A DNA stretch of 46,155 nucleotides. Origin: a virus. Shown in pieces: positions 1-46,155 of the stretch (its first letter is position 1; the number at the start of each line of letters is the position of its first letter). Both the position numbers and the translations under genes were made by a program. The notes under the pieces were generated by a model. The model saw nothing but the letters and a program-made list of their open reading frames with translations, was not told where the DNA came from and did no database searches. The DNA is taken from IMG/VR virus record IMGVR_UViG_3300009502_000082, positions 1 through 46,155 of that record; one strand, written 5' to 3'.

Positions 1-693
1 CCTGAGAGAGAGTTTAGAGTACGTTACTTAGGAGAATGGGCAAGTTATGAAGGTGCATTAGTACCATCATTTAATGAAGAGTGTATAGTAGAAGATTTTC
101 ATGTTCCTGAAAAGTGGAGAAAGATACTTATAGTTGACCCAGCATCATCAGGATTAGCTGGCTTAAGTATAATGGCAGAATCAGATATAGTTAATGAAGA
201 CAAAGAAACAGTATGGTATGTAGTAAAAGAAGCAATGATAGATAATATTGAACCAACAAGACTAGTAGATTACGCAGAAGAATTTGCTAGTGAATATAAT
301 ATATGTGATAGATTTAGTGATGTACATGAGACATGGTTTACAAAAACTGCTCAAAGTAAGGGGCTAGAATATCATGGAGTAAAGAAAGTTAAGAACGAAG
401 ACATGGTAGTAGAATTAGATAATTCATTTGCAAAAGGAACTTTAAAAGTATTTAAGTCATGTGAAGATTGCCAGAATCAATTATTTGGTTATGTCAACAA
501 AGAAGATAGTCAGAAGTTTGACCCTGTTCGTGGTGACTATCACGTACTTGATACAATTAAATATGGAAATATTATGAGAAATAGATTGTCTAGTAAAGAA
601 GTAGAAACAACTAAACTAGGTGAACTATGGGAAGCAGTTACTTCTCAATTTTTGAAACCAAGACCAAATAGATTATTTACGGAGAGTATTTAA
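1..693 (+). CDS. terL: Terminase large subunit, C-terminal part (5' truncated)
   Basis: The frame is open from base 1, so the true start and the ATPase domain lie outside the window; about 230 residues remain. What is visible fits the RNase H-like nuclease domain that cuts concatemeric DNA during packaging. An acidic VDPASSG motif lies near nt 133-150, a second acidic patch DRFSDVHE near nt 307-330, and HVLDTIKYG near nt 541-567 corresponds to the late DxxxxxxY element. An internal ATG at 172 is not the start because coding continues upstream of it. The stop overlaps the portal start (TAATG), and terminase followed by portal is the normal phage order. The call rests on the nuclease motifs plus this context. 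Confidence 0.85.
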   Translation, partial: PEREFRVRYLGEWASYEGALVPSFNEECIVEDFHVPEKWRKILIVDPASSGLAGLSIMAESDIVNEDKETVWYVVKEAMIDNIEPTRLVDYAEEFASEYNICDRFSDVHETWFTKTAQSKGLEYHGVKKVKNEDMVVELDNSFAKGTLKVFKSCEDCQNQLFGYVNKEDSQKFDPVRGDYHVLDTIKYGNIMRNRLSSKEVETTKLGELWEAVTSQFLKPRPNRLFTESI

Positions 694-2663
694 TGCGTCC
701 AATAGTATTTAATAAGGATAACATAAAACCTAAGTTAGAGAAACTTGTACAGGAGTTCAATACTCATATTGGATATCATCGTACTTATTGGCGTAGAAGT
801 GAAGATGCTTATAGAAGTAATTTTTATCGTAAGTATGTAAATGAAATACTTAATAACAAGCGTTTAGAATTAACTAATCAATTTAGAGAGTGGTTAGTTG
901 AAGCTGAGATGAATCATAGTTTTAGTTTTGTTCGTTTACTACACTCAACATTAATTAGTAATGAACCAGTAGTAACAGCAAGTCCTGCTAATAACTCACA
1001 GGAATCTCGTGATACAGCTACTGCTGCAGATAGTTTAATAAGATACGCAAAAGAAAAATATGGTGTAAAAGAAGCAGTAGATAATTTTATCTTGAGAACA
1101 TTTTTATATGGAATGGGATGTATACGAGTAGATTGGAATGCTAACTTAGGCGAGATAGTTCAATATGATAAAACTAAAGAAGAGTTATTATTTACTGGAG
1201 ATTCTCAGTTAAGAGTAATTGAGCCATATTGTTATTACTTATATAGTACATCAAATAACTTGATGGATGTATATGGGTATATGGAAAAGTTATATTATGA
1301 TAAAGAAGAAGCTCAAGCTATGTGGCCTGAGTTTGCAGATATTATGCAAACAGCAGATGATGTGTATAATAATTATCCTACTAATTCTGACAAGAATAGT
1401 GCTAGACGTTTTGCAGATAAAGTAATAGTATGGGAATATATAGAAAAGTCTCGCCCACTTAATGCTAATCGTGGTAGACATATATTATTTTTAAATGACT
1501 ATACAGTATTAGTATTAGAAGACAACCCTCATGAACATAAACAATTACCTATAGTATTACTACCAGATATAATTACACCTAATAAATTATTTCCAGTAAG
1601 TATAATGGAAATGTTAAACTCTCCTCAACGACAGATAAATGAGTTGTTTAGTAGAGTATTAGAAAATGTTAAGTTATATACTAAGATATTTATGTTAGTA
1701 GATAGAAATGCTAATCTTACTGATAATGCTTTAAATGATTTACCTACTATACCTATTACTTATACAGGTACTGAAGGTCGTCCTCCTATAGCAATGACAC
1801 CTCCACAGATGCCAACATTTGTATTCCAAACGTATGATTATATGGTACAGATGATGCAGCATATAGCAGGAGTTAGAGATTTTAGTAGAGGAGTAATGGC
1901 TAAAGCTGTTAGTGGTTTTGCTGCTAACTTAATGGTAGAGTCAGATACTAAAGTACATATACAACTTCACGAAAGATATAAAGAAGCAGTTAAAGGAATA
2001 TATGAATTACTACTTAGTGATATAAAACAGTATTGGAATGAAAAACGAACTATAAGTATACTTAATGAAGAAGACGAGATGGAAACAAAAGCATTTATGG
2101 GTGCGGATTTAAATAACGGATATGTAGTAAAAACAGATTTTGGTTCAACATTACCACTAGACCCAGCAGCTCGTAGACAAATGGTACAAGAGATTGGTAC
2201 TATGGCTCAGCAATGGGGTATTAAGATGGATGGTAATAAATTCTTTGAATTACTTCGTTTAGGGGATGTAATGGGTACCTTTAATATAAGTGAGTCTGCT
2301 GCTAAAGTACAAAGAAAAGAAAAGTATATAATGCTACAAACAACAAAACCAGTTGACATAGATTATAATGCAGATGACCACCTAGCACATTATGTAGAAT
2401 TATTTGGCTTCTTCCAGACTAACGAGTATGCTAATTTACAACCAGGAATAAAAGAAATATTAAAAGCGCATGCAGCTCAACACTTAATGGCTGATGCGTT
2501 TATAAAGAAAGGTGCTACTGAAGAACAGTTCAAAAGTGGACAACTTCCTCAGTCAGCACCACAAGAAGGAGCGCCTATGGCTACTCCTGATATGACAGGA
2601 CAGAACGGGATGCAAGCACCGCAAGGGGTACCTGGCCCAGCGCAAGCTGCACCGACTGTATAG
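693..2663 (+). CDS. Portal protein
   Basis: At 656 residues this fits the portal (head-tail connector) that forms the dodecameric ring through which DNA enters and leaves the capsid. Evidence is its length, its place directly after terminase, and a region typical of podovirus portals: long helices with RDFSRGVMAKAVSGFAANL around residues 400-420, then an HERYKEAVKGIYELL helix. The C-terminus (about residues 620-656) is rich in Gln, Pro and Ala and is probably a disordered tail. It starts in a TAATG overlap with terL, implying translational coupling. No enzymatic motif is seen. Family assignment is by context and overall pattern. Confidence 0.85.
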   Translation: MRPIVFNKDNIKPKLEKLVQEFNTHIGYHRTYWRRSEDAYRSNFYRKYVNEILNNKRLELTNQFREWLVEAEMNHSFSFVRLLHSTLISNEPVVTASPANNSQESRDTATAADSLIRYAKEKYGVKEAVDNFILRTFLYGMGCIRVDWNANLGEIVQYDKTKEELLFTGDSQLRVIEPYCYYLYSTSNNLMDVYGYMEKLYYDKEEAQAMWPEFADIMQTADDVYNNYPTNSDKNSARRFADKVIVWEYIEKSRPLNANRGRHILFLNDYTVLVLEDNPHEHKQLPIVLLPDIITPNKLFPVSIMEMLNSPQRQINELFSRVLENVKLYTKIFMLVDRNANLTDNALNDLPTIPITYTGTEGRPPIAMTPPQMPTFVFQTYDYMVQMMQHIAGVRDFSRGVMAKAVSGFAANLMVESDTKVHIQLHERYKEAVKGIYELLLSDIKQYWNEKRTISILNEEDEMETKAFMGADLNNGYVVKTDFGSTLPLDPAARRQMVQEIGTMAQQWGIKMDGNKFFELLRLGDVMGTFNISESAAKVQRKEKYIMLQTTKPVDIDYNADDHLAHYVELFGFFQTNEYANLQPGIKEILKAHAAQHLMADAFIKKGATEEQFKSGQLPQSAPQEGAPMATPDMTGQNGMQAPQGVPGPAQAAPTV

Positions 2664-2675
2664 ACAAAGTAAAGC

Positions 2676-2693
2676 CTATCCTTAACAGGATGG
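2676..2693 (+). other. Small hairpin between portal and scaffold genes
   Basis: CTATCCT and AGGATGG can pair (7 bp, one G-T wobble) around a TAAC loop, just before the scaffold ribosome-binding site TAGGAG. No T-run follows, so it is not a good terminator. It may be an RNA stability or processing element, or chance. Confidence 0.25.
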
Positions 2694-2705
2694 TAGGAGA
2701 TTAAA

Positions 2706-3623
2706 ATGATAGACGGAACAAGCGCACCAGTAACAGGTTCAGCACCAGTAAGCGGTGGAGAAGGAACTGGAAGTATAGGAGCGGTATCAGCACCTGCTTC
2801 TGGACAACCAGCATCTGGAGCATCCGCAGTAGGAGCAGCACCTGCAGCAGAACAGTTTACTATAACAGTAGACGGTAAACCAATGCAAGTGACAAAAGAA
2901 GACCTTATTGCTAGAGCACAAAAAGGAACGGCTGCCGAAAAGAGATTTGAGGAAGCCTCTAGGATGAGAAAAGAAGCTGAGACACACATTCAAGCAGTTA
3001 ATGAACTCAAGGAGATTATAGGTAAGAAAGACTATAATCGTGCTAAGGACATTTTTGGAGAAGAATTTCTAACTGGACTTATCCCAAAAGGACAGCCTGG
3101 TGGAGCACCACAGTACTCTGAAGAAGACACTCGTACAGCAGAAGCTTTAGGGGTTGATGTACATACTTATGTAGAAGCTAAGATGAAGGCACAGGGATTT
3201 GATAATCCTATGGTAGCTAAGCAAACTGAAAAGATTGCTCAGCTAGAGCGTCAGTTATCACAAGTAGGTCAGTACATGCAATCAGTAAAAATTGAAAATG
3301 ATGCACGAGTTATTGAAAATCAGTTTAGAAGTGTTGCAGAAAAGTTTCCAGATGTAGACCCTAACAGAGTACTTGATATAGTTGAAAGAGAGGGGCGCTC
3401 GGCTAAAGATTTTGAATCCATATTTAAAACACTAGATGGTATGGAGAAACAACGCATGGAAGAAAAGTTCACTAAATATGCTGAAGAGAAAAAGAAAAAC
3501 TCTATGAGTAACTTTGGTGGAGTAAATTCTAGTGGTGTAGATAACTCACAATCTAGAGAAATGTTTAAAGGTAAAACTTTAAATGAACGAAAAGATATGT
3601 TAAAAAAATTAATGAATGAATAA
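2706..3623 (+). CDS. Capsid scaffolding protein
   Basis: A 305-residue protein between portal and major capsid protein, the standard place for the internal scaffold that guides procapsid assembly and is then lost. The first 55 residues are low-complexity Ala/Gly/Pro/Ser. Next come a short TITVDGKPMQVTKEDLIARA element, then charged helical and coiled-coil sequence (roughly 80-110 and 170-205). The C-terminal third is basic and helical (TLNERKDMLKKLMNE), as in scaffolds that bind coat subunits. A good AGGAG precedes the ATG. No protease motif is visible. Sequence alone would be weak; order and composition carry the call. Confidence 0.75.
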   Translation: MIDGTSAPVTGSAPVSGGEGTGSIGAVSAPASGQPASGASAVGAAPAAEQFTITVDGKPMQVTKEDLIARAQKGTAAEKRFEEASRMRKEAETHIQAVNELKEIIGKKDYNRAKDIFGEEFLTGLIPKGQPGGAPQYSEEDTRTAEALGVDVHTYVEAKMKAQGFDNPMVAKQTEKIAQLERQLSQVGQYMQSVKIENDARVIENQFRSVAEKFPDVDPNRVLDIVEREGRSAKDFESIFKTLDGMEKQRMEEKFTKYAEEKKKNSMSNFGGVNSSGVDNSQSREMFKGKTLNERKDMLKKLMNE

Positions 3624-3647
3624 CAAACAAAACGGAGATAAATAAAC

Positions 3648-4991
3648 ATGGCTATACAAAACGTAGCGCTCTATTCAGATTATAAAGAAATTCTGAAAGT
3701 GCTTCAAGAGGGTACAGTTACCCAGCTTCTTCATGATGAAGAAAGCTTTTTTAAACTAATAACAGCAAAATTCAACAAGGCAGACATAGAAGGAAAGAAA
3801 ATTATAATGGCAGCTAAGGACGTTCTAGGGCATCCAGCAGCAGCTTTTATAGCTTACAACGGGTCATTTGCATCACGTAGTAAAGCAAGATACGAGAACA
3901 TAACAATCGAACCTAAGTATGTTACAGCCCATTTGGAAATGGACAGAACAGAAATGGAACTTGCTAAAACTGATAAGTCTAGATTTATAGACTTGTGGAC
4001 AGATGAACTAGAAAGTAAGAACAAAGTAATAGCTCAGCAGCTATCAAGAACAGTATTTGGTTATGGTGATGGTGCTCTAGGTACATATGCTAGTGCAACT
4101 ATAGACGTAGCTCCTACTCCTGATGAAGCAACTGTTACGTTGTCAACAGCAGCTACATCAAAAGGTAGTGTATACTGGTTCGAACCTGGTGACGAAATTA
4201 AGTGGGTTGACCCAGCAACTGGAACAGCTAGAGTAATTGGAAGCGCTGGTGGAACTAAAGCTACAATTAAAAGTGTAGATTTGGACGCTGGTACTTTTAT
4301 TGCTTACTGTACAAACACAGCAGAAAATATCATAGCAACTAACATGGTAGTTAATGATATAATTATGCGTTATTCAATTACCTGGACAGGTTCCTCTACT
4401 GTTATCGACACAGCATCTGAGGAAATGGTAGGATTTGATGGTCTTATTGATGACACAACTACACAGACATTGTTTGGTATATCAAGAGCTACTACACCTT
4501 TGTTTAAGGGACAAGTAAAGAATTTACTAGGAGAAACATTAGGGATAAACAACCTTCATACTATCGCAAAGAAGATAGGTTTGCAGGGTGGAAAGCCTAA
4601 GATGATACTTTCTAGCTTCGATTCTTATATCAGACTTGCTGAACTTGGTCAGTCGCTAAGACACGTAATAACAGAACCTACTCTAGATATTACTCTAGGT
4701 ATAGAGACTGTTAGATATGCTAGTCCAACTGGTGGAAGCATCCCTATAGTTAATTCACGTTATTGCCCAACGAATAGAATCTACATGATTGACCCTACAA
4801 CTTTCGAGTTTAGAGGCCAGGAACCAGAGTTCGTTGAAGTAAACGGTGAGATAACAAGGTTGAAACCATCTAGTTCTGGTGGTTACGAAAATAAAGTAAC
4901 AGGCGAATTATTCGGAATTATGGCTTTGATTGTAAAAAATCCTAGCAAGAATGGGAAGCTCACTAACTTCTCCAACACCGAGGTAGAATAA
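3648..4991 (+). CDS. Major capsid protein
   Basis: A 447-residue protein directly after the scaffold, of the size expected for an HK97-fold coat protein. The N-terminal part (EGTVTQLLHDEESFFKLITA) and the region through residue 150 are helical. Residues about 165-240 are a beta-rich insertion with an FEPGDEIKWVDP turn, resembling the added surface domains of many coat proteins. The end contains a typical strand-rich segment (FEFRGQEPEFVEVNGEITRL). No prohead-protease cleavage site can be seen, and no protease gene is adjacent. The AT-rich 10-base gap after it leads to an HNH gene. Folding may involve the phage GroES at 37085-37360, which is inference. Confidence 0.85.
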   Translation: MAIQNVALYSDYKEILKVLQEGTVTQLLHDEESFFKLITAKFNKADIEGKKIIMAAKDVLGHPAAAFIAYNGSFASRSKARYENITIEPKYVTAHLEMDRTEMELAKTDKSRFIDLWTDELESKNKVIAQQLSRTVFGYGDGALGTYASATIDVAPTPDEATVTLSTAATSKGSVYWFEPGDEIKWVDPATGTARVIGSAGGTKATIKSVDLDAGTFIAYCTNTAENIIATNMVVNDIIMRYSITWTGSSTVIDTASEEMVGFDGLIDDTTTQTLFGISRATTPLFKGQVKNLLGETLGINNLHTIAKKIGLQGGKPKMILSSFDSYIRLAELGQSLRHVITEPTLDITLGIETVRYASPTGGSIPIVNSRYCPTNRIYMIDPTTFEFRGQEPEFVEVNGEITRLKPSSSGGYENKVTGELFGIMALIVKNPSKNGKLTNFSNTEVE

Positions 4992-5001
4992 ATAATTTAG
5001 T

Positions 5002-5598
5002 ATGAAAGTAACTGGTAAAGAACATTTTAATTTTAAAGATTTATCTAATAAAAGATTTGGTAAACTATTAGTTACTGATGAATACAAAGGTATTTATAAA
5101 TCACAACACGCATGGAAATGTATTTGTGATTGCGAAAACGAAACATGGGTGGTGGGAGCCTCTTTAACTAGAGGACTCACCACTTCATGTGGGTGTGTTA
5201 GAAAAGAAACAAATAAACAACGAGCACTAGATAATAGAGAAACCAGAGACGCAGAAGATATAACAATATATAATGTATATGCAGCAGTTAGAAAGAAAGC
5301 AGAAAATAGAAATTTAAATTTTGAATTAACTTTTGAACAATTTAAAGAGATAACAAGAAGAGATTGCACATATTGTGGAAAACCTGCAAGTGAGAGCAAT
5401 TTTTTAAAAGATAAGTTAACAGATACACTAGTAAGATATAATGGTGTAGATAGAGCAAATAATAATGAAGGGTACACTTTAAGTAATTCTGTTCCATGTT
5501 GTAAAATGTGTAATTGGATGAAGATGAATTTAACAGTTGATGAATGGGTTACACATATGAAACAAATAATAAATTACTTAGAGAGTGAGGATAAATAA
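5002..5598 (+). CDS. HNH endonuclease, probably homing type
   Basis: A 198-residue, lysine-rich protein. The N-terminal half has the layout of phage homing endonucleases: RFGKLLVTDEY, then a WKCICDCENE pair and TTSCGCVRKE, which probably bind zinc and DNA. The C-terminal half has CTYCGKPAS, then NGVDRANNNEGYTLSNSVPC and CKMCNWMK, the HNH (beta-beta-alpha metal) nuclease with two CxxC zinc pairs. No strong ribosome-binding site precedes its ATG, unlike neighbouring virion genes. It sits between two structural genes, directly abutting the fibre ATG. This suggests a freestanding mobile gene that would cut genomes lacking it. The target is unknown. Confidence 0.85.
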   Translation: MKVTGKEHFNFKDLSNKRFGKLLVTDEYKGIYKSQHAWKCICDCENETWVVGASLTRGLTTSCGCVRKETNKQRALDNRETRDAEDITIYNVYAAVRKKAENRNLNFELTFEQFKEITRRDCTYCGKPASESNFLKDKLTDTLVRYNGVDRANNNEGYTLSNSVPCCKMCNWMKMNLTVDEWVTHMKQIINYLESEDK

Positions 5599-7065
5599 AT
5601 GGCAAGATACATGCTTAGCCCTAATATGTTGATACGAAATATACGGGAACGAGAGCCAGTATGGTTCGTTGACATTTTTTATAACTGGAATCGAATCGAC
5701 GCTCACAATCATTCTAATGAAAATGGAGTACAAATACCTACATCAGGTATTATGCCTGGAGCAATTACTAGCGCATTACTAGCACCAGGTGCAGTAACTT
5801 CAGTTGCATTAGGTGACATAAACTTAATTGGTTGTGATAGTCATAATTTAATTTTGCAAACAACTACCTCTGGTGATATTCAACTTAATCCTATTAGTAG
5901 AATAGTAAGAGTTAAGGGAGATGAATCTAACCTTGTAGGTACAAAATATTTATTGTTTGGTAGTGAAGGTACACCACCTAACGATACAACAGAAGTAGGC
6001 TTTAGATGTCTACCTTCTGGACAGATACAGATGAAAGAAGCCGTTGACCACTGGATAGACATACCAACTAGCTTTGGTGCTAATGATGAACTTAGTAATT
6101 TATCTTCAACAGCAGTTAATACTAATATTAATCCCGCTGCTGATTTACTACACTCACTGGGGGATGGTACTCATAGATGGCTTAATGGATACTTTGGAAC
6201 AGTAAATGCTACTACAGTAAGTGCTACAACAGTTGGAGCAACTACAGTTAATGCTACAACAGTTAATGCAACTAACTTAAACTTTGGTACAGTACCAGCA
6301 ACTCAAAGTATGTTTGAAACTGGCGACTATAAACATACAAGTAGAGCAACACTTTCCGCTGGTTGGATATGGGCCAGTGGTAGAACAATTGGAAATGTTG
6401 GAAGTGGTGCAACAGAACGAGCTAATGCTGATACATTGGCATTGTTTACTCATTATTTTGATTATCATACAGACGCAACTTTACCTTTATATACAAGTGC
6501 GGGTGTGCCAACAACAAGAGCAACTTATGCTAATGCTGCTGATGCTTTTGGTGGGACAAACCTTTGTAGGATAATGGTTCCTGATGTTAGAGATTTAACA
6601 CTAGTTGGTAAGGGAGATATGGGCGGTACTGATAAAGGTCTTTTAACAGTTGCAGGTTGTGGAATAGATGGGCTAACCTTAGGGCAGGTTGTTGGAGCAG
6701 AAACACACGCTTTAACAAATGCACAGATAGCAGAACATTGGCATATAACTAATAATCACACACATCCGCTTAATACTTCATTTAGTGGAACAACTGGACA
6801 AACTGGTGGTGTGCCTACTGGTGGTAGTGGGACAATAACAACAGATGACCACGGGGGAACACCAGGATTGCAAGTTAATTTTGGTAATCCTGTATGGCAA
6901 TATGAAGGACAACATGTTCATGACGGTGCATCATTTAGTGGAACAATTAGTGGAACATCAGGAGCTACACAACCAGATACCGCTTATAATCTAGCTAGTA
7001 TAAATGGAACAGCACATCAAAATATGCAACCAACTTATATATGCAATATTATGATAAAACTTTAG
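5599..7065 (+). CDS. Tail fibre / receptor-binding protein with collar-like tip
   Basis: A 488-residue protein. The N-terminus (about 1-45) is compact with many aromatics and probably attaches to the virion. The middle is Gly/Ser/Thr-rich beta structure with a TTVxA repeat (residues about 200-227). The C-terminus looks like a phage tail-collar or short-fibre tip: VGAETHALTNAQIAEHWH, then H-rich turns HWHITNNHTHP and QHVHDGASF, ending QPTYICNIMIKL. HxH motifs coordinate metal in the trimeric tips of T4 fibres, so a metal-threaded trimer is a reasonable inference. Its position, before the adaptor and nozzle genes and after an HNH gene, is unusual for a fibre. Confidence 0.75.
   Translation: MARYMLSPNMLIRNIREREPVWFVDIFYNWNRIDAHNHSNENGVQIPTSGIMPGAITSALLAPGAVTSVALGDINLIGCDSHNLILQTTTSGDIQLNPISRIVRVKGDESNLVGTKYLLFGSEGTPPNDTTEVGFRCLPSGQIQMKEAVDHWIDIPTSFGANDELSNLSSTAVNTNINPAADLLHSLGDGTHRWLNGYFGTVNATTVSATTVGATTVNATTVNATNLNFGTVPATQSMFETGDYKHTSRATLSAGWIWASGRTIGNVGSGATERANADTLALFTHYFDYHTDATLPLYTSAGVPTTRATYANAADAFGGTNLCRIMVPDVRDLTLVGKGDMGGTDKGLLTVAGCGIDGLTLGQVVGAETHALTNAQIAEHWHITNNHTHPLNTSFSGTTGQTGGVPTGGSGTITTDDHGGTPGLQVNFGNPVWQYEGQHVHDGASFSGTISGTSGATQPDTAYNLASINGTAHQNMQPTYICNIMIKL
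6200..6276 (+). repeat. Short tandem repeat inside the fibre gene
   Basis: An imperfect repeat of about 15 bases (gctacaacagttnat style) encodes five copies of TTV(N/S/G)A, residues about 200-227 of the fibre. It probably forms a short beta-structured shaft. Such repeats can change copy number and so shaft length. Confidence 0.6.
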
Positions 7066-7077
7066 TAGAGGAAATAA

Positions 7078-8250
7078 ATGATAACAGTACAAAAAATGAT
7101 AACTAAAGTTAGGAATAAATCTCAAGAGCTTAATAATAAGCAGATTACTGATGATAATATAATTGAGTTTTTAGACGACGGTTTAAGTGATGTTCTTTCT
7201 ATTATAAATGTAAAGGATAAAAACTTTCTGTATAAAGAAACTGAACCACTAGATATAGTAACAGGACAAGCACAGTATGATATACCATTTAACTGTGCTG
7301 CAAATAGAATAAAGTTTATTAAAGCTATGGACTTTCCTGAATGGAAACGTTTAAGGGAAATGTCACTTAATGATGAGATACCTCTAATTAATATGGATAT
7401 AGACTTTCCAGTATTCTATATTGTTAAGGGAGATAAACTTACTCTGTATCCTACACCCAACTTAAATGTTCCTGGTGCTAAAGATAGTAATGGTAATCCT
7501 ACATCAGGGTTAGTAATGACTTATATAGAAAGACTTCCTAGACTAGATGCGTCATTAGGTGCTATAAAAAATATAGTAGATGGAAATAAATTATACTTTG
7601 ACACACTAGAGATATATGATTCTAACGCTCAGATAAAGCTATATGCTAATGATTATATAAGTGTAACAGATGGTATGAAAGGTAACGTTACTAGTTATTA
7701 TAGAGTGTTATTAATAGACTTAATTAATAATTATATACAGATATATACTGGTACAACTGGGTTAGCTATATCAGCAGTAAATGTAACTAACAGATATTTT
7801 GAATTTGCTTCAGCATCCCTTACTAGTATAATACCTGGGGATACATTAGCTGTATCTGGTAGTACTGGTAATGATGGTGATTATACAATAGTAGGTATAG
7901 ACATACCTAATTATAGAGTATATGTTAGAGAAGTTATTCCTAGTATAATAGCAGATGGTACAGCAGACGCTGCATTACCCACTACCTACAGAGAAAAAAC
8001 AATTAGTAGTTCAGCATTTGATATTAACTATGGAGACATGGCTACTAGATTTGGGTATACAACTACTATAAAATTACCTGATATTATTCAGGACTATGTT
8101 ATAGGTTTTGCTGTAAAAGCTTGCTTTGAAAAGGTACAAGAACCTAATCAGGAAGCTATGGTTAACTTACAACGACTGTCTCAAGCAGTAGAATCATTGC
8201 CAGCAGATAGAATAGAGACATACAAGTATCAACTTAGAGGAACTTTTTAG
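7078..8250 (+). CDS. Head-tail adaptor protein
   Basis: A 390-residue protein. The beginning (residues 1-45) is helical with ITDDNIIEFLDDGLSDVLSI. It is followed by YDIPFNCAANRIKFIKAM and FYIVKGDKLTLYPTPN, a pattern common in podovirus adaptor (gatekeeper) proteins that sit under the portal. The C-terminus returns to helices (DYVIGFAVKACFEKVQEP). A beta-rich insert at about residues 240-300 (IIPGDTLAVSGSTGNDGDYT) matches a module seen again in the next gene. A GAGGAAAT ribosome site precedes the ATG, and the stop overlaps the GTG start of the nozzle gene. The fold assignment is by pattern and order. Confidence 0.65.
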   Translation: MITVQKMITKVRNKSQELNNKQITDDNIIEFLDDGLSDVLSIINVKDKNFLYKETEPLDIVTGQAQYDIPFNCAANRIKFIKAMDFPEWKRLREMSLNDEIPLINMDIDFPVFYIVKGDKLTLYPTPNLNVPGAKDSNGNPTSGLVMTYIERLPRLDASLGAIKNIVDGNKLYFDTLEIYDSNAQIKLYANDYISVTDGMKGNVTSYYRVLLIDLINNYIQIYTGTTGLAISAVNVTNRYFEFASASLTSIIPGDTLAVSGSTGNDGDYTIVGIDIPNYRVYVREVIPSIIADGTADAALPTTYREKTISSSAFDINYGDMATRFGYTTTIKLPDIIQDYVIGFAVKACFEKVQEPNQEAMVNLQRLSQAVESLPADRIETYKYQLRGTF

Positions 8251-11200
8251 TGATACAGTTACAGAAAAAAGATTACTTTGATGTTACTGGTGGGATGAAC
8301 TCACAAGACTCATTAGTTAACTATGCTGATAATGAGTTCTTTTTACTAGAAAATATGATACGTAGTCGTGAGTCTACCCTTAAAACTAGAAAAGGTAGAC
8401 AACGTTATGCTAAGCCAGTATCAACATCAGCTATAAAAGAGTTTGATAGATATGTTACTGAAGCTAAATCTGAATTAGTTATGTCTACAGATGGTAGATA
8501 CTATAGAAGTAATAATACTTGTGGAGTAGTTACAGCTTTAAAGTTAGAAGCACAGCTTACTAACATATCTTCATATGACCCAGTAACACATACAGCAGAT
8601 TTAACACTAAACGCAGGGCATCACTTTTTAGTTGATGATGAAGTATATGTAACTATAGGCGGTTCAAGTTATGTTTGGTTAGTAACAAATGTATCTGGTA
8701 CTACAGTTACTGTACAAGGAATAGTGCTTCCTGGAGCGATGACATTTCCTTATACATGTTATGGTGGAAGAACTTCTAATCTATTAGTAGTAGAAGATGC
8801 TATAAACTTTAGAACAGATGACATGATAATTCTACAGGGGTATAAAAGACACTTTAGAATACTGTCTATTACTTTAAATTCAGGTGAAGATTACTTAACC
8901 TTAGATGAAAGTATTAGTTGGGTTGATAGTAGTACTTCTCCATTAGTTTTAGTAAGTGAGAGATGGGAACAATTCTCATATTGCGATAGAGAATTAAATA
9001 GTAATGTACTAGCAACTTCAATAAATGTAAGCACAGATAAAATTAATATACCAATAACAACTTCTTTAGCAAATGGCTGGGGAATATGGCTAGTAGACAC
9101 AGGTACTGGATTACCTTACCCATTACTTGAGTCAATAAAATATTTTATAGTAGGGTACAACAGTGGTACAGGGGACTTTCAGATTTCAGAAACCGAAGGC
9201 GGAGCCCCTGTTGATATAGTTAGCTTACCGTTAGTACCGTTAGTTTTTACAGACATGCAAGTAGAAAGCGCGTATGACATACCAGTAAGTTTAATTGCAG
9301 ACGCTACTATTACAGAACCAGATGTATGCTCTACTATGCTACGTGGAAGTTTATTTATGGTTGATGGCGAGAATGAACCACTAGTATATGATGGAACTGA
9401 AATAAGTAGAATGGGATTTCATGAAGTTCCTGATACTATTACTTGTGAAGACTTTTCTTCTATGGAATTTTCTCAAGTAGATTTGGTAACAGGAAGTGTT
9501 ACACCAGGAGCACACAAGTATTTAATTACATATGCTAGATATGATAATAATAACGAGTTAGTAGAGAGTGGTATTACTCAGTATAGATATGGTACTGTTT
9601 GTGTTATAGCTAAAAATACTACAGCAGGAGCTGGAACTTTTACTATAGGAGAAACAGTAACATCGGGTACAGTAACAGGAACATTATTTAGAATAGTAGG
9701 AACTACCTACTATCTTACAAATGTATCTGGATTATTTTCTGCTGGTGATACTATAACTGGGGATAGTTCATCTGCAACTAGAGTGCTATCTGCTGCTGCT
9801 GGAGATACTACTATTAATGGTAACATAGTAATACCCGTTCCAGTAATAGCATACAAGAAAAATAATGAATTACTATATAATGTAGACAAATGTAAAGTAG
9901 TAGTATATAAAACAGAAACAGATGGAACTAATTTTTATAGGGCTTTAGAAGTTCCTATGAATACATTAGGTAACTTTCAAATAAAGTCTATAACTAAATC
10001 TGGTAGTGACCAGATAATAGAATTACTAGGTAGTCCAGACATAAGTAAATTAATTGCAGACGCAGTACTTGGAGATTATATATTAGTTAAGGGGCTTAAG
10101 ACAGTAGCCAATAATGGCATATTTAGGATGACAGCAAAAGATAATACACTTAAAACTATTACTGTAGTAAATGCTTCTGTTGCAAATCAGGTTGCATTAG
10201 CAGGTAATAGCTCTCTAGGTTATGTAGACGTATGTATAAGAGATAACATAGCTGATGCTGAACTAATACTTAATGATGTACTATACTGTAATAAGAATAT
10301 AGTACCAGAAACACAAGCTCCTGTAATAGCACAACAACTTACAGTATGGGATAATAGATGTATGATGGCGATAGGTAAATCTTATCAAGAAGCGTATATC
10401 TCTATGGACTTCCCATATAGCAGTATATTAGTAAAGGATACTTTTACTATCAACTGTGGAAGTACTATAGAAGTGTATGAGTTTGCTTTGGCTAATGAAA
10501 CTACAGTAGCTGGAGCTACTAGAATAGATTTAACTAATGTTACAGATATGACTACTCTACTTAGAGCAATGTGTGAAGCTATAAACTCTAAGATAGATGG
10601 TAAATGTTATGCATACTACGAAAGAGTTAACGGAGCTGGAGCGTTTGTACTTAGAGAAAGACAACGTAATATAGGTATACTTAAGATAAAGTTTAACTTT
10701 AGTGCATCTACTCCACCACATACGGCAGACGTAGTTAAGATAAGAATAAATGCAGAATACTTTACAGCTAATAATAGTTATAAAGACTTTTATATAAGTT
10801 CATTTGGTAGCAGAATATGGTTCTCAAAAGCTGGTGAAGGGCAAGCGTTTGTTGGTACGTTTGGAAACGTTGCTACTGAAAGTATATTCTGGAATGACGT
10901 ATATCCTGATAATGGCGAAATGATTGTAGGGATAAATCCACAACCATATATGCTAATAATATTAAAAGAAGGTAGTTGTTATAAAATGGCAGCAGCAGGT
11001 ACGGATGCTTACTCAGTAGAACTAATAGACAACAATGTTGGGTGTGTTGCACCTAAGTCTATTACTTGTATAAGTGAGCAAGTATTATTCTTAAGTAAAT
11101 TTGGTCTAGTGGGGACAGATGGATTTAAGATTAACTGGGTTGGTAATAAGTTAAAAAGAGAATGGAAGAATATGAACTTTGCAGCAGTATATAAAGCATG

Positions 11201-11870
11201 CTGCACTAATATAGCTAAAGTAAATCAGTACTGGATATCTGTACCATACAACATTAATGGTGTTGTAGCTACAGAAAATAATGTTACTTTTGTACTTGAC
11301 TATGAAAAGAATGCGTGGTATAAATTAATCAACACACCAATATCTACTTATGTTAAATTAGATGAATCCTATTATACAGGTATACTTGGCGATACACAGT
11401 ATATGAGTAGTAGTAATGGAATAACATATACTATGAGAGAGTTAGATGAAGCTTCAGATTATAGAGATGACAATATTCCTATAGAGTCAACTATTATAAC
11501 TAAGTGGTATGATGGTGATGATAAAACTGCTAGAAAAATGTTTGATAATTTAATATTAAACGTATATACTACAGATGCTGATAGTAATATAGCACTAAGT
11601 TATGCATATGACTTTGATGATGGATTTGAACTAATGGCTAATATACAGGGGGCAAAGGGTTTATATGGACATTTTAGTTGGGGGCATGCTGTTTACGGCG
11701 GTGCTCCAGTATTTAATTCGATTAAGCAGCCACTGAGTCCAGAGAAATGTTTTGTTGCTAGATTTAAGATGTACTCTAATGAACTAGATAAATGTTTAGA
11801 GATACAAGGATTGTCGCTAGAATATAAGATGTTGAATACTAAAGCACTAGCACAGACGGATAACTTATAA
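8250..11870 (+). CDS. Tail nozzle / hub protein
   Basis: A 1206-residue protein starting at GTG in a one-base overlap with the adaptor stop. The N-terminus (DVTGGMNSQDSLVNYADNEF, then LENMIRSRESTLKTRKGRQR) is the recurrent opening of podovirus nozzle proteins of the P22 gp10/T7 gp12 type, which close the tail tube. The rest is almost entirely beta strands, compatible with a propeller plus insertion domains. Two inserts stand out: residues about 456-517 with GETVTSG and GDTITGDSSSA repeats, and about 608-645 with GDYILVKGLKTVANNGIFRM. It is longer than the 794-residue T7 protein, largely through these inserts. It is followed by a TAATG overlap. Confidence 0.75.
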   Translation: MIQLQKKDYFDVTGGMNSQDSLVNYADNEFFLLENMIRSRESTLKTRKGRQRYAKPVSTSAIKEFDRYVTEAKSELVMSTDGRYYRSNNTCGVVTALKLEAQLTNISSYDPVTHTADLTLNAGHHFLVDDEVYVTIGGSSYVWLVTNVSGTTVTVQGIVLPGAMTFPYTCYGGRTSNLLVVEDAINFRTDDMIILQGYKRHFRILSITLNSGEDYLTLDESISWVDSSTSPLVLVSERWEQFSYCDRELNSNVLATSINVSTDKINIPITTSLANGWGIWLVDTGTGLPYPLLESIKYFIVGYNSGTGDFQISETEGGAPVDIVSLPLVPLVFTDMQVESAYDIPVSLIADATITEPDVCSTMLRGSLFMVDGENEPLVYDGTEISRMGFHEVPDTITCEDFSSMEFSQVDLVTGSVTPGAHKYLITYARYDNNNELVESGITQYRYGTVCVIAKNTTAGAGTFTIGETVTSGTVTGTLFRIVGTTYYLTNVSGLFSAGDTITGDSSSATRVLSAAAGDTTINGNIVIPVPVIAYKKNNELLYNVDKCKVVVYKTETDGTNFYRALEVPMNTLGNFQIKSITKSGSDQIIELLGSPDISKLIADAVLGDYILVKGLKTVANNGIFRMTAKDNTLKTITVVNASVANQVALAGNSSLGYVDVCIRDNIADAELILNDVLYCNKNIVPETQAPVIAQQLTVWDNRCMMAIGKSYQEAYISMDFPYSSILVKDTFTINCGSTIEVYEFALANETTVAGATRIDLTNVTDMTTLLRAMCEAINSKIDGKCYAYYERVNGAGAFVLRERQRNIGILKIKFNFSASTPPHTADVVKIRINAEYFTANNSYKDFYISSFGSRIWFSKAGEGQAFVGTFGNVATESIFWNDVYPDNGEMIVGINPQPYMLIILKEGSCYKMAAAGTDAYSVELIDNNVGCVAPKSITCISEQVLFLSKFGLVGTDGFKINWVGNKLKREWKNMNFAAVYKACCTNIAKVNQYWISVPYNINGVVATENNVTFVLDYEKNAWYKLINTPISTYVKLDESYYTGILGDTQYMSSSNGITYTMRELDEASDYRDDNIPIESTIITKWYDGDDKTARKMFDNLILNVYTTDADSNIALSYAYDFDDGFELMANIQGAKGLYGHFSWGHAVYGGAPVFNSIKQPLSPEKCFVARFKMYSNELDKCLEIQGLSLEYKMLNTKALAQTDNL

Positions 11871-12424
11871 TGAAAGTAAAATCATTTAATAAATTAAGTT
11901 ATGATAATAAACTATCAGTAGAGAAAAACATATCTGATATTATAGAGAAGGTTAATACTTCTATGACGCAGGTAAATGATAACTTAAAAGCTATTAACTT
12001 TACAGATAATTTTAAAGGATATTTAAGAGTAGGGGCTGTAATAACTAATATGGAAGAGTTTAGTGTAGCTCATAATATAGGAGAGACACCAACATATTTT
12101 AGTTTTTATGGAGAGAATAGAGTAGAAAGATTTGAGGTAGTAAGTAAAACAAATAGTAGAGCAGTAATTAAACCTTACTATAAATCTACGTTCCTAACTG
12201 CAGTTGGTACGGCTACTAATAGTATATATGTAGCTAACCCTTATTTATTTATACTTAATGATATAATTAATATAGGAAACGTTGCAACTCATCAAGGAAG
12301 AAAAGTAACAGCAATAGACTTAGTAACAAGAAAGATAACTGTAGATGGCTCTATAGCAGCTACAGCATTACAGTTTGATACAGTATCACTAGCAAGTGAT
12401 AAAGTAAATATATTTATAGCATAG
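11870..12424 (+). CDS. Tail-associated protein of unknown function
   Basis: A 184-residue protein coupled to the nozzle gene by a TAATG overlap. The first 45 residues are helical (KNISDIIEKVNTSMTQVNDN), like an N-terminal coiled coil that could trimerise or dock on the tail. The remainder is beta-rich; residues about 120-165 (YLFILNDIINIGNVATHQGR) resemble the beta insert found in the two preceding genes. Position suggests a small tail or needle component. No family was recognised. Confidence 0.5.
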   Translation: MKVKSFNKLSYDNKLSVEKNISDIIEKVNTSMTQVNDNLKAINFTDNFKGYLRVGAVITNMEEFSVAHNIGETPTYFSFYGENRVERFEVVSKTNSRAVIKPYYKSTFLTAVGTATNSIYVANPYLFILNDIINIGNVATHQGRKVTAIDLVTRKITVDGSIAATALQFDTVSLASDKVNIFIA

Positions 12425-12434
12425 GAGAAAAAAG

Positions 12435-12791
12435 ATGATTGAAAATTTGAGCCAAGAACAAAAAGACAAACTATTAGAGAAGCTATTAAAGAAGAATAAC
12501 ATGGCTCATCTAATACATGGAAAAGAAGAACCTAAGACAGACGAAGGGGTAGAAGAAACTACTACGGAAAGTAAACCTGTTGAGAAGAATGCCCATAAGG
12601 CTGCTATTAAAAAGATTAGAGAAGCATTAAGTAGTCTTCCAGATGAAGAAGAAACTAATGAAGAAACTACAGATGAAGAAACAACTGGTGAAGAACCAAT
12701 GTCTATGACTTCTGAAGATACTATGAAAAAGATGAAAGAGAAAGTTGCTACTGATGTTGCAGTTAAAAACTTAAAGAAGAAAGGTATATAA
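12435..12791 (+). CDS. Acidic low-complexity protein, unknown
   Basis: A 118-residue protein with AGGAG before the ATG. Residues about 35-95 are dominated by Glu, Thr and Asp (ETNEETTDEETTGEEP), and both ends are lysine-rich helices. It looks disordered and may be a minor virion or assembly protein, judging only by its place among internal-virion genes. Not recognised. Confidence 0.5.
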   Translation: MIENLSQEQKDKLLEKLLKKNNMAHLIHGKEEPKTDEGVEETTTESKPVEKNAHKAAIKKIREALSSLPDEEETNEETTDEETTGEEPMSMTSEDTMKKMKEKVATDVAVKNLKKKGI

Positions 12792-12793
12792 CA

Positions 12794-13210
12794 ATGGCAA
12801 AAGACTATAAAGTAAAAGAGTTAACACCAAAGAATGATGGTATTGGAGATAGAATAAAAGAAATGCTAATGGCTCAAGTTGGACAAAATGCTGGCACACA
12901 AGTAGCAAATGGGTTAACCACAAAGTCTTTTCCTGATATTCAGCCAGGACAAATGATGGATAATGCTCCAGGAGTATCAGCAGGAATAGTTTCTAATGGT
13001 GGAAGTTATACAGACACTCCAGCATTTATGGATTATATTCATAATAAAGCTCAGGGGAATATTCCTACTAGCTCAGGCTCTTTATATAATAAAGGAGAGA
13101 ATGGAGTTCCTGTAAAGGCTAATGATTATTATACTAGAGATAATGGTGATACTATAATGGATTCTTTAAGGAAGATAGTACAGGCATACAAAGATGAGAG
13201 GAATAGATAA
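12794..13210 (+). CDS. Hypothetical virion-region protein
   Basis: A 138-residue protein, Gly/Asn/Ser-rich in the middle, with a short helical start (IGDRIKEMLMAQVGQNAG) and a helical end (TIMDSLRKIVQAYKDERNR). It has the composition of small ejection-associated proteins, but no known domain is visible. AAAGG lies upstream of its ATG. It almost abuts the next gene once that gene's start is corrected to 13212. Confidence 0.55.
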   Translation: MAKDYKVKELTPKNDGIGDRIKEMLMAQVGQNAGTQVANGLTTKSFPDIQPGQMMDNAPGVSAGIVSNGGSYTDTPAFMDYIHNKAQGNIPTSSGSLYNKGENGVPVKANDYYTRDNGDTIMDSLRKIVQAYKDERNR

Positions 13211-13211
13211 C

Positions 13212-14489
13212 ATGGCTTATGCATGGATGTTCAATAGTAACACAGGGCAGCAAGAGTTTGGACAACCAAACTCTGATGATACTACTCAGCAAGATAGACA
13301 ACGTAGAAACAACAATAGAGTATCAGGTAATGCAGGTACTGGAAGCATGTTTACTGCAACTCCAGGAGGAGTACAGCGTGCTTATGCTCCATCTACATAC
13401 TCACAGGACAACTCTCCTACAGTAGGAAGTGGTAGACAGGCTGCTATGAACTATAACGAAAGTAATAACTATGGTGCACTACAAACTATTTCTACTGGTA
13501 ATCAGACTATAGATGACAGAGTACGTGCTATGTCAAATAAGTTAGCAAATACAAGCACAGAAATACCAACATATGTTCCTAAACTTTCAGAAGCAGATTT
13601 CGATAAATATGCAACAGGGGACTTTAATGCAGACGAGCTTAATAAAACTTTGTTTGATAAAGCAAAAGTTGCTGCTACAGATTTTTCTAATACTGCACTT
13701 GGTACTTCAGTTGCTGATTTAGGTGCTGAACAAGAAAACTTAGCGGCACAACAAGCAGCTTATAATGCACTTAGAGTACCTTCTCAATCAACAGAAGGTA
13801 TAGAATATATGACTCCTAAAGAGAAACAAGGACTACAGATGGCAATAGCTAGAATGAGAGACACAGGACTTGCAGGAGTTGCTAATACAGCTAATGCTGG
13901 ATTAGGTAATCTTTCAACAGATGTTAGTGATGCTAATACTAAACTTACTGGGTTACAAGATACACTAAGTAAACTAACAGCAGATAACGGGTATGGTGGA
14001 GATGAGATAAAAGCTTATGATACTAGTCTACAAGATATTATGCCTGATTATAATACACTTAGAAATGCAGGGGACGAAATGTTCCATCAAGGGATAACTG
14101 GTGAAGAAGCAGTAAAAGGTAGACAGAGTATATATGATGTTATAAATAAACAAGAGGGTGGGTTAGATGCACTTAAAGCTGCATTTGCTCAGAACTGGCA
14201 ACAGCAGAAAGACTTTGGTGACAGCGGATTAAATGCATCAAATATTAATGATGTAGTAAATAGAATATTTGGAAATACAGACACTGGTGGAGCTAGTGCA
14301 TTATTTTGGGGCAACGACAGAAATAAATTAAAAGCAGCAATGATAGCTTCTGGTAATCAACAATTAGCAAGTAACAATATTTTAGCTGGCGGAAGTGGTG
14401 ATTATGGTTCTCTCTCTGCAATGGATGCTGCACTTGCGTCACTTGCTAATCAGTATAGAGGAAAGATAAGAAGTAATTATATAGCATAG
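13212..14489 (+). CDS. Internal-virion candidate protein (Gln/Asn-rich)
   Basis: A 425-residue protein. An upstream in-frame ATG at 13194 exists, but the ATG at 13212 has AGAGG about ten bases before it and gives MAYAWMF, similar to other starts here, so I prefer 13212. The first 110 residues are Gln/Asn/Ser/Gly-rich and probably disordered. The rest is Ala-rich helix with many Gln (EQENLAAQQAAYNALR, LTGLQDTLSKLTA). This fits a protein packed inside the head and ejected with DNA. There is no enzymatic motif. It is first in a run of similar genes up to 21316. Confidence 0.55.
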   Translation: MAYAWMFNSNTGQQEFGQPNSDDTTQQDRQRRNNNRVSGNAGTGSMFTATPGGVQRAYAPSTYSQDNSPTVGSGRQAAMNYNESNNYGALQTISTGNQTIDDRVRAMSNKLANTSTEIPTYVPKLSEADFDKYATGDFNADELNKTLFDKAKVAATDFSNTALGTSVADLGAEQENLAAQQAAYNALRVPSQSTEGIEYMTPKEKQGLQMAIARMRDTGLAGVANTANAGLGNLSTDVSDANTKLTGLQDTLSKLTADNGYGGDEIKAYDTSLQDIMPDYNTLRNAGDEMFHQGITGEEAVKGRQSIYDVINKQEGGLDALKAAFAQNWQQQKDFGDSGLNASNINDVVNRIFGNTDTGGASALFWGNDRNKLKAAMIASGNQQLASNNILAGGSGDYGSLSAMDAALASLANQYRGKIRSNYIA

Positions 14490-14498
14490 GAGAAGAAG

Positions 14499-15221
14499 AT
14501 GGCAATAAATTATAGCACAGGTAATCCAAGTAACACTATGGCAATGGCTATGCAGGGACTAAAAGATTACTATGCAAAGTTAGATGACCCTAATAGACAG
14601 AGAAATGAAATACTAAAAGGATATAATAATACACTTGGTTCTGCTTCTAGTGCTCAGAATACATCTAATAGAACTGGGGCTAGAACTGGATTACTAAGAG
14701 CTTCTGCAACACCAGGTGGATTTAGAGATAACTCGTTTGGCTTAAATGAAGCAAACGATGCTAGTCAGCAAGGTAAGCTACAAGTACAACAAGATAATTT
14801 AACTAATAAAATGAAAGCTATAGCATTAGCTAGTCAGGTTGGTAATCAAGTACAGGGTGAAAACTTAGATACTGGTGCGTATAACGAGAGTAGAAGAGAG
14901 AATGCTACACAACCTTTACTAGCATATCAAGCATACCAACAACAACTACAGGATATGTCTCGTAAGTTAGCTGAACAGAAAGGGTTACTAGACTTAGATA
15001 ATAGCTTCCAGCCTAGTGGTTGGGATAGATTTGGTAGTATAGCATTAGGTGGGGCTGGACAAATAGGTGGAGCTGCATTAGGAAACATGTTTAATAACTC
15101 ATCAAGTTCAGTGGATTCATCACCACAGTATGACTCAAGCATGAATATAGAGAACAGTGATTTTAATTCTTGGTTTAATAATAACTTACGTAAACCAAAG
15201 ACATATGCTCTACCATATTAA
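14499..15221 (+). CDS. Internal-virion candidate, paralog A
   Basis: A 240-residue protein with a strong AGGAG. It begins MAINYSTGNPSNTMAMAMQG and has LKDYYAKLDDPN, closely matching the next gene's opening (MAIN, GNP, MA, L, YY). The middle is Gln/Asn/Ala helix; near residues 165-195 a Gly/Ala-rich hydrophobic stretch follows SGWDRFGS. The shared N-terminal code and late hydrophobic segment suggest duplicated ejection or membrane-interacting proteins. Function not recognised. Confidence 0.55.
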   Translation: MAINYSTGNPSNTMAMAMQGLKDYYAKLDDPNRQRNEILKGYNNTLGSASSAQNTSNRTGARTGLLRASATPGGFRDNSFGLNEANDASQQGKLQVQQDNLTNKMKAIALASQVGNQVQGENLDTGAYNESRRENATQPLLAYQAYQQQLQDMSRKLAEQKGLLDLDNSFQPSGWDRFGSIALGGAGQIGGAALGNMFNNSSSSVDSSPQYDSSMNIENSDFNSWFNNNLRKPKTYALPY

Positions 15222-15233
15222 AGGAGAAAGATA

Positions 15234-15860
15234 ATGGCAATTAATTTAGGTTATGGTAACCCAAAAGATGTTTATGATATGGCAACTAATAAACTTAGGC
15301 AGTATTATCAAGCATCAAATAATCCAAGTTTATATGGATTACAAGATACTGCAACTACAGATGCTATAAACAATGCTGGGGCAGCAAAACTTGCAACTGC
15401 TTATAACAGCATGCCTAGAAATGGACAGATAGGTAGTGCTGGCAATCGCTTGACAACGAATACATTATCTGGTATAATGGCTCCAGTTGCTAGTACCTAT
15501 ACAGACTTAGCTACTAAACAGAATGCTGAGCAAATGGGTAATGTAGAAAATTATACTAAAGGTGCACTAGGATTAAATCAAGATGTATACCAGGCAAATA
15601 GAGGAAACCAGGATTTAGATGACAGAATAAAACAGTTTACATATGATATGGCACAGAAACAGAAGAACAGAGAATGGCAGAATGCTCTAGCTGATAAAGC
15701 ATATGCTGACCAGAAAGAGTTAATGACTTATAAAAATAAACTTAATAGTGGTTGGGGATTTTGGGGTAGCTTACTTGGTGGGCTAGGAAAACTTGGAGCT
15801 GGATTAGTAACAGGGCCAGCAGGAGTAGCAGCAGAAACAGCAGCTACTTCAGTTCTATAA
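15234..15860 (+). CDS. Internal-virion candidate, paralog B
   Basis: A 208-residue protein with AAGGAG before the ATG. It begins MAINLGYGNPKDVYDMATNK and LRQYYQASNNP, matching the previous gene. A helical middle (KQFTYDMAQKQKNREWQNAL) is followed by SGWGFWGSLLGGLGKLGAGL near the C-terminus, a Gly-rich hydrophobic segment that could contact membrane. It probably arose by tandem duplication with paralog A. A fully consensus promoter-like sequence lies inside it at 15450-15478. Confidence 0.55.
   Translation: MAINLGYGNPKDVYDMATNKLRQYYQASNNPSLYGLQDTATTDAINNAGAAKLATAYNSMPRNGQIGSAGNRLTTNTLSGIMAPVASTYTDLATKQNAEQMGNVENYTKGALGLNQDVYQANRGNQDLDDRIKQFTYDMAQKQKNREWQNALADKAYADQKELMTYKNKLNSGWGFWGSLLGGLGKLGAGLVTGPAGVAAETAATSVL
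15450..15478 (+). promoter_or_regulatory. Consensus sigma70/sigmaA-type promoter sequence inside a gene
   Basis: TTGACA (15450-15455), exactly 17 bases, then TATAAT (15473-15478), with TGG directly before the -10 (extended -10). All twelve consensus bases match. If active it would start near 15485 and drive the last ejection genes. It lies within coding sequence, so chance in AT-rich DNA remains possible. Confidence 0.4.
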
Positions 15861-15874
15861 AAGGAGATAATATA

Positions 15875-17110
15875 ATGGCAACTAGAAGTTATCAAATAGG
15901 TGATGCATTACGTAATTTAATTAATAATGCTGCTAGTAACTATGGTAATAGAGAGGCTCAAAAGGATATACGAATGGCAGGAGCCACTGACCCATTAGCA
16001 GACTACCTTAATGAGTCACTTAAAGGTGGAACAGGTGCCATACAAAATATGGCTAATCTTCCTGCTGGATTATTTGGTAGTGGAGAAGTTAATTTAGAGG
16101 CTCCTCAATTAGATAGAGGGGGTGATATATTTAAAAGACTTGCTTCTCAAAATCCAGAAGCACAGAATCCAGTAGCTTTACAAGGGCAACAACCTAGACA
16201 AGCAGATGTTCCACAAGTTAATGGAATATCTGATAGTGATTTATCAGCATTACTTGGTGGAATAAATTATACTCCAGCAGGGGGTTTAAATACGCCAAAT
16301 AAAGAAGAAGTAAAACTATCAAATATAGTTAATGGTGCTCCTAATACTTCTTCAACAGTAACAAATCTCATGAAAGGAAATGGTAACCCAGTAGGATTAA
16401 ATTTTAAAACTAAACCAGATACTTCTATAAATCCTTATGATGTACCAAAACCAGTAAGAGGAGAGATAAGCACTCCTGGATATACTATAGGAGCATTACT
16501 AGGTGTATTAGGTAATGCAGCAGCTCATGGATTAGATAAGAATACAAATAATAGTTTTGACCCAATGCAGTATTATGATTGGATGAGTAAACAGAAAGAC
16601 CAAGATTATCAAGATGCTTTACGTAATATGGGCATTGATATTGAGAAAGGTAAATGGAATACTACTAGAGGCGATACAGCTTGGGAAAAGATGTTTAAAG
16701 AAAATCAACTTAGAATTCAAGCTAAAGAAGCTGAAGATAAAGGTTGGTATTATCATAATACTAACAAGACTGGAGAAGATTGGTTGGGCAAACTTGCAGC
16801 AGGAGCAGCTATAAAGAAAGGAGTTAAACAAGACGATATAAATGAAATAAATAATTGGGCTGACTTAAACTTTGCTAAAGAAAAAGGGCTATCTATACAA
16901 AGAGTAAAAGACATAGCAACTTTAGGGCAAGCAAATAAACTACCAGATAAAGAAAGTCAAAGTTTATATGAAGACTTAAGTAGATTAAGAGCTAATGGAG
17001 TTGTTGATTATATAAGAAGAAGTAATATAGGTGTTACTAATGATTCAAGTGCACTCGCCAGTATGTTAGGTTATGATAATCTAGGAATTACAGGAAAGAA
17101 ACCAGAGTAG
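15875..17110 (+). CDS. Internal-virion candidate protein
   Basis: A 411-residue protein with AAGGAG upstream. The N-terminus (LINNAASNYGNREAQKDI) is helical. Residues 60-200 are Pro/Asn/Gly-rich and probably flexible. A Gly/Ala hydrophobic stretch GYTIGALLGVLGNAAAHGL lies near 210, and the C-terminal 170 residues are charged helix (EKGLSIQRVKDIATLGQ). It lies between the paralog pair and the giant ejection protein, so a role in DNA ejection is inferred from place. No domain was recognised. Confidence 0.55.
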   Translation: MATRSYQIGDALRNLINNAASNYGNREAQKDIRMAGATDPLADYLNESLKGGTGAIQNMANLPAGLFGSGEVNLEAPQLDRGGDIFKRLASQNPEAQNPVALQGQQPRQADVPQVNGISDSDLSALLGGINYTPAGGLNTPNKEEVKLSNIVNGAPNTSSTVTNLMKGNGNPVGLNFKTKPDTSINPYDVPKPVRGEISTPGYTIGALLGVLGNAAAHGLDKNTNNSFDPMQYYDWMSKQKDQDYQDALRNMGIDIEKGKWNTTRGDTAWEKMFKENQLRIQAKEAEDKGWYYHNTNKTGEDWLGKLAAGAAIKKGVKQDDINEINNWADLNFAKEKGLSIQRVKDIATLGQANKLPDKESQSLYEDLSRLRANGVVDYIRRSNIGVTNDSSALASMLGYDNLGITGKKPE

Positions 17111-17119
17111 GTAATATTA

Positions 17120-20100
17120 ATGGCAGATACGAGAAACTTAAAAGCACTTATAGAACAGTATCAAGCTCAACTTAATGGGAGCAACCCTGCACAAGAAAAT
17201 GAAGATGCTGTTAATGCTGCATTAGAGAGAATGAAATCTCCTGATGTAACTGATAATACTGAAGAGCCAACTCTAGGTAACTTAGTTAAGTATGGTGCAG
17301 AAACTAGCTTAACTGGAAGAGGGTTTGACTATTTAAAATCTAAAGTAACTGGTGAGCCTAATACTCCTGTAAAGGAACCTAACTATGCTAAGTGGGATGA
17401 TAGTAAACTTAAATGGTTACTTCAACATGGAGTTTCTACAGCAGCTAATTTAGTTACTGACTTACCAGCTTTTGCAGGACTTGAAGCATTAACAGGCGGG
17501 GTAGGTGGAGTAATTGCTAAGGGAGCAAACATTACACCTAAAGTGGCAGAAGTTGCTACTGAAGTTGCACCAGAATGGTTAGCTGAAATTGCTGGAAAAT
17601 CTGCTCCTAAAGTGGCAGAAGTTGCTACTGAAGTTGCACCAGAAATTGCAGCACCAATGGCAGAAGCTGCATCAAAGTATACACCAGAATGGTTAGCTGA
17701 AATTGCTGGAAAATCTGCTCCTAAAGTGGCAGAAGTTGCTACTGAAGCAGCACCACAGGCAGCAGCAGAAGTAGTTAAGAATACAGTTAAACAAGATGCA
17801 CTAAAAAATATATTAAAACAAGCAGCAGTAATGGGGGAGTATGAAGCAGTAAGAAGCCCATTAGCACAGTTACAAGATAAAGGTGAGTATAGTGGTACTG
17901 AACATTTAACAGATATTGGAACAGGCATATTAGGTGGTGGACTTTTTGCTACTGCTGGTGAAGGATTAAAAAGTATATTAGGTGAACCTAATTTATTTAA
18001 TGAAGTAGGTAGAAGTGCAGATAAAGCTGCAACTAAAGAAGCAAAGACTACAGTAAGTGCACTTAGAGATATGATAAATGTTAGTGCAGAAAATCAGGGG
18101 AAGCAAGTAGAGTTTGCTAATACTGAACTTGGTGAGATAGAGAAACAACTTAAAACTGATATATTAAATGCACAAGAAGTAATGAAGAATGCCGTTAATA
18201 CTGGTGAACCAGAAGCAAAACTTCTTACAATGCCAGAAAGATTATTTACACCATCTACTAGAGTAGTAGCTAGACTTCTATCAAAGTATGGAATAGAAGA
18301 CCCTGAAGAAAAAGTTCTTAATATGATTAAAGGGAAATATGCTTCTCAAATATTAGCAGTTAAACTTGAAACACAGTTGTCAAAAGAAGCAGCACCGTTA
18401 TTAAAGGAACTAGATTCAGCTCAACTTTATGAATTAATGAGCAAAGCTAAAGTAGATGAGAAAGGTAAAATTATACCTATTGCTCCAGAACATGCAGCAG
18501 AAGTAAAAGGATATGTAGCTAGATTTAAAAATCCTACAGATGCAGCAAGTAGAATAAAAAACATTAGAGGAATACTTGATGATACATATATATCTGAAGG
18601 TAATAAAGTTCTTGGTAAAATAGCTGCTAATACTACTGATACTATAGATAAATCCATGGCTCCAGATGAAATTAAGGCTATGCTAAAAACTAACTTAACT
18701 AATATGGTTAGTCAAGCAGAACAAAATCCAGATGTATTAAAAGCCATACTTGGAAATAAAGATGATTTCTATAAAACACTGACTCAATCATTAGACACAC
18801 CAACAGTTGAAGGCTACGGGCTAACTAAAACTAAGGTAACTAACTTTACTCCTATGCCATATGAAGAAAGTTACATGCCTATTATTCCTAAAGCAGAATT
18901 TATGGAAAGGGCTATTAAGGATGTTGGGCTAGATATAAATAATCCTAGTGGTATACTACAAAAATCTACAGAAGCCCCACGACATCAGTTAGCAAGAGGA
19001 GCTTGGGGGCTACTACCAGAACAAACAGTTAGAGATTTTAATGAATCACTGTTTAAATACATACGTTCACATGCTGGTTTTATGCATATGAGTGATGCTA
19101 ATAGAGCAATGCTTGATGCTTTAAAAATAGTAGAAAAGTCTCCTATACTAAAAGATGAAGCACTAGTTAGTTGGAAACAAAAATTATCTACAGCTTTATT
19201 TGATACTATGAAGGGGCATGAAGCTGGAAATATACAGATAAAAACAACAGATGATTTAGCTGCAGCTATAAAAAAACATTTTGCTGATGTTGCTAGAGCA
19301 ACTGGAGAGCCTTTAAGTGCAGTAGATAACTCTATGTTAGATACTTTATTTGAGAAAGGGCATGACTTTATGAGAAAAATTCGTAAAGTATTTGTTGATG
19401 CAAAGCCTATAATGTCAGGGAAAGTTATAGAGTCAACTGAAAATCTTGTTGGTAAGATAGATGCAATAGGAGAAGTATTTAGAGCAGAGAAGGAGTTAGC
19501 TAGAGGAGAAAAGGTAATACTCCCACCTAACTTTGGTGAAGGAAGTATACCAGAAGAAGTTAGACAAGAAGTAATACGTAATTTATCTGGTGCTCAGAAA
19601 CTTATAGAATCAGGACAAGTAGCAAAAGGAAGTTCAGTATTACAAAGTTTAGTAAGTGGTAATACTATAGAAGTAAGTAGAGGAAGTACTCGTAAGTTAA
19701 TTAATTCTTCTATAAAAGATATAGAAAATATATTAGAACATACTAAACTATTAAAAGGAAGCTATGAAGAAGTTGGGGTAAGTAAGGGTGAAACTTATTT
19801 TAATAGAGTAGAAAAACAACTAAAGAAAATTAAAAATAGTGCAGTAGATAGTAAGAAAGTAGCATTACTTCAAGATGAAAAGTTCCAAAGGGATTTAGAA
19901 CATTTAAATAAGACAGCACAAGTTGCTGACTTACGACATATTGCTAAAGTAAGTGAAGATGGATTAATGAGTGTAACTAATGGTAAGGCAGAAGGATACT
20001 TTGGAGACATGGTTGAACAGTATACTAAAGAGTATATGCCTACAATTAAATCTGATGCTGGTAAATACTTTTTAAAGTGGCTTGGTGACAACATTGGTAT

Positions 20101-21316
20101 TAATACTGAACCTGTAACTCTTGCTGGTAAGAATCGTTTAGCTGGATTTATACAAAGAATGATACCACAAGATGAAGCTGCTAAAAGAGGAGTACTTGGT
20201 AAACTACGTACTTGGTTTGGTGGGCAATTTAATCCAGATGCTACAATAGATAACGTAATTGATTCTAGTATGTCTCAAATATACTCTAACTTAATGGGCT
20301 GGAAGGTTACTCCTATACTACGTAACATGAGTCAGTATGCTTTTCTATCAACACCAGGTATTAAAGTACCTCTGTTGTGGCAACCCCAATTAAGAATGGA
20401 AGCACTACTTCAATTTGCTAAACCAGAGTTTAGAGAAAGAATGCAAGGAATGCTACTACATGCACCACATCTACTTAGTGAGACAGGCATGGTATTTAGA
20501 GGCCCGTTTAAAGAAGGTTCAACATTTGATAAGATATATAAAGGTAAATTAAAACTTGATAGAGTAGGCATGCATTTTTGGGAAGCAAGTGATAGAATAC
20601 AAAGATACTTAACCTTTGCATACTCAGAACTTGCAGCTAAGAAAGTACTAGAGTCTCCTAACTCTACTACATTACTTAAAGGATTACTGAACCCAGTATA
20701 TTTGGAGCAACCAGAACGTCAATACTTACTAAAGATATTGGCTAAAGGAACACCAGAAGCAGCATCACAATTTGCAGAAGAATTTGCTAGAAAGATGACC
20801 AATAACTCTCAGTTTGTATATGATAGTTTAGCTGGCTCAGGACTACAACGTAAAGATAGACTTACTCGCATGGCTATGATGTTTACAAAATGGCCTACAG
20901 AAATTATGACTAGAGAAACTAGATATGCTAAGAACTTATTTAGTGGAAATAATAAAGCTGCAGCAGCAGAAGCAGTAGCTAAGGATATAGCATATGGTGC
21001 TTTTGCAATAGCAGCAGCAAGAGCACTAGGTATGGACATATCTGATTGGCACCCACTAGCGAGTATATCAGGCAAATATGAATCTCCAGTATTAAGTTAT
21101 GCAACTAGTCCATCATTCTCTAAGTTAAATGAAATGTTTACTCCAATTCCTGCAATGACTAAAAGTGTTGAAAGAACATTTGGTATAGGTAAACAAGGAA
21201 AAAATAGACAAGTAATAACTGGTATACCTTTAGTTACTAAAGGACAACCAGCAAAAATATATCAAGACTCAGCAGTAGGAAGTCTAGCTAAACTATTTGG
21301 TGGTGGTAAAAAATAA
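17120..21316 (+). CDS. Large internal-virion / DNA-ejection protein
   Basis: A 1398-residue protein, about the size of T7 gp16 (1318), last in the virion cluster, so probably the main ejected channel protein. Residues about 110-275 contain hydrophobic helices and Ala-rich repeats; the unit APKVAEVATE with APEWLAEIAGKS recurs at about 140, 163 and 201. The bulk (300-1050) is long amphipathic helix. Near 1300-1330 a segment KDIAYGAFAIAAARALG could insert in membrane. It ends LFGGGKK. I see no lytic transglycosylase catalytic motif, unlike gp16. Its stop overlaps the holin-like gene's ATG. The call relies on size, composition and order. Confidence 0.65.
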   Translation: MADTRNLKALIEQYQAQLNGSNPAQENEDAVNAALERMKSPDVTDNTEEPTLGNLVKYGAETSLTGRGFDYLKSKVTGEPNTPVKEPNYAKWDDSKLKWLLQHGVSTAANLVTDLPAFAGLEALTGGVGGVIAKGANITPKVAEVATEVAPEWLAEIAGKSAPKVAEVATEVAPEIAAPMAEAASKYTPEWLAEIAGKSAPKVAEVATEAAPQAAAEVVKNTVKQDALKNILKQAAVMGEYEAVRSPLAQLQDKGEYSGTEHLTDIGTGILGGGLFATAGEGLKSILGEPNLFNEVGRSADKAATKEAKTTVSALRDMINVSAENQGKQVEFANTELGEIEKQLKTDILNAQEVMKNAVNTGEPEAKLLTMPERLFTPSTRVVARLLSKYGIEDPEEKVLNMIKGKYASQILAVKLETQLSKEAAPLLKELDSAQLYELMSKAKVDEKGKIIPIAPEHAAEVKGYVARFKNPTDAASRIKNIRGILDDTYISEGNKVLGKIAANTTDTIDKSMAPDEIKAMLKTNLTNMVSQAEQNPDVLKAILGNKDDFYKTLTQSLDTPTVEGYGLTKTKVTNFTPMPYEESYMPIIPKAEFMERAIKDVGLDINNPSGILQKSTEAPRHQLARGAWGLLPEQTVRDFNESLFKYIRSHAGFMHMSDANRAMLDALKIVEKSPILKDEALVSWKQKLSTALFDTMKGHEAGNIQIKTTDDLAAAIKKHFADVARATGEPLSAVDNSMLDTLFEKGHDFMRKIRKVFVDAKPIMSGKVIESTENLVGKIDAIGEVFRAEKELARGEKVILPPNFGEGSIPEEVRQEVIRNLSGAQKLIESGQVAKGSSVLQSLVSGNTIEVSRGSTRKLINSSIKDIENILEHTKLLKGSYEEVGVSKGETYFNRVEKQLKKIKNSAVDSKKVALLQDEKFQRDLEHLNKTAQVADLRHIAKVSEDGLMSVTNGKAEGYFGDMVEQYTKEYMPTIKSDAGKYFLKWLGDNIGINTEPVTLAGKNRLAGFIQRMIPQDEAAKRGVLGKLRTWFGGQFNPDATIDNVIDSSMSQIYSNLMGWKVTPILRNMSQYAFLSTPGIKVPLLWQPQLRMEALLQFAKPEFRERMQGMLLHAPHLLSETGMVFRGPFKEGSTFDKIYKGKLKLDRVGMHFWEASDRIQRYLTFAYSELAAKKVLESPNSTTLLKGLLNPVYLEQPERQYLLKILAKGTPEAASQFAEEFARKMTNNSQFVYDSLAGSGLQRKDRLTRMAMMFTKWPTEIMTRETRYAKNLFSGNNKAAAAEAVAKDIAYGAFAIAAARALGMDISDWHPLASISGKYESPVLSYATSPSFSKLNEMFTPIPAMTKSVERTFGIGKQGKNRQVITGIPLVTKGQPAKIYQDSAVGSLAKLFGGGKK
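17537..17758 (+). repeat. Direct repeats within the ejection-protein gene
   Basis: Bases 17568-17633 are repeated exactly (66 bases) at 17682-17747. A shorter unit starting cctaaagtggcag occurs at 17537, 17606 and 17720. The perfect identity, with no silent changes, indicates a recent or gene-converted duplication of the APEWLAEIAGKS-APKVAEVATE unit. Confidence 0.85.
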
Positions 21317-21531
21317 TGAATAAGACAAATTATAACACAACAAAAAGATTGGCATATGCTGGATTTATAGTAGCAGCTATATTAGCTTTTATAGGAATGT
21401 TTAGAGATGCTGAGTTAACTGGACTTGGAATACTGTGTGGAATGTTTCTAACACCAACAGCTTATCATGCTGGAAGAAAAGCTTTTGGAAGAGAAGGAGG
21501 ATATAATGAAGCTGGCAACACTGAAAGATAA
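21316..21531 (+). CDS. Small two-helix membrane protein, holin-like
   Basis: A 71-residue protein. Two hydrophobic segments (about residues 12-28, AYAGFIVAAILAFIGMF, and 35-52, TGLGILCGMFLTPTAY) are separated by a short charged turn RDAE and followed by a basic tail AGRKAFGREGG. Size and topology fit a class II holin, which makes the membrane lesion at lysis, and its place after the last virion gene fits a lysis cassette. It overlaps the ejection gene by one base (TAATG) and the next gene by 26. Many small phage membrane proteins look alike, so this is a candidate only. Confidence 0.5.
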   Translation: MNKTNYNTTKRLAYAGFIVAAILAFIGMFRDAELTGLGILCGMFLTPTAYHAGRKAFGREGGYNEAGNTER

Positions 21532-22078
21532 TAAGTATGCTTGGCTAGGAGCAGGTATAATAATAGGCTCTCTACTTATTATATTCTTTGGATATAGCAA
21601 AATAGAAACTTATAAGAAACAGGAGAAGATAAATGAAACTACAATTACAGAACTTAAAGCTACAACTAAAACAGCTATGGAGCAAGTTGCTAGTTATAAA
21701 AAATATTATAAAAATAGATGTAAGACACATGTATATGTTAATGGTAGTAAAGATATTGACTGTTCCTCAGAAGGTGGTAGTTCTGGTAGCTCGGATACAA
21801 AACTATATACTCAGACAGATGTGGATAGCAAAATTCAAGAAGCTCTTAAAAAACAAATAGATGAATATAAGAAGGCAGAGATAAACCCTAAGAGGTTATT
21901 TATAACAGCTATGTATGGGTACACCTTACCCAAAGTCGGAGAAACTAAAGGTGATAATAATGTAGGTGCAACTGTTACTGGTATGGTAACAAACGGGTTG
22001 GGCGTAACACCAGGATTATTATATAATATCACTCAACAAAGAACAACTGCTCTAATAGGGCTTACTGGCGGATTCTAA
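21506..22078 (+). CDS. Membrane-anchored coiled-coil protein at the lysis position
   Basis: I choose ATG 21506 because AAGGAGG sits five bases upstream; an earlier in-frame start at 21467 lacks one. The 190-residue product has one N-terminal membrane helix (AWLGAGIIIGSLLIIFFGY), a coiled coil (about 32-65), a Cys pair, a Gly/Ser linker SSEGGSSGSS, a second helix, and a C-terminal beta-like domain ending ALIGLTGGF. An N-terminal anchor plus coiled coil in this place recalls inner-membrane spanins of phages of Gram-negative hosts, and a terminal Phe recalls outer-membrane strands. No outer-membrane lipoprotein partner was found. Function unproven. Confidence 0.5.
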   Translation: MKLATLKDNKYAWLGAGIIIGSLLIIFFGYSKIETYKKQEKINETTITELKATTKTAMEQVASYKKYYKNRCKTHVYVNGSKDIDCSSEGGSSGSSDTKLYTQTDVDSKIQEALKKQIDEYKKAEINPKRLFITAMYGYTLPKVGETKGDNNVGATVTGMVTNGLGVTPGLLYNITQQRTTALIGLTGGF

Positions 22079-22085
22079 CATCCCC

Positions 22086-22114
22086 TTGACAAACTTTCTG
22101 AGATGTGTTAATAT
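22086..22114 (+). promoter_or_regulatory. Strong sigma70/sigmaA-type promoter for the replication operon
   Basis: TTGACA (22086-22091), 17-base spacer ending TGTGT, then TAATAT (22109-22114). It lies in the only 45-base gap between the virion and replication modules. Predicted transcription starts near 22121, almost on the downstream ATG at 22124. The architecture matches sites at 31349 and, on the other strand, 37598 and 45998. Confidence 0.75.
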
Positions 22115-22123
22115 AGACACAAG

Positions 22124-22633
22124 ATGAAAGGAAACTTTAAAACTCGTGAATACAAGAACTGGAAGCGAATAGCTGAGAGTTTACAAAAAGACATTCTCAA
22201 AAATGAAAAGGCTGTAGTATGGTGGCTTGAGAATATACATCTAGTGTACGACCAGACAGTAGAATACCCAGTGAATGAGGTACTTCCACTGTGTGAGAAT
22301 ACAAACAAGCCATATACAAAGCTTAGAGAAGATAACTCGAACCTTAAGGGGCGTATACAAAAGGAAGAGTTGGAACACTTAATTGATAATACTGCTATAG
22401 AGGAGCAGATATATCAAGACTTATACTGGTGGAATATGGGCAAACGCCCTGAGGCGGTACTAAAGATAAAGCTTAAGCCATATATGCTGGCCATACTTAA
22501 AGCTAGATATGTAGATGGAATAAGGTTAACTGAATATGCAAGACAACATAATTATGCAGACAACTATCCTCATCGAGTAATGACAGAAATACGTAGTATG
22601 ATTAAGTATTTTATAAATAGGAGTAATAAATGA
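22124..22633 (+). CDS. Sigma-like / HTH transcription regulator candidate
   Basis: A 169-residue basic protein, first gene of the replication operon. The last 55 residues (KLKPYMLAILKARYVDGIRL, then TEYARQHNYADNYPHRVMTE) look like the region-4 type helix-turn-helix of small sigma factors or phage late regulators. The N-terminal 110 residues are helical with several Trp, and no region 2 is recognised. No ribosome site precedes the ATG, and the promoter -10 ends only nine bases upstream, so the mRNA would be nearly leaderless. No alternative start is available nearby. It overlaps the next gene by ATGA. The HTH call is by eye. Confidence 0.5.
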   Translation: MKGNFKTREYKNWKRIAESLQKDILKNEKAVVWWLENIHLVYDQTVEYPVNEVLPLCENTNKPYTKLREDNSNLKGRIQKEELEHLIDNTAIEEQIYQDLYWWNMGKRPEAVLKIKLKPYMLAILKARYVDGIRLTEYARQHNYADNYPHRVMTEIRSMIKYFINRSNK

Positions 22634-23598
22634 TAGTTGAATTGCTTAAACAAGGATTTGAGGTACTACAAGATGATACAGATAAGAAAGAGCAAGAGCG
22701 TCTAGGAGTACTTCGTGGAGGCTCTGTAGGCTGCTATGTAAAAGAAACAGGCAAGGTATATGGGGTTTGCCCTAGAAAGGCTCTCCTTCGTTATAAGGGC
22801 TTCCAGAAGCGTACAGACTATAATACATATCTTAACTTTGTAGCTGGCTTTGGACATGAGGTTAATATACTTAACCTACTTGAGGCTAACCCTAAAGTAG
22901 TTAAGATAGAAGTATGGGATGCCCCACGCTACTACTCAATAGCTAGTCCTAAGATGGTACTACATGACACCAGCCTTGAAGGTGATATAGATGGAGTTAA
23001 GTGGACAGGACGACCTGATATAGTTGTTACTTTAGATACAGGTAAAAAGTATCTTATAGAAGATAAGGCTACTATCTCAGAAGATAAAGCTGAGAATAGT
23101 AGTAAGTACCCATTTCTATATGCTATATGTCAGGCATATAAGTACAGAATGGCAATGGGAAACATTGATACATACTTACTATATGGTAGTTATGCTAATT
23201 ATGGAGAGTTTAAGTTTGGTATAAATGCTTTCCCTAAAAGTAAACGGTTTCCTAATATAGAGTATAGAGATTTTCCTAAAGGTACATATAAAAAAATACC
23301 TTGTGCTGTACATGAGTATAGTGTTGTAGGACTAGAAGACGGGTATATATGGATAAGTAACGCAGCAGGTGAAGCAACTAAAACTCCTCTTACTTGTGCT
23401 GGTATTGATGACTACTATAAGATGATAATAGAATGTAGTATAGGAGACACCCTTCCACCTCGACCTGAAGATATAGAGTTATATGGTAAGTGTAAATATT
23501 CACCTTGTAAGTACTGTGAGTACTCAGCATTATGTGATAGTTATGATAAAGAGTTAATTAGCTATAATGCTTTCCTTACAGAAAGCAGAAAAATATAG
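22630..23598 (+). CDS. Cas4-like PD-(D/E)XK exonuclease with Fe-S cysteines
   Basis: A 322-residue nuclease. Motifs in order: Cys47 in GVCPRKALLRYKG, a His-containing helix FGHEVNILNLLE, D130 in GRPDIVVTL, E144 and K146 in YLIEDKAT, then QAYKYRMAM. Together these make the PD-(D/E)XK active site of the RecB/Cas4 family. A C-terminal cluster C288, C293, C296, C302, with Cys47 upstream, matches the 4Fe-4S arrangement of Cas4 and AddB. It probably resects DNA ends to give single strands for the Sak4 recombinase encoded next. There is no CRISPR array or other cas gene in the window, so it is a phage recombination nuclease, not an adaptation gene. It is translationally coupled to the preceding gene. 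Confidence 0.8.
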   Translation: MIVELLKQGFEVLQDDTDKKEQERLGVLRGGSVGCYVKETGKVYGVCPRKALLRYKGFQKRTDYNTYLNFVAGFGHEVNILNLLEANPKVVKIEVWDAPRYYSIASPKMVLHDTSLEGDIDGVKWTGRPDIVVTLDTGKKYLIEDKATISEDKAENSSKYPFLYAICQAYKYRMAMGNIDTYLLYGSYANYGEFKFGINAFPKSKRFPNIEYRDFPKGTYKKIPCAVHEYSVVGLEDGYIWISNAAGEATKTPLTCAGIDDYYKMIIECSIGDTLPPRPEDIELYGKCKYSPCKYCEYSALCDSYDKELISYNAFLTESRKI

Positions 23599-23608
23599 AG
23601 GAGTTTAA

Positions 23609-24343
23609 ATGATTAAGACAAGAAAGAGTGAAGACACAAAACAAAAGTTTGCCCGTGTAGTTATAATGGGGGAAGCTGGAAGTGGAAAAACTAGTCTATG
23701 TAAGACGTTGCCAGACTTAAACAAGGTGCTGTACATCAACACAGCAGGGTATGAAGATGGAGACATAGTACTAAGTAATAGTCCAGGAATAACTATTCTA
23801 GATATAGAAACTGTAGGTGATTTTGCAGAGTTAGTAAAAGAATTAAAGTCAGCTAAGTATAAAGATAAAGAGTTCATATTCTTTGACTCACTTACTGGGC
23901 TATCAAGTATGTCACTAAAGTTTTGGGAAAAAAACTACCCTGATAGACGACAAGCAAACATTTGGGATTTGTTTCGTGAGCATGGAGAAGCACTTAGAGA
24001 TATATTTCTACAGCTTAAAGAATTAGATAAACATATATTCTTTACAGCACTTATGAAACAAAGTAATGATAAGGTAGCTAAAGGAATACTAGTACCTAAA
24101 GTAGACGGTAATATGTTTGAAGAAAGCATACGTAACTGGGCAGATGGTACAGTTGCACTTAAGAGTTATGAAGATGGTAGTCGTAAATTACTTTTACATA
24201 ATAATGGCGAGTACGCTTGTAAACTTAGAGTACCTAATGGAGAAAATATTCCACTAATACTTGAGACACCAGAGCATGTTAATTTATCATACTTACTGCA
24301 ACTAATGGGATTTAACTATACTAATAAAAAGGCAGGTGAATAA
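23609..24343 (+). CDS. Sak4-type RecA-like recombinase ATPase
   Basis: A 244-residue RecA-fold ATPase. Walker A is GEAGSGKTS (residues 21-29), Walker B is EFIFFDSLTGLSSMS, and later come FFTALMKQSNDK and a C-terminal beta region ending in ILETPEHVNLSYLLQLMG. The short length (about half of RecA) and order fit Sak4 annealing/exchange proteins. GAGGAG precedes the ATG. The Cas4-like nuclease upstream and DUF669-like protein downstream are frequent partners of Sak4, supporting a resection, annealing and ssDNA-binding set. It ends in a TAATG overlap. Confidence 0.8.
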   Translation: MIKTRKSEDTKQKFARVVIMGEAGSGKTSLCKTLPDLNKVLYINTAGYEDGDIVLSNSPGITILDIETVGDFAELVKELKSAKYKDKEFIFFDSLTGLSSMSLKFWEKNYPDRRQANIWDLFREHGEALRDIFLQLKELDKHIFFTALMKQSNDKVAKGILVPKVDGNMFEESIRNWADGTVALKSYEDGSRKLLLHNNGEYACKLRVPNGENIPLILETPEHVNLSYLLQLMGFNYTNKKAGE

Positions 24344-24840
24344 TGGTTGAACCAATTACAGTTTTAGAACCAATACTATTTGACGACACAGATGCACCAG
24401 AGTACGCACCTAAATTAAAACTACCCGACGGTTTTTATAATGTAATGATAGAACATCTACAGATAGGAAGTAAGAAAGATGCACGTACTATCTGTTTAAC
24501 TTATGTTATACTTGATGGTGATTGGAAAGGTAAAAAGATAATGGACTTTTATAATCCATACTTATCTTCAACAGGTGCGTCTAGATTTAAGTTCCTACTA
24601 CAGATACTTGGGTTTAATAAGTTTGAAATAAAAGAAATAGGAATGAACATTAATGCTTTACTTGAAGTTATAGTAGGATTAAAGATGCGTATAAGAACAC
24701 AGTTTAAAGATGACTTTGTACAAGTATCAGCTAGAATGGTACCAGTAGCACCACACACAAATGGTACAGATATATTAAATAGATTTAAGGAGAAGCAAGC
24801 GTTACTGCAAAAGACAACAACCCCTAAAGGGATGTGGTAA
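24343..24840 (+). CDS. DUF669-like ssDNA-binding partner of Sak4
   Basis: A 165-residue protein. The core (PDGFYNVMIEHLQIGSKKDA, then LTYVILDGDWKGKKIMDFYN) follows the DUF669 pattern of an OB-like sheet, followed by a helical part (FKFLLQILGFNKFEIKEIG). Members sit beside Sak4 and are thought to act as phage single-strand-binding proteins; that function is family knowledge, not visible directly. The C-terminus is basic, without the acidic tip of classical SSB. Coupled on both sides by TAATG overlaps. Confidence 0.65.
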   Translation: MVEPITVLEPILFDDTDAPEYAPKLKLPDGFYNVMIEHLQIGSKKDARTICLTYVILDGDWKGKKIMDFYNPYLSSTGASRFKFLLQILGFNKFEIKEIGMNINALLEVIVGLKMRIRTQFKDDFVQVSARMVPVAPHTNGTDILNRFKEKQALLQKTTTPKGMW

Positions 24841-26750
24841 TGCTCTGTACAACTCTAGAAAACTTTAAGTCACTTACTAGTGGCGAGGACATAGTAGTCC
24901 TTGATATAGAAACTAAAGGTAATAAATACTTTTCATCATCAGACAATACAGCTATTATGGGGATAGGTATCTACTTACCTAAAACTGATGTTGGTATCTA
25001 TGTTCCTGTTAATGAGTATGTTCCAGTAGATGATACTATTGTACGTATTGGCGAGCCAGAATTACTACTAGAAGTAAGAATGTTTCTAGATAACAGTAAA
25101 GTAATATGTCACAACAGCTCATTTGATATAGGGTGGTTAAACTATTGTGGGAGTAGTATTACTCCTTACTGGGATACTCGTATTGCTTGGCAACTACTAA
25201 GTCCTGAGGGCTATAAAGAAACTAGTGCATATAGCTTAGACAAGGCTATAGAGTCTTACTTAAATAAAGAGTCACACAAAGGGGGCTTTGAAGCATATCT
25301 TGCTTCTATAGGAGCCAGTGCTAAAGATGGAGAACACTATAAAGCTGAAACTAAAGTATTAGCTGAGTACTGTATAAAGGATTGTAAAACAACATATGAA
25401 ATATACTCAATACAAAAACCAAAGATAGAGGACTTAAAAGCATATGACTTCATGCATAATTTATTTGATTACCAATCCCTTCTTAACAAACAATATCAAG
25501 AAGGAATATTATTTAATAGCAAAAAAGCTGAAAGTTATAAAAGGTTATTGGAAAGGTACACGAACTATCTCAATAAAAAAATATATAAATTAGCTAAAGT
25601 AGAAATCAGTATTATAGAAAATAAGCATACTATGAAGAAAGCTAATACATTTAAATCAGAGAAAGGTAAGAATAAATTTCTAGCTGATGCTGATAGAAAG
25701 ACAAAGTTTAATCTAAACTCACGTCAACATATGGCAGACTTACTTGAAGAGTTAGATATAAATGTTACTGAACTTACTGGCTCTGGTAAAACTAAAACAG
25801 ATAAGCATACTTTAAATAAGTATAGTAAAGTTAACCCAGTTATAGATGTATTAGTTAAACTAAATAAAACACAGACAGATAGTAGATTTATTACTCAGTA
25901 TATGGAGGCAACTATTAATGGAAGGTACCACCCCGACATGGATATATGTGGCACAGCCAGTGGTAGGCTTACTTGCTTTAAGCCTAACATCCTCGCTGTT
26001 AATCGTCGTGATAAGCGACTTATGCGTTGCTTCTGTGCACCCGACGGATACAAGTTTGTACAGTGGGATTTATCTAACATTGAACCACGTATTGAAGCAC
26101 ACTTTGCAAGGGATAAGGAGTTGGCTGAGATAGTAACAACAGGTAAGGACATCTATTTAGAGTTACTTAAATATATATACCCTGATAAGGTATACCTATA
26201 TAACCCAAACGATTTAGATGGAAGTAAGAAGAGACTTCATACTGAACGTGATATGTTAAAGAAAATAAGACTTGCTATGGGGTATGGTGCTCAACCAAAC
26301 AAAGTAGCACTGATACTTAACATACCACTTAATGAAGCTAGGCGTATATATAATGCATATTGGGGAGCAAGACAAGCTAGTAAAAATCTAGAGAATAGAT
26401 TACTAACATTATATGCTAAGCAAGGTTACATACAGAACATGTGGCAGCGTCCTATTACTATGGCATTTAGTAAAGACATACTTAATCGTTTTGTTCAGTC
26501 AAGTGCACATGATACTTTAATGCAGCTTAACCTAATGCTTGATGCTGAACTGAAGAAACAGAGGATTAAATATCTACCAACTATAATAGACTTTCATGAT
26601 GAGAATATTACTGCAGTTAAAGATGAAGATATAGAAGCATATCTTGCTTGTTTAGCTGATGTGTTTAAAAAATTTAATAACAAACTTAATTTACTAGCAC
26701 CACTTGATTATGACTATAAGATAGTAAGTAACTTCTCGGAGCTTAAATAG
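24840..26750 (+). CDS. Family A DNA polymerase with 3'-5' exonuclease
   Basis: A 636-residue replicative polymerase. ATG 24840 is preferred over GTG 24834 because AAAGGG is better spaced and it gives the TAATG overlap used throughout. Exonuclease motifs: VLDIETKG (D22, E24), CHNSSFDIGWL, and AEYCIKDCKTTYE. Polymerase motif A is DLSNIEPRIEAHF (D410), motif B is KKIRLAMGYGAQPNKVA, motif C is DFHDENI (H586-D587-E588). There is no 5' nuclease domain, as in T7-type phage polymerases, but it lacks the T7 thioredoxin-binding context. It probably copies the genome with the primase encoded next. Confidence 0.93.
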   Translation: MLCTTLENFKSLTSGEDIVVLDIETKGNKYFSSSDNTAIMGIGIYLPKTDVGIYVPVNEYVPVDDTIVRIGEPELLLEVRMFLDNSKVICHNSSFDIGWLNYCGSSITPYWDTRIAWQLLSPEGYKETSAYSLDKAIESYLNKESHKGGFEAYLASIGASAKDGEHYKAETKVLAEYCIKDCKTTYEIYSIQKPKIEDLKAYDFMHNLFDYQSLLNKQYQEGILFNSKKAESYKRLLERYTNYLNKKIYKLAKVEISIIENKHTMKKANTFKSEKGKNKFLADADRKTKFNLNSRQHMADLLEELDINVTELTGSGKTKTDKHTLNKYSKVNPVIDVLVKLNKTQTDSRFITQYMEATINGRYHPDMDICGTASGRLTCFKPNILAVNRRDKRLMRCFCAPDGYKFVQWDLSNIEPRIEAHFARDKELAEIVTTGKDIYLELLKYIYPDKVYLYNPNDLDGSKKRLHTERDMLKKIRLAMGYGAQPNKVALILNIPLNEARRIYNAYWGARQASKNLENRLLTLYAKQGYIQNMWQRPITMAFSKDILNRFVQSSAHDTLMQLNLMLDAELKKQRIKYLPTIIDFHDENITAVKDEDIEAYLACLADVFKKFNNKLNLLAPLDYDYKIVSNFSELK

Positions 26751-27514
26751 TGTATAAATATGTAGGGTGCAAACATATCTATGAAGCACCAATTAAAGTA
26801 ACTACTATAGACAAGGTTCCAGATACAGGCTTCTGTACAGTATATCAGTATGATGAAAGTTTACTTAACTACTTTACTAAACACGGATGTACTAAAGGAT
26901 TTTCTAAAACAAACCCAGTATGTTATACTGATAAGTTATTAGTTGATTTTGATAATCAACTTGAAGCTGCTAGAGATTTCTTTGACACATTAGTAGATAT
27001 GAAGGTAGGATTTAAAGTGTATAATAGTGGTGGACGAAGTATACACTTTCATATAGATAGAGTTCCAGTAGCGTCAGTACATCTACCACATAGTGATAAG
27101 AAGTGGATGGAACAATATGCTTCTAAAGCTGATATGAGTTTGTATCAAGTAGGTAGAGTGTTTAGATTAGAAGGAACAATACACCACGATACTGGTAAAG
27201 CTAAAGTATTAATACAACAAGTAGAAGGAGTACCTCTAGATAGTTTACCTATAGTAGAGCGAGAGCTTACACCGTATACTAATGGTGAAGTTGATTACAA
27301 TAAAGTATTTGATGACCCAATAGTATATCAATCATTTATGGGGTATGGTGCTGGAGAAAGAGAACTTAATATGTTTAAACTTATTACCCACTTAAGAGAG
27401 TATGGAATGAATAGAATATTTATAGAGGAGTTTGTTAAGTGTGCTAATGAAAAATGTCTACCACCTTTAGATGAAGATAGAATAGAATATATATTGGAGT
27501 ATTACTTATCATGA
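26750..27514 (+). CDS. Archaeo-eukaryotic-type primase (AEP / PrimPol-like)
   Basis: A 254-residue protein starting at GTG, overlapping the polymerase stop by one base. The three AEP motifs are visible: DxD in LLVDFDNQ (D66, D68), the SxH-type motif SGGRSIHFHID (S97, H99), and RVFRLEGTIHHDTGK (R139, with H145-D147). C-terminal helices form a cap. It has no zinc or helicase domain, so it is a minimal primase. It probably makes primers for the family A polymerase. A bacterial DnaG-type primase was not found. Confidence 0.75.
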   Translation: MYKYVGCKHIYEAPIKVTTIDKVPDTGFCTVYQYDESLLNYFTKHGCTKGFSKTNPVCYTDKLLVDFDNQLEAARDFFDTLVDMKVGFKVYNSGGRSIHFHIDRVPVASVHLPHSDKKWMEQYASKADMSLYQVGRVFRLEGTIHHDTGKAKVLIQQVEGVPLDSLPIVERELTPYTNGEVDYNKVFDDPIVYQSFMGYGAGERELNMFKLITHLREYGMNRIFIEEFVKCANEKCLPPLDEDRIEYILEYYLS

Positions 27515-28380
27515 TGAAAGCAGGAATGCCTAAACAAACACAAGTTAATAAAGTTCCTATTACTACTTTTAATGTAGTAGGAATAGACGTAGGAAAGTAT
27601 GGTGCAGTATCAGTACTTAATGTAAGAGAAGGTAGGGTAATAGCAGCAAACATATTAGATATCCCACTAGGTCAACGCTCTGGAATAATAGATGGTGAGG
27701 AGTTAACTCTTTGGATATGTGAGAATACCTTTATAAATTATAAGTATCCTACTTATATCTTTATAGAAGAAGTACATGCAATGCCAAAGCAAGGTGTATG
27801 TAGTATGTTTAGTTTTGGTAGAACGTTTGGATATTTAGAATGTCTAGCTGATGAAGTTAAGTTACTGGCTAAGGAACATGATATGTTAGTGGACACTTTT
27901 TTTATAACTCCACAATCCTGGGTTAATGGAATGTGTGGAAAGGATAGAAAAGAAAAAGGTAAACATGTTTACTTAGATAAAGCAGTAGAGTTATTTCCAT
28001 CAATGATAAAGTATTTTACAGGCCCTAAAGGTGGACTTAAAGATGGACGTGTTGATTCACTTCTATTAGCAGAGTTTGGTAGACGTATACTAACTCATGA
28101 AGTAGATTTTTTTTTAACACATTTTCAAAGCAAGGCAAACAGAAACAAAATAAGTCCTCTAAAAAGAAACACAGAAGTAAAAGAAGCAGTAGCTAATATG
28201 TGTAAAGCAGTACACGAGATAGAAGTATTTTTAAGTACTCATCCAGTAGCTAAGGATAAAAAGATTAGAAGAAGATATGCATGCATGATGCAAGCATTAG
28301 CAAAGATGCGACAAAGACTAGGCGAGTATAGAAAGTTATATAAAAGTATAGATAATATATGTATCAAGAGGAGAGTATAA
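27511..28380 (+). CDS. RuvC-like Holliday junction resolvase
   Basis: A 289-residue protein. RNase H-fold acidic residues are in VVGIDVGKYGAV (D26), TYIFIEEVHAM (E86/E87) and KDGRVDSLLLAEFG (D178, D182). FSFGRTFGYLE and ITPQSWVN are conserved in phage RuvC proteins. The last 90 residues are an extra basic helical region (RRRYACMMQALAKMRQRLGE) not found in the 170-residue bacterial RuvC; it may bind DNA. It probably resolves recombination branches before packaging. ATG 27511 overlaps the previous stop; ATG 27514 is an equal choice. Confidence 0.8.
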   Translation: MMKAGMPKQTQVNKVPITTFNVVGIDVGKYGAVSVLNVREGRVIAANILDIPLGQRSGIIDGEELTLWICENTFINYKYPTYIFIEEVHAMPKQGVCSMFSFGRTFGYLECLADEVKLLAKEHDMLVDTFFITPQSWVNGMCGKDRKEKGKHVYLDKAVELFPSMIKYFTGPKGGLKDGRVDSLLLAEFGRRILTHEVDFFLTHFQSKANRNKISPLKRNTEVKEAVANMCKAVHEIEVFLSTHPVAKDKKIRRRYACMMQALAKMRQRLGEYRKLYKSIDNICIKRRV

Positions 28381-28856
28381 TGAATGAATTAAAAGGTAAG
28401 CCACTTAGTATTGAGAATGTACAAGTAAGCTTTATAGATGTACCTAACCATGTATCAGCTACTATATTCTTTAATGGGTGTATAATGAAATGTAGTTACT
28501 GTCATAACCCAAACCTTCATACTTATAAACCAGATAAAGAAACAAGCTTAACAGATATCATCAACACTCTAATTACATATGATGAGCTAATAGATACAGT
28601 GTGCTTAATGGGGGGAGAGCCACTGATGCAGGACAATAAGAAACTAGAGCAGCTTATTGATGAAGTAAGAAAGTTAAAGTTAAGTGTATGCTTATACACA
28701 GCATACGAAAAGGAGGAGGTACCAAGTAGTATATTAGATAAAATAGACATGCTTAAAACAGGTAAGTTTATCCCTGAGTTAAACGCAGGTGGATTTCTAG
28801 CGTCAAGTAATCAAAACTATTACACAAAGGAGAAAGGGGAATGGATAAAGTGGTAG
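28380..28856 (+). CDS. nrdG: Anaerobic ribonucleotide reductase activase (radical SAM)
   Basis: A 158-residue protein. I use ATG 28380, with GAGGAG upstream and a TAATG overlap, rather than the in-frame ATG at 28359. The radical-SAM cluster is CIMKCSYCHNP (C34, C38, C41, the CX3CX2C form), followed by MGGEPLMQ, the GGEP SAM-binding motif. NrdG uses a 4Fe-4S cluster and S-adenosylmethionine to make the glycyl radical on NrdD. The nrdD gene follows with a 16-base overlap, so the two are made together. Enzymes of this type work only without oxygen. Confidence 0.93.
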   Translation: MNELKGKPLSIENVQVSFIDVPNHVSATIFFNGCIMKCSYCHNPNLHTYKPDKETSLTDIINTLITYDELIDTVCLMGGEPLMQDNKKLEQLIDEVRKLKLSVCLYTAYEKEEVPSSILDKIDMLKTGKFIPELNAGGFLASSNQNYYTKEKGEWIKW

Positions 28857-30688
28857 AAGTAAAGACACGTAACGTAGCATTTTTAACAGAAGCACAGAGA
28901 TTTAGAAGGGAAATGTTTTATAAAACAACAGATGGTTTAACAGAAGATAAGGTAGATGGATTAAAATACTATGATAAGTTTATAGGAACAGCAGTAACAA
29001 GTCATCAGACCATAGACGATAATGCAAATGTAGTAGATACTTCCGTTATAAGTTACTATAGTGAAGCACCAAAAGCAATGTTTAAGAAAGCAGCTTATGA
29101 TTACATTCGTAATCAAATTGGAGTACAACACTATACCGCTATTAAAGAAGGTAACTTATATGTTTGTGACTTAACACGTTGGTTTAGTAGTTACTGTTAT
29201 AGTTATAGTTTACAACCACTGGTTTTTGAAGGAATGCCTTTTATTGTAGGGCTTAAAGTAAAACCCCCAAAACACGCTCAGTCATTTATTGATATACTAA
29301 TACAGACAACAGCATACATTAGCAACTCTCAAGCAGGTGCAGTAAGTTATGGAGATTTATTTATATACTTAGACTGGTACTTAAGAAATGATTATGGAGT
29401 TAATTATTATGCAGAAGCTACTGAAGAAGTAGAGCAATTATTTCAGAAGTTAGTATACAGCTTTAACTTTCCATTTCGTGCCAGTCAATCAGCATTTGTT
29501 AACTTAACCATATATGATAAATACTTTATGAAAGATTTATTTAGTCATGTTACATATCCTGATGGTAGTAAGGTAGACTTAAAAGGCGTTAATAAACTAC
29601 AGCAATGGTTTAGCGAGCACTTTATAAAAATGAATGAAACTGAACAGTTACTTACTTTTCCAGTGTTAACTGCTTCTATGTACAAAAAGGAAGATAAGAT
29701 ACAAGATGAGGAGTTTCTTAATTGGTTGTCTGAAGTCAATTATAAACGTGGAACATTCAACATCTATACTGGGGATATTGGAAATCTTAGTAGTTGTTGT
29801 CGTCTTATTAGTGACACCAAATTATTTTCTTCTACTCTTGGCAACCCTTCTATTTCTGTTGGCAGCACTCGTGTCGTAGTACTTAATCTAGTAATGGCAG
29901 CACTTGAAGCTAGAGATGATGTAGATTTTTTTAATAAATTAAAACATACTTATGATTTAGCTGTAGATATATTAGTAGCTCACAGGCGTATGCTAGAGGT
30001 AGCTGTATCAGCAGGAAAACATCCATTATATAGTAAAGGTTGGGCTTCACTTGATAGACAATTCTGTACTATAGGATTTGTAGGACTTAATGAAGCAATA
30101 GAAGTATTAGGTTCAGATATAGTAACTAAAGAAGGTACTGAGTTAGCTGCAAAAATACTTAATACTATAAATAAATGGAATACTGATACACATACTTTTA
30201 CTAAAGTTATGTTTAATCTAGAACAAGTACCTGCTGAATCATTAGGAGTTACTTTAGCGAACAAAACCAACTTTAAGTTTAATACTAAGTATGAAATATT
30301 AAGTAATCAATATCTTCCTCTTTCAGTTAACGCAGATATAAAAGACAGAATAAAAGTACAAGGTAAATTAGATAAACTTACTCAAGGAGGAGGGATACTC
30401 CATATTAATTTAGATGAAACACTTACATCAGCTAAACAGATGAAAAGACTTATAGAATATAGTGCTAAACAAGGAGTTATTTACCAAGCAATTAACTATG
30501 GTATATCAAGATGTACTAAGTGTGGTGAAAATGTTGTAGGAATATTTAAAACTAGTCCTTGTTGTGATGCACAAGTTGAGATATGGGAACGTATTGTTGG
30601 TTATCTACGTCCTCGTAGTGTATGGGGGAAGGCTAGACAAAAAGAAGCAGGACAAAGAAAAAGGTATAAACAAAATGAAGTGGATTGA
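28841..30688 (+). CDS. nrdD: Anaerobic ribonucleoside-triphosphate reductase
   Basis: A 615-residue class III reductase, close to T4 NrdD (605), turning NTPs into dNTPs. The thiyl-radical Cys lies in GNLSSCCRLISDT (C319/C320). The C-terminal glycyl-radical loop is ERIVGYLRPRSVWGK, with the radical Gly at 587. The usual motif has a small residue after GYL, whereas here it is Arg. The structural zinc site is also unusual: C558 and C561 are normal, but the second pair is adjacent (C574, C575) instead of CxxC. There is no N-terminal ATP-cone, so allosteric activity control is likely reduced, as in T4. AAAGGAG precedes the start. Confidence 0.93.
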   Translation: MDKVVEVKTRNVAFLTEAQRFRREMFYKTTDGLTEDKVDGLKYYDKFIGTAVTSHQTIDDNANVVDTSVISYYSEAPKAMFKKAAYDYIRNQIGVQHYTAIKEGNLYVCDLTRWFSSYCYSYSLQPLVFEGMPFIVGLKVKPPKHAQSFIDILIQTTAYISNSQAGAVSYGDLFIYLDWYLRNDYGVNYYAEATEEVEQLFQKLVYSFNFPFRASQSAFVNLTIYDKYFMKDLFSHVTYPDGSKVDLKGVNKLQQWFSEHFIKMNETEQLLTFPVLTASMYKKEDKIQDEEFLNWLSEVNYKRGTFNIYTGDIGNLSSCCRLISDTKLFSSTLGNPSISVGSTRVVVLNLVMAALEARDDVDFFNKLKHTYDLAVDILVAHRRMLEVAVSAGKHPLYSKGWASLDRQFCTIGFVGLNEAIEVLGSDIVTKEGTELAAKILNTINKWNTDTHTFTKVMFNLEQVPAESLGVTLANKTNFKFNTKYEILSNQYLPLSVNADIKDRIKVQGKLDKLTQGGGILHINLDETLTSAKQMKRLIEYSAKQGVIYQAINYGISRCTKCGENVVGIFKTSPCCDAQVEIWERIVGYLRPRSVWGKARQKEAGQRKRYKQNEVD

Positions 30689-30728
30689 TTTAAATAGAAA
30701 AGATACTTAAGCATAGAGAGGTAAAGGA

Positions 30729-30983
30729 ATGAAGTGGATACAACGTAATACTTACTGTCCTAAGTGTGATAAGCTATTCATTGGCTCTCTAGTTAGAGAA
30801 GATACTATGATATACAAGTGTAGAGAGTGTGGTACTGAATGTGATGTGCTTGAACCAGTAGGAGTATCATCATCAACAGTAAGTAAGGTAAACCAACAGA
30901 GCAGAAGCTATAAGTTTGGTAGACACATTGATGATGTCAAGCGGAGTAAGTATGAATATATAGATAAGGTTAAAAAAAGATGA
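30729..30983 (+). CDS. Small zinc-ribbon protein
   Basis: An 84-residue protein with AAGGA upstream. Two Cys pairs, CPKC (residues 10-13) and CREC (32-35) plus C39, make a probable zinc ribbon. The C-terminal half is basic and helical. It is coupled to the following HNH gene by an ATGA overlap. Such ribbons usually bind nucleic acid or protein; the target is unknown. Confidence 0.6.
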   Translation: MKWIQRNTYCPKCDKLFIGSLVREDTMIYKCRECGTECDVLEPVGVSSSTVSKVNQQSRSYKFGRHIDDVKRSKYEYIDKVKKR

Positions 30984-31360
30984 TTAAGGAGCCTAGAAAA
31001 GCCATTGGCAGGGGCTTTCGCTGTCCGTGCTGTGGTAAGATAACTATATTAGTGAAGAAACGTAGGGGTAAGATGTGCCATGCGTGTAGAATGAAGCTTA
31101 ATCCACCTAGATTAGGCACAGGTGAGGGTTGGCATACTAATGATGAAGGATACTTAGTAATGTGGATAGAGGGTAAAGAAGTACGTCAGCATAGATTAGT
31201 AATGGAGCAGCATCTTGGTAGGAAGTTAACTAAGTTAGAGGTAGTACATCATATAGATAATGATAAACTTAATAATAATATAGATAACTTGAAGTTGTAT
31301 GCTACTACTGCTGAACATACTAGATATCACAAGCTAAAAAAGAAGCCCTTGACAAAGTAA
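30980..31360 (+). CDS. HNH endonuclease (HNH_3 type)
   Basis: A 126-residue protein. The N-terminal zinc ribbon is CPCCGK with CHAC. The nuclease part is EVRQHRLVMEQHLGRKLTKL, then EVVHHIDNDKLNNNIDNLKL, with HH, DN and N residues of the HNH active site. This is the compact form common in phage homing nucleases. It is preceded by a zinc-ribbon gene and followed by a promoter whose -35 lies in its last codons. It may be mobile or may cut host or competitor DNA. Confidence 0.85.
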   Translation: MIKEPRKAIGRGFRCPCCGKITILVKKRRGKMCHACRMKLNPPRLGTGEGWHTNDEGYLVMWIEGKEVRQHRLVMEQHLGRKLTKLEVVHHIDNDKLNNNIDNLKLYATTAEHTRYHKLKKKPLTK

Positions 31361-31377
31361 TTGAAGTGTGTTATTAT
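31349..31377 (+). promoter_or_regulatory. Sigma70/sigmaA-type promoter before the small-gene cluster
   Basis: TTGACA (31349-31354), 17-base spacer ending TGTGT, TATTAT (31372-31377). Predicted start is near 31384, sixteen bases before the ATG at 31400, with GGAGGA between. The -35 overlaps the end of the HNH gene. It should drive genes from 31400 through the ClpP-like gene. Confidence 0.75.
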
Positions 31378-31399
31378 ATAAACAATGGAGGAAAGTAAA

Positions 31400-31555
31400 A
31401 TGCCATTTAAAAGTAAGAAACAAAGTGCTGCTGCATTTTCAGGAGCATTGGGTAGTAAGATGAAGAAGGCTGCACCAGAGTGGGCTAGTAAAACTAACTA
31501 CAAAAAGCTACCAGTAAAAGTAGCAACTAAAAAAAACAGGGGGAAAACTAAATGA
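31400..31555 (+). CDS. 51-residue lysine-rich protein
   Basis: GGAGG lies just before the ATG, directly downstream of the promoter. The product starts MPFKSKKQSAAAFSGALGSK and is about one quarter Lys. An opening MPFKSxxQ is common in tiny phage proteins of unknown role. It could bind nucleic acid through its charge. It is coupled to the next 18-codon frame by ATGA. Confidence 0.65.
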   Translation: MPFKSKKQSAAAFSGALGSKMKKAAPEWASKTNYKKLPVKVATKKNRGKTK

Positions 31556-31608
31556 AAGCAAAACCAGTAAAGAAGCCAGCAAAAAAATCTACAAAGAAAG
31601 GTTGCTAG
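31552..31608 (+). CDS. 18-residue basic peptide (possible)
   Basis: A reading frame MKAKPVKKPAKKSTKKGC begins in an ATGA overlap with the preceding gene and ends two bases before the next ATG. Its repeated PAKK-like composition matches the tail of the previous protein. It may be a real coupled peptide or the remnant of a longer protein split by a stop. Low certainty. Confidence 0.35.
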   Translation: MKAKPVKKPAKKSTKKGC

Positions 31609-31609
31609 T

Positions 31610-31813
31610 ATGCCAGTATACCTTTATAGTTGTCCTACTTGTAATGTAGAGCTAGAAGTTATACGTAGTATAGAGGAATTGGATAACCCATTCCTCTGTC
31701 CTACTTGTAAAGTACAGATGAAGCGAGTACCTACTACTTCTTCCTTTAGATTAAAGGGGCAAGGGTGGACGGGTAAAGACATTAAGGAACAGAATGAAGG
31801 GAGTAAACATTAA
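31610..31813 (+). CDS. FmdB-type zinc-ribbon protein
   Basis: A 67-residue protein. It begins MPVYLYSCPTCNVELEVIRS and has CPTCKVQMKRV, giving the CxxC-x18-CxxC ribbon of FmdB-family regulators, followed by a Thr/Ser-rich tail and GQGWTGKD. The family is widespread in bacteria and phages, with poorly known function; a nucleic-acid or regulatory role is assumed. Its stop overlaps the next ATG (TAATG). Confidence 0.75.
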   Translation: MPVYLYSCPTCNVELEVIRSIEELDNPFLCPTCKVQMKRVPTTSSFRLKGQGWTGKDIKEQNEGSKH

Positions 31814-32133
31814 TGATAACTATTAGTAAGTTAGTAAATAGTGTAAGGAAGGCAAATAGAAGTATACATAAACTTAAGAAGCAGACTAGAAAACTTCTTA
31901 ATGGTTGTATGTGGTTTGATATAGTAGATAAGGATATTAAATACAGATATAGTTTTGAACTACAGACTCCCTTTAGATGGGCATATGAAAAGCGTGATGA
32001 AAGGGAAGATATTACTATTCAACAGTTTACAGATGCACTAGAAGTATACACAACTGAACTACTCATGGTTAAAATGGAAGAGCAAGAAGCTAGAGAATGG
32101 TTACTAAATTATATTAAAGGAGTAAAGAAATGA
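31813..32133 (+). CDS. Hypothetical protein
   Basis: A 106-residue protein, mostly charged helix (RKANRSIHKLKKQTRKLL at the start) with an aromatic stretch YRYSFELQTPFRWAYEKR in the middle. It is coupled on both sides by start-stop overlaps within the 31400-33253 operon. No family was recognised. Confidence 0.55.
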   Translation: MITISKLVNSVRKANRSIHKLKKQTRKLLNGCMWFDIVDKDIKYRYSFELQTPFRWAYEKRDEREDITIQQFTDALEVYTTELLMVKMEEQEAREWLLNYIKGVKK

Positions 32134-32357
32134 AAACTAAAAGTGTAGAAGAACAAGTGAAGGAGATAAAGGAAAAGTTAGTTGAACATACTACTGAAGA
32201 TGATGATGCTATACTAATTAGTATGGAGTTAAGTAATTTTGATAATGGCATACCAGTTGTATGTCCAGACTGTGGTAGAGAATACTATGATTTTGAATGT
32301 ACAGTTGAAGCAATAGATGGAGAAGTAATAGTAACTAATGGGAGGTTCATAGAATGA
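32130..32357 (+). CDS. Small protein with a single zinc-type Cys pair
   Basis: A 75-residue acidic protein. The N-terminal helix SVEEQVKEIKEKLVEHT is followed by VVCPDCGREYYDFEC, a possible half zinc knuckle. ATGA overlaps link it to both neighbours. Function not recognised. Confidence 0.55.
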   Translation: MKTKSVEEQVKEIKEKLVEHTTEDDDAILISMELSNFDNGIPVVCPDCGREYYDFECTVEAIDGEVIVTNGRFIE

Positions 32358-32752
32358 AAACAATAGCAGAAAGAAAAAAGTTTCAACCTAAAATAAAACC
32401 AGTACTAATTGTAACAAAGGATAAAGTAGTAGAAGTCCCCATAGTAACCACAAAAGAAGATACGTCCTTTATATATAAGGCTCCTAAAACCTGTAATGTT
32501 ATAAGTGATAGTATGGCATACTTAGTGTATGGTGACAGTGTGCTGATAGAAGTACATACTGAGAGCACTCCTAAAGCGTATGGAGAAGCTATCATACTAG
32601 CTAACCCACAAGTGATGGTTAAGGATAGTCTTATACCAGTTACCCACATTGCACCAACGGCAGAAACATTTAAGATAAGAGTTATTAACTTTAATAAAGC
32701 ACCTAAAAGAATAAGTAAAGGACAAGTTGTAGCAACAGCATTATTTCTATAG
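32354..32752 (+). CDS. dUTPase-fold-like protein
   Basis: A 132-residue beta-rich protein. Its end, FKIRVINFNKAPKRISKGQV then VATALFL, follows the last strands of trimeric dUTPase-like proteins (motif near the kGqriAqlv element). The catalytic motifs 1 and 3 are not obvious, so enzymatic activity is doubtful. A dUTPase or dCTP deaminase-like role would fit next to nucleotide metabolism genes, but a purely structural or regulatory use of the fold is equally possible. Coupled by ATGA to the previous gene. Confidence 0.4.
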   Translation: MKTIAERKKFQPKIKPVLIVTKDKVVEVPIVTTKEDTSFIYKAPKTCNVISDSMAYLVYGDSVLIEVHTESTPKAYGEAIILANPQVMVKDSLIPVTHIAPTAETFKIRVINFNKAPKRISKGQVVATALFL

Positions 32753-32761
32753 AGGTAACAT

Positions 32762-33253
32762 ATGCAGCAGTTCACTTTTGCGTCAGAAGTAGATAATAAG
32801 TTTGGCGAGTTTGATGCTATTATGAATCAGTTAGAAAAGATAGGTGAACCTATAAGACTACACATTAGTAGTGATGGTGGGGACATAGGTGCAGGACTTG
32901 CTTTCTCTGGTAGAGTAAGATTATGTAAGGTTCCAATAACAACAGTTGCCTTTGGACACGTATGTTCAGAGGCAGTTGCTATGTTTGTGTGTGGGGATAA
33001 GCGACACATGGAAAAAGACGCATGGCTAATGATACATGAAAGTCAACTACAGGTGACTGATGAAATGGATATGTCAGAAATGGAAGATTGGATTAAACAA
33101 GTACGTAAGTTTGATGAACAGTACTATAGAATACTAGCAGACAATAGTAAAAAGTCTGTGACATTTTGGCGTAAATTAATTAAGGGTAAACCTGAAGTGT
33201 GGTTAACTGCTGCCCAAGCATTAGAGTTAGGACTGTGTGATAAAATAATATAG
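32762..33253 (+). CDS. ClpP-like serine protease
   Basis: A 163-residue protein. RLHISSDGGDIGAGLAFSGR forms the oxyanion region, the nucleophile is probably S69 in GHVCSEAVAMF, and the His is H92 in WLMIHES. The end TAAQALELGLCDKII is the typical ClpP finish. The catalytic Asp that usually precedes this end appears to be Glu or displaced (GKPEVWL). It is last in the rightward replication operon, about 28 kb from the capsid gene, so it is not an obvious prohead protease. It may cut host or phage regulators. GAGG lies upstream of the ATG, and a terminator hairpin follows at once. Confidence 0.75.
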   Translation: MQQFTFASEVDNKFGEFDAIMNQLEKIGEPIRLHISSDGGDIGAGLAFSGRVRLCKVPITTVAFGHVCSEAVAMFVCGDKRHMEKDAWLMIHESQLQVTDEMDMSEMEDWIKQVRKFDEQYYRILADNSKKSVTFWRKLIKGKPEVWLTAAQALELGLCDKII

Positions 33254-33254
33254 C

Positions 33255-33288
33255 CTTGTAACAAAAAGGTATACTTATTTGTTACAAG
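33255..33288. terminator. Bidirectional terminator between convergent operons
   Basis: CTTGTAACAAA (33255-33265) and TTTGTTACAAG (33278-33288) form a perfect 11-bp stem with a 12-base loop. It fills the whole gap between the ClpP stop and the stop of the opposing phosphoesterase gene. The symmetry and position suit termination from both sides, although the stem is AT-rich and lacks a long T-run. Confidence 0.7.
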
Positions 33289-33783
33289 TTATTTGTTATA
33301 TTGTGCCAGTATTTCTTCTATACTTACTGGATAAAACCTATTATTCTCAACACATACATTAAATCTATTAAGTTTAGTATCGGTAGGAGTTTCTCTATGG
33401 GTATGCCCATGTAAGTGAATACTACCATATGCCATATGAGGCCAACTTAACATAGGATAGTGACACAGTACTAGTAAATATCTATCATAGTGTACAACTA
33501 ATATACTATCACTTAAGAATGGAAGTATCTTTAAGTTCTTCTTATCGTGATTACCTTTAAGTAATATCTTCTTTCCCTTTAACCTATCATAACAAGTCTT
33601 AATAAAGTGTGAGTTACCAAACCCAAAGTCACCTAAGTGATATACAGTATCACCTTCCTGTATTTTACTATTCCATTTACGGATTATATCTTCATTCATT
33701 TCTACTACATCACTATACTCACGTTGACAATAACCTATTATGTTACTGTGTCCAAAGTGAGTATCACTTGTAAACCATATCAT
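33289..33783 (-). CDS. Calcineurin-like metallophosphoesterase
   Basis: A 164-residue protein. I choose ATG 33783 because it makes the ATGA overlap used by neighbours; ATG 33798 would add five residues. Metal-binding motifs appear in order: FTSDTHFGH, HLGDFGFGN, LKGNHDKK, LCHYPM and LHGHTHRE, all five blocks of the family. The substrate could be a nucleic acid end, a cyclic nucleotide or a phosphoprotein; phage members are mostly uncharacterised. It is the last gene of the leftward operon. Confidence 0.85.
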   Translation of the reverse strand: MIWFTSDTHFGHSNIIGYCQREYSDVVEMNEDIIRKWNSKIQEGDTVYHLGDFGFGNSHFIKTCYDRLKGKKILLKGNHDKKNLKILPFLSDSILVVHYDRYLLVLCHYPMLSWPHMAYGSIHLHGHTHRETPTDTKLNRFNVCVENNRFYPVSIEEILAQYNK

Positions 33784-34067
33784 ATTATTAGTATCCATCC
33801 TTTCGTTATTCCTTTAGTATTAACAGGTTCAAGATTGAGTAAGTATGCAGCAACACTACTTTGTATATTATGTTTACTTAAGTAAGGGTAATCCTTTTTA
33901 AACTCTTTATGTAATATATTATGTAGTTTAGTAGCATCTTTAGGATTAATAAATACCCTACTAGGATTACAACTAGTTAAGTTATCTACCGTTGTTATTA
34001 AGTTATTATCTTTATAAAGTAAACTTAAGTTTTTAAACCATTTTGCTTTCCATTTAATTATTTTCAT
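33780..34067 (-). CDS. Hypothetical basic protein
   Basis: A 95-residue lysine-rich protein beginning MKIIKWKAKWFKNLSLLYKD. Start and stop both overlap neighbours by ATGA. The middle (INPKDATKLHNILHKEFK) is helical. No known domain was recognised. Confidence 0.55.
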   Translation of the reverse strand: MKIIKWKAKWFKNLSLLYKDNNLITTVDNLTSCNPSRVFINPKDATKLHNILHKEFKKDYPYLSKHNIQSSVAAYLLNLEPVNTKGITKGWILII

Positions 34068-34825
34068 TTCTCTACCTCTTTACTCTCTATTGACGCTGTC
34101 CAATTATCTTTATAAAAAGTATCACCGTCCATAGATATATTTCTTTCTCTGCTATAAGAACACTCTTTACATCTTCTGTCTTGTGGTTTAGAGCAAGGGT
34201 CTGTTGCACAATTATCACAACTCTTTTCTACTACTTTGCTACTACTTTCATTAGTAGTTAGTAGTTGGTCCTTACTCTCTACCTGACTTGGAATTGGTTT
34301 CCAGTTAACATATTCTATTACCCAATCATTAACACAAGCCTCACATATAGGGAGTAATTGCTCACTGTCACTGTCATTATCGTGTATACAGGAAACACAG
34401 CTCTTAACCGAGTTCGCAGAAGTCGTCGTTCCTACCTGACTTGTATTCAATGGATTAGCCTCTAAAACTTCTAGTGCTTTAATAACTCTACAAGTAGGGG
34501 CTTTGTGTTCACCGTCTTTTAGTATTTCTACTGCTTTATCCAGCCTTTGTTGTAGGTCTGATGTCTTAAAATTACCCTCTACTATTCTAGCTCCAAGTTT
34601 AATTATATTCTCTTTTAACTTCTCTATCTCATTCGCTTGGCTACTGACTACTGCCTCTAGTTCTACTATTCTAGTGTTAGACTTTGATAGCTCGTCAGAC
34701 ATAAGTTCAGCACCAGCTTGGAAAGCCTTTTTCCCTGTTTGTTTTGCATTTACTTCATCTGCCCATTGGAGATAACTTTTTTTATTTTCTCCCCACCACT
34801 TTTCAAACTCTTTTTGTATATCCAT
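34064..34825 (-). CDS. Coiled-coil protein with Cys-rich C-terminus
   Basis: A 253-residue protein. Residues 1-40 resemble the short FEKWWGENKKSYLQWADE domain often seen at the start of phage accessory proteins. Residues 45-105 are a long coiled coil (IVELEAVVSSQANEIEKLKE). The C-terminal half has two probable zinc sites, CVSCIHDN with CEAC, and CDNCATDPC with CKEC. GGAGGA precedes the ATG. Function is unknown; the form suggests a scaffold or adaptor binding protein or nucleic acid. Confidence 0.6.
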   Translation of the reverse strand: MDIQKEFEKWWGENKKSYLQWADEVNAKQTGKKAFQAGAELMSDELSKSNTRIVELEAVVSSQANEIEKLKENIIKLGARIVEGNFKTSDLQQRLDKAVEILKDGEHKAPTCRVIKALEVLEANPLNTSQVGTTTSANSVKSCVSCIHDNDSDSEQLLPICEACVNDWVIEYVNWKPIPSQVESKDQLLTTNESSSKVVEKSCDNCATDPCSKPQDRRCKECSYSRERNISMDGDTFYKDNWTASIESKEVEK

Positions 34826-34854
34826 TTAATCCTCCTTTAGTATAAATGATTGCC

Positions 34855-36510
34855 TTAGCAATCCTTTGGTTTTATTACTTGATTACAAAAGCTACCTTCC
34901 TTGTCTTTACCTTCTAATACTTTCTTAAGTATGATATCTTTATTCTCTATGATAGTAAATACTTCATCAGTATAAGTATCACTAAAGCCTTGAAGATAAC
35001 AGTAGCAAGTATCCTTCTGTCCTATTCTATATACTCTACCATATGCTTGTTCTATCTGAGCAGTAAGGTATGGGGTATCATTAAATACTACTATACTACT
35101 TTGTTCCTGTAAGTTAATAGACTCACTCAGTGACTGGTAGGTTGCAACTATTACTCTAGTCTTACTATCCTCTACAAAACTTTTAAAGTTATCCTGTTGC
35201 TCAGTACTTGTTAGTCTACCATGATTTAGTGTAGCAAGTTTACCTAGTCGCTTAGTTAACTCCTCTACTACAGCAACAAACCCTGAGTATAGTATTATCT
35301 TTTTATTATCTTCATCTAACAATAACTTCTCTACTAGCTTAACAGTATTAGGTATCATAGCATGAGCAAGTGTTTGAAACTGTTGTTGCTTATTCTGTAC
35401 CTCAAGTGTACTTCTTATTTTAGTAGGTAAGTCATAGTAAATAGTTTCTATCATTAGAGAGGGTAACTCAAATACTATCTTCATCTTATCACGATAGAAG
35501 TAGCACCCTTGTATATCAAGGTTAAGGTTAGTAAGTTGTATCTTACTCTGTCTAGTATAGAAGAACTTGTTACCTTGAAACATACGCTTGCCATAATACT
35601 TTTCTTTAAAGTTACGTTTATTATTAAACCTCTCAGGTGCAACTAGATTTAACTGACTGTATATCTCATCAGGTTTATTACGTATAGCAGTAGCACTTAG
35701 TAGTATTCTTCCAGTACAGTTCATACTTAACTCATGTATACTACTAGTACGTTTAGCTTTCAAGTTTTTTATTGAGTGACTTTCATCTATTATTACTGTA
35801 TCAAAACCATGTAGATTTATCAAGTTAAGTAGTAATCCACGAAACTTATCTAATAACTCATAGTTAACTATGATGAAGTCAGCATTACAGTACTGTACCA
35901 AATCTAGTTTACTACCGCTCCATATAATTAGCGGTTGCTTGTCTGTACACTTATATACTTCATACGCCCAGCTTCGCTTTGTCTTGCCACCTTGAGAGGG
36001 GCATATTATAATAGCCTTCTTGTTATTCTTTATACAGTAACTAAGTGCCACAAGTGTCTTTCCTACACCAGTACCTAATGCAATGATAGCTTTACCACCA
36101 GCATCTTCTAGAAACTTTACTGCTGTATATTGGTAATTTCTTAAGGGTAATTTTATACCCTTGATATTCTCTGCTTTTAACTCTATAGTATTAAGTTTAC
36201 CTCTAGCATCATAGTTTTCTAGCTCAGTAATCTTAGTAATCAACTTATCAGTAGCAAAGAAAGGCAAGTGATTATCTCTAAGATATGCTAGTAAGTCTAC
36301 TATAACTTTATAGTTAGGTAACTCAGTAGTCCATAACTTACTGTCCCCGTTATACTTTAGTCTTTCAGCCCAAGTGTACTTTGAAGTACATGACTTTATG
36401 TACTCTCTAAGTATACAGTTGTGCTTCCAAGCTAGAGGTGTGCCTATTGGTAACTGTACTATGTAGTACAAACCAGTGTAGTCTATAATTGTGCGTTCAC
36501 TTGAGTTCAT
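34855..36510 (-). CDS. SNF2-type DEAD/H-box helicase
   Basis: A 551-residue superfamily 2 ATPase. Motifs: LRNYQYTAVKFLEDAG (Q-like), Walker A GTGVGKT (146-152), DFIIVNYELL, motif II DESH (242-245), motif III LLSATAIRNK, and motif VI QAYGRVYRIGQ (about 488-498), which is the SNF2 signature. The N-terminal 110 residues are a separate small domain. Such phage proteins move on dsDNA and may remodel protein-DNA complexes or help replication. No DnaB-type replicative helicase was found in the window. Its start overlaps the upstream gene by 14 bases. Confidence 0.85.
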   Translation of the reverse strand: MNSSERTIIDYTGLYYIVQLPIGTPLAWKHNCILREYIKSCTSKYTWAERLKYNGDSKLWTTELPNYKVIVDLLAYLRDNHLPFFATDKLITKITELENYDARGKLNTIELKAENIKGIKLPLRNYQYTAVKFLEDAGGKAIIALGTGVGKTLVALSYCIKNNKKAIIICPSQGGKTKRSWAYEVYKCTDKQPLIIWSGSKLDLVQYCNADFIIVNYELLDKFRGLLLNLINLHGFDTVIIDESHSIKNLKAKRTSSIHELSMNCTGRILLSATAIRNKPDEIYSQLNLVAPERFNNKRNFKEKYYGKRMFQGNKFFYTRQSKIQLTNLNLDIQGCYFYRDKMKIVFELPSLMIETIYYDLPTKIRSTLEVQNKQQQFQTLAHAMIPNTVKLVEKLLLDEDNKKIILYSGFVAVVEELTKRLGKLATLNHGRLTSTEQQDNFKSFVEDSKTRVIVATYQSLSESINLQEQSSIVVFNDTPYLTAQIEQAYGRVYRIGQKDTCYCYLQGFSDTYTDEVFTIIENKDIILKKVLEGKDKEGSFCNQVIKPKDC

Positions 36511-36694
36511 CTTTAAAGTATGCCTTTACCTCTTTAAGTAAATTGTTATTAAAGCGATTAGTCTGACTGTTTCTACCATGCTTATTGACTTCGCTATATA
36601 TAATAGAAGATAATGGAGTAGTGTTATCCCACTCCATTCTCTTCCTTATATACTTAACTATTGTTAGTATTAGTTCACTTCTCTTTACTGTCAT
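36497..36694 (-). CDS. Small helical protein
   Basis: A 65-residue basic protein (LILTIVKYIRKRMEWDNT, then LLKEVKAYFKDELK) in ATGA overlap with the upstream gene and overlapping the helicase start. It may be a coupled accessory of the helicase. It has some VRR- or HTH-like length but no recognised motif. Confidence 0.5.
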   Translation of the reverse strand: MTVKRSELILTIVKYIRKRMEWDNTTPLSSIIYSEVNKHGRNSQTNRFNNNLLKEVKAYFKDELK

Positions 36695-37083
36695 CTACGT
36701 CTTACTCTAATTACTTCTTGATATATTCTTTCTAATTCCTCTATATTAAATTGTTGAGTAGCTAATTTAGATGGCTCTCTATACTCATTAGTATATACTA
36801 ACTCTTGAAGTAACGACATCTCTTCCTTCTTTACCTTAACTCCTTTTACTATTACATAATCTGTTCCTTCTATAGTTACAAATGGGTTAAGTAATTCAAC
36901 AGCAGCATGTTGTATTGGCATACCCCTGCCACTACTAGCTTCATATTGTTGTTGTATATTTATACCACTACGTAAGTAACGTACTTCCGGCATCTGTTGA
37001 CGGTTACGTCGTATCTGTTCATAAATACATCTATGTTCTTCTAAGTACTGTGCATATTCCGTACTAAAGTGTGTTGTTGGCAT
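36691..37083 (-). CDS. Hypothetical protein downstream of GroES
   Basis: A 130-residue protein. ATG 37083 has GAGGAGGA five bases upstream and is a much better start than 37119, which lies inside the GroES gene. It is Gln/Arg/Tyr-rich in the first half (IYEQIRRNRQQMPEVRYL) and contains FVTIEGTDYVIVKGVKVKKE, a short beta unit. It ends in an arginine-rich helix. Not recognised. Confidence 0.6.
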   Translation of the reverse strand: MPTTHFSTEYAQYLEEHRCIYEQIRRNRQQMPEVRYLRSGINIQQQYEASSGRGMPIQHAAVELLNPFVTIEGTDYVIVKGVKVKKEEMSLLQELVYTNEYREPSKLATQQFNIEELERIYQEVIRVRRR

Positions 37084-37084
37084 A

Positions 37085-37360
37085 CTATTCCTCCTCATAT
37101 AACTTACAAAGTATTTCACCTTCTCTAAGTATGGTAAGGGTATCTTCTCCTACTGAAATATCTATACCAGTATTCTTAGTAATAAGTAATACTTCTCCAG
37201 CTATTATGTCATGTATATCTTTACCACAAGTGATAACAGTAGCCTTAATAAAGTTATTACTTCTGATAGTATCAGGTATAATGATACCACCACTAGTAGT
37301 CTTACTCTCCACTTCCTTCTTTACTAATACCCTGTCTAATAAAACCTTTGCTTTCATCAT
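37085..37360 (-). CDS. groES: GroES-type co-chaperonin (cpn10)
   Basis: A 91-residue protein with the complete GroES outline. LLDRVLVKKEV opens the barrel, KTTSGGIIIPDTI (residues 20-32) is the mobile loop that binds GroEL with its IIIP hydrophobic tripeptide, and AGEVLLITKNTGIDI plus EDTLTILREGEILCKL close it. Length is close to the bacterial 95-97 residues. There is no GroEL gene here, so it would cap the host chaperonin. In T4, gp31 does this to fold the coat protein; by analogy this one may help the phage capsid, which is inference. A GAGAGG lies upstream. Confidence 0.9.
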   Translation of the reverse strand: MMKAKVLLDRVLVKKEVESKTTSGGIIIPDTIRSNNFIKATVITCGKDIHDIIAGEVLLITKNTGIDISVGEDTLTILREGEILCKLYEEE

Positions 37361-37592
37361 ACTTAAACCTCTCTATATTATTCTCTTTGTTAAACTTAGC
37401 ATCTAACTTTACAGTATGCCTCTCATATACATTGGCTAGTAGACTATTAGCAGCACGTAACTTTATCTTATCATCATTACTAATGACAGATAAGTTGTCC
37501 GCTATTAAGTCTTCTATCTCTAGCATCAAGTCATACAAGTTACACCTAAGTAAACGTCTTGCACTACTCATAGTATCACACTTTGTAACCAT
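37302..37592 (-). CDS. Hypothetical helical protein overlapping groES
   Basis: A 96-residue frame. ATG 37592 has AAGGGGA eight bases upstream; the TTG at 37598 is too close. It is helical and charged (LYDLMLEIEDLIADNLSV). Its last 59 bases lie inside the GroES gene in another frame. A promoter-like site covers its first codons, so it may be expressed only from transcripts starting further upstream. Moderate certainty that it is real. Confidence 0.5.
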   Translation of the reverse strand: MVTKCDTMSSARRLLRCNLYDLMLEIEDLIADNLSVISNDDKIKLRAANSLLANVYERHTVKLDAKFNKENNIERFKYDESKGFIRQGISKEGSGE

Positions 37593-37598
37593 TGTCAA
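37570..37598 (-). promoter_or_regulatory. Sigma70/sigmaA-type promoter upstream of groES
   Basis: On the minus strand: TTGACA (37598-37593), 17 bases ending TGTGA, TACTAT (37575-37570). It has the same design as those at 22086 and 31349. It would start near 37563 and give groES, the helicase and downstream genes an extra boost. It overlaps the stop of the upstream gene and the start of the 96-residue frame. Confidence 0.6.
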
Positions 37599-37861
37599 GT
37601 TCCCCTTTTGATAGTCTTAGTAGGTATAAGTCCTAGTTTATCTAATTTTAAGTTCCAGTCATCATAAAGTTTTCCAAGTGTAGTCTTTATCTCCATAGTT
37701 AAGTGTTGTATATCCTTCATGTTTTTAGCACTTAGCTTTATATAGTCAGTCTGTCCACCATCAATAGAGGTATCACCACAAGTGCAAGTCCTAAAGTCGT
37801 GTCTTGTTCTGCTATATATAAAGTCTTTACAGTTGGGGCATACAACACCATGTATCATCAT
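37595..37861 (-). CDS. Phage zinc-ribbon protein (HGVVCPNC family)
   Basis: An 88-residue protein. MIHGVVCPNCKDFIYSRTRH, then DFRTCTCGDTSIDGGQTDYI, is a strongly recurrent pattern among unrelated tailed phages, with two Cys pairs making a zinc ribbon and a conserved SIDGG turn. The remaining half is helical. The biological role is unknown. GGAGGA is upstream of its ATG, and its stop lies inside the groES promoter -35. Confidence 0.7.
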   Translation of the reverse strand: MMIHGVVCPNCKDFIYSRTRHDFRTCTCGDTSIDGGQTDYIKLSAKNMKDIQHLTMEIKTTLGKLYDDWNLKLDKLGLIPTKTIKRGT

Positions 37862-37864
37862 AAG

Positions 37865-38035
37865 TTAATCCTCCTCTATTAGTTTAGTAACGGCATCTTC
37901 AAACTTGTACCACTTATCATCATCATCTTTACAGTCAAAGATAGTTTCGTCACCTAACATACTAGCTATAGTTTCAAGTATATTAATAGCAAGTAATCTT
38001 TTTTTAGTTAGATTAGATTTATTTTTAGTTATCAC
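37865..38035 (-). CDS. 56-residue acidic-ended protein
   Basis: A short frame starting at GTG 38035 with AAGGAGA about seven bases upstream (inside the preceding gene's last codons) and ending three bases before the next ATG. The product opens MITKNKSNLTKKRLLAINIL and ends with a Asp/Glu-rich stretch KDDDDKWYKFEDA. It fills what would otherwise be a 170-base gap in a packed operon. No family was recognised. Confidence 0.55.
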   Translation of the reverse strand: MITKNKSNLTKKRLLAINILETIASMLGDETIFDCKDDDDKWYKFEDAVTKLIEED

Positions 38036-38037
38036 AA

Positions 38038-38328
38038 TTAATTCTCCTTTACTACTTTAATCTTCTTACCATACTTATCATTAAGAAACTTCTCAGCACT
38101 CTTAACATCATTAAACTCATAGGCTTCCTTTAAGTCTTTGCTCATGCTTCTAGCTATATCTATACAGAAAGTATAGAAGTCTTTATCAAACATCTTAACT
38201 TCTTCAATACATCTAGAAGCTACTTCATTGCAAAACTCATCATCAGTTACACTACCTATCATGTCAGCGTTCTCTATTGTTCTGTACTTAACTAGGTTCT
38301 TCAGTCCTTCACTATAGTTAACTGTCAA
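38038..38328 (-). CDS. Hypothetical protein (TTG start)
   Basis: A 96-residue acidic helical protein. TTG 38328 is the start because an in-frame stop lies directly before it and a GGAGGT is well placed. Segments EVASRCIEEVKMFDKDFYTF and AEKFLNDKYGKKIKVVKEN are visible. No known domain. Confidence 0.6.
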   Translation of the reverse strand: MTVNYSEGLKNLVKYRTIENADMIGSVTDDEFCNEVASRCIEEVKMFDKDFYTFCIDIARSMSKDLKEAYEFNDVKSAEKFLNDKYGKKIKVVKEN

Positions 38329-38523
38329 TTATGCACCTCCATAGAACTGTTCCTCACTAGGCTTACTTATGTATACTCCTGTAACATAGCTTGGTTGTCC
38401 TTGTACTTGACTATATTGTAGGCATACTTCCCATTTATCTTTTTCATCTACAAGTAATGCAGTTGGTAAAGGAATAGTATAGTGTTCGCATTCAAAGATA
38501 TTAGTTGGCTTATCTTTACTCAT
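38329..38523 (-). CDS. Hypothetical protein
   Basis: A 64-residue protein. ATG 38523, one base after the amidotransferase stop, is preferred over an upstream GTG inside that gene. It has a beta-rich pattern (HYTIPLPTALLVDEKDKWEV, then YVTGVYISKPSEEQF). It is co-transcribed with the amidoligase/amidotransferase pair, so it could be a third component. Nothing else is recognisable. Confidence 0.55.
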   Translation of the reverse strand: MSKDKPTNIFECEHYTIPLPTALLVDEKDKWEVCLQYSQVQGQPSYVTGVYISKPSEEQFYGGA

Positions 38524-38524
38524 A

Positions 38525-39733
38525 CTACTTACCGTCCCAAATAGACTTACCACCTACTATTTTAAGCGGTACTTTCTTTACGATAGGTACTTCATTATCT
38601 CTACTAAATAGCATACCACTTATACTATACCCTGCACGTATGTACTTAGCCCAGCACTCACCACACATCTCAGCCTTGCCCCAGCCTTCATCACACGCTA
38701 TAAAAGTTAAGTCCTGTATAAATCTAGGACTACCACAAATTGTACAGTCACTACTTAAGTTTCTTTTTATTTCTTTCTCTGCTTCTTTAGCTTCTTCTTT
38801 CTTTTCAGCAACACTAGCTTCAGCTTCTATAGCTTTTAATTCTTTATCTATTACTGAGTTAGTATAGCGTTTAGTATTAGTATCCCATACTGTGTTAGCA
38901 TAAGGGTGAAACACTCCATGAAAATAATAACCATAAGGACTTTTCTCATAGTCATAATCACTTTCACAGTATCCTCCTCTATCCTCTTCATCATCTCTAA
39001 AGTTATAAATGCTATCACCATGCCTACCAGTTCCTGTCTTAGTAGTAGTATAAGTTTCACCACAACAAGTAGTACCAGCTTTAAATCTACCGTTAAGTCC
39101 TATTAACTTAGTAGAGTATATCTTTAGTGTATCTATATCTATAGTCAACTTAGTATCAGTAGGTACGTCTTTTACTTTAGCTTGCTTTCCAAATACCGTA
39201 AACAAATCATCACCATTAGAGGAGTAGTATAGTACACCATTAGACTCAACTATACTTAATTGCCCATCGTGTTTAAGTAAGTTAAACTCTTTAGGTTTTT
39301 TACTATCAACATATGCAAGACAATAGTATCCCCACAATTCATTTAACTTATCAATCCCAGTGTTAAGTAAGTAGAATATATATTGGCTATCTACTTTATA
39401 GTCTACACCATGCTTTTCTTTTAACTCTTTGGTATTATTAATCATACCATTATGAGTTCCAGTTATAGTACCTACAATAAACGGGTGGGCATTTTCATCT
39501 TTAAGTTTACTACCATGAGTACCAAGTCTAGTATGCCCCATAATATACTGTGTCTTATCTAGAAAGTAATCTCTGTGGTCACGTAAGAAGTCTTTAGCAT
39601 CTACTGCTTCCTTAAGTAACTTCTTACCATTGTAAAATCCAGTGGCATCTGTTCCTCTACTCATGTTCAGTAGTGCAAGTAACCTTATATCATTAGGACT
39701 ATACTTACCTACTGCTCCAAATATCCCACACAT
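38525..39733 (-). CDS. Class-II glutamine amidotransferase with C-terminal zinc site
   Basis: A 402-residue Ntn-hydrolase. After removal of Met1 the nucleophile is Cys2 in MCGIFGAVG. The catalytic set follows GlmS-type amidotransferases: MGHTRLGTHGS (R69), ENAHPF (H83), GTHNGMINN (N95, G96) and DSQYIF (D115). All are present, so it should hydrolyse glutamine or a related amide. It lacks the sugar-isomerase half of GlmS and the QueC-type partner of DNA-modifying fusions. Instead residues 220-400 hold a charged coiled coil (about 295-325) and five Cys (C330, C333, C347, C357, C360), probably a zinc site. It is adjacent to the amidoligase, 62 bases apart. AAAGGAGG lies upstream. Confidence 0.88.
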   Translation of the reverse strand: MCGIFGAVGKYSPNDIRLLALLNMSRGTDATGFYNGKKLLKEAVDAKDFLRDHRDYFLDKTQYIMGHTRLGTHGSKLKDENAHPFIVGTITGTHNGMINNTKELKEKHGVDYKVDSQYIFYLLNTGIDKLNELWGYYCLAYVDSKKPKEFNLLKHDGQLSIVESNGVLYYSSNGDDLFTVFGKQAKVKDVPTDTKLTIDIDTLKIYSTKLIGLNGRFKAGTTCCGETYTTTKTGTGRHGDSIYNFRDDEEDRGGYCESDYDYEKSPYGYYFHGVFHPYANTVWDTNTKRYTNSVIDKELKAIEAEASVAEKKEEAKEAEKEIKRNLSSDCTICGSPRFIQDLTFIACDEGWGKAEMCGECWAKYIRAGYSISGMLFSRDNEVPIVKKVPLKIVGGKSIWDGK

Positions 39734-39795
39734 TATTCTATAATACCTCCTTTAGTATTTCTAATTCTTTTACTGTACTTAGTGAAAGCTTTAGT

Positions 39796-41589
39796 TTAAT
39801 TATTATCATCATCATTATCATACCCATCATCTTCTTCATCTATATCTTCTATCTCTACTGGTTCCTTTTCTACTTCTACTTTTATATGCTGTACATTATA
39901 ACTTGGTACAACTATATCATAAAACTTTTTAATCTGTGCAGCATAAAAGTTAGCTACGTCTTTGTTACTAAACTTTGCTACTAATTCTAGGAACTTACTT
40001 AACCTATTCTTTAATGAGTTAGCTGAAGTAATACTTAGAGTAGCTTCATCTATTGCTTCTATAGAAGTAGTCTTTACCCAGTCAACAAAGCAAGTCATTA
40101 GACTTATCCAATTAACTATTTCATCATAGTCAAGAGTACCATGATGCTGCCTCATTTCTATACTACCACGATAAAACCAACTGTGTACATTAAGCCAGTT
40201 ATAACGTTCACCACTATACTTTTCTTTCTTTCTTCTAGCTGCATCTTCACCACCGTGTCCATATAGTATCATCTCTACGCCATGTATATCTTTAAGTTTA
40301 GCATACCTATCACTTAATAATACACAGTGTCTACAACTACTACGTTCAGGCTTAACAAGACAAAAGAATAAATTCTGTAGTGGACAAGCTGCTCGATATA
40401 ACTTTATTATATCTTCAATAGTTAAGTCACTACCATCAACATGAACATGAAGTCCACATACTTTATCCATCTCTCTTACTATAACTTTATCTACTGTTGC
40501 ATCTATCTCACTTAGAAACTTTTTTATATCAGCAAAACCTAAATCACCATTAAGTTTTGGACTAACAAACTCTCTAGCTGCAATGCTAGCATCATTAACT
40601 TTACTCCAGTCAGTGTTGTTATCTCTTGTTAAGATATTAGTTTCTATCTCAACACCAAAGATACGCTTACTTTTACACTCAGTATAAGTGTTACCAAGCT
40701 TTACTACTTTAGTAGTAAGCCCAGTCCTACTCCCATATAAGCGTTTTCTTACATCACATCTAGGGCAAAGTCTTCCACCATCTGTTGTAACTTCTCTGCC
40801 GTTCTCTATTAGACAGCCACAACTATAGCAACTAGTAAACTTTAGTTTAACACAGGTATCACATATTAACTTATTAACTGCATCATTACCTAAGTCAACA
40901 TTAACTTTTCGTGATTTAACTAATCCATTTTTTTCATATACACCACAGTACTCACACTTTTTATAGTATATTTTTATACAGTCAGGACAAACTAAACCAT
41001 CTTTAGTCTGATTAGAATTGTTAGATGTAAAGGAATTGTTACAGTGTATACAAGTATACTTTATCTTTTTAGAAGCACACTCTGAACACATACATACTGT
41101 TGTATCTTTATCAAATACAAAGAAAGGTTTACCTGATACTTTACTACTACATTCACTACACGTATACGTTTTGTTAAGTGCAATTTGTAGTATCCCACTA
41201 AATAACCTTAGTAGTGTTTCTTTATCTTTATCACTACAATTAGTGTTAGTTAAATACTTATCAAACTCTATTGCTAGTTTAGTTGATACTTCTATATCTA
41301 AGCACCAAGATTTAACAAGTTGTTTATTTATTTTATTTCTACAGTTTATTTGGGTAGACATAGCATAATATAAATGCTCTGTTAATCTAGGTAAGATAGT
41401 ATACAAGATGTTTTCTAATTGCTCTGCTTGCTTCTTCTTATTATCTGTACTAGTATAAGCCACTAGTATTTCTTTACAAGTACTTACTTCTAGTTCAGGC
41501 AATATCTTGTTTAACTTATCTGCTTCTATATTTGGGTTAGCATCTAACTTACCAAGTATTTTAGCAGCAAGAAAAGTTAATCCGTACAT
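39796..41589 (-). CDS. Putative amidoligase (Amidoligase_2, GS-like fold) with zinc-ribbon array
   Basis: A 597-residue protein. Residues 1-140 are helical. Residues 144-278 hold eight CxxC pairs (from YTCSEC to LCPRC), a run of zinc ribbons. The catalytic half has the Amidoligase_2 signature: FGVEIET (311-317), REFVSP (339-344), CGLHVHVD (378-385), YNWLNVHSW (463-471) and SIEMRQHHGTLD (476-487), followed by the helix IVNWISLMTCFVDW. The tail is strongly acidic (EDDGYDNDDDNN). The family has the glutamine-synthetase-like fold and is predicted to join carboxyl and amino groups using ATP; experimental proof is scarce. The amidotransferase downstream suggests a paired pathway. The GGAGG site is 15 bases from the ATG and can be hidden by an RNA structure. 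Confidence 0.82.
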   Translation of the reverse strand: MYGLTFLAAKILGKLDANPNIEADKLNKILPELEVSTCKEILVAYTSTDNKKKQAEQLENILYTILPRLTEHLYYAMSTQINCRNKINKQLVKSWCLDIEVSTKLAIEFDKYLTNTNCSDKDKETLLRLFSGILQIALNKTYTCSECSSKVSGKPFFVFDKDTTVCMCSECASKKIKYTCIHCNNSFTSNNSNQTKDGLVCPDCIKIYYKKCEYCGVYEKNGLVKSRKVNVDLGNDAVNKLICDTCVKLKFTSCYSCGCLIENGREVTTDGGRLCPRCDVRKRLYGSRTGLTTKVVKLGNTYTECKSKRIFGVEIETNILTRDNNTDWSKVNDASIAAREFVSPKLNGDLGFADIKKFLSEIDATVDKVIVREMDKVCGLHVHVDGSDLTIEDIIKLYRAACPLQNLFFCLVKPERSSCRHCVLLSDRYAKLKDIHGVEMILYGHGGEDAARRKKEKYSGERYNWLNVHSWFYRGSIEMRQHHGTLDYDEIVNWISLMTCFVDWVKTTSIEAIDEATLSITSANSLKNRLSKFLELVAKFSNKDVANFYAAQIKKFYDIVVPSYNVQHIKVEVEKEPVEIEDIDEEDDGYDNDDDNN

Positions 41590-41604
41590 ATTAGTTTAGA
41601 TTAT

Positions 41605-41678
41605 CCTCCAGTTTATTATTAGATAGGAGGTATGGAGTAGCAAAGAAAAGAGGTAATAAACCTTGCTACCCCAGTACC
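41605..41678 (-). promoter_or_regulatory. Structured RNA leader of the amidoligase gene
   Basis: On the minus-strand transcript, GGGGTAGCAA pairs with TTGCTACTCC (10 bp, positions 41672-41663 with 41643-41634), extended by GGTA/TACC (41678-41675 with 41632-41629). One pair is G-U, which forms only on the minus-strand RNA. Just downstream, CCTCC (41630-41626) can pair with the ribosome site GGAGG (41609-41605) but shares bases with the outer GGTA/TACC stem, so the two folds exclude each other. This resembles a translational switch. No known riboswitch class was recognised. Confidence 0.45.
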
Positions 41679-41712
41679 TTTATGAAAATTATGTAGTACT
41701 TAGTTGCTTACT

Positions 41713-42003
41713 TTAGTTACGTGCATTTACTGCGTCAGACTTCTTAGTCCAAACGTTCTCGCCTTTTCTAGCAAGTGTACCTTTCTTAGTTTTAACTAAG
41801 TAGATAACTCTTTGATAAGGCTTTCCATCTACTGCCTGTAAGAAGCTGAAGTCTATTGTTGCAATAGTTCCTTCTAATGTATCTCTGCCTGACACAGTAT
41901 GAGTGCCACCACAAGTTTCACACTCTACTTCTCTGTCTACATCATTAACATTAACAAACACTTTAGTTCCCAAGTTAAACTTCGAATTGATTTTAATTTC
42001 CAT
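41713..42003 (-). CDS. Small beta-rich protein with Cys pair
   Basis: A 96-residue protein. ATG 42003 has AAGGGAGA upstream and replaces an earlier in-frame start at 42042. It opens MEIKINSKFNLGTKVFVNVN, matching the opening of the 45667-45897 product. CETCGGTHT is a possible half zinc site. The rest is beta-strand-like with Lys-rich turns. Probably a small SH3-like barrel; function unknown. Confidence 0.6.
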   Translation of the reverse strand: MEIKINSKFNLGTKVFVNVNDVDREVECETCGGTHTVSGRDTLEGTIATIDFSFLQAVDGKPYQRVIYLVKTKKGTLARKGENVWTKKSDAVNARN

Positions 42004-42044
42004 TACATTTTTCTCCCTTTGTTTATTTAGTAGGCTATCCACTT

Positions 42045-42085
42045 AACTGTTGGGGTCGGATACCGTAACCCTTATGAGTTCAGTT
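42045..42085 (-). other. Compact stem-loop in a 105-base intergenic gap
   Basis: On the minus strand GGGT-TA-CGG-TAT-CCG-ACCC forms a 7-bp stem with a two-base bulge. It is enclosed by AACTG (42085-42081) pairing with CAGTT (42049-42045). No T-run follows, so termination is unlikely. It precedes the 42003 gene by about 40 bases. Possibly an RNA processing or regulatory element. It is not a tRNA. Confidence 0.35.
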
Positions 42086-42108
42086 CATCTAACAAGCACC
42101 CTCTTTTA

Positions 42109-42369
42109 CTATGCTATTATATCTTCTTCATCATCAACTTCTTCAGTACCATTAAGCATATCTTCATCACTTTCTACATATGCATCTTTAGTAATACTTC
42201 TTACTTCTTCACATACAAAGTAAGGTAGAGTTCTGTCTTCTAACTCTTCTTCTTTGTCAGCAAATACTAACTCAGCATCTTCAAAAGACTTAGCATCAAC
42301 TCTATCTGCATACTTTATCTCACCTGTTTCATCTTCATACAATAGCACATACGTTCTAGGTTTACTCAA
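42109..42369 (-). CDS. Acidic hypothetical protein (TTG start)
   Basis: An 86-residue very acidic protein. TTG 42369 follows GGAGGTGG at good distance. The N-terminus (TYVLLYEDETGEIKYADRVD) is a small beta unit, followed by the helix SFEDAELVFADKEEELED. The last 25 residues are mostly Asp/Glu. It could mimic DNA charge, but that is speculation. No family was recognised. Confidence 0.6.
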   Translation of the reverse strand: MSKPRTYVLLYEDETGEIKYADRVDAKSFEDAELVFADKEEELEDRTLPYFVCEEVRSITKDAYVESDEDMLNGTEEVDDEEDIIA

Positions 42370-42402
42370 AACTTAACCACCTCCTAATAATTAGTTAGTA
42401 AC

Positions 42403-42903
42403 TTACCACACTGCTCTAAGCTCTGATTTTATTTCTTCAAGTATACTCACCTCCTCTTTAAGAACAGCCAACCTATTAAGTGCTGCCTCACAGTCAGTTA
42501 ATCTATTGTTATAGAAATCCCATCTACTTCTAGCATGTCTTCTAAGCCCCTCCCAGTAGTTACGCATTTTAGTAAGTGTTCTTATTAACTCATTGTCGCT
42601 CATACCACCTAAGTTATATGGCATACTAATCATTACCATATTATAATATTCTTTTGGGTACTTCTCTTGTAGTAGCCTTAGTAAAGCATTAATTCTACGT
42701 TTACAATGAGATTTAGAAACCCAACTGTTAGTAATAAAGTCACCAACATTAACTACAAGTATATCGTTAAACTTTTTAGCAAATACAAAGTGTTCAAACT
42801 TATCTTCAGCCATCATAGTATCTGGATTAAAGTAAGTACAGGCTGTTATTGAATACCTGTCCTTATATAACTTATACTTAGGTGAGTAGTTTAAGACTGA
42901 CAT
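42403..42903 (-). CDS. Hypothetical protein
   Basis: A 166-residue protein, basic in the middle with repeated Arg/Asn and aromatic residues (NYWEGLRRHARSRWDFYNNR). It ends in the coiled coil AVLKEEVSILEEIKSELR. Its start overlaps the upstream gene by 13 bases. No domain recognised. Confidence 0.55.
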   Translation of the reverse strand: MSVLNYSPKYKLYKDRYSITACTYFNPDTMMAEDKFEHFVFAKKFNDILVVNVGDFITNSWVSKSHCKRRINALLRLLQEKYPKEYYNMVMISMPYNLGGMSDNELIRTLTKMRNYWEGLRRHARSRWDFYNNRLTDCEAALNRLAVLKEEVSILEEIKSELRAVW

Positions 42904-43199
42904 AGCACTTCCTTACGTAGTATACTTTCCATTTCTAAGTTACGCTTTACTTGCCACTTGTTATGATTATCTTTGTCTATATAAAACTTAATCCCCTTTA
43001 GAGTTACACTACCTGATGCTGTTAAGTAACCCTTGCCTACTAAGTTAGTGGCTACTTCTCTATAGTAGTCATCAGTTTCTTTAAGCTTATCTTGTCTAAC
43101 CAAATTACTAAACAAAGTCATCAACTCTTTATGGCTTAAACCCTCAGTTTCAAACTTGTGTACTAGGTTTAGTAGGTTAACTTTGTTACGTCTTGCCAT
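42891..43199 (-). CDS. Hypothetical protein, possible winged-helix
   Basis: A 102-residue basic protein in TAATG overlap with the upstream gene. The order of helices and the stretch VATNLVGKGYLTASGSVTLK, then FYIDKDNHNKWQVKR, look somewhat like a winged-helix DNA-binding fold, but this is only a visual impression. Confidence 0.5.
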   Translation of the reverse strand: MARRNKVNLLNLVHKFETEGLSHKELMTLFSNLVRQDKLKETDDYYREVATNLVGKGYLTASGSVTLKGIKFYIDKDNHNKWQVKRNLEMESILRKEVLCQS

Positions 43200-43612
43200 T
43201 ACTTTTTCTCTGGTACTTCTACATCTATGTAACAGTTCTCTATTTTAATTAAATCATATCCTGTTCGCCAATTAACTTCACTAAAAGAACTTCTACTTCC
43301 GTTAGTATTAAATCCATTCTCATCTACAAAGCTACTACTTGTTTGGTAGTAACTATCTGCACTCTTTGATTTGAAAGCGTACAACCAGTAACGCTTAAAC
43401 ACTTTATCCTTATCATACTTATTACATACATCTTCCCAGTCTAACTCTATACTTAACTTAGTCTTTTCATCAGGTAGTACATCAAGGTATAGTCCCTTAG
43501 CATCACCTTTTCCCTCAGTCATTCCTAACCCAACGATAGTAACTTTCTCTTTACTCTTTTTGTCAACTAACTTCTGCCCAATTCTCAACCCATAAAAATC
43601 TTTTACTTCCAT
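43199..43612 (-). CDS. Hypothetical beta-rich protein
   Basis: A 137-residue protein starting at ATG 43612, where AAGGAGGA is eight bases upstream; a TTG at 43651 is a poorer start. The opening MEVKDFYGLRIGQKLVDKKS follows the same G-T/Q-K pattern as the 42003 and 45897 genes. The middle is Ser/Tyr-rich (YYQTSSSFVDENGFNTNGSR). Not recognised. Confidence 0.55.
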   Translation of the reverse strand: MEVKDFYGLRIGQKLVDKKSKEKVTIVGLGMTEGKGDAKGLYLDVLPDEKTKLSIELDWEDVCNKYDKDKVFKRYWLYAFKSKSADSYYQTSSSFVDENGFNTNGSRSSFSEVNWRTGYDLIKIENCYIDVEVPEKK

Positions 43613-43652
43613 TCCCTTAGTCCTCCTTTTATTTTTTAGTAACTTGTTCAAG

Positions 43653-43907
43653 TTAAAGTAACGTAGGTTTATTGTGACTACCTATTAACTTAGTCCACTT
43701 CTTGTACTGCTCAGTACTTACTACTGCTTTTTTTTCATCAACACTTTTAAGTGTGAAGTCCTTTATCACCTGTACTCTAGGTGATAGTACCTCAATGTCA
43801 GGTACTTCAATAGCTTCTTCAGCTACATCAAGATAGTCTAACTCAGTAAGTATGCTTTCATTAACTTCTTCTAAAGACATTAACTCTTTACCTACAACTT
43901 CTTTCAT
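43653..43907 (-). CDS. Hypothetical acidic helical protein
   Basis: An 84-residue protein with GGAGGA upstream, overlapping the previous gene by 20 bases. It is Glu/Val-rich in the first half (LSLEEVNESILTELDYLD style helix), with a short basic end (YKKWTKLIGSHNKPT). Not recognised. Confidence 0.55.
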   Translation of the reverse strand: MKEVVGKELMSLEEVNESILTELDYLDVAEEAIEVPDIEVLSPRVQVIKDFTLKSVDEKKAVVSTEQYKKWTKLIGSHNKPTLL

Positions 43908-44214
43908 GATAGTTGTCCTCCATTTTTATTTCATCTAATATACTAAGTACTTTTTCACCAATGAATACTTTAGCAAGTATTCGTTTATACCAAACAGCAA
44001 TACAACCCGTACTTATACTCATACAGTCATCACGGTTATGTGTATAAGTACAATAAGTTAAAGCATTATCAGGGTGGACATGAAATTGTTTACACTTATC
44101 TTGTAGACTAGCAGGATAACTAAAGTGTATTCCCATAGAGTTAAGTATTGCATATACTTTTAGTTTCTCCTCTTCATCACTTAGTAGTATACTATATGGT
44201 GGTTGGATATTCAT
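43888..44214 (-). CDS. Cys-rich tandem paralog 4
   Basis: A 108-residue protein, last of four similar genes. It has an N-terminal helix (SDEEEKLKVYAILNSMGIHF), a Cys/His middle (CKQFHVH, YCTYTHNRDDC, TGC) and the ending KVFIGEKVLSILDEIK. The ILDE(I/V)K end is shared by the whole set. It is coupled to the gene before by ATGA. The Cys and His could bind one zinc. Function unknown. Confidence 0.6.
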   Translation of the reverse strand: MNIQPPYSILLSDEEEKLKVYAILNSMGIHFSYPASLQDKCKQFHVHPDNALTYCTYTHNRDDCMSISTGCIAVWYKRILAKVFIGEKVLSILDEIKMEDNYHERSCR

Positions 44215-44534
44215 ATCATATCTGCCTTAACTTCATCTAGTATAGTAAAACTATCAAGTAAATTAGGCAGGTTACCTAGAAGTACGTCCTTAAAAGTGAA
44301 TACTTTACAATTATCATAATCGTAACAGTGAAAGCAATTATCTTGACATCTATTAGAACACCATCCTAATCTATTACTATTTACAGTAATAGTAAATGGT
44401 GGAGTTTCATATTGCATAAAACCTATAGTATCTTTAGACCAACTACCAACATTATACCCCAGTTCTTTTAGTTTTTCAACTGTAACTCTAGCTTCAGAAT
44501 AAGTAAGTCTTATAATAAAAGTATTATGCTTCAT
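44211..44534 (-). CDS. Cys-rich tandem paralog 3
   Basis: A 107-residue protein with GAGGAG before the ATG. It has the helix YSEARVTVEKLKELGYNVGS, a middle LGWCSNRCQDNCFHCYDYDN with five Cys in about 22 residues, and the end SFTILDEVKADMI. This is the clearest member for comparing with its three neighbours. ATGA links it to both sides. Confidence 0.62.
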   Translation of the reverse strand: MKHNTFIIRLTYSEARVTVEKLKELGYNVGSWSKDTIGFMQYETPPFTITVNSNRLGWCSNRCQDNCFHCYDYDNCKVFTFKDVLLGNLPNLLDSFTILDEVKADMI

Positions 44535-44851
44535 GTTAACTCTCCTCTTATTTCATCAAGTAAAGTTAACTCATACTTTAGTATGTCCTCTACAGTAAGG
44601 AAAGGAATTGAATAAGCATAACATGTCTTTTTAGAATAACAGCCATTACATAAAGTACCACAAGAACAAAGACGTGCTTGCTTAGTATGATGCCAGCAGA
44701 TTAGTTTACTATTTCGTTGTAGTACAGTATTAGAGAAGTAAGGTTTAATAGGTATACCATTTTTTTCTATCTTTAGTATAAGATTATTAAGTTCATCAGG
44801 AGTAAGTTCTGTAATATCAACCTTAAAGTGAGTTAGTTTTAGTGGTATCAT
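44531..44851 (-). CDS. Cys-rich tandem paralog 2
   Basis: A 106-residue protein. It has the helix TPDELNNLILKIEKNGIPIK, a middle LICWHHTKQARLCSCGTLCN then CYSKKTCYAYS, with seven Cys and two His, and the end LTLLDEIRGELT. Its start overlaps the upstream paralog by 29 bases. Zinc binding is likely from composition; the target is unknown. Confidence 0.62.
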   Translation of the reverse strand: MIPLKLTHFKVDITELTPDELNNLILKIEKNGIPIKPYFSNTVLQRNSKLICWHHTKQARLCSCGTLCNGCYSKKTCYAYSIPFLTVEDILKYELTLLDEIRGELT

Positions 44852-45167
44852 ACTTCACCTCATCTAATATAGTTAACTCCATCTCTTCACCAACTTTAGG
44901 TATTTTATGTAGCTCATCAAACTCTAGCCATAAAAACTTTTTACAGCTTTCCCAAGCACTACATCTTGGAGTACATACTTTAGTATTACACCAACATACC
45001 TCACCTATTACTTCATTATCATCATCAAGACTTAAGGAAGTACAAGTACTTACATAGTCAAGGTTTTGTATAAACCAATCAGTACTATAACCAAGTTCAG
45101 TTAGCTTAGTAAGTATCTTTCTAATTTGTTTAATACCTTTACATCTAATTCTAATTGGTGTAGACAT
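44823..45167 (-). CDS. Cys-rich tandem paralog 1
   Basis: A 114-residue protein, first of the set. It has the helix IKQIRKILTKLTELGYSTDW, a middle EVCWCNTKVCTPRCSAWESC with five Cys, and the end MELTILDEVKYDTTKTNSL. The layout (helix, GY turn, Cys block, ILDEVK) matches the next three genes. It begins right after a small basic protein gene. Confidence 0.62.
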   Translation of the reverse strand: MSTPIRIRCKGIKQIRKILTKLTELGYSTDWFIQNLDYVSTCTSLSLDDDNEVIGEVCWCNTKVCTPRCSAWESCKKFLWLEFDELHKIPKVGEEMELTILDEVKYDTTKTNSL

Positions 45168-45169
45168 AA

Positions 45170-45397
45170 CTAGTTAACTACTTTCTTTCCAGTAAGAAAG
45201 TTATTTCTTACACTTTCTATATTCTTAAACCCAAGTAAGTGAAAGTATCTTTTAACTTTAAAGCAACCGCCCCTCTCAACAAAGTCATTCATCTCAGTAT
45301 GACTAAACTGTTTCATTGCTCGCTCTACTACACGTTTGTACCTTTCTTTCTGCTTTACTTTACCTTTCTCCATACTTAACAAGTTAGCGTGTGACAT
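45170..45397 (-). CDS. Small basic helical protein
   Basis: A 75-residue lysine/arginine-rich protein with GGAGGT eight bases before its ATG. The helix KQKERYKRVVERAMKQFS and the segment FVERGGCFKVKRYFHLLGFK suggest nucleic-acid or RNA polymerase contact, typical of early phage proteins. Not recognised. Confidence 0.55.
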   Translation of the reverse strand: MSHANLLSMEKGKVKQKERYKRVVERAMKQFSHTEMNDFVERGGCFKVKRYFHLLGFKNIESVRNNFLTGKKVVN

Positions 45398-45437
45398 ACT
45401 GTTTTACCTCCACAGTATAGTAACTAGCATCAGGATA

Positions 45438-45665
45438 CTAGTTTACTCTGTAATTATATTTATATGTAACTTCATTTTTTACTTTTCCATTTTTAACTGT
45501 CTTGCTAATTACACCACTCTTACTATCAACTATTATCCCTTGATAACTAATCATCATATCAGCACATAGTCTTATAGCGTGTACAAGTAATATTTCTAAA
45601 GTTGATTTATTAGTTATACCAGCCATATCTATATTAAGTTGATAGTTGACTGTCGAAGGTTTCAT
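45438..45665 (-). CDS. Hypothetical early protein
   Basis: A 75-residue protein, second in the operon. It has the helix STLEILLVHAIRLCADMMIS, then a beta part GIIVDSKSGVISKTVKNGKV. Its ATG directly follows the first gene's stop, and no strong ribosome site is visible, suggesting coupling. Not recognised. Confidence 0.5.
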   Translation of the reverse strand: MKPSTVNYQLNIDMAGITNKSTLEILLVHAIRLCADMMISYQGIIVDSKSGVISKTVKNGKVKNEVTYKYNYRVN

Positions 45666-45666
45666 A

Positions 45667-45897
45667 TTAGTTTACCATACTACTTACTAGACTAGGTTCA
45701 TCTAGCATTATACTATAAGGCTTCTTGATACCATATAGCTTAAGCCTATAGAATATATAGCTACTACAGTCAGCTTCTCTAGCTTTAGTAATATGCTCAA
45801 ACTTAACTCCTTCAACTTCAGCATCAAAGATAGTAGCATTGTACTTAACTTGTAGCTTAGTACCAACATCATACTTACTAGTTAACTGTAACTGCAT
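45667..45897 (-). CDS. First gene of the leftward operon, small beta protein
   Basis: A 76-residue protein preceded by AGAGGTG. It opens MQLQLTSKYDVGTKLQVKYN, matching MEIKINSKFNLGTKVFVNVN of the 42003 gene, so the two N-terminal regions are probably paralogous. Being nearest to the promoter, it is probably the first protein made from this strand. Function unknown. Confidence 0.55.
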   Translation of the reverse strand: MQLQLTSKYDVGTKLQVKYNATIFDAEVEGVKFEHITKAREADCSSYIFYRLKLYGIKKPYSIMLDEPSLVSSMVN

Positions 45898-45937
45898 AGT
45901 AACACCTCTTGTTTAGTTTTTTTGTAACCTGATAGTC

Positions 45938-45953
45938 AAGACTGGAAAGTCTT
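45938..45953 (-). other. Stem-loop at the 5' end of the leftward transcript
   Basis: AAGACT and AGTCTT pair (6 bp) around a four-base loop. It would start about ten bases from the predicted 5' end of the leftward mRNA and could protect it from decay. On the plus strand it is followed by only three T, so it is a weak terminator. Confidence 0.4.
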
Positions 45954-45969
45954 TTTGGCTACGTGGACA

Positions 45970-45998
45970 AGCTTACCACAACGCAAAAAAATTGTCAA
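45970..45998 (-). promoter_or_regulatory. Leftward sigma70/sigmaA-type promoter
   Basis: On the minus strand: TTGACA (45998-45993), 17 bases ending TGTGG, TAAGCT (45975-45970). The -10 is weaker than at the other three sites, but the -35, spacer and TGTGn are the same. Predicted start is near 45963, giving a leader of about 66 bases to the ATG at 45897. Confidence 0.65.
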
Positions 45999-46042
45999 GC
46001 TTTATTTTTCACAGCGACGTAAAAATAATTTTTCTGTTGCAC

Positions 46043-46059
46043 TTGGCATGCTTCTTGCA
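46043..46059 (+). promoter_or_regulatory. Sigma54-like (-24/-12) promoter pointing right
   Basis: TTGGCATG, four bases (cttc), then TTGCA matches the sigma54 consensus TTGGCACGNNNNTTGCW with one change, and GG and GC are exactly ten bases apart. It would start near 46070 and read out of the window. I saw no second match on the plus strand. A sigma70 reading of the same area is poorer. Confidence 0.45.
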
Positions 46060-46071
46060 TACACGTCAGTT

Positions 46072-46138
46072 TTGTAAAACTTACAACAGTAAATTGTAAA
46101 GATTACACTTGTACTCAAGTCTTGATAGTTTACTATCA
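46072..46138. promoter_or_regulatory. Cluster of operator-like dyads
   Basis: Two related dyads, TTGTAA-N3-TTACAA (46072-46086) and TTGTAA-N3-TTACAC (46094-46108), have centres 22 bp apart, two helical turns. Next come TCAAG-T-CTTGA (46115-46125) and the 16-base palindrome TGATAGT-TT-ACTATCA (46123-46138). Half of the last recurs as CTGATAGTCAAGACT at 45929-45943. The arrangement suits repressor or initiator binding. The rest of 45898-46155 holds only the promoter, hairpin and sigma54-like site, with no gene. Confidence 0.5.
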
Positions 46139-46155
46139 GCATTAGCTAGTTTGCA

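Follow-up and report, generated by a model that had tools for sequence, protein, structure and literature searches.

A predicted amidoligase and a class-II glutamine amidotransferase with cysteine-finger regions form a co-inherited gene pair in uncultivated phages

The window analysed here, a stretch of 46,155 nucleotides (positions 1 to 46,155 of IMG/VR record IMGVR_UViG_3300009502_000082), carries adjacent genes for a predicted amidoligase (AL) and a predicted class-II (Ntn) glutamine amidotransferase (GAT). Family assignments, modelled folds, intact putative active-site positions, co-inheritance and membership in a zinc clade were established by sequence comparison and structure prediction. 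On balance we lean toward the view that the two proteins are an active, co-inherited pair that would form amides in the cytoplasm as a glutamine-dependent complex, with LIM-like fingers for docking. What is new here, as judged from sequences, is a finger-bearing AL-GAT branch, which occurs in many uncultivated phages and often includes a second ligase. The features of the locus are listed below.

38329-38523, minus strand: 64-aa ORF (ATG at 38523, stop at 38329), directly downstream of GAT
38525-39733, minus strand: GAT ORF, 402 aa; class-II (Ntn) glutamine amidotransferase, matching Pfam GATase_6 and GlmS glutaminase
38654-38746, minus strand: GAT tail, CxxC...CxxC at residues 330-360; possible single zinc finger (candidate)
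39125-39733, minus strand: GAT catalytic domain, about residues 1-203, with C2, R26, H67, R69, H83, H94, N95, G96 and D115
39796-41589, minus strand: AL ORF, 597 aa; Amidoligase_2 (Pfam), GS-like fold (model), zinc clade (support 100/99)
39985-40671, minus strand: AL catalytic domain, about residues 307-535 (HMM boundaries)
40735-41178, minus strand: AL finger region, residues 138-285; eight CxxC, LIM-like profile and model matches
41179-41589, minus strand: AL N-terminal part, residues 1-137, before the fingers; mostly helical in the AlphaFold2 model, at low confidence (block pLDDT of about 33-68)

A preliminary description of this DNA had proposed an amidoligase with three motifs and eight CxxC pairs, and the ORF at 39796-41589 bears this out. 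AL matched Amidoligase_2 (PF12224) with an E value of 4.5e-19 (69.7 bits, cut-off 22), and FGVEIET, CGLHVHVD and SIEMRQHHGTLD are at residues 311, 378 and 476, respectively. Residues E314, E316, D333, E340, H381, H383, R416, N467, E478, R480 and H482 were invariant over 41 aligned rows; one of 10 further zinc-clade relatives had an alignment gap at E314 and E316. The catalytic domain of the AlphaFold2 model adopted the glutamine-synthetase-like fold on which the preliminary description had depended. The closest solved structures were YbdK (Z 14.5) and glutamate-cysteine ligase (Z 13.2), followed by the Pup deamidase/depupylase Dop (Z 11.6), which ties with the glutamine synthetases (about 11) and is less near to the model than YbdK. 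Sequence identity to these proteins was 8-16%, and the AL profile matched no solved structure by sequence at E values up to 1. AL is very probably an active ligase.

Eight CxxC pairs lie between residues 144 and 278 of AL and a ninth lies inside the catalytic domain; none of 10,000 shuffles of the protein reached nine. Twelve cysteines of the finger region were invariant among 15 aligned sequences including the window, which share a homologous six-CxxC array. Searched against the PDB, the 15-row profile matched LIM proteins (best E 7.9e-6, with cysteine bias present), and the finger region of the model likewise gave LIM-like structural matches. The rows listed for the model in the PDB comparison led by YbdK do not touch the fingers, and this absence carries no weight. 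The window protein had no Pfam match to the LIM domain (PF00412), and one zinc-clade member (L081) scored 17.6 bits, below the cut-off of 22.9. Of the zinc regions that the preliminary description had seen on both proteins, the cysteine arrays stand as an inherited hallmark, but the AL region, judged by profile and model, is closer to LIM-type fingers than to zinc ribbons and would presumably bind zinc.

The amidotransferase assignment, made earlier from C2, R69, H83, N95 and D115 and a distance of 62 bases from AL, also held. GAT matched GATase_6 (E 5.8e-12, 46.2 bits, cut-off 27), the ORF reading of the window placed both genes on the same strand with the 62-base gap, and the nine listed catalytic-domain positions were kept in all 52 relatives checked. 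Fold and sequence match the GlmS glutaminase, with the glutamine-site residues C2, R69, N95, G96 and D115 aligned. The cysteine cluster ascribed to GAT is present as two CxxC pairs, at 330 and 357. By itself the cluster is mildly unusual, because 169 of 10,000 shuffles also reached two pairs, and the model is unreliable at this CxxC pair (pLDDT below 50). When scored with the AL-finger profile, the window GAT finger could not be told from chance: 138 of 500 shuffles did as well or better. Among relatives, 27 of 60 GAT-tail CxxC units beat all 20 of their own shuffles when compared with AL units (2.9 expected), and other CxxC units from the same loci did so in 18 of 135 cases (6.4 expected); the median scores were 12.4 and 3.9 bits, respectively.

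For counting, a protein was called finger-bearing if it had at least four CxxC before the AL domain or two in the GAT tail, a threshold chosen after the counts had been viewed. Co-occurrence of the two genes, raised in the preliminary description as a check, proved to be a real partnership: GAT lay within 1.5 kb of all 31 finger-bearing ALs and of 21 of 95 others, counting only ALs with at least 2.5 kb of flank. A contig from a metagenome-assembled genome (L211), which is among those left out of this count, has one AL with eight CxxC and a second AL, and GAT was not seen on it. Loci were sampled as the best 80 of 247, the best 80 of at least 434 and the best 80 of 100. Where both genes were present, GAT was on the same strand and no more than 400 bases from AL in 21 of 21 loci of the first sample and in 48 of 49 of the second (best 80 of at least 434). 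Loci anchored on GAT contained AL in 78 of 80 cases; the two exceptions lie on contigs that extend only 209 and 1,189 bases upstream of GAT. Amidoligase_2 was absent from all 14 control genomes and GATase_6 was present in all 14.

AL lacked a GAT in the fetched stretch at 58 of 79 loci (from the best 80 of 247); a dedicated glutaminase is therefore not generally needed by AL. The same count suggests that amines other than GAT-derived ammonia can be used, and so gives some room to the idea that GAT is an amide hydrolase undoing the work of AL, or that the two act in separate pathways and are merely adjacent. The fold neighbor Dop is itself a deamidase and depupylase, which fits an eraser. We nevertheless regard this explanation as highly improbable, since the GAT residues that line up with GlmS-type glutaminases are intact and a GAT accompanies every finger-bearing AL with enough flank. 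Ligase and glutaminase probably work in one reaction path.

The history of the fingers was followed in trees of both proteins. The AL catalytic-domain tree (50 rows, picked after a quick tree and leaving out the longest outside branches of that tree) placed the window AL inside a zinc clade of 20 rows with support 100/99; the quick tree, of 95 of 113 representatives, gave a clade of 27 rows with support 98. Two zinc-clade rows, L138 and L149, lack fingers. A corresponding group of 27 rows was found in the GAT tree (support 87/92, not starred), and it also includes L010 and L154. The two trees disagree in part, because L010, whose AL is far from the zinc clade, falls in the GAT group. This LUZ24-type phage, Ab22, has a CxxC-tailed GAT beside a finger-less AL and is the reverse of loci L008 and L175, where a GAT without a CxxC tail stands beside a finger-bearing AL; the tail was present in 57 of 59 GATs paired with finger-bearing ALs. 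Fisher tests for fingers on both proteins gave p values of 7e-6, 0.002 and 0.10 with GATs clustered at 70, 50 and 40%, respectively. On the GAT tree, however, fingers change only three times on each protein and an independent-pair test had too few pairs, so the co-variation is mostly shared ancestry; despite the Fisher values we do not claim independent co-evolution, as the trees show mostly one origin. The sequences support the cysteine regions as an inherited hallmark of one AL-GAT branch.

Forty-one unique loci on IMG/VR contigs carry a triad, AL1-GAT-AL2. A dead paralogue was considered for these triads and rejected: twelve putative active-site positions were kept in all 39 complete AL1 and all 37 complete AL2 sequences. 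Fingers on both partners, and on all three in triads, would suit subunit contacts, and no target was found; both points agree with a purely structural or oligomerizing role in which target choice lies elsewhere. We consider this somewhat unlikely, although it deserves more weight than the other alternatives weighed here; the 21 of 95 finger-less ALs that have a GAT indicate that fingers are unneeded for gene pairing. That the fingers dock partners or a target seems to us a reasonably good working view.

In the triads a further small gene, different from the 64-aa ORF of the window, lies between GAT and AL2, and its profile matched no window ORF of at least 50 aa in a record that may be a fragment. 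Amidoligase_2 had a single match in the same, possibly fragmentary, record. The small gene at 38329-38523 had been suggested as part of the module. This suggestion did not survive: the ORF had no Pfam match and, in the fetched loci, a relative only in the same virus, and it was dropped as a substrate or partner. Single-protein searches for close relatives returned only a near-identical contig, named phage records gave only distant matches, and the DNA of window positions 22000-34000 matched no phage record. The twin of the window (G001, 62.8 kb) has an S-adenosylmethionine decarboxylase-like gene. A polyamine link was dropped, this gene being found in one of eight records (the twin only; the other seven have zinc-clade modules).

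Neighboring genes bear on the nature of the target. Recognized neighbors of the pair among the scanned window ORFs were a SNF2-type helicase and a GroES-like gene, and exonuclease-like, RusA-like resolvase and pyrimidine-dimer glycosylase-like genes recurred across 56 loci. The recurrent genes, and the position of the pair after a helicase gene in two Arthrobacter phages (in one also after an exonuclease gene), is what would be expected if AL and GAT modified DNA or a nucleotide, with fingers binding DNA. Any early gene could occupy such a location, however, and no base-modification enzyme was recognized in the subset of window ORFs scanned. LIM domains are mostly protein-binding, which also counts against a DNA target, and we think one very unlikely.

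Glutaminase-ligase pairs that amidate the cell wall exist, MurT-GatD for example, and lend some credit to a different target, a cytoplasmic wall precursor (e.g. a peptidoglycan stem-peptide carboxylate) that would be amidated or tagged against superinfecting phages or lysins. A wall role is attributed to the amidoligase and GATase of phiEco32 in the available text of PMC10580990, citing Iyer 2009, and to the amidoligase in that of PMC11318856. No wall enzyme was present among the scanned neighbors of the pair in the window, and fingers of a protein-binding type would be of no obvious use on a small precursor. A wall target is, in our estimation, unlikely.

In the mechanism we prefer, the amide-forming complex, AL would activate a carboxylate after binding it, together with ATP, at a site of the glutamine-synthetase type, while GAT would hydrolyse glutamine and pass the ammonia to AL or to an AL partner, so that an amide would be the product. 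The tandem LIM-like fingers of AL may dock the enzymes to each other and/or to a cytoplasmic macromolecular target, and so may the finger or fingers carried in the GAT tail by most relatives whose AL has them. A host or phage protein would be the likeliest target, an assignment that we make only tentatively. AL1-GAT-AL2 relatives would extend the same logic to a two-step modification.

A more specific, and as a whole rather doubtful, version is a protein-tagging relay in which finger-docked ligases, fed by a glutaminase dedicated to them, would mark a specific protein of the host or phage through an amide link, in two steps where there are two ligases, with the window as the minimal one-ligase form. 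In its logic it would be a viral counterpart of Pup ligation in a large group of uncultivated phages.

AL and GAT genes are annotated in many phages, and the finger-bearing branch is well supported. The finger arrays, and a duplicated ligase with its checked positions intact, point to a large, targeted substrate; if this is a protein, the pair would represent a new chemistry of phage takeover. A literature search for amidoligase, LIM domain and virus together returned nothing, although Iyer et al. 2009 may mention fingers, and a looser one adding knockout studies listed only papers without the word amidoligase. The available portions of PMC3890496, PMC10580990, PMC7824862, PMC3517423, PMC4431377 and PMC11318856 yielded no experimental function for phage AL and GAT.

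The pairing itself has precedents in LUZ24-type, Arthrobacter and OM43 phages and had been published, as the accessible text of PMC3890496, PMC10580990 and PMC3517423 indicates. The LUZ24-type module of UFV-P2 comprises a PF14395 ligase, Amidoligase_2, GATase_6, an ATP-grasp and a GGCT-like gene (from the same portion of PMC3890496). The PF14395 profile matched none of five records, and no control matched either. GGACT had no match in the 62.8-kb twin, which may be a fragment, and matched 9 of 14 controls; it was present in four of the eight records (the twin and the seven with zinc-clade modules), and gamma-glutamylcyclotransferase was rejected as an obligatory partner.

Like the window, the LUZ24-type Pseudomonas module has AL then GAT on one strand, with a gap of 12 bases and a CxxC pair in the GAT tail in Ab22, but it has three further ligase or GGCT-like genes and an AL without the CxxC array. 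Arthrobacter phages of the Laroyevirus type (Ottawa and Wheelbite) also have AL then GAT, with a gap of about 80-115 bases. They differ in that CxxC is absent from both proteins and, in Ottawa, a GGACT gene lies upstream. The Manatee Spring metagenome phages MW202637 and MW202789 have a long AL with a cysteine-rich N terminus, which falls in the zinc clade, followed by GAT; here the GAT tail lacks the CxxC pair and AL is 26.7% identical over the matched part. The IMG/VR triads share with the window the AL clade, a homologous finger region and CxxC in the GAT tail, but have two paralogous ligases and a small gene, neither of which was seen in the window. Among cellular enzymes, YbdK, glutamate-cysteine ligase, Dop and the glutamine synthetases have the fold that was predicted for the catalytic domain of AL. 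GlmS has the glutaminase fold and catalytic residues of GAT, and differs in carrying an isomerase part after the glutaminase, where GAT has its two-CxxC tail.

The ligase and amidotransferase genes of the window lie on the minus strand, ligase first, with 62 bases between them and a small ORF behind:

39796-41589, minus strand, amidoligase (AL), 597 aa; Amidoligase_2, 69.7 bits (cut-off 22)
38525-39733, minus strand, class-II glutamine amidotransferase (GAT), 402 aa; GATase_6, 46.2 bits (cut-off 27)
directly after GAT, minus strand, ORF of 64 aa

The preliminary description, which proposed an amidoligase and amidotransferase module with zinc regions, was right in its observation: the families and their adjacency are present and all named motifs and residues were found in the sequence. 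The pairing itself is not new. Just upstream of AL (41625-41712, minus strand) is a hairpin of 18 pairs (-24.8 kcal/mol, z -4.2, 0 of 200 shuffles equally stable) that is absent from the list of a simple terminator scan and is possibly an RNA processing or regulatory element.

The viral record of 46,155 bases has a longer twin, IMGVR_UViG_3300025162_000007 (G001, 62,819 bases), identical to it at 15,627 of 15,628 compared positions from window base 46155. This base is base 1 of G001; that two records of unequal length stop here points to a real end of the genome or to a break shared by both assemblies. Among eight records searched, only the twin has a gene for an S-adenosylmethionine decarboxylase-like protein (L012:13712-14062, which is G001 59711-60061; AdoMet_dc, E 4.3e-20). 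The large subunit of an anaerobic ribonucleotide reductase (28359-30688) and the radical-SAM gene alongside point to an anaerobic host. A GroES-like co-chaperonin gene (37085-37360) and a ClpP-like protease gene (32762-33253) are also present.

The glutamine synthetase-like fold proposed earlier for AL was borne out by its predicted structure (mean pLDDT 70.4; at least 85 in 16 of the 26 ten-residue blocks of residues 301-560). The solved structure most like the model was YbdK (Z 14.5, rmsd 3.6 over 234 residues), followed by plant glutamate-cysteine ligase (Z 13.2), Dop (11.6) and many glutamine synthetases (about 11); the AL sequence profile gave no match to solved structures at E up to 1. 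Eleven residues, invariant over 41 aligned rows (E314, E316, D333, E340, H381, H383, R416, N467, E478, R480 and H482), are taken as the putative active site. The predicted GAT domain resembles the GlmS glutaminase, which a 17-row GAT sequence profile also matched (best E 6.3e-24). The fold of the GAT tail is unsupported because pLDDT is below 50 for most residues beyond 214, the finger at 330-360 among them.

The two genes also occur together elsewhere. GAT was present in the fetched stretch at 21 of 79 AL-anchored viral loci (from the best 80 of 247, twin excluded) and missing from 58; in all 21 it lay less than 400 bases from AL on the same strand. A second AL-anchored set of 76 new loci (from the best 80 of at least 434) had GAT in 49, within 400 bases in 48 of these, and genome contigs had it in 13 of 64 loci, some of them short, weak matches. 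Conversely, AL was found in 78 of 80 GAT-anchored loci (best 80 of 100), a set whose query came from the zinc lineage and which is not representative of all phage GATs. At the two loci lacking AL, the contig extends only 209 and 1,189 bases upstream of GAT.

Trees built on the AL catalytic domain, fingers excluded, placed the window in what we call the zinc clade, a group of 27 representatives in all in a quick tree (support 98) and of 20 rows in a careful tree of 50 (100/99). Members include ligases of AL1-GAT-AL2 triads, the virus contig L148, the Manatee Spring phage and two MAG contigs, L174 (Omnitrophica) and L175 (Elusimicrobia); fingers are missing from two of the rows, L138 and L149. 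The corresponding 27-row group of the GAT tree (87/92, short of star level) also takes in L154 and L010, the LUZ24-type phage Ab22. The trees differ at L010, since its AL falls far outside the zinc clade in the quick tree.

Fingers go with the presence of GAT. With finger-bearing defined as at least four CxxC ahead of the domain, a threshold chosen after inspecting the CxxC table, GAT lay within 1.5 kb of 31/31 finger-bearing ALs versus 21/95 others (unique ALs of AL-anchored loci with 2.5 kb on both flanks). When phage loci, GAT-anchored loci and the window were added, the figures became 72/72 versus 30/106, a partly circular comparison. Of 96 unique pairs (100 less four with a truncated AL), 57 had CxxC arrays on both proteins, 36 on neither, two on AL alone (L175 and L008) and one on GAT alone (L010). 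This co-variation is not independent evidence because each trait needs three changes on the GAT tree. On a Syntrophomonadaceae MAG contig (L211:617-3112), two ALs stand in tandem in a short stretch that lacks GAT. One of them carries eight CxxC; because the quick tree puts this finger-bearing AL on a long branch that is not part of the zinc clade, fingers may have been gained a second time.

Twelve invariant cysteines are common to 15 aligned AL finger regions, including the window's. The best PDB matches of their profile were the LIM proteins CRP1 (7.9e-6), FHL2 (3.9e-5) and PINCH (4.5e-5), with high cysteine bias and other zinc proteins further down the list; the AL model also retrieved LMO2, another LIM protein (E 0.05). 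Pfam LIM stayed under its cut-off even in L081, the best LIM match among the AL proteins scanned. From these comparisons, the putative AL fingers are called LIM-like, not LIM. GAT-tail units outscored other CxxC units from their loci on the AL-unit profile. They also did better than their own shuffles: all 20 shuffles were beaten by 27 of 60 GAT-tail units (2.9 expected) and by 18 of 135 of the others (6.4 expected). Single GAT units from L148, L174 and Ab22 fit the profile (4, 2 and 14 of 500 shuffles as good), and the window's unit did not (138 of 500).

The order AL1-GAT-AL2 was seen in 41 unique loci, and no other among loci with two ALs and GAT. In the quick tree, ligases after GAT form one group (88), beside which those before GAT form two groups and a single row; as all 20 triad ligases fall within one starred group (99), the ligase was duplicated inside the zinc clade. 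Twelve checked AL positions are all kept in complete AL1 (39/39) and AL2 (37/37), and nine GAT positions are intact in 52/52; in a further set of 10 relatives, a single row is gapped at two checked positions. Between GAT and the next AL, 49 of 56 loci examined (41 distinct sequences) encode a small conserved protein of some 100 aa (e.g. L112:5072-5587), which the window lacks; the protein had no PHROGs match and nothing above cut-off in Pfam. As far as searches of the accessible text of the literature, Iyer 2009 excluded, can tell, neither the zinc clade nor the two-ligase triads within it have been described.

As expected from the families, AL would activate a carboxylate at the expense of ATP, GAT would free ammonia from glutamine, and together they would yield an amide. 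ALs without GAT are common and other amines may thus serve elsewhere; a finger-bearing AL was never without GAT where flanks were long enough to show one. We favor a role for the fingers as docking elements that bring AL and GAT together and tether them to some large target in the cytoplasm; a protein would be the likeliest single candidate for this target.

In a collection of 50,697 phage records searched at 1e-5, 35 matched AL and 280 matched GAT, with 14 Arthrobacter records on each list. Triad-type queries (79, 334 and 65 matching records) found no named phage record at 60% identity or more; at 80% coverage or more, the AL2 query matched only two Manatee Spring records (25% identity), and the 15 best rows for the GAT query were at 27-32%. 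The pairing of AL with GAT is already known. In one stretch, the LUZ24-like phage UFV-P2 has genes for a PF14395 ligase, Amidoligase_2, GATase_6, an ATP-grasp protein and a GGCT-like protein (PMC3890496), an amidoligase and a glutamine amidotransferase are ascribed to phage tf (PMC3517423), and OM43 phages have both genes, for which the authors, citing Iyer 2009, take up the suggestion of wall modification against superinfection (PMC10580990). In Arthrobacter phages Ottawa and Wheelbite, the AL and GAT genes are adjacent, as they are in the window.
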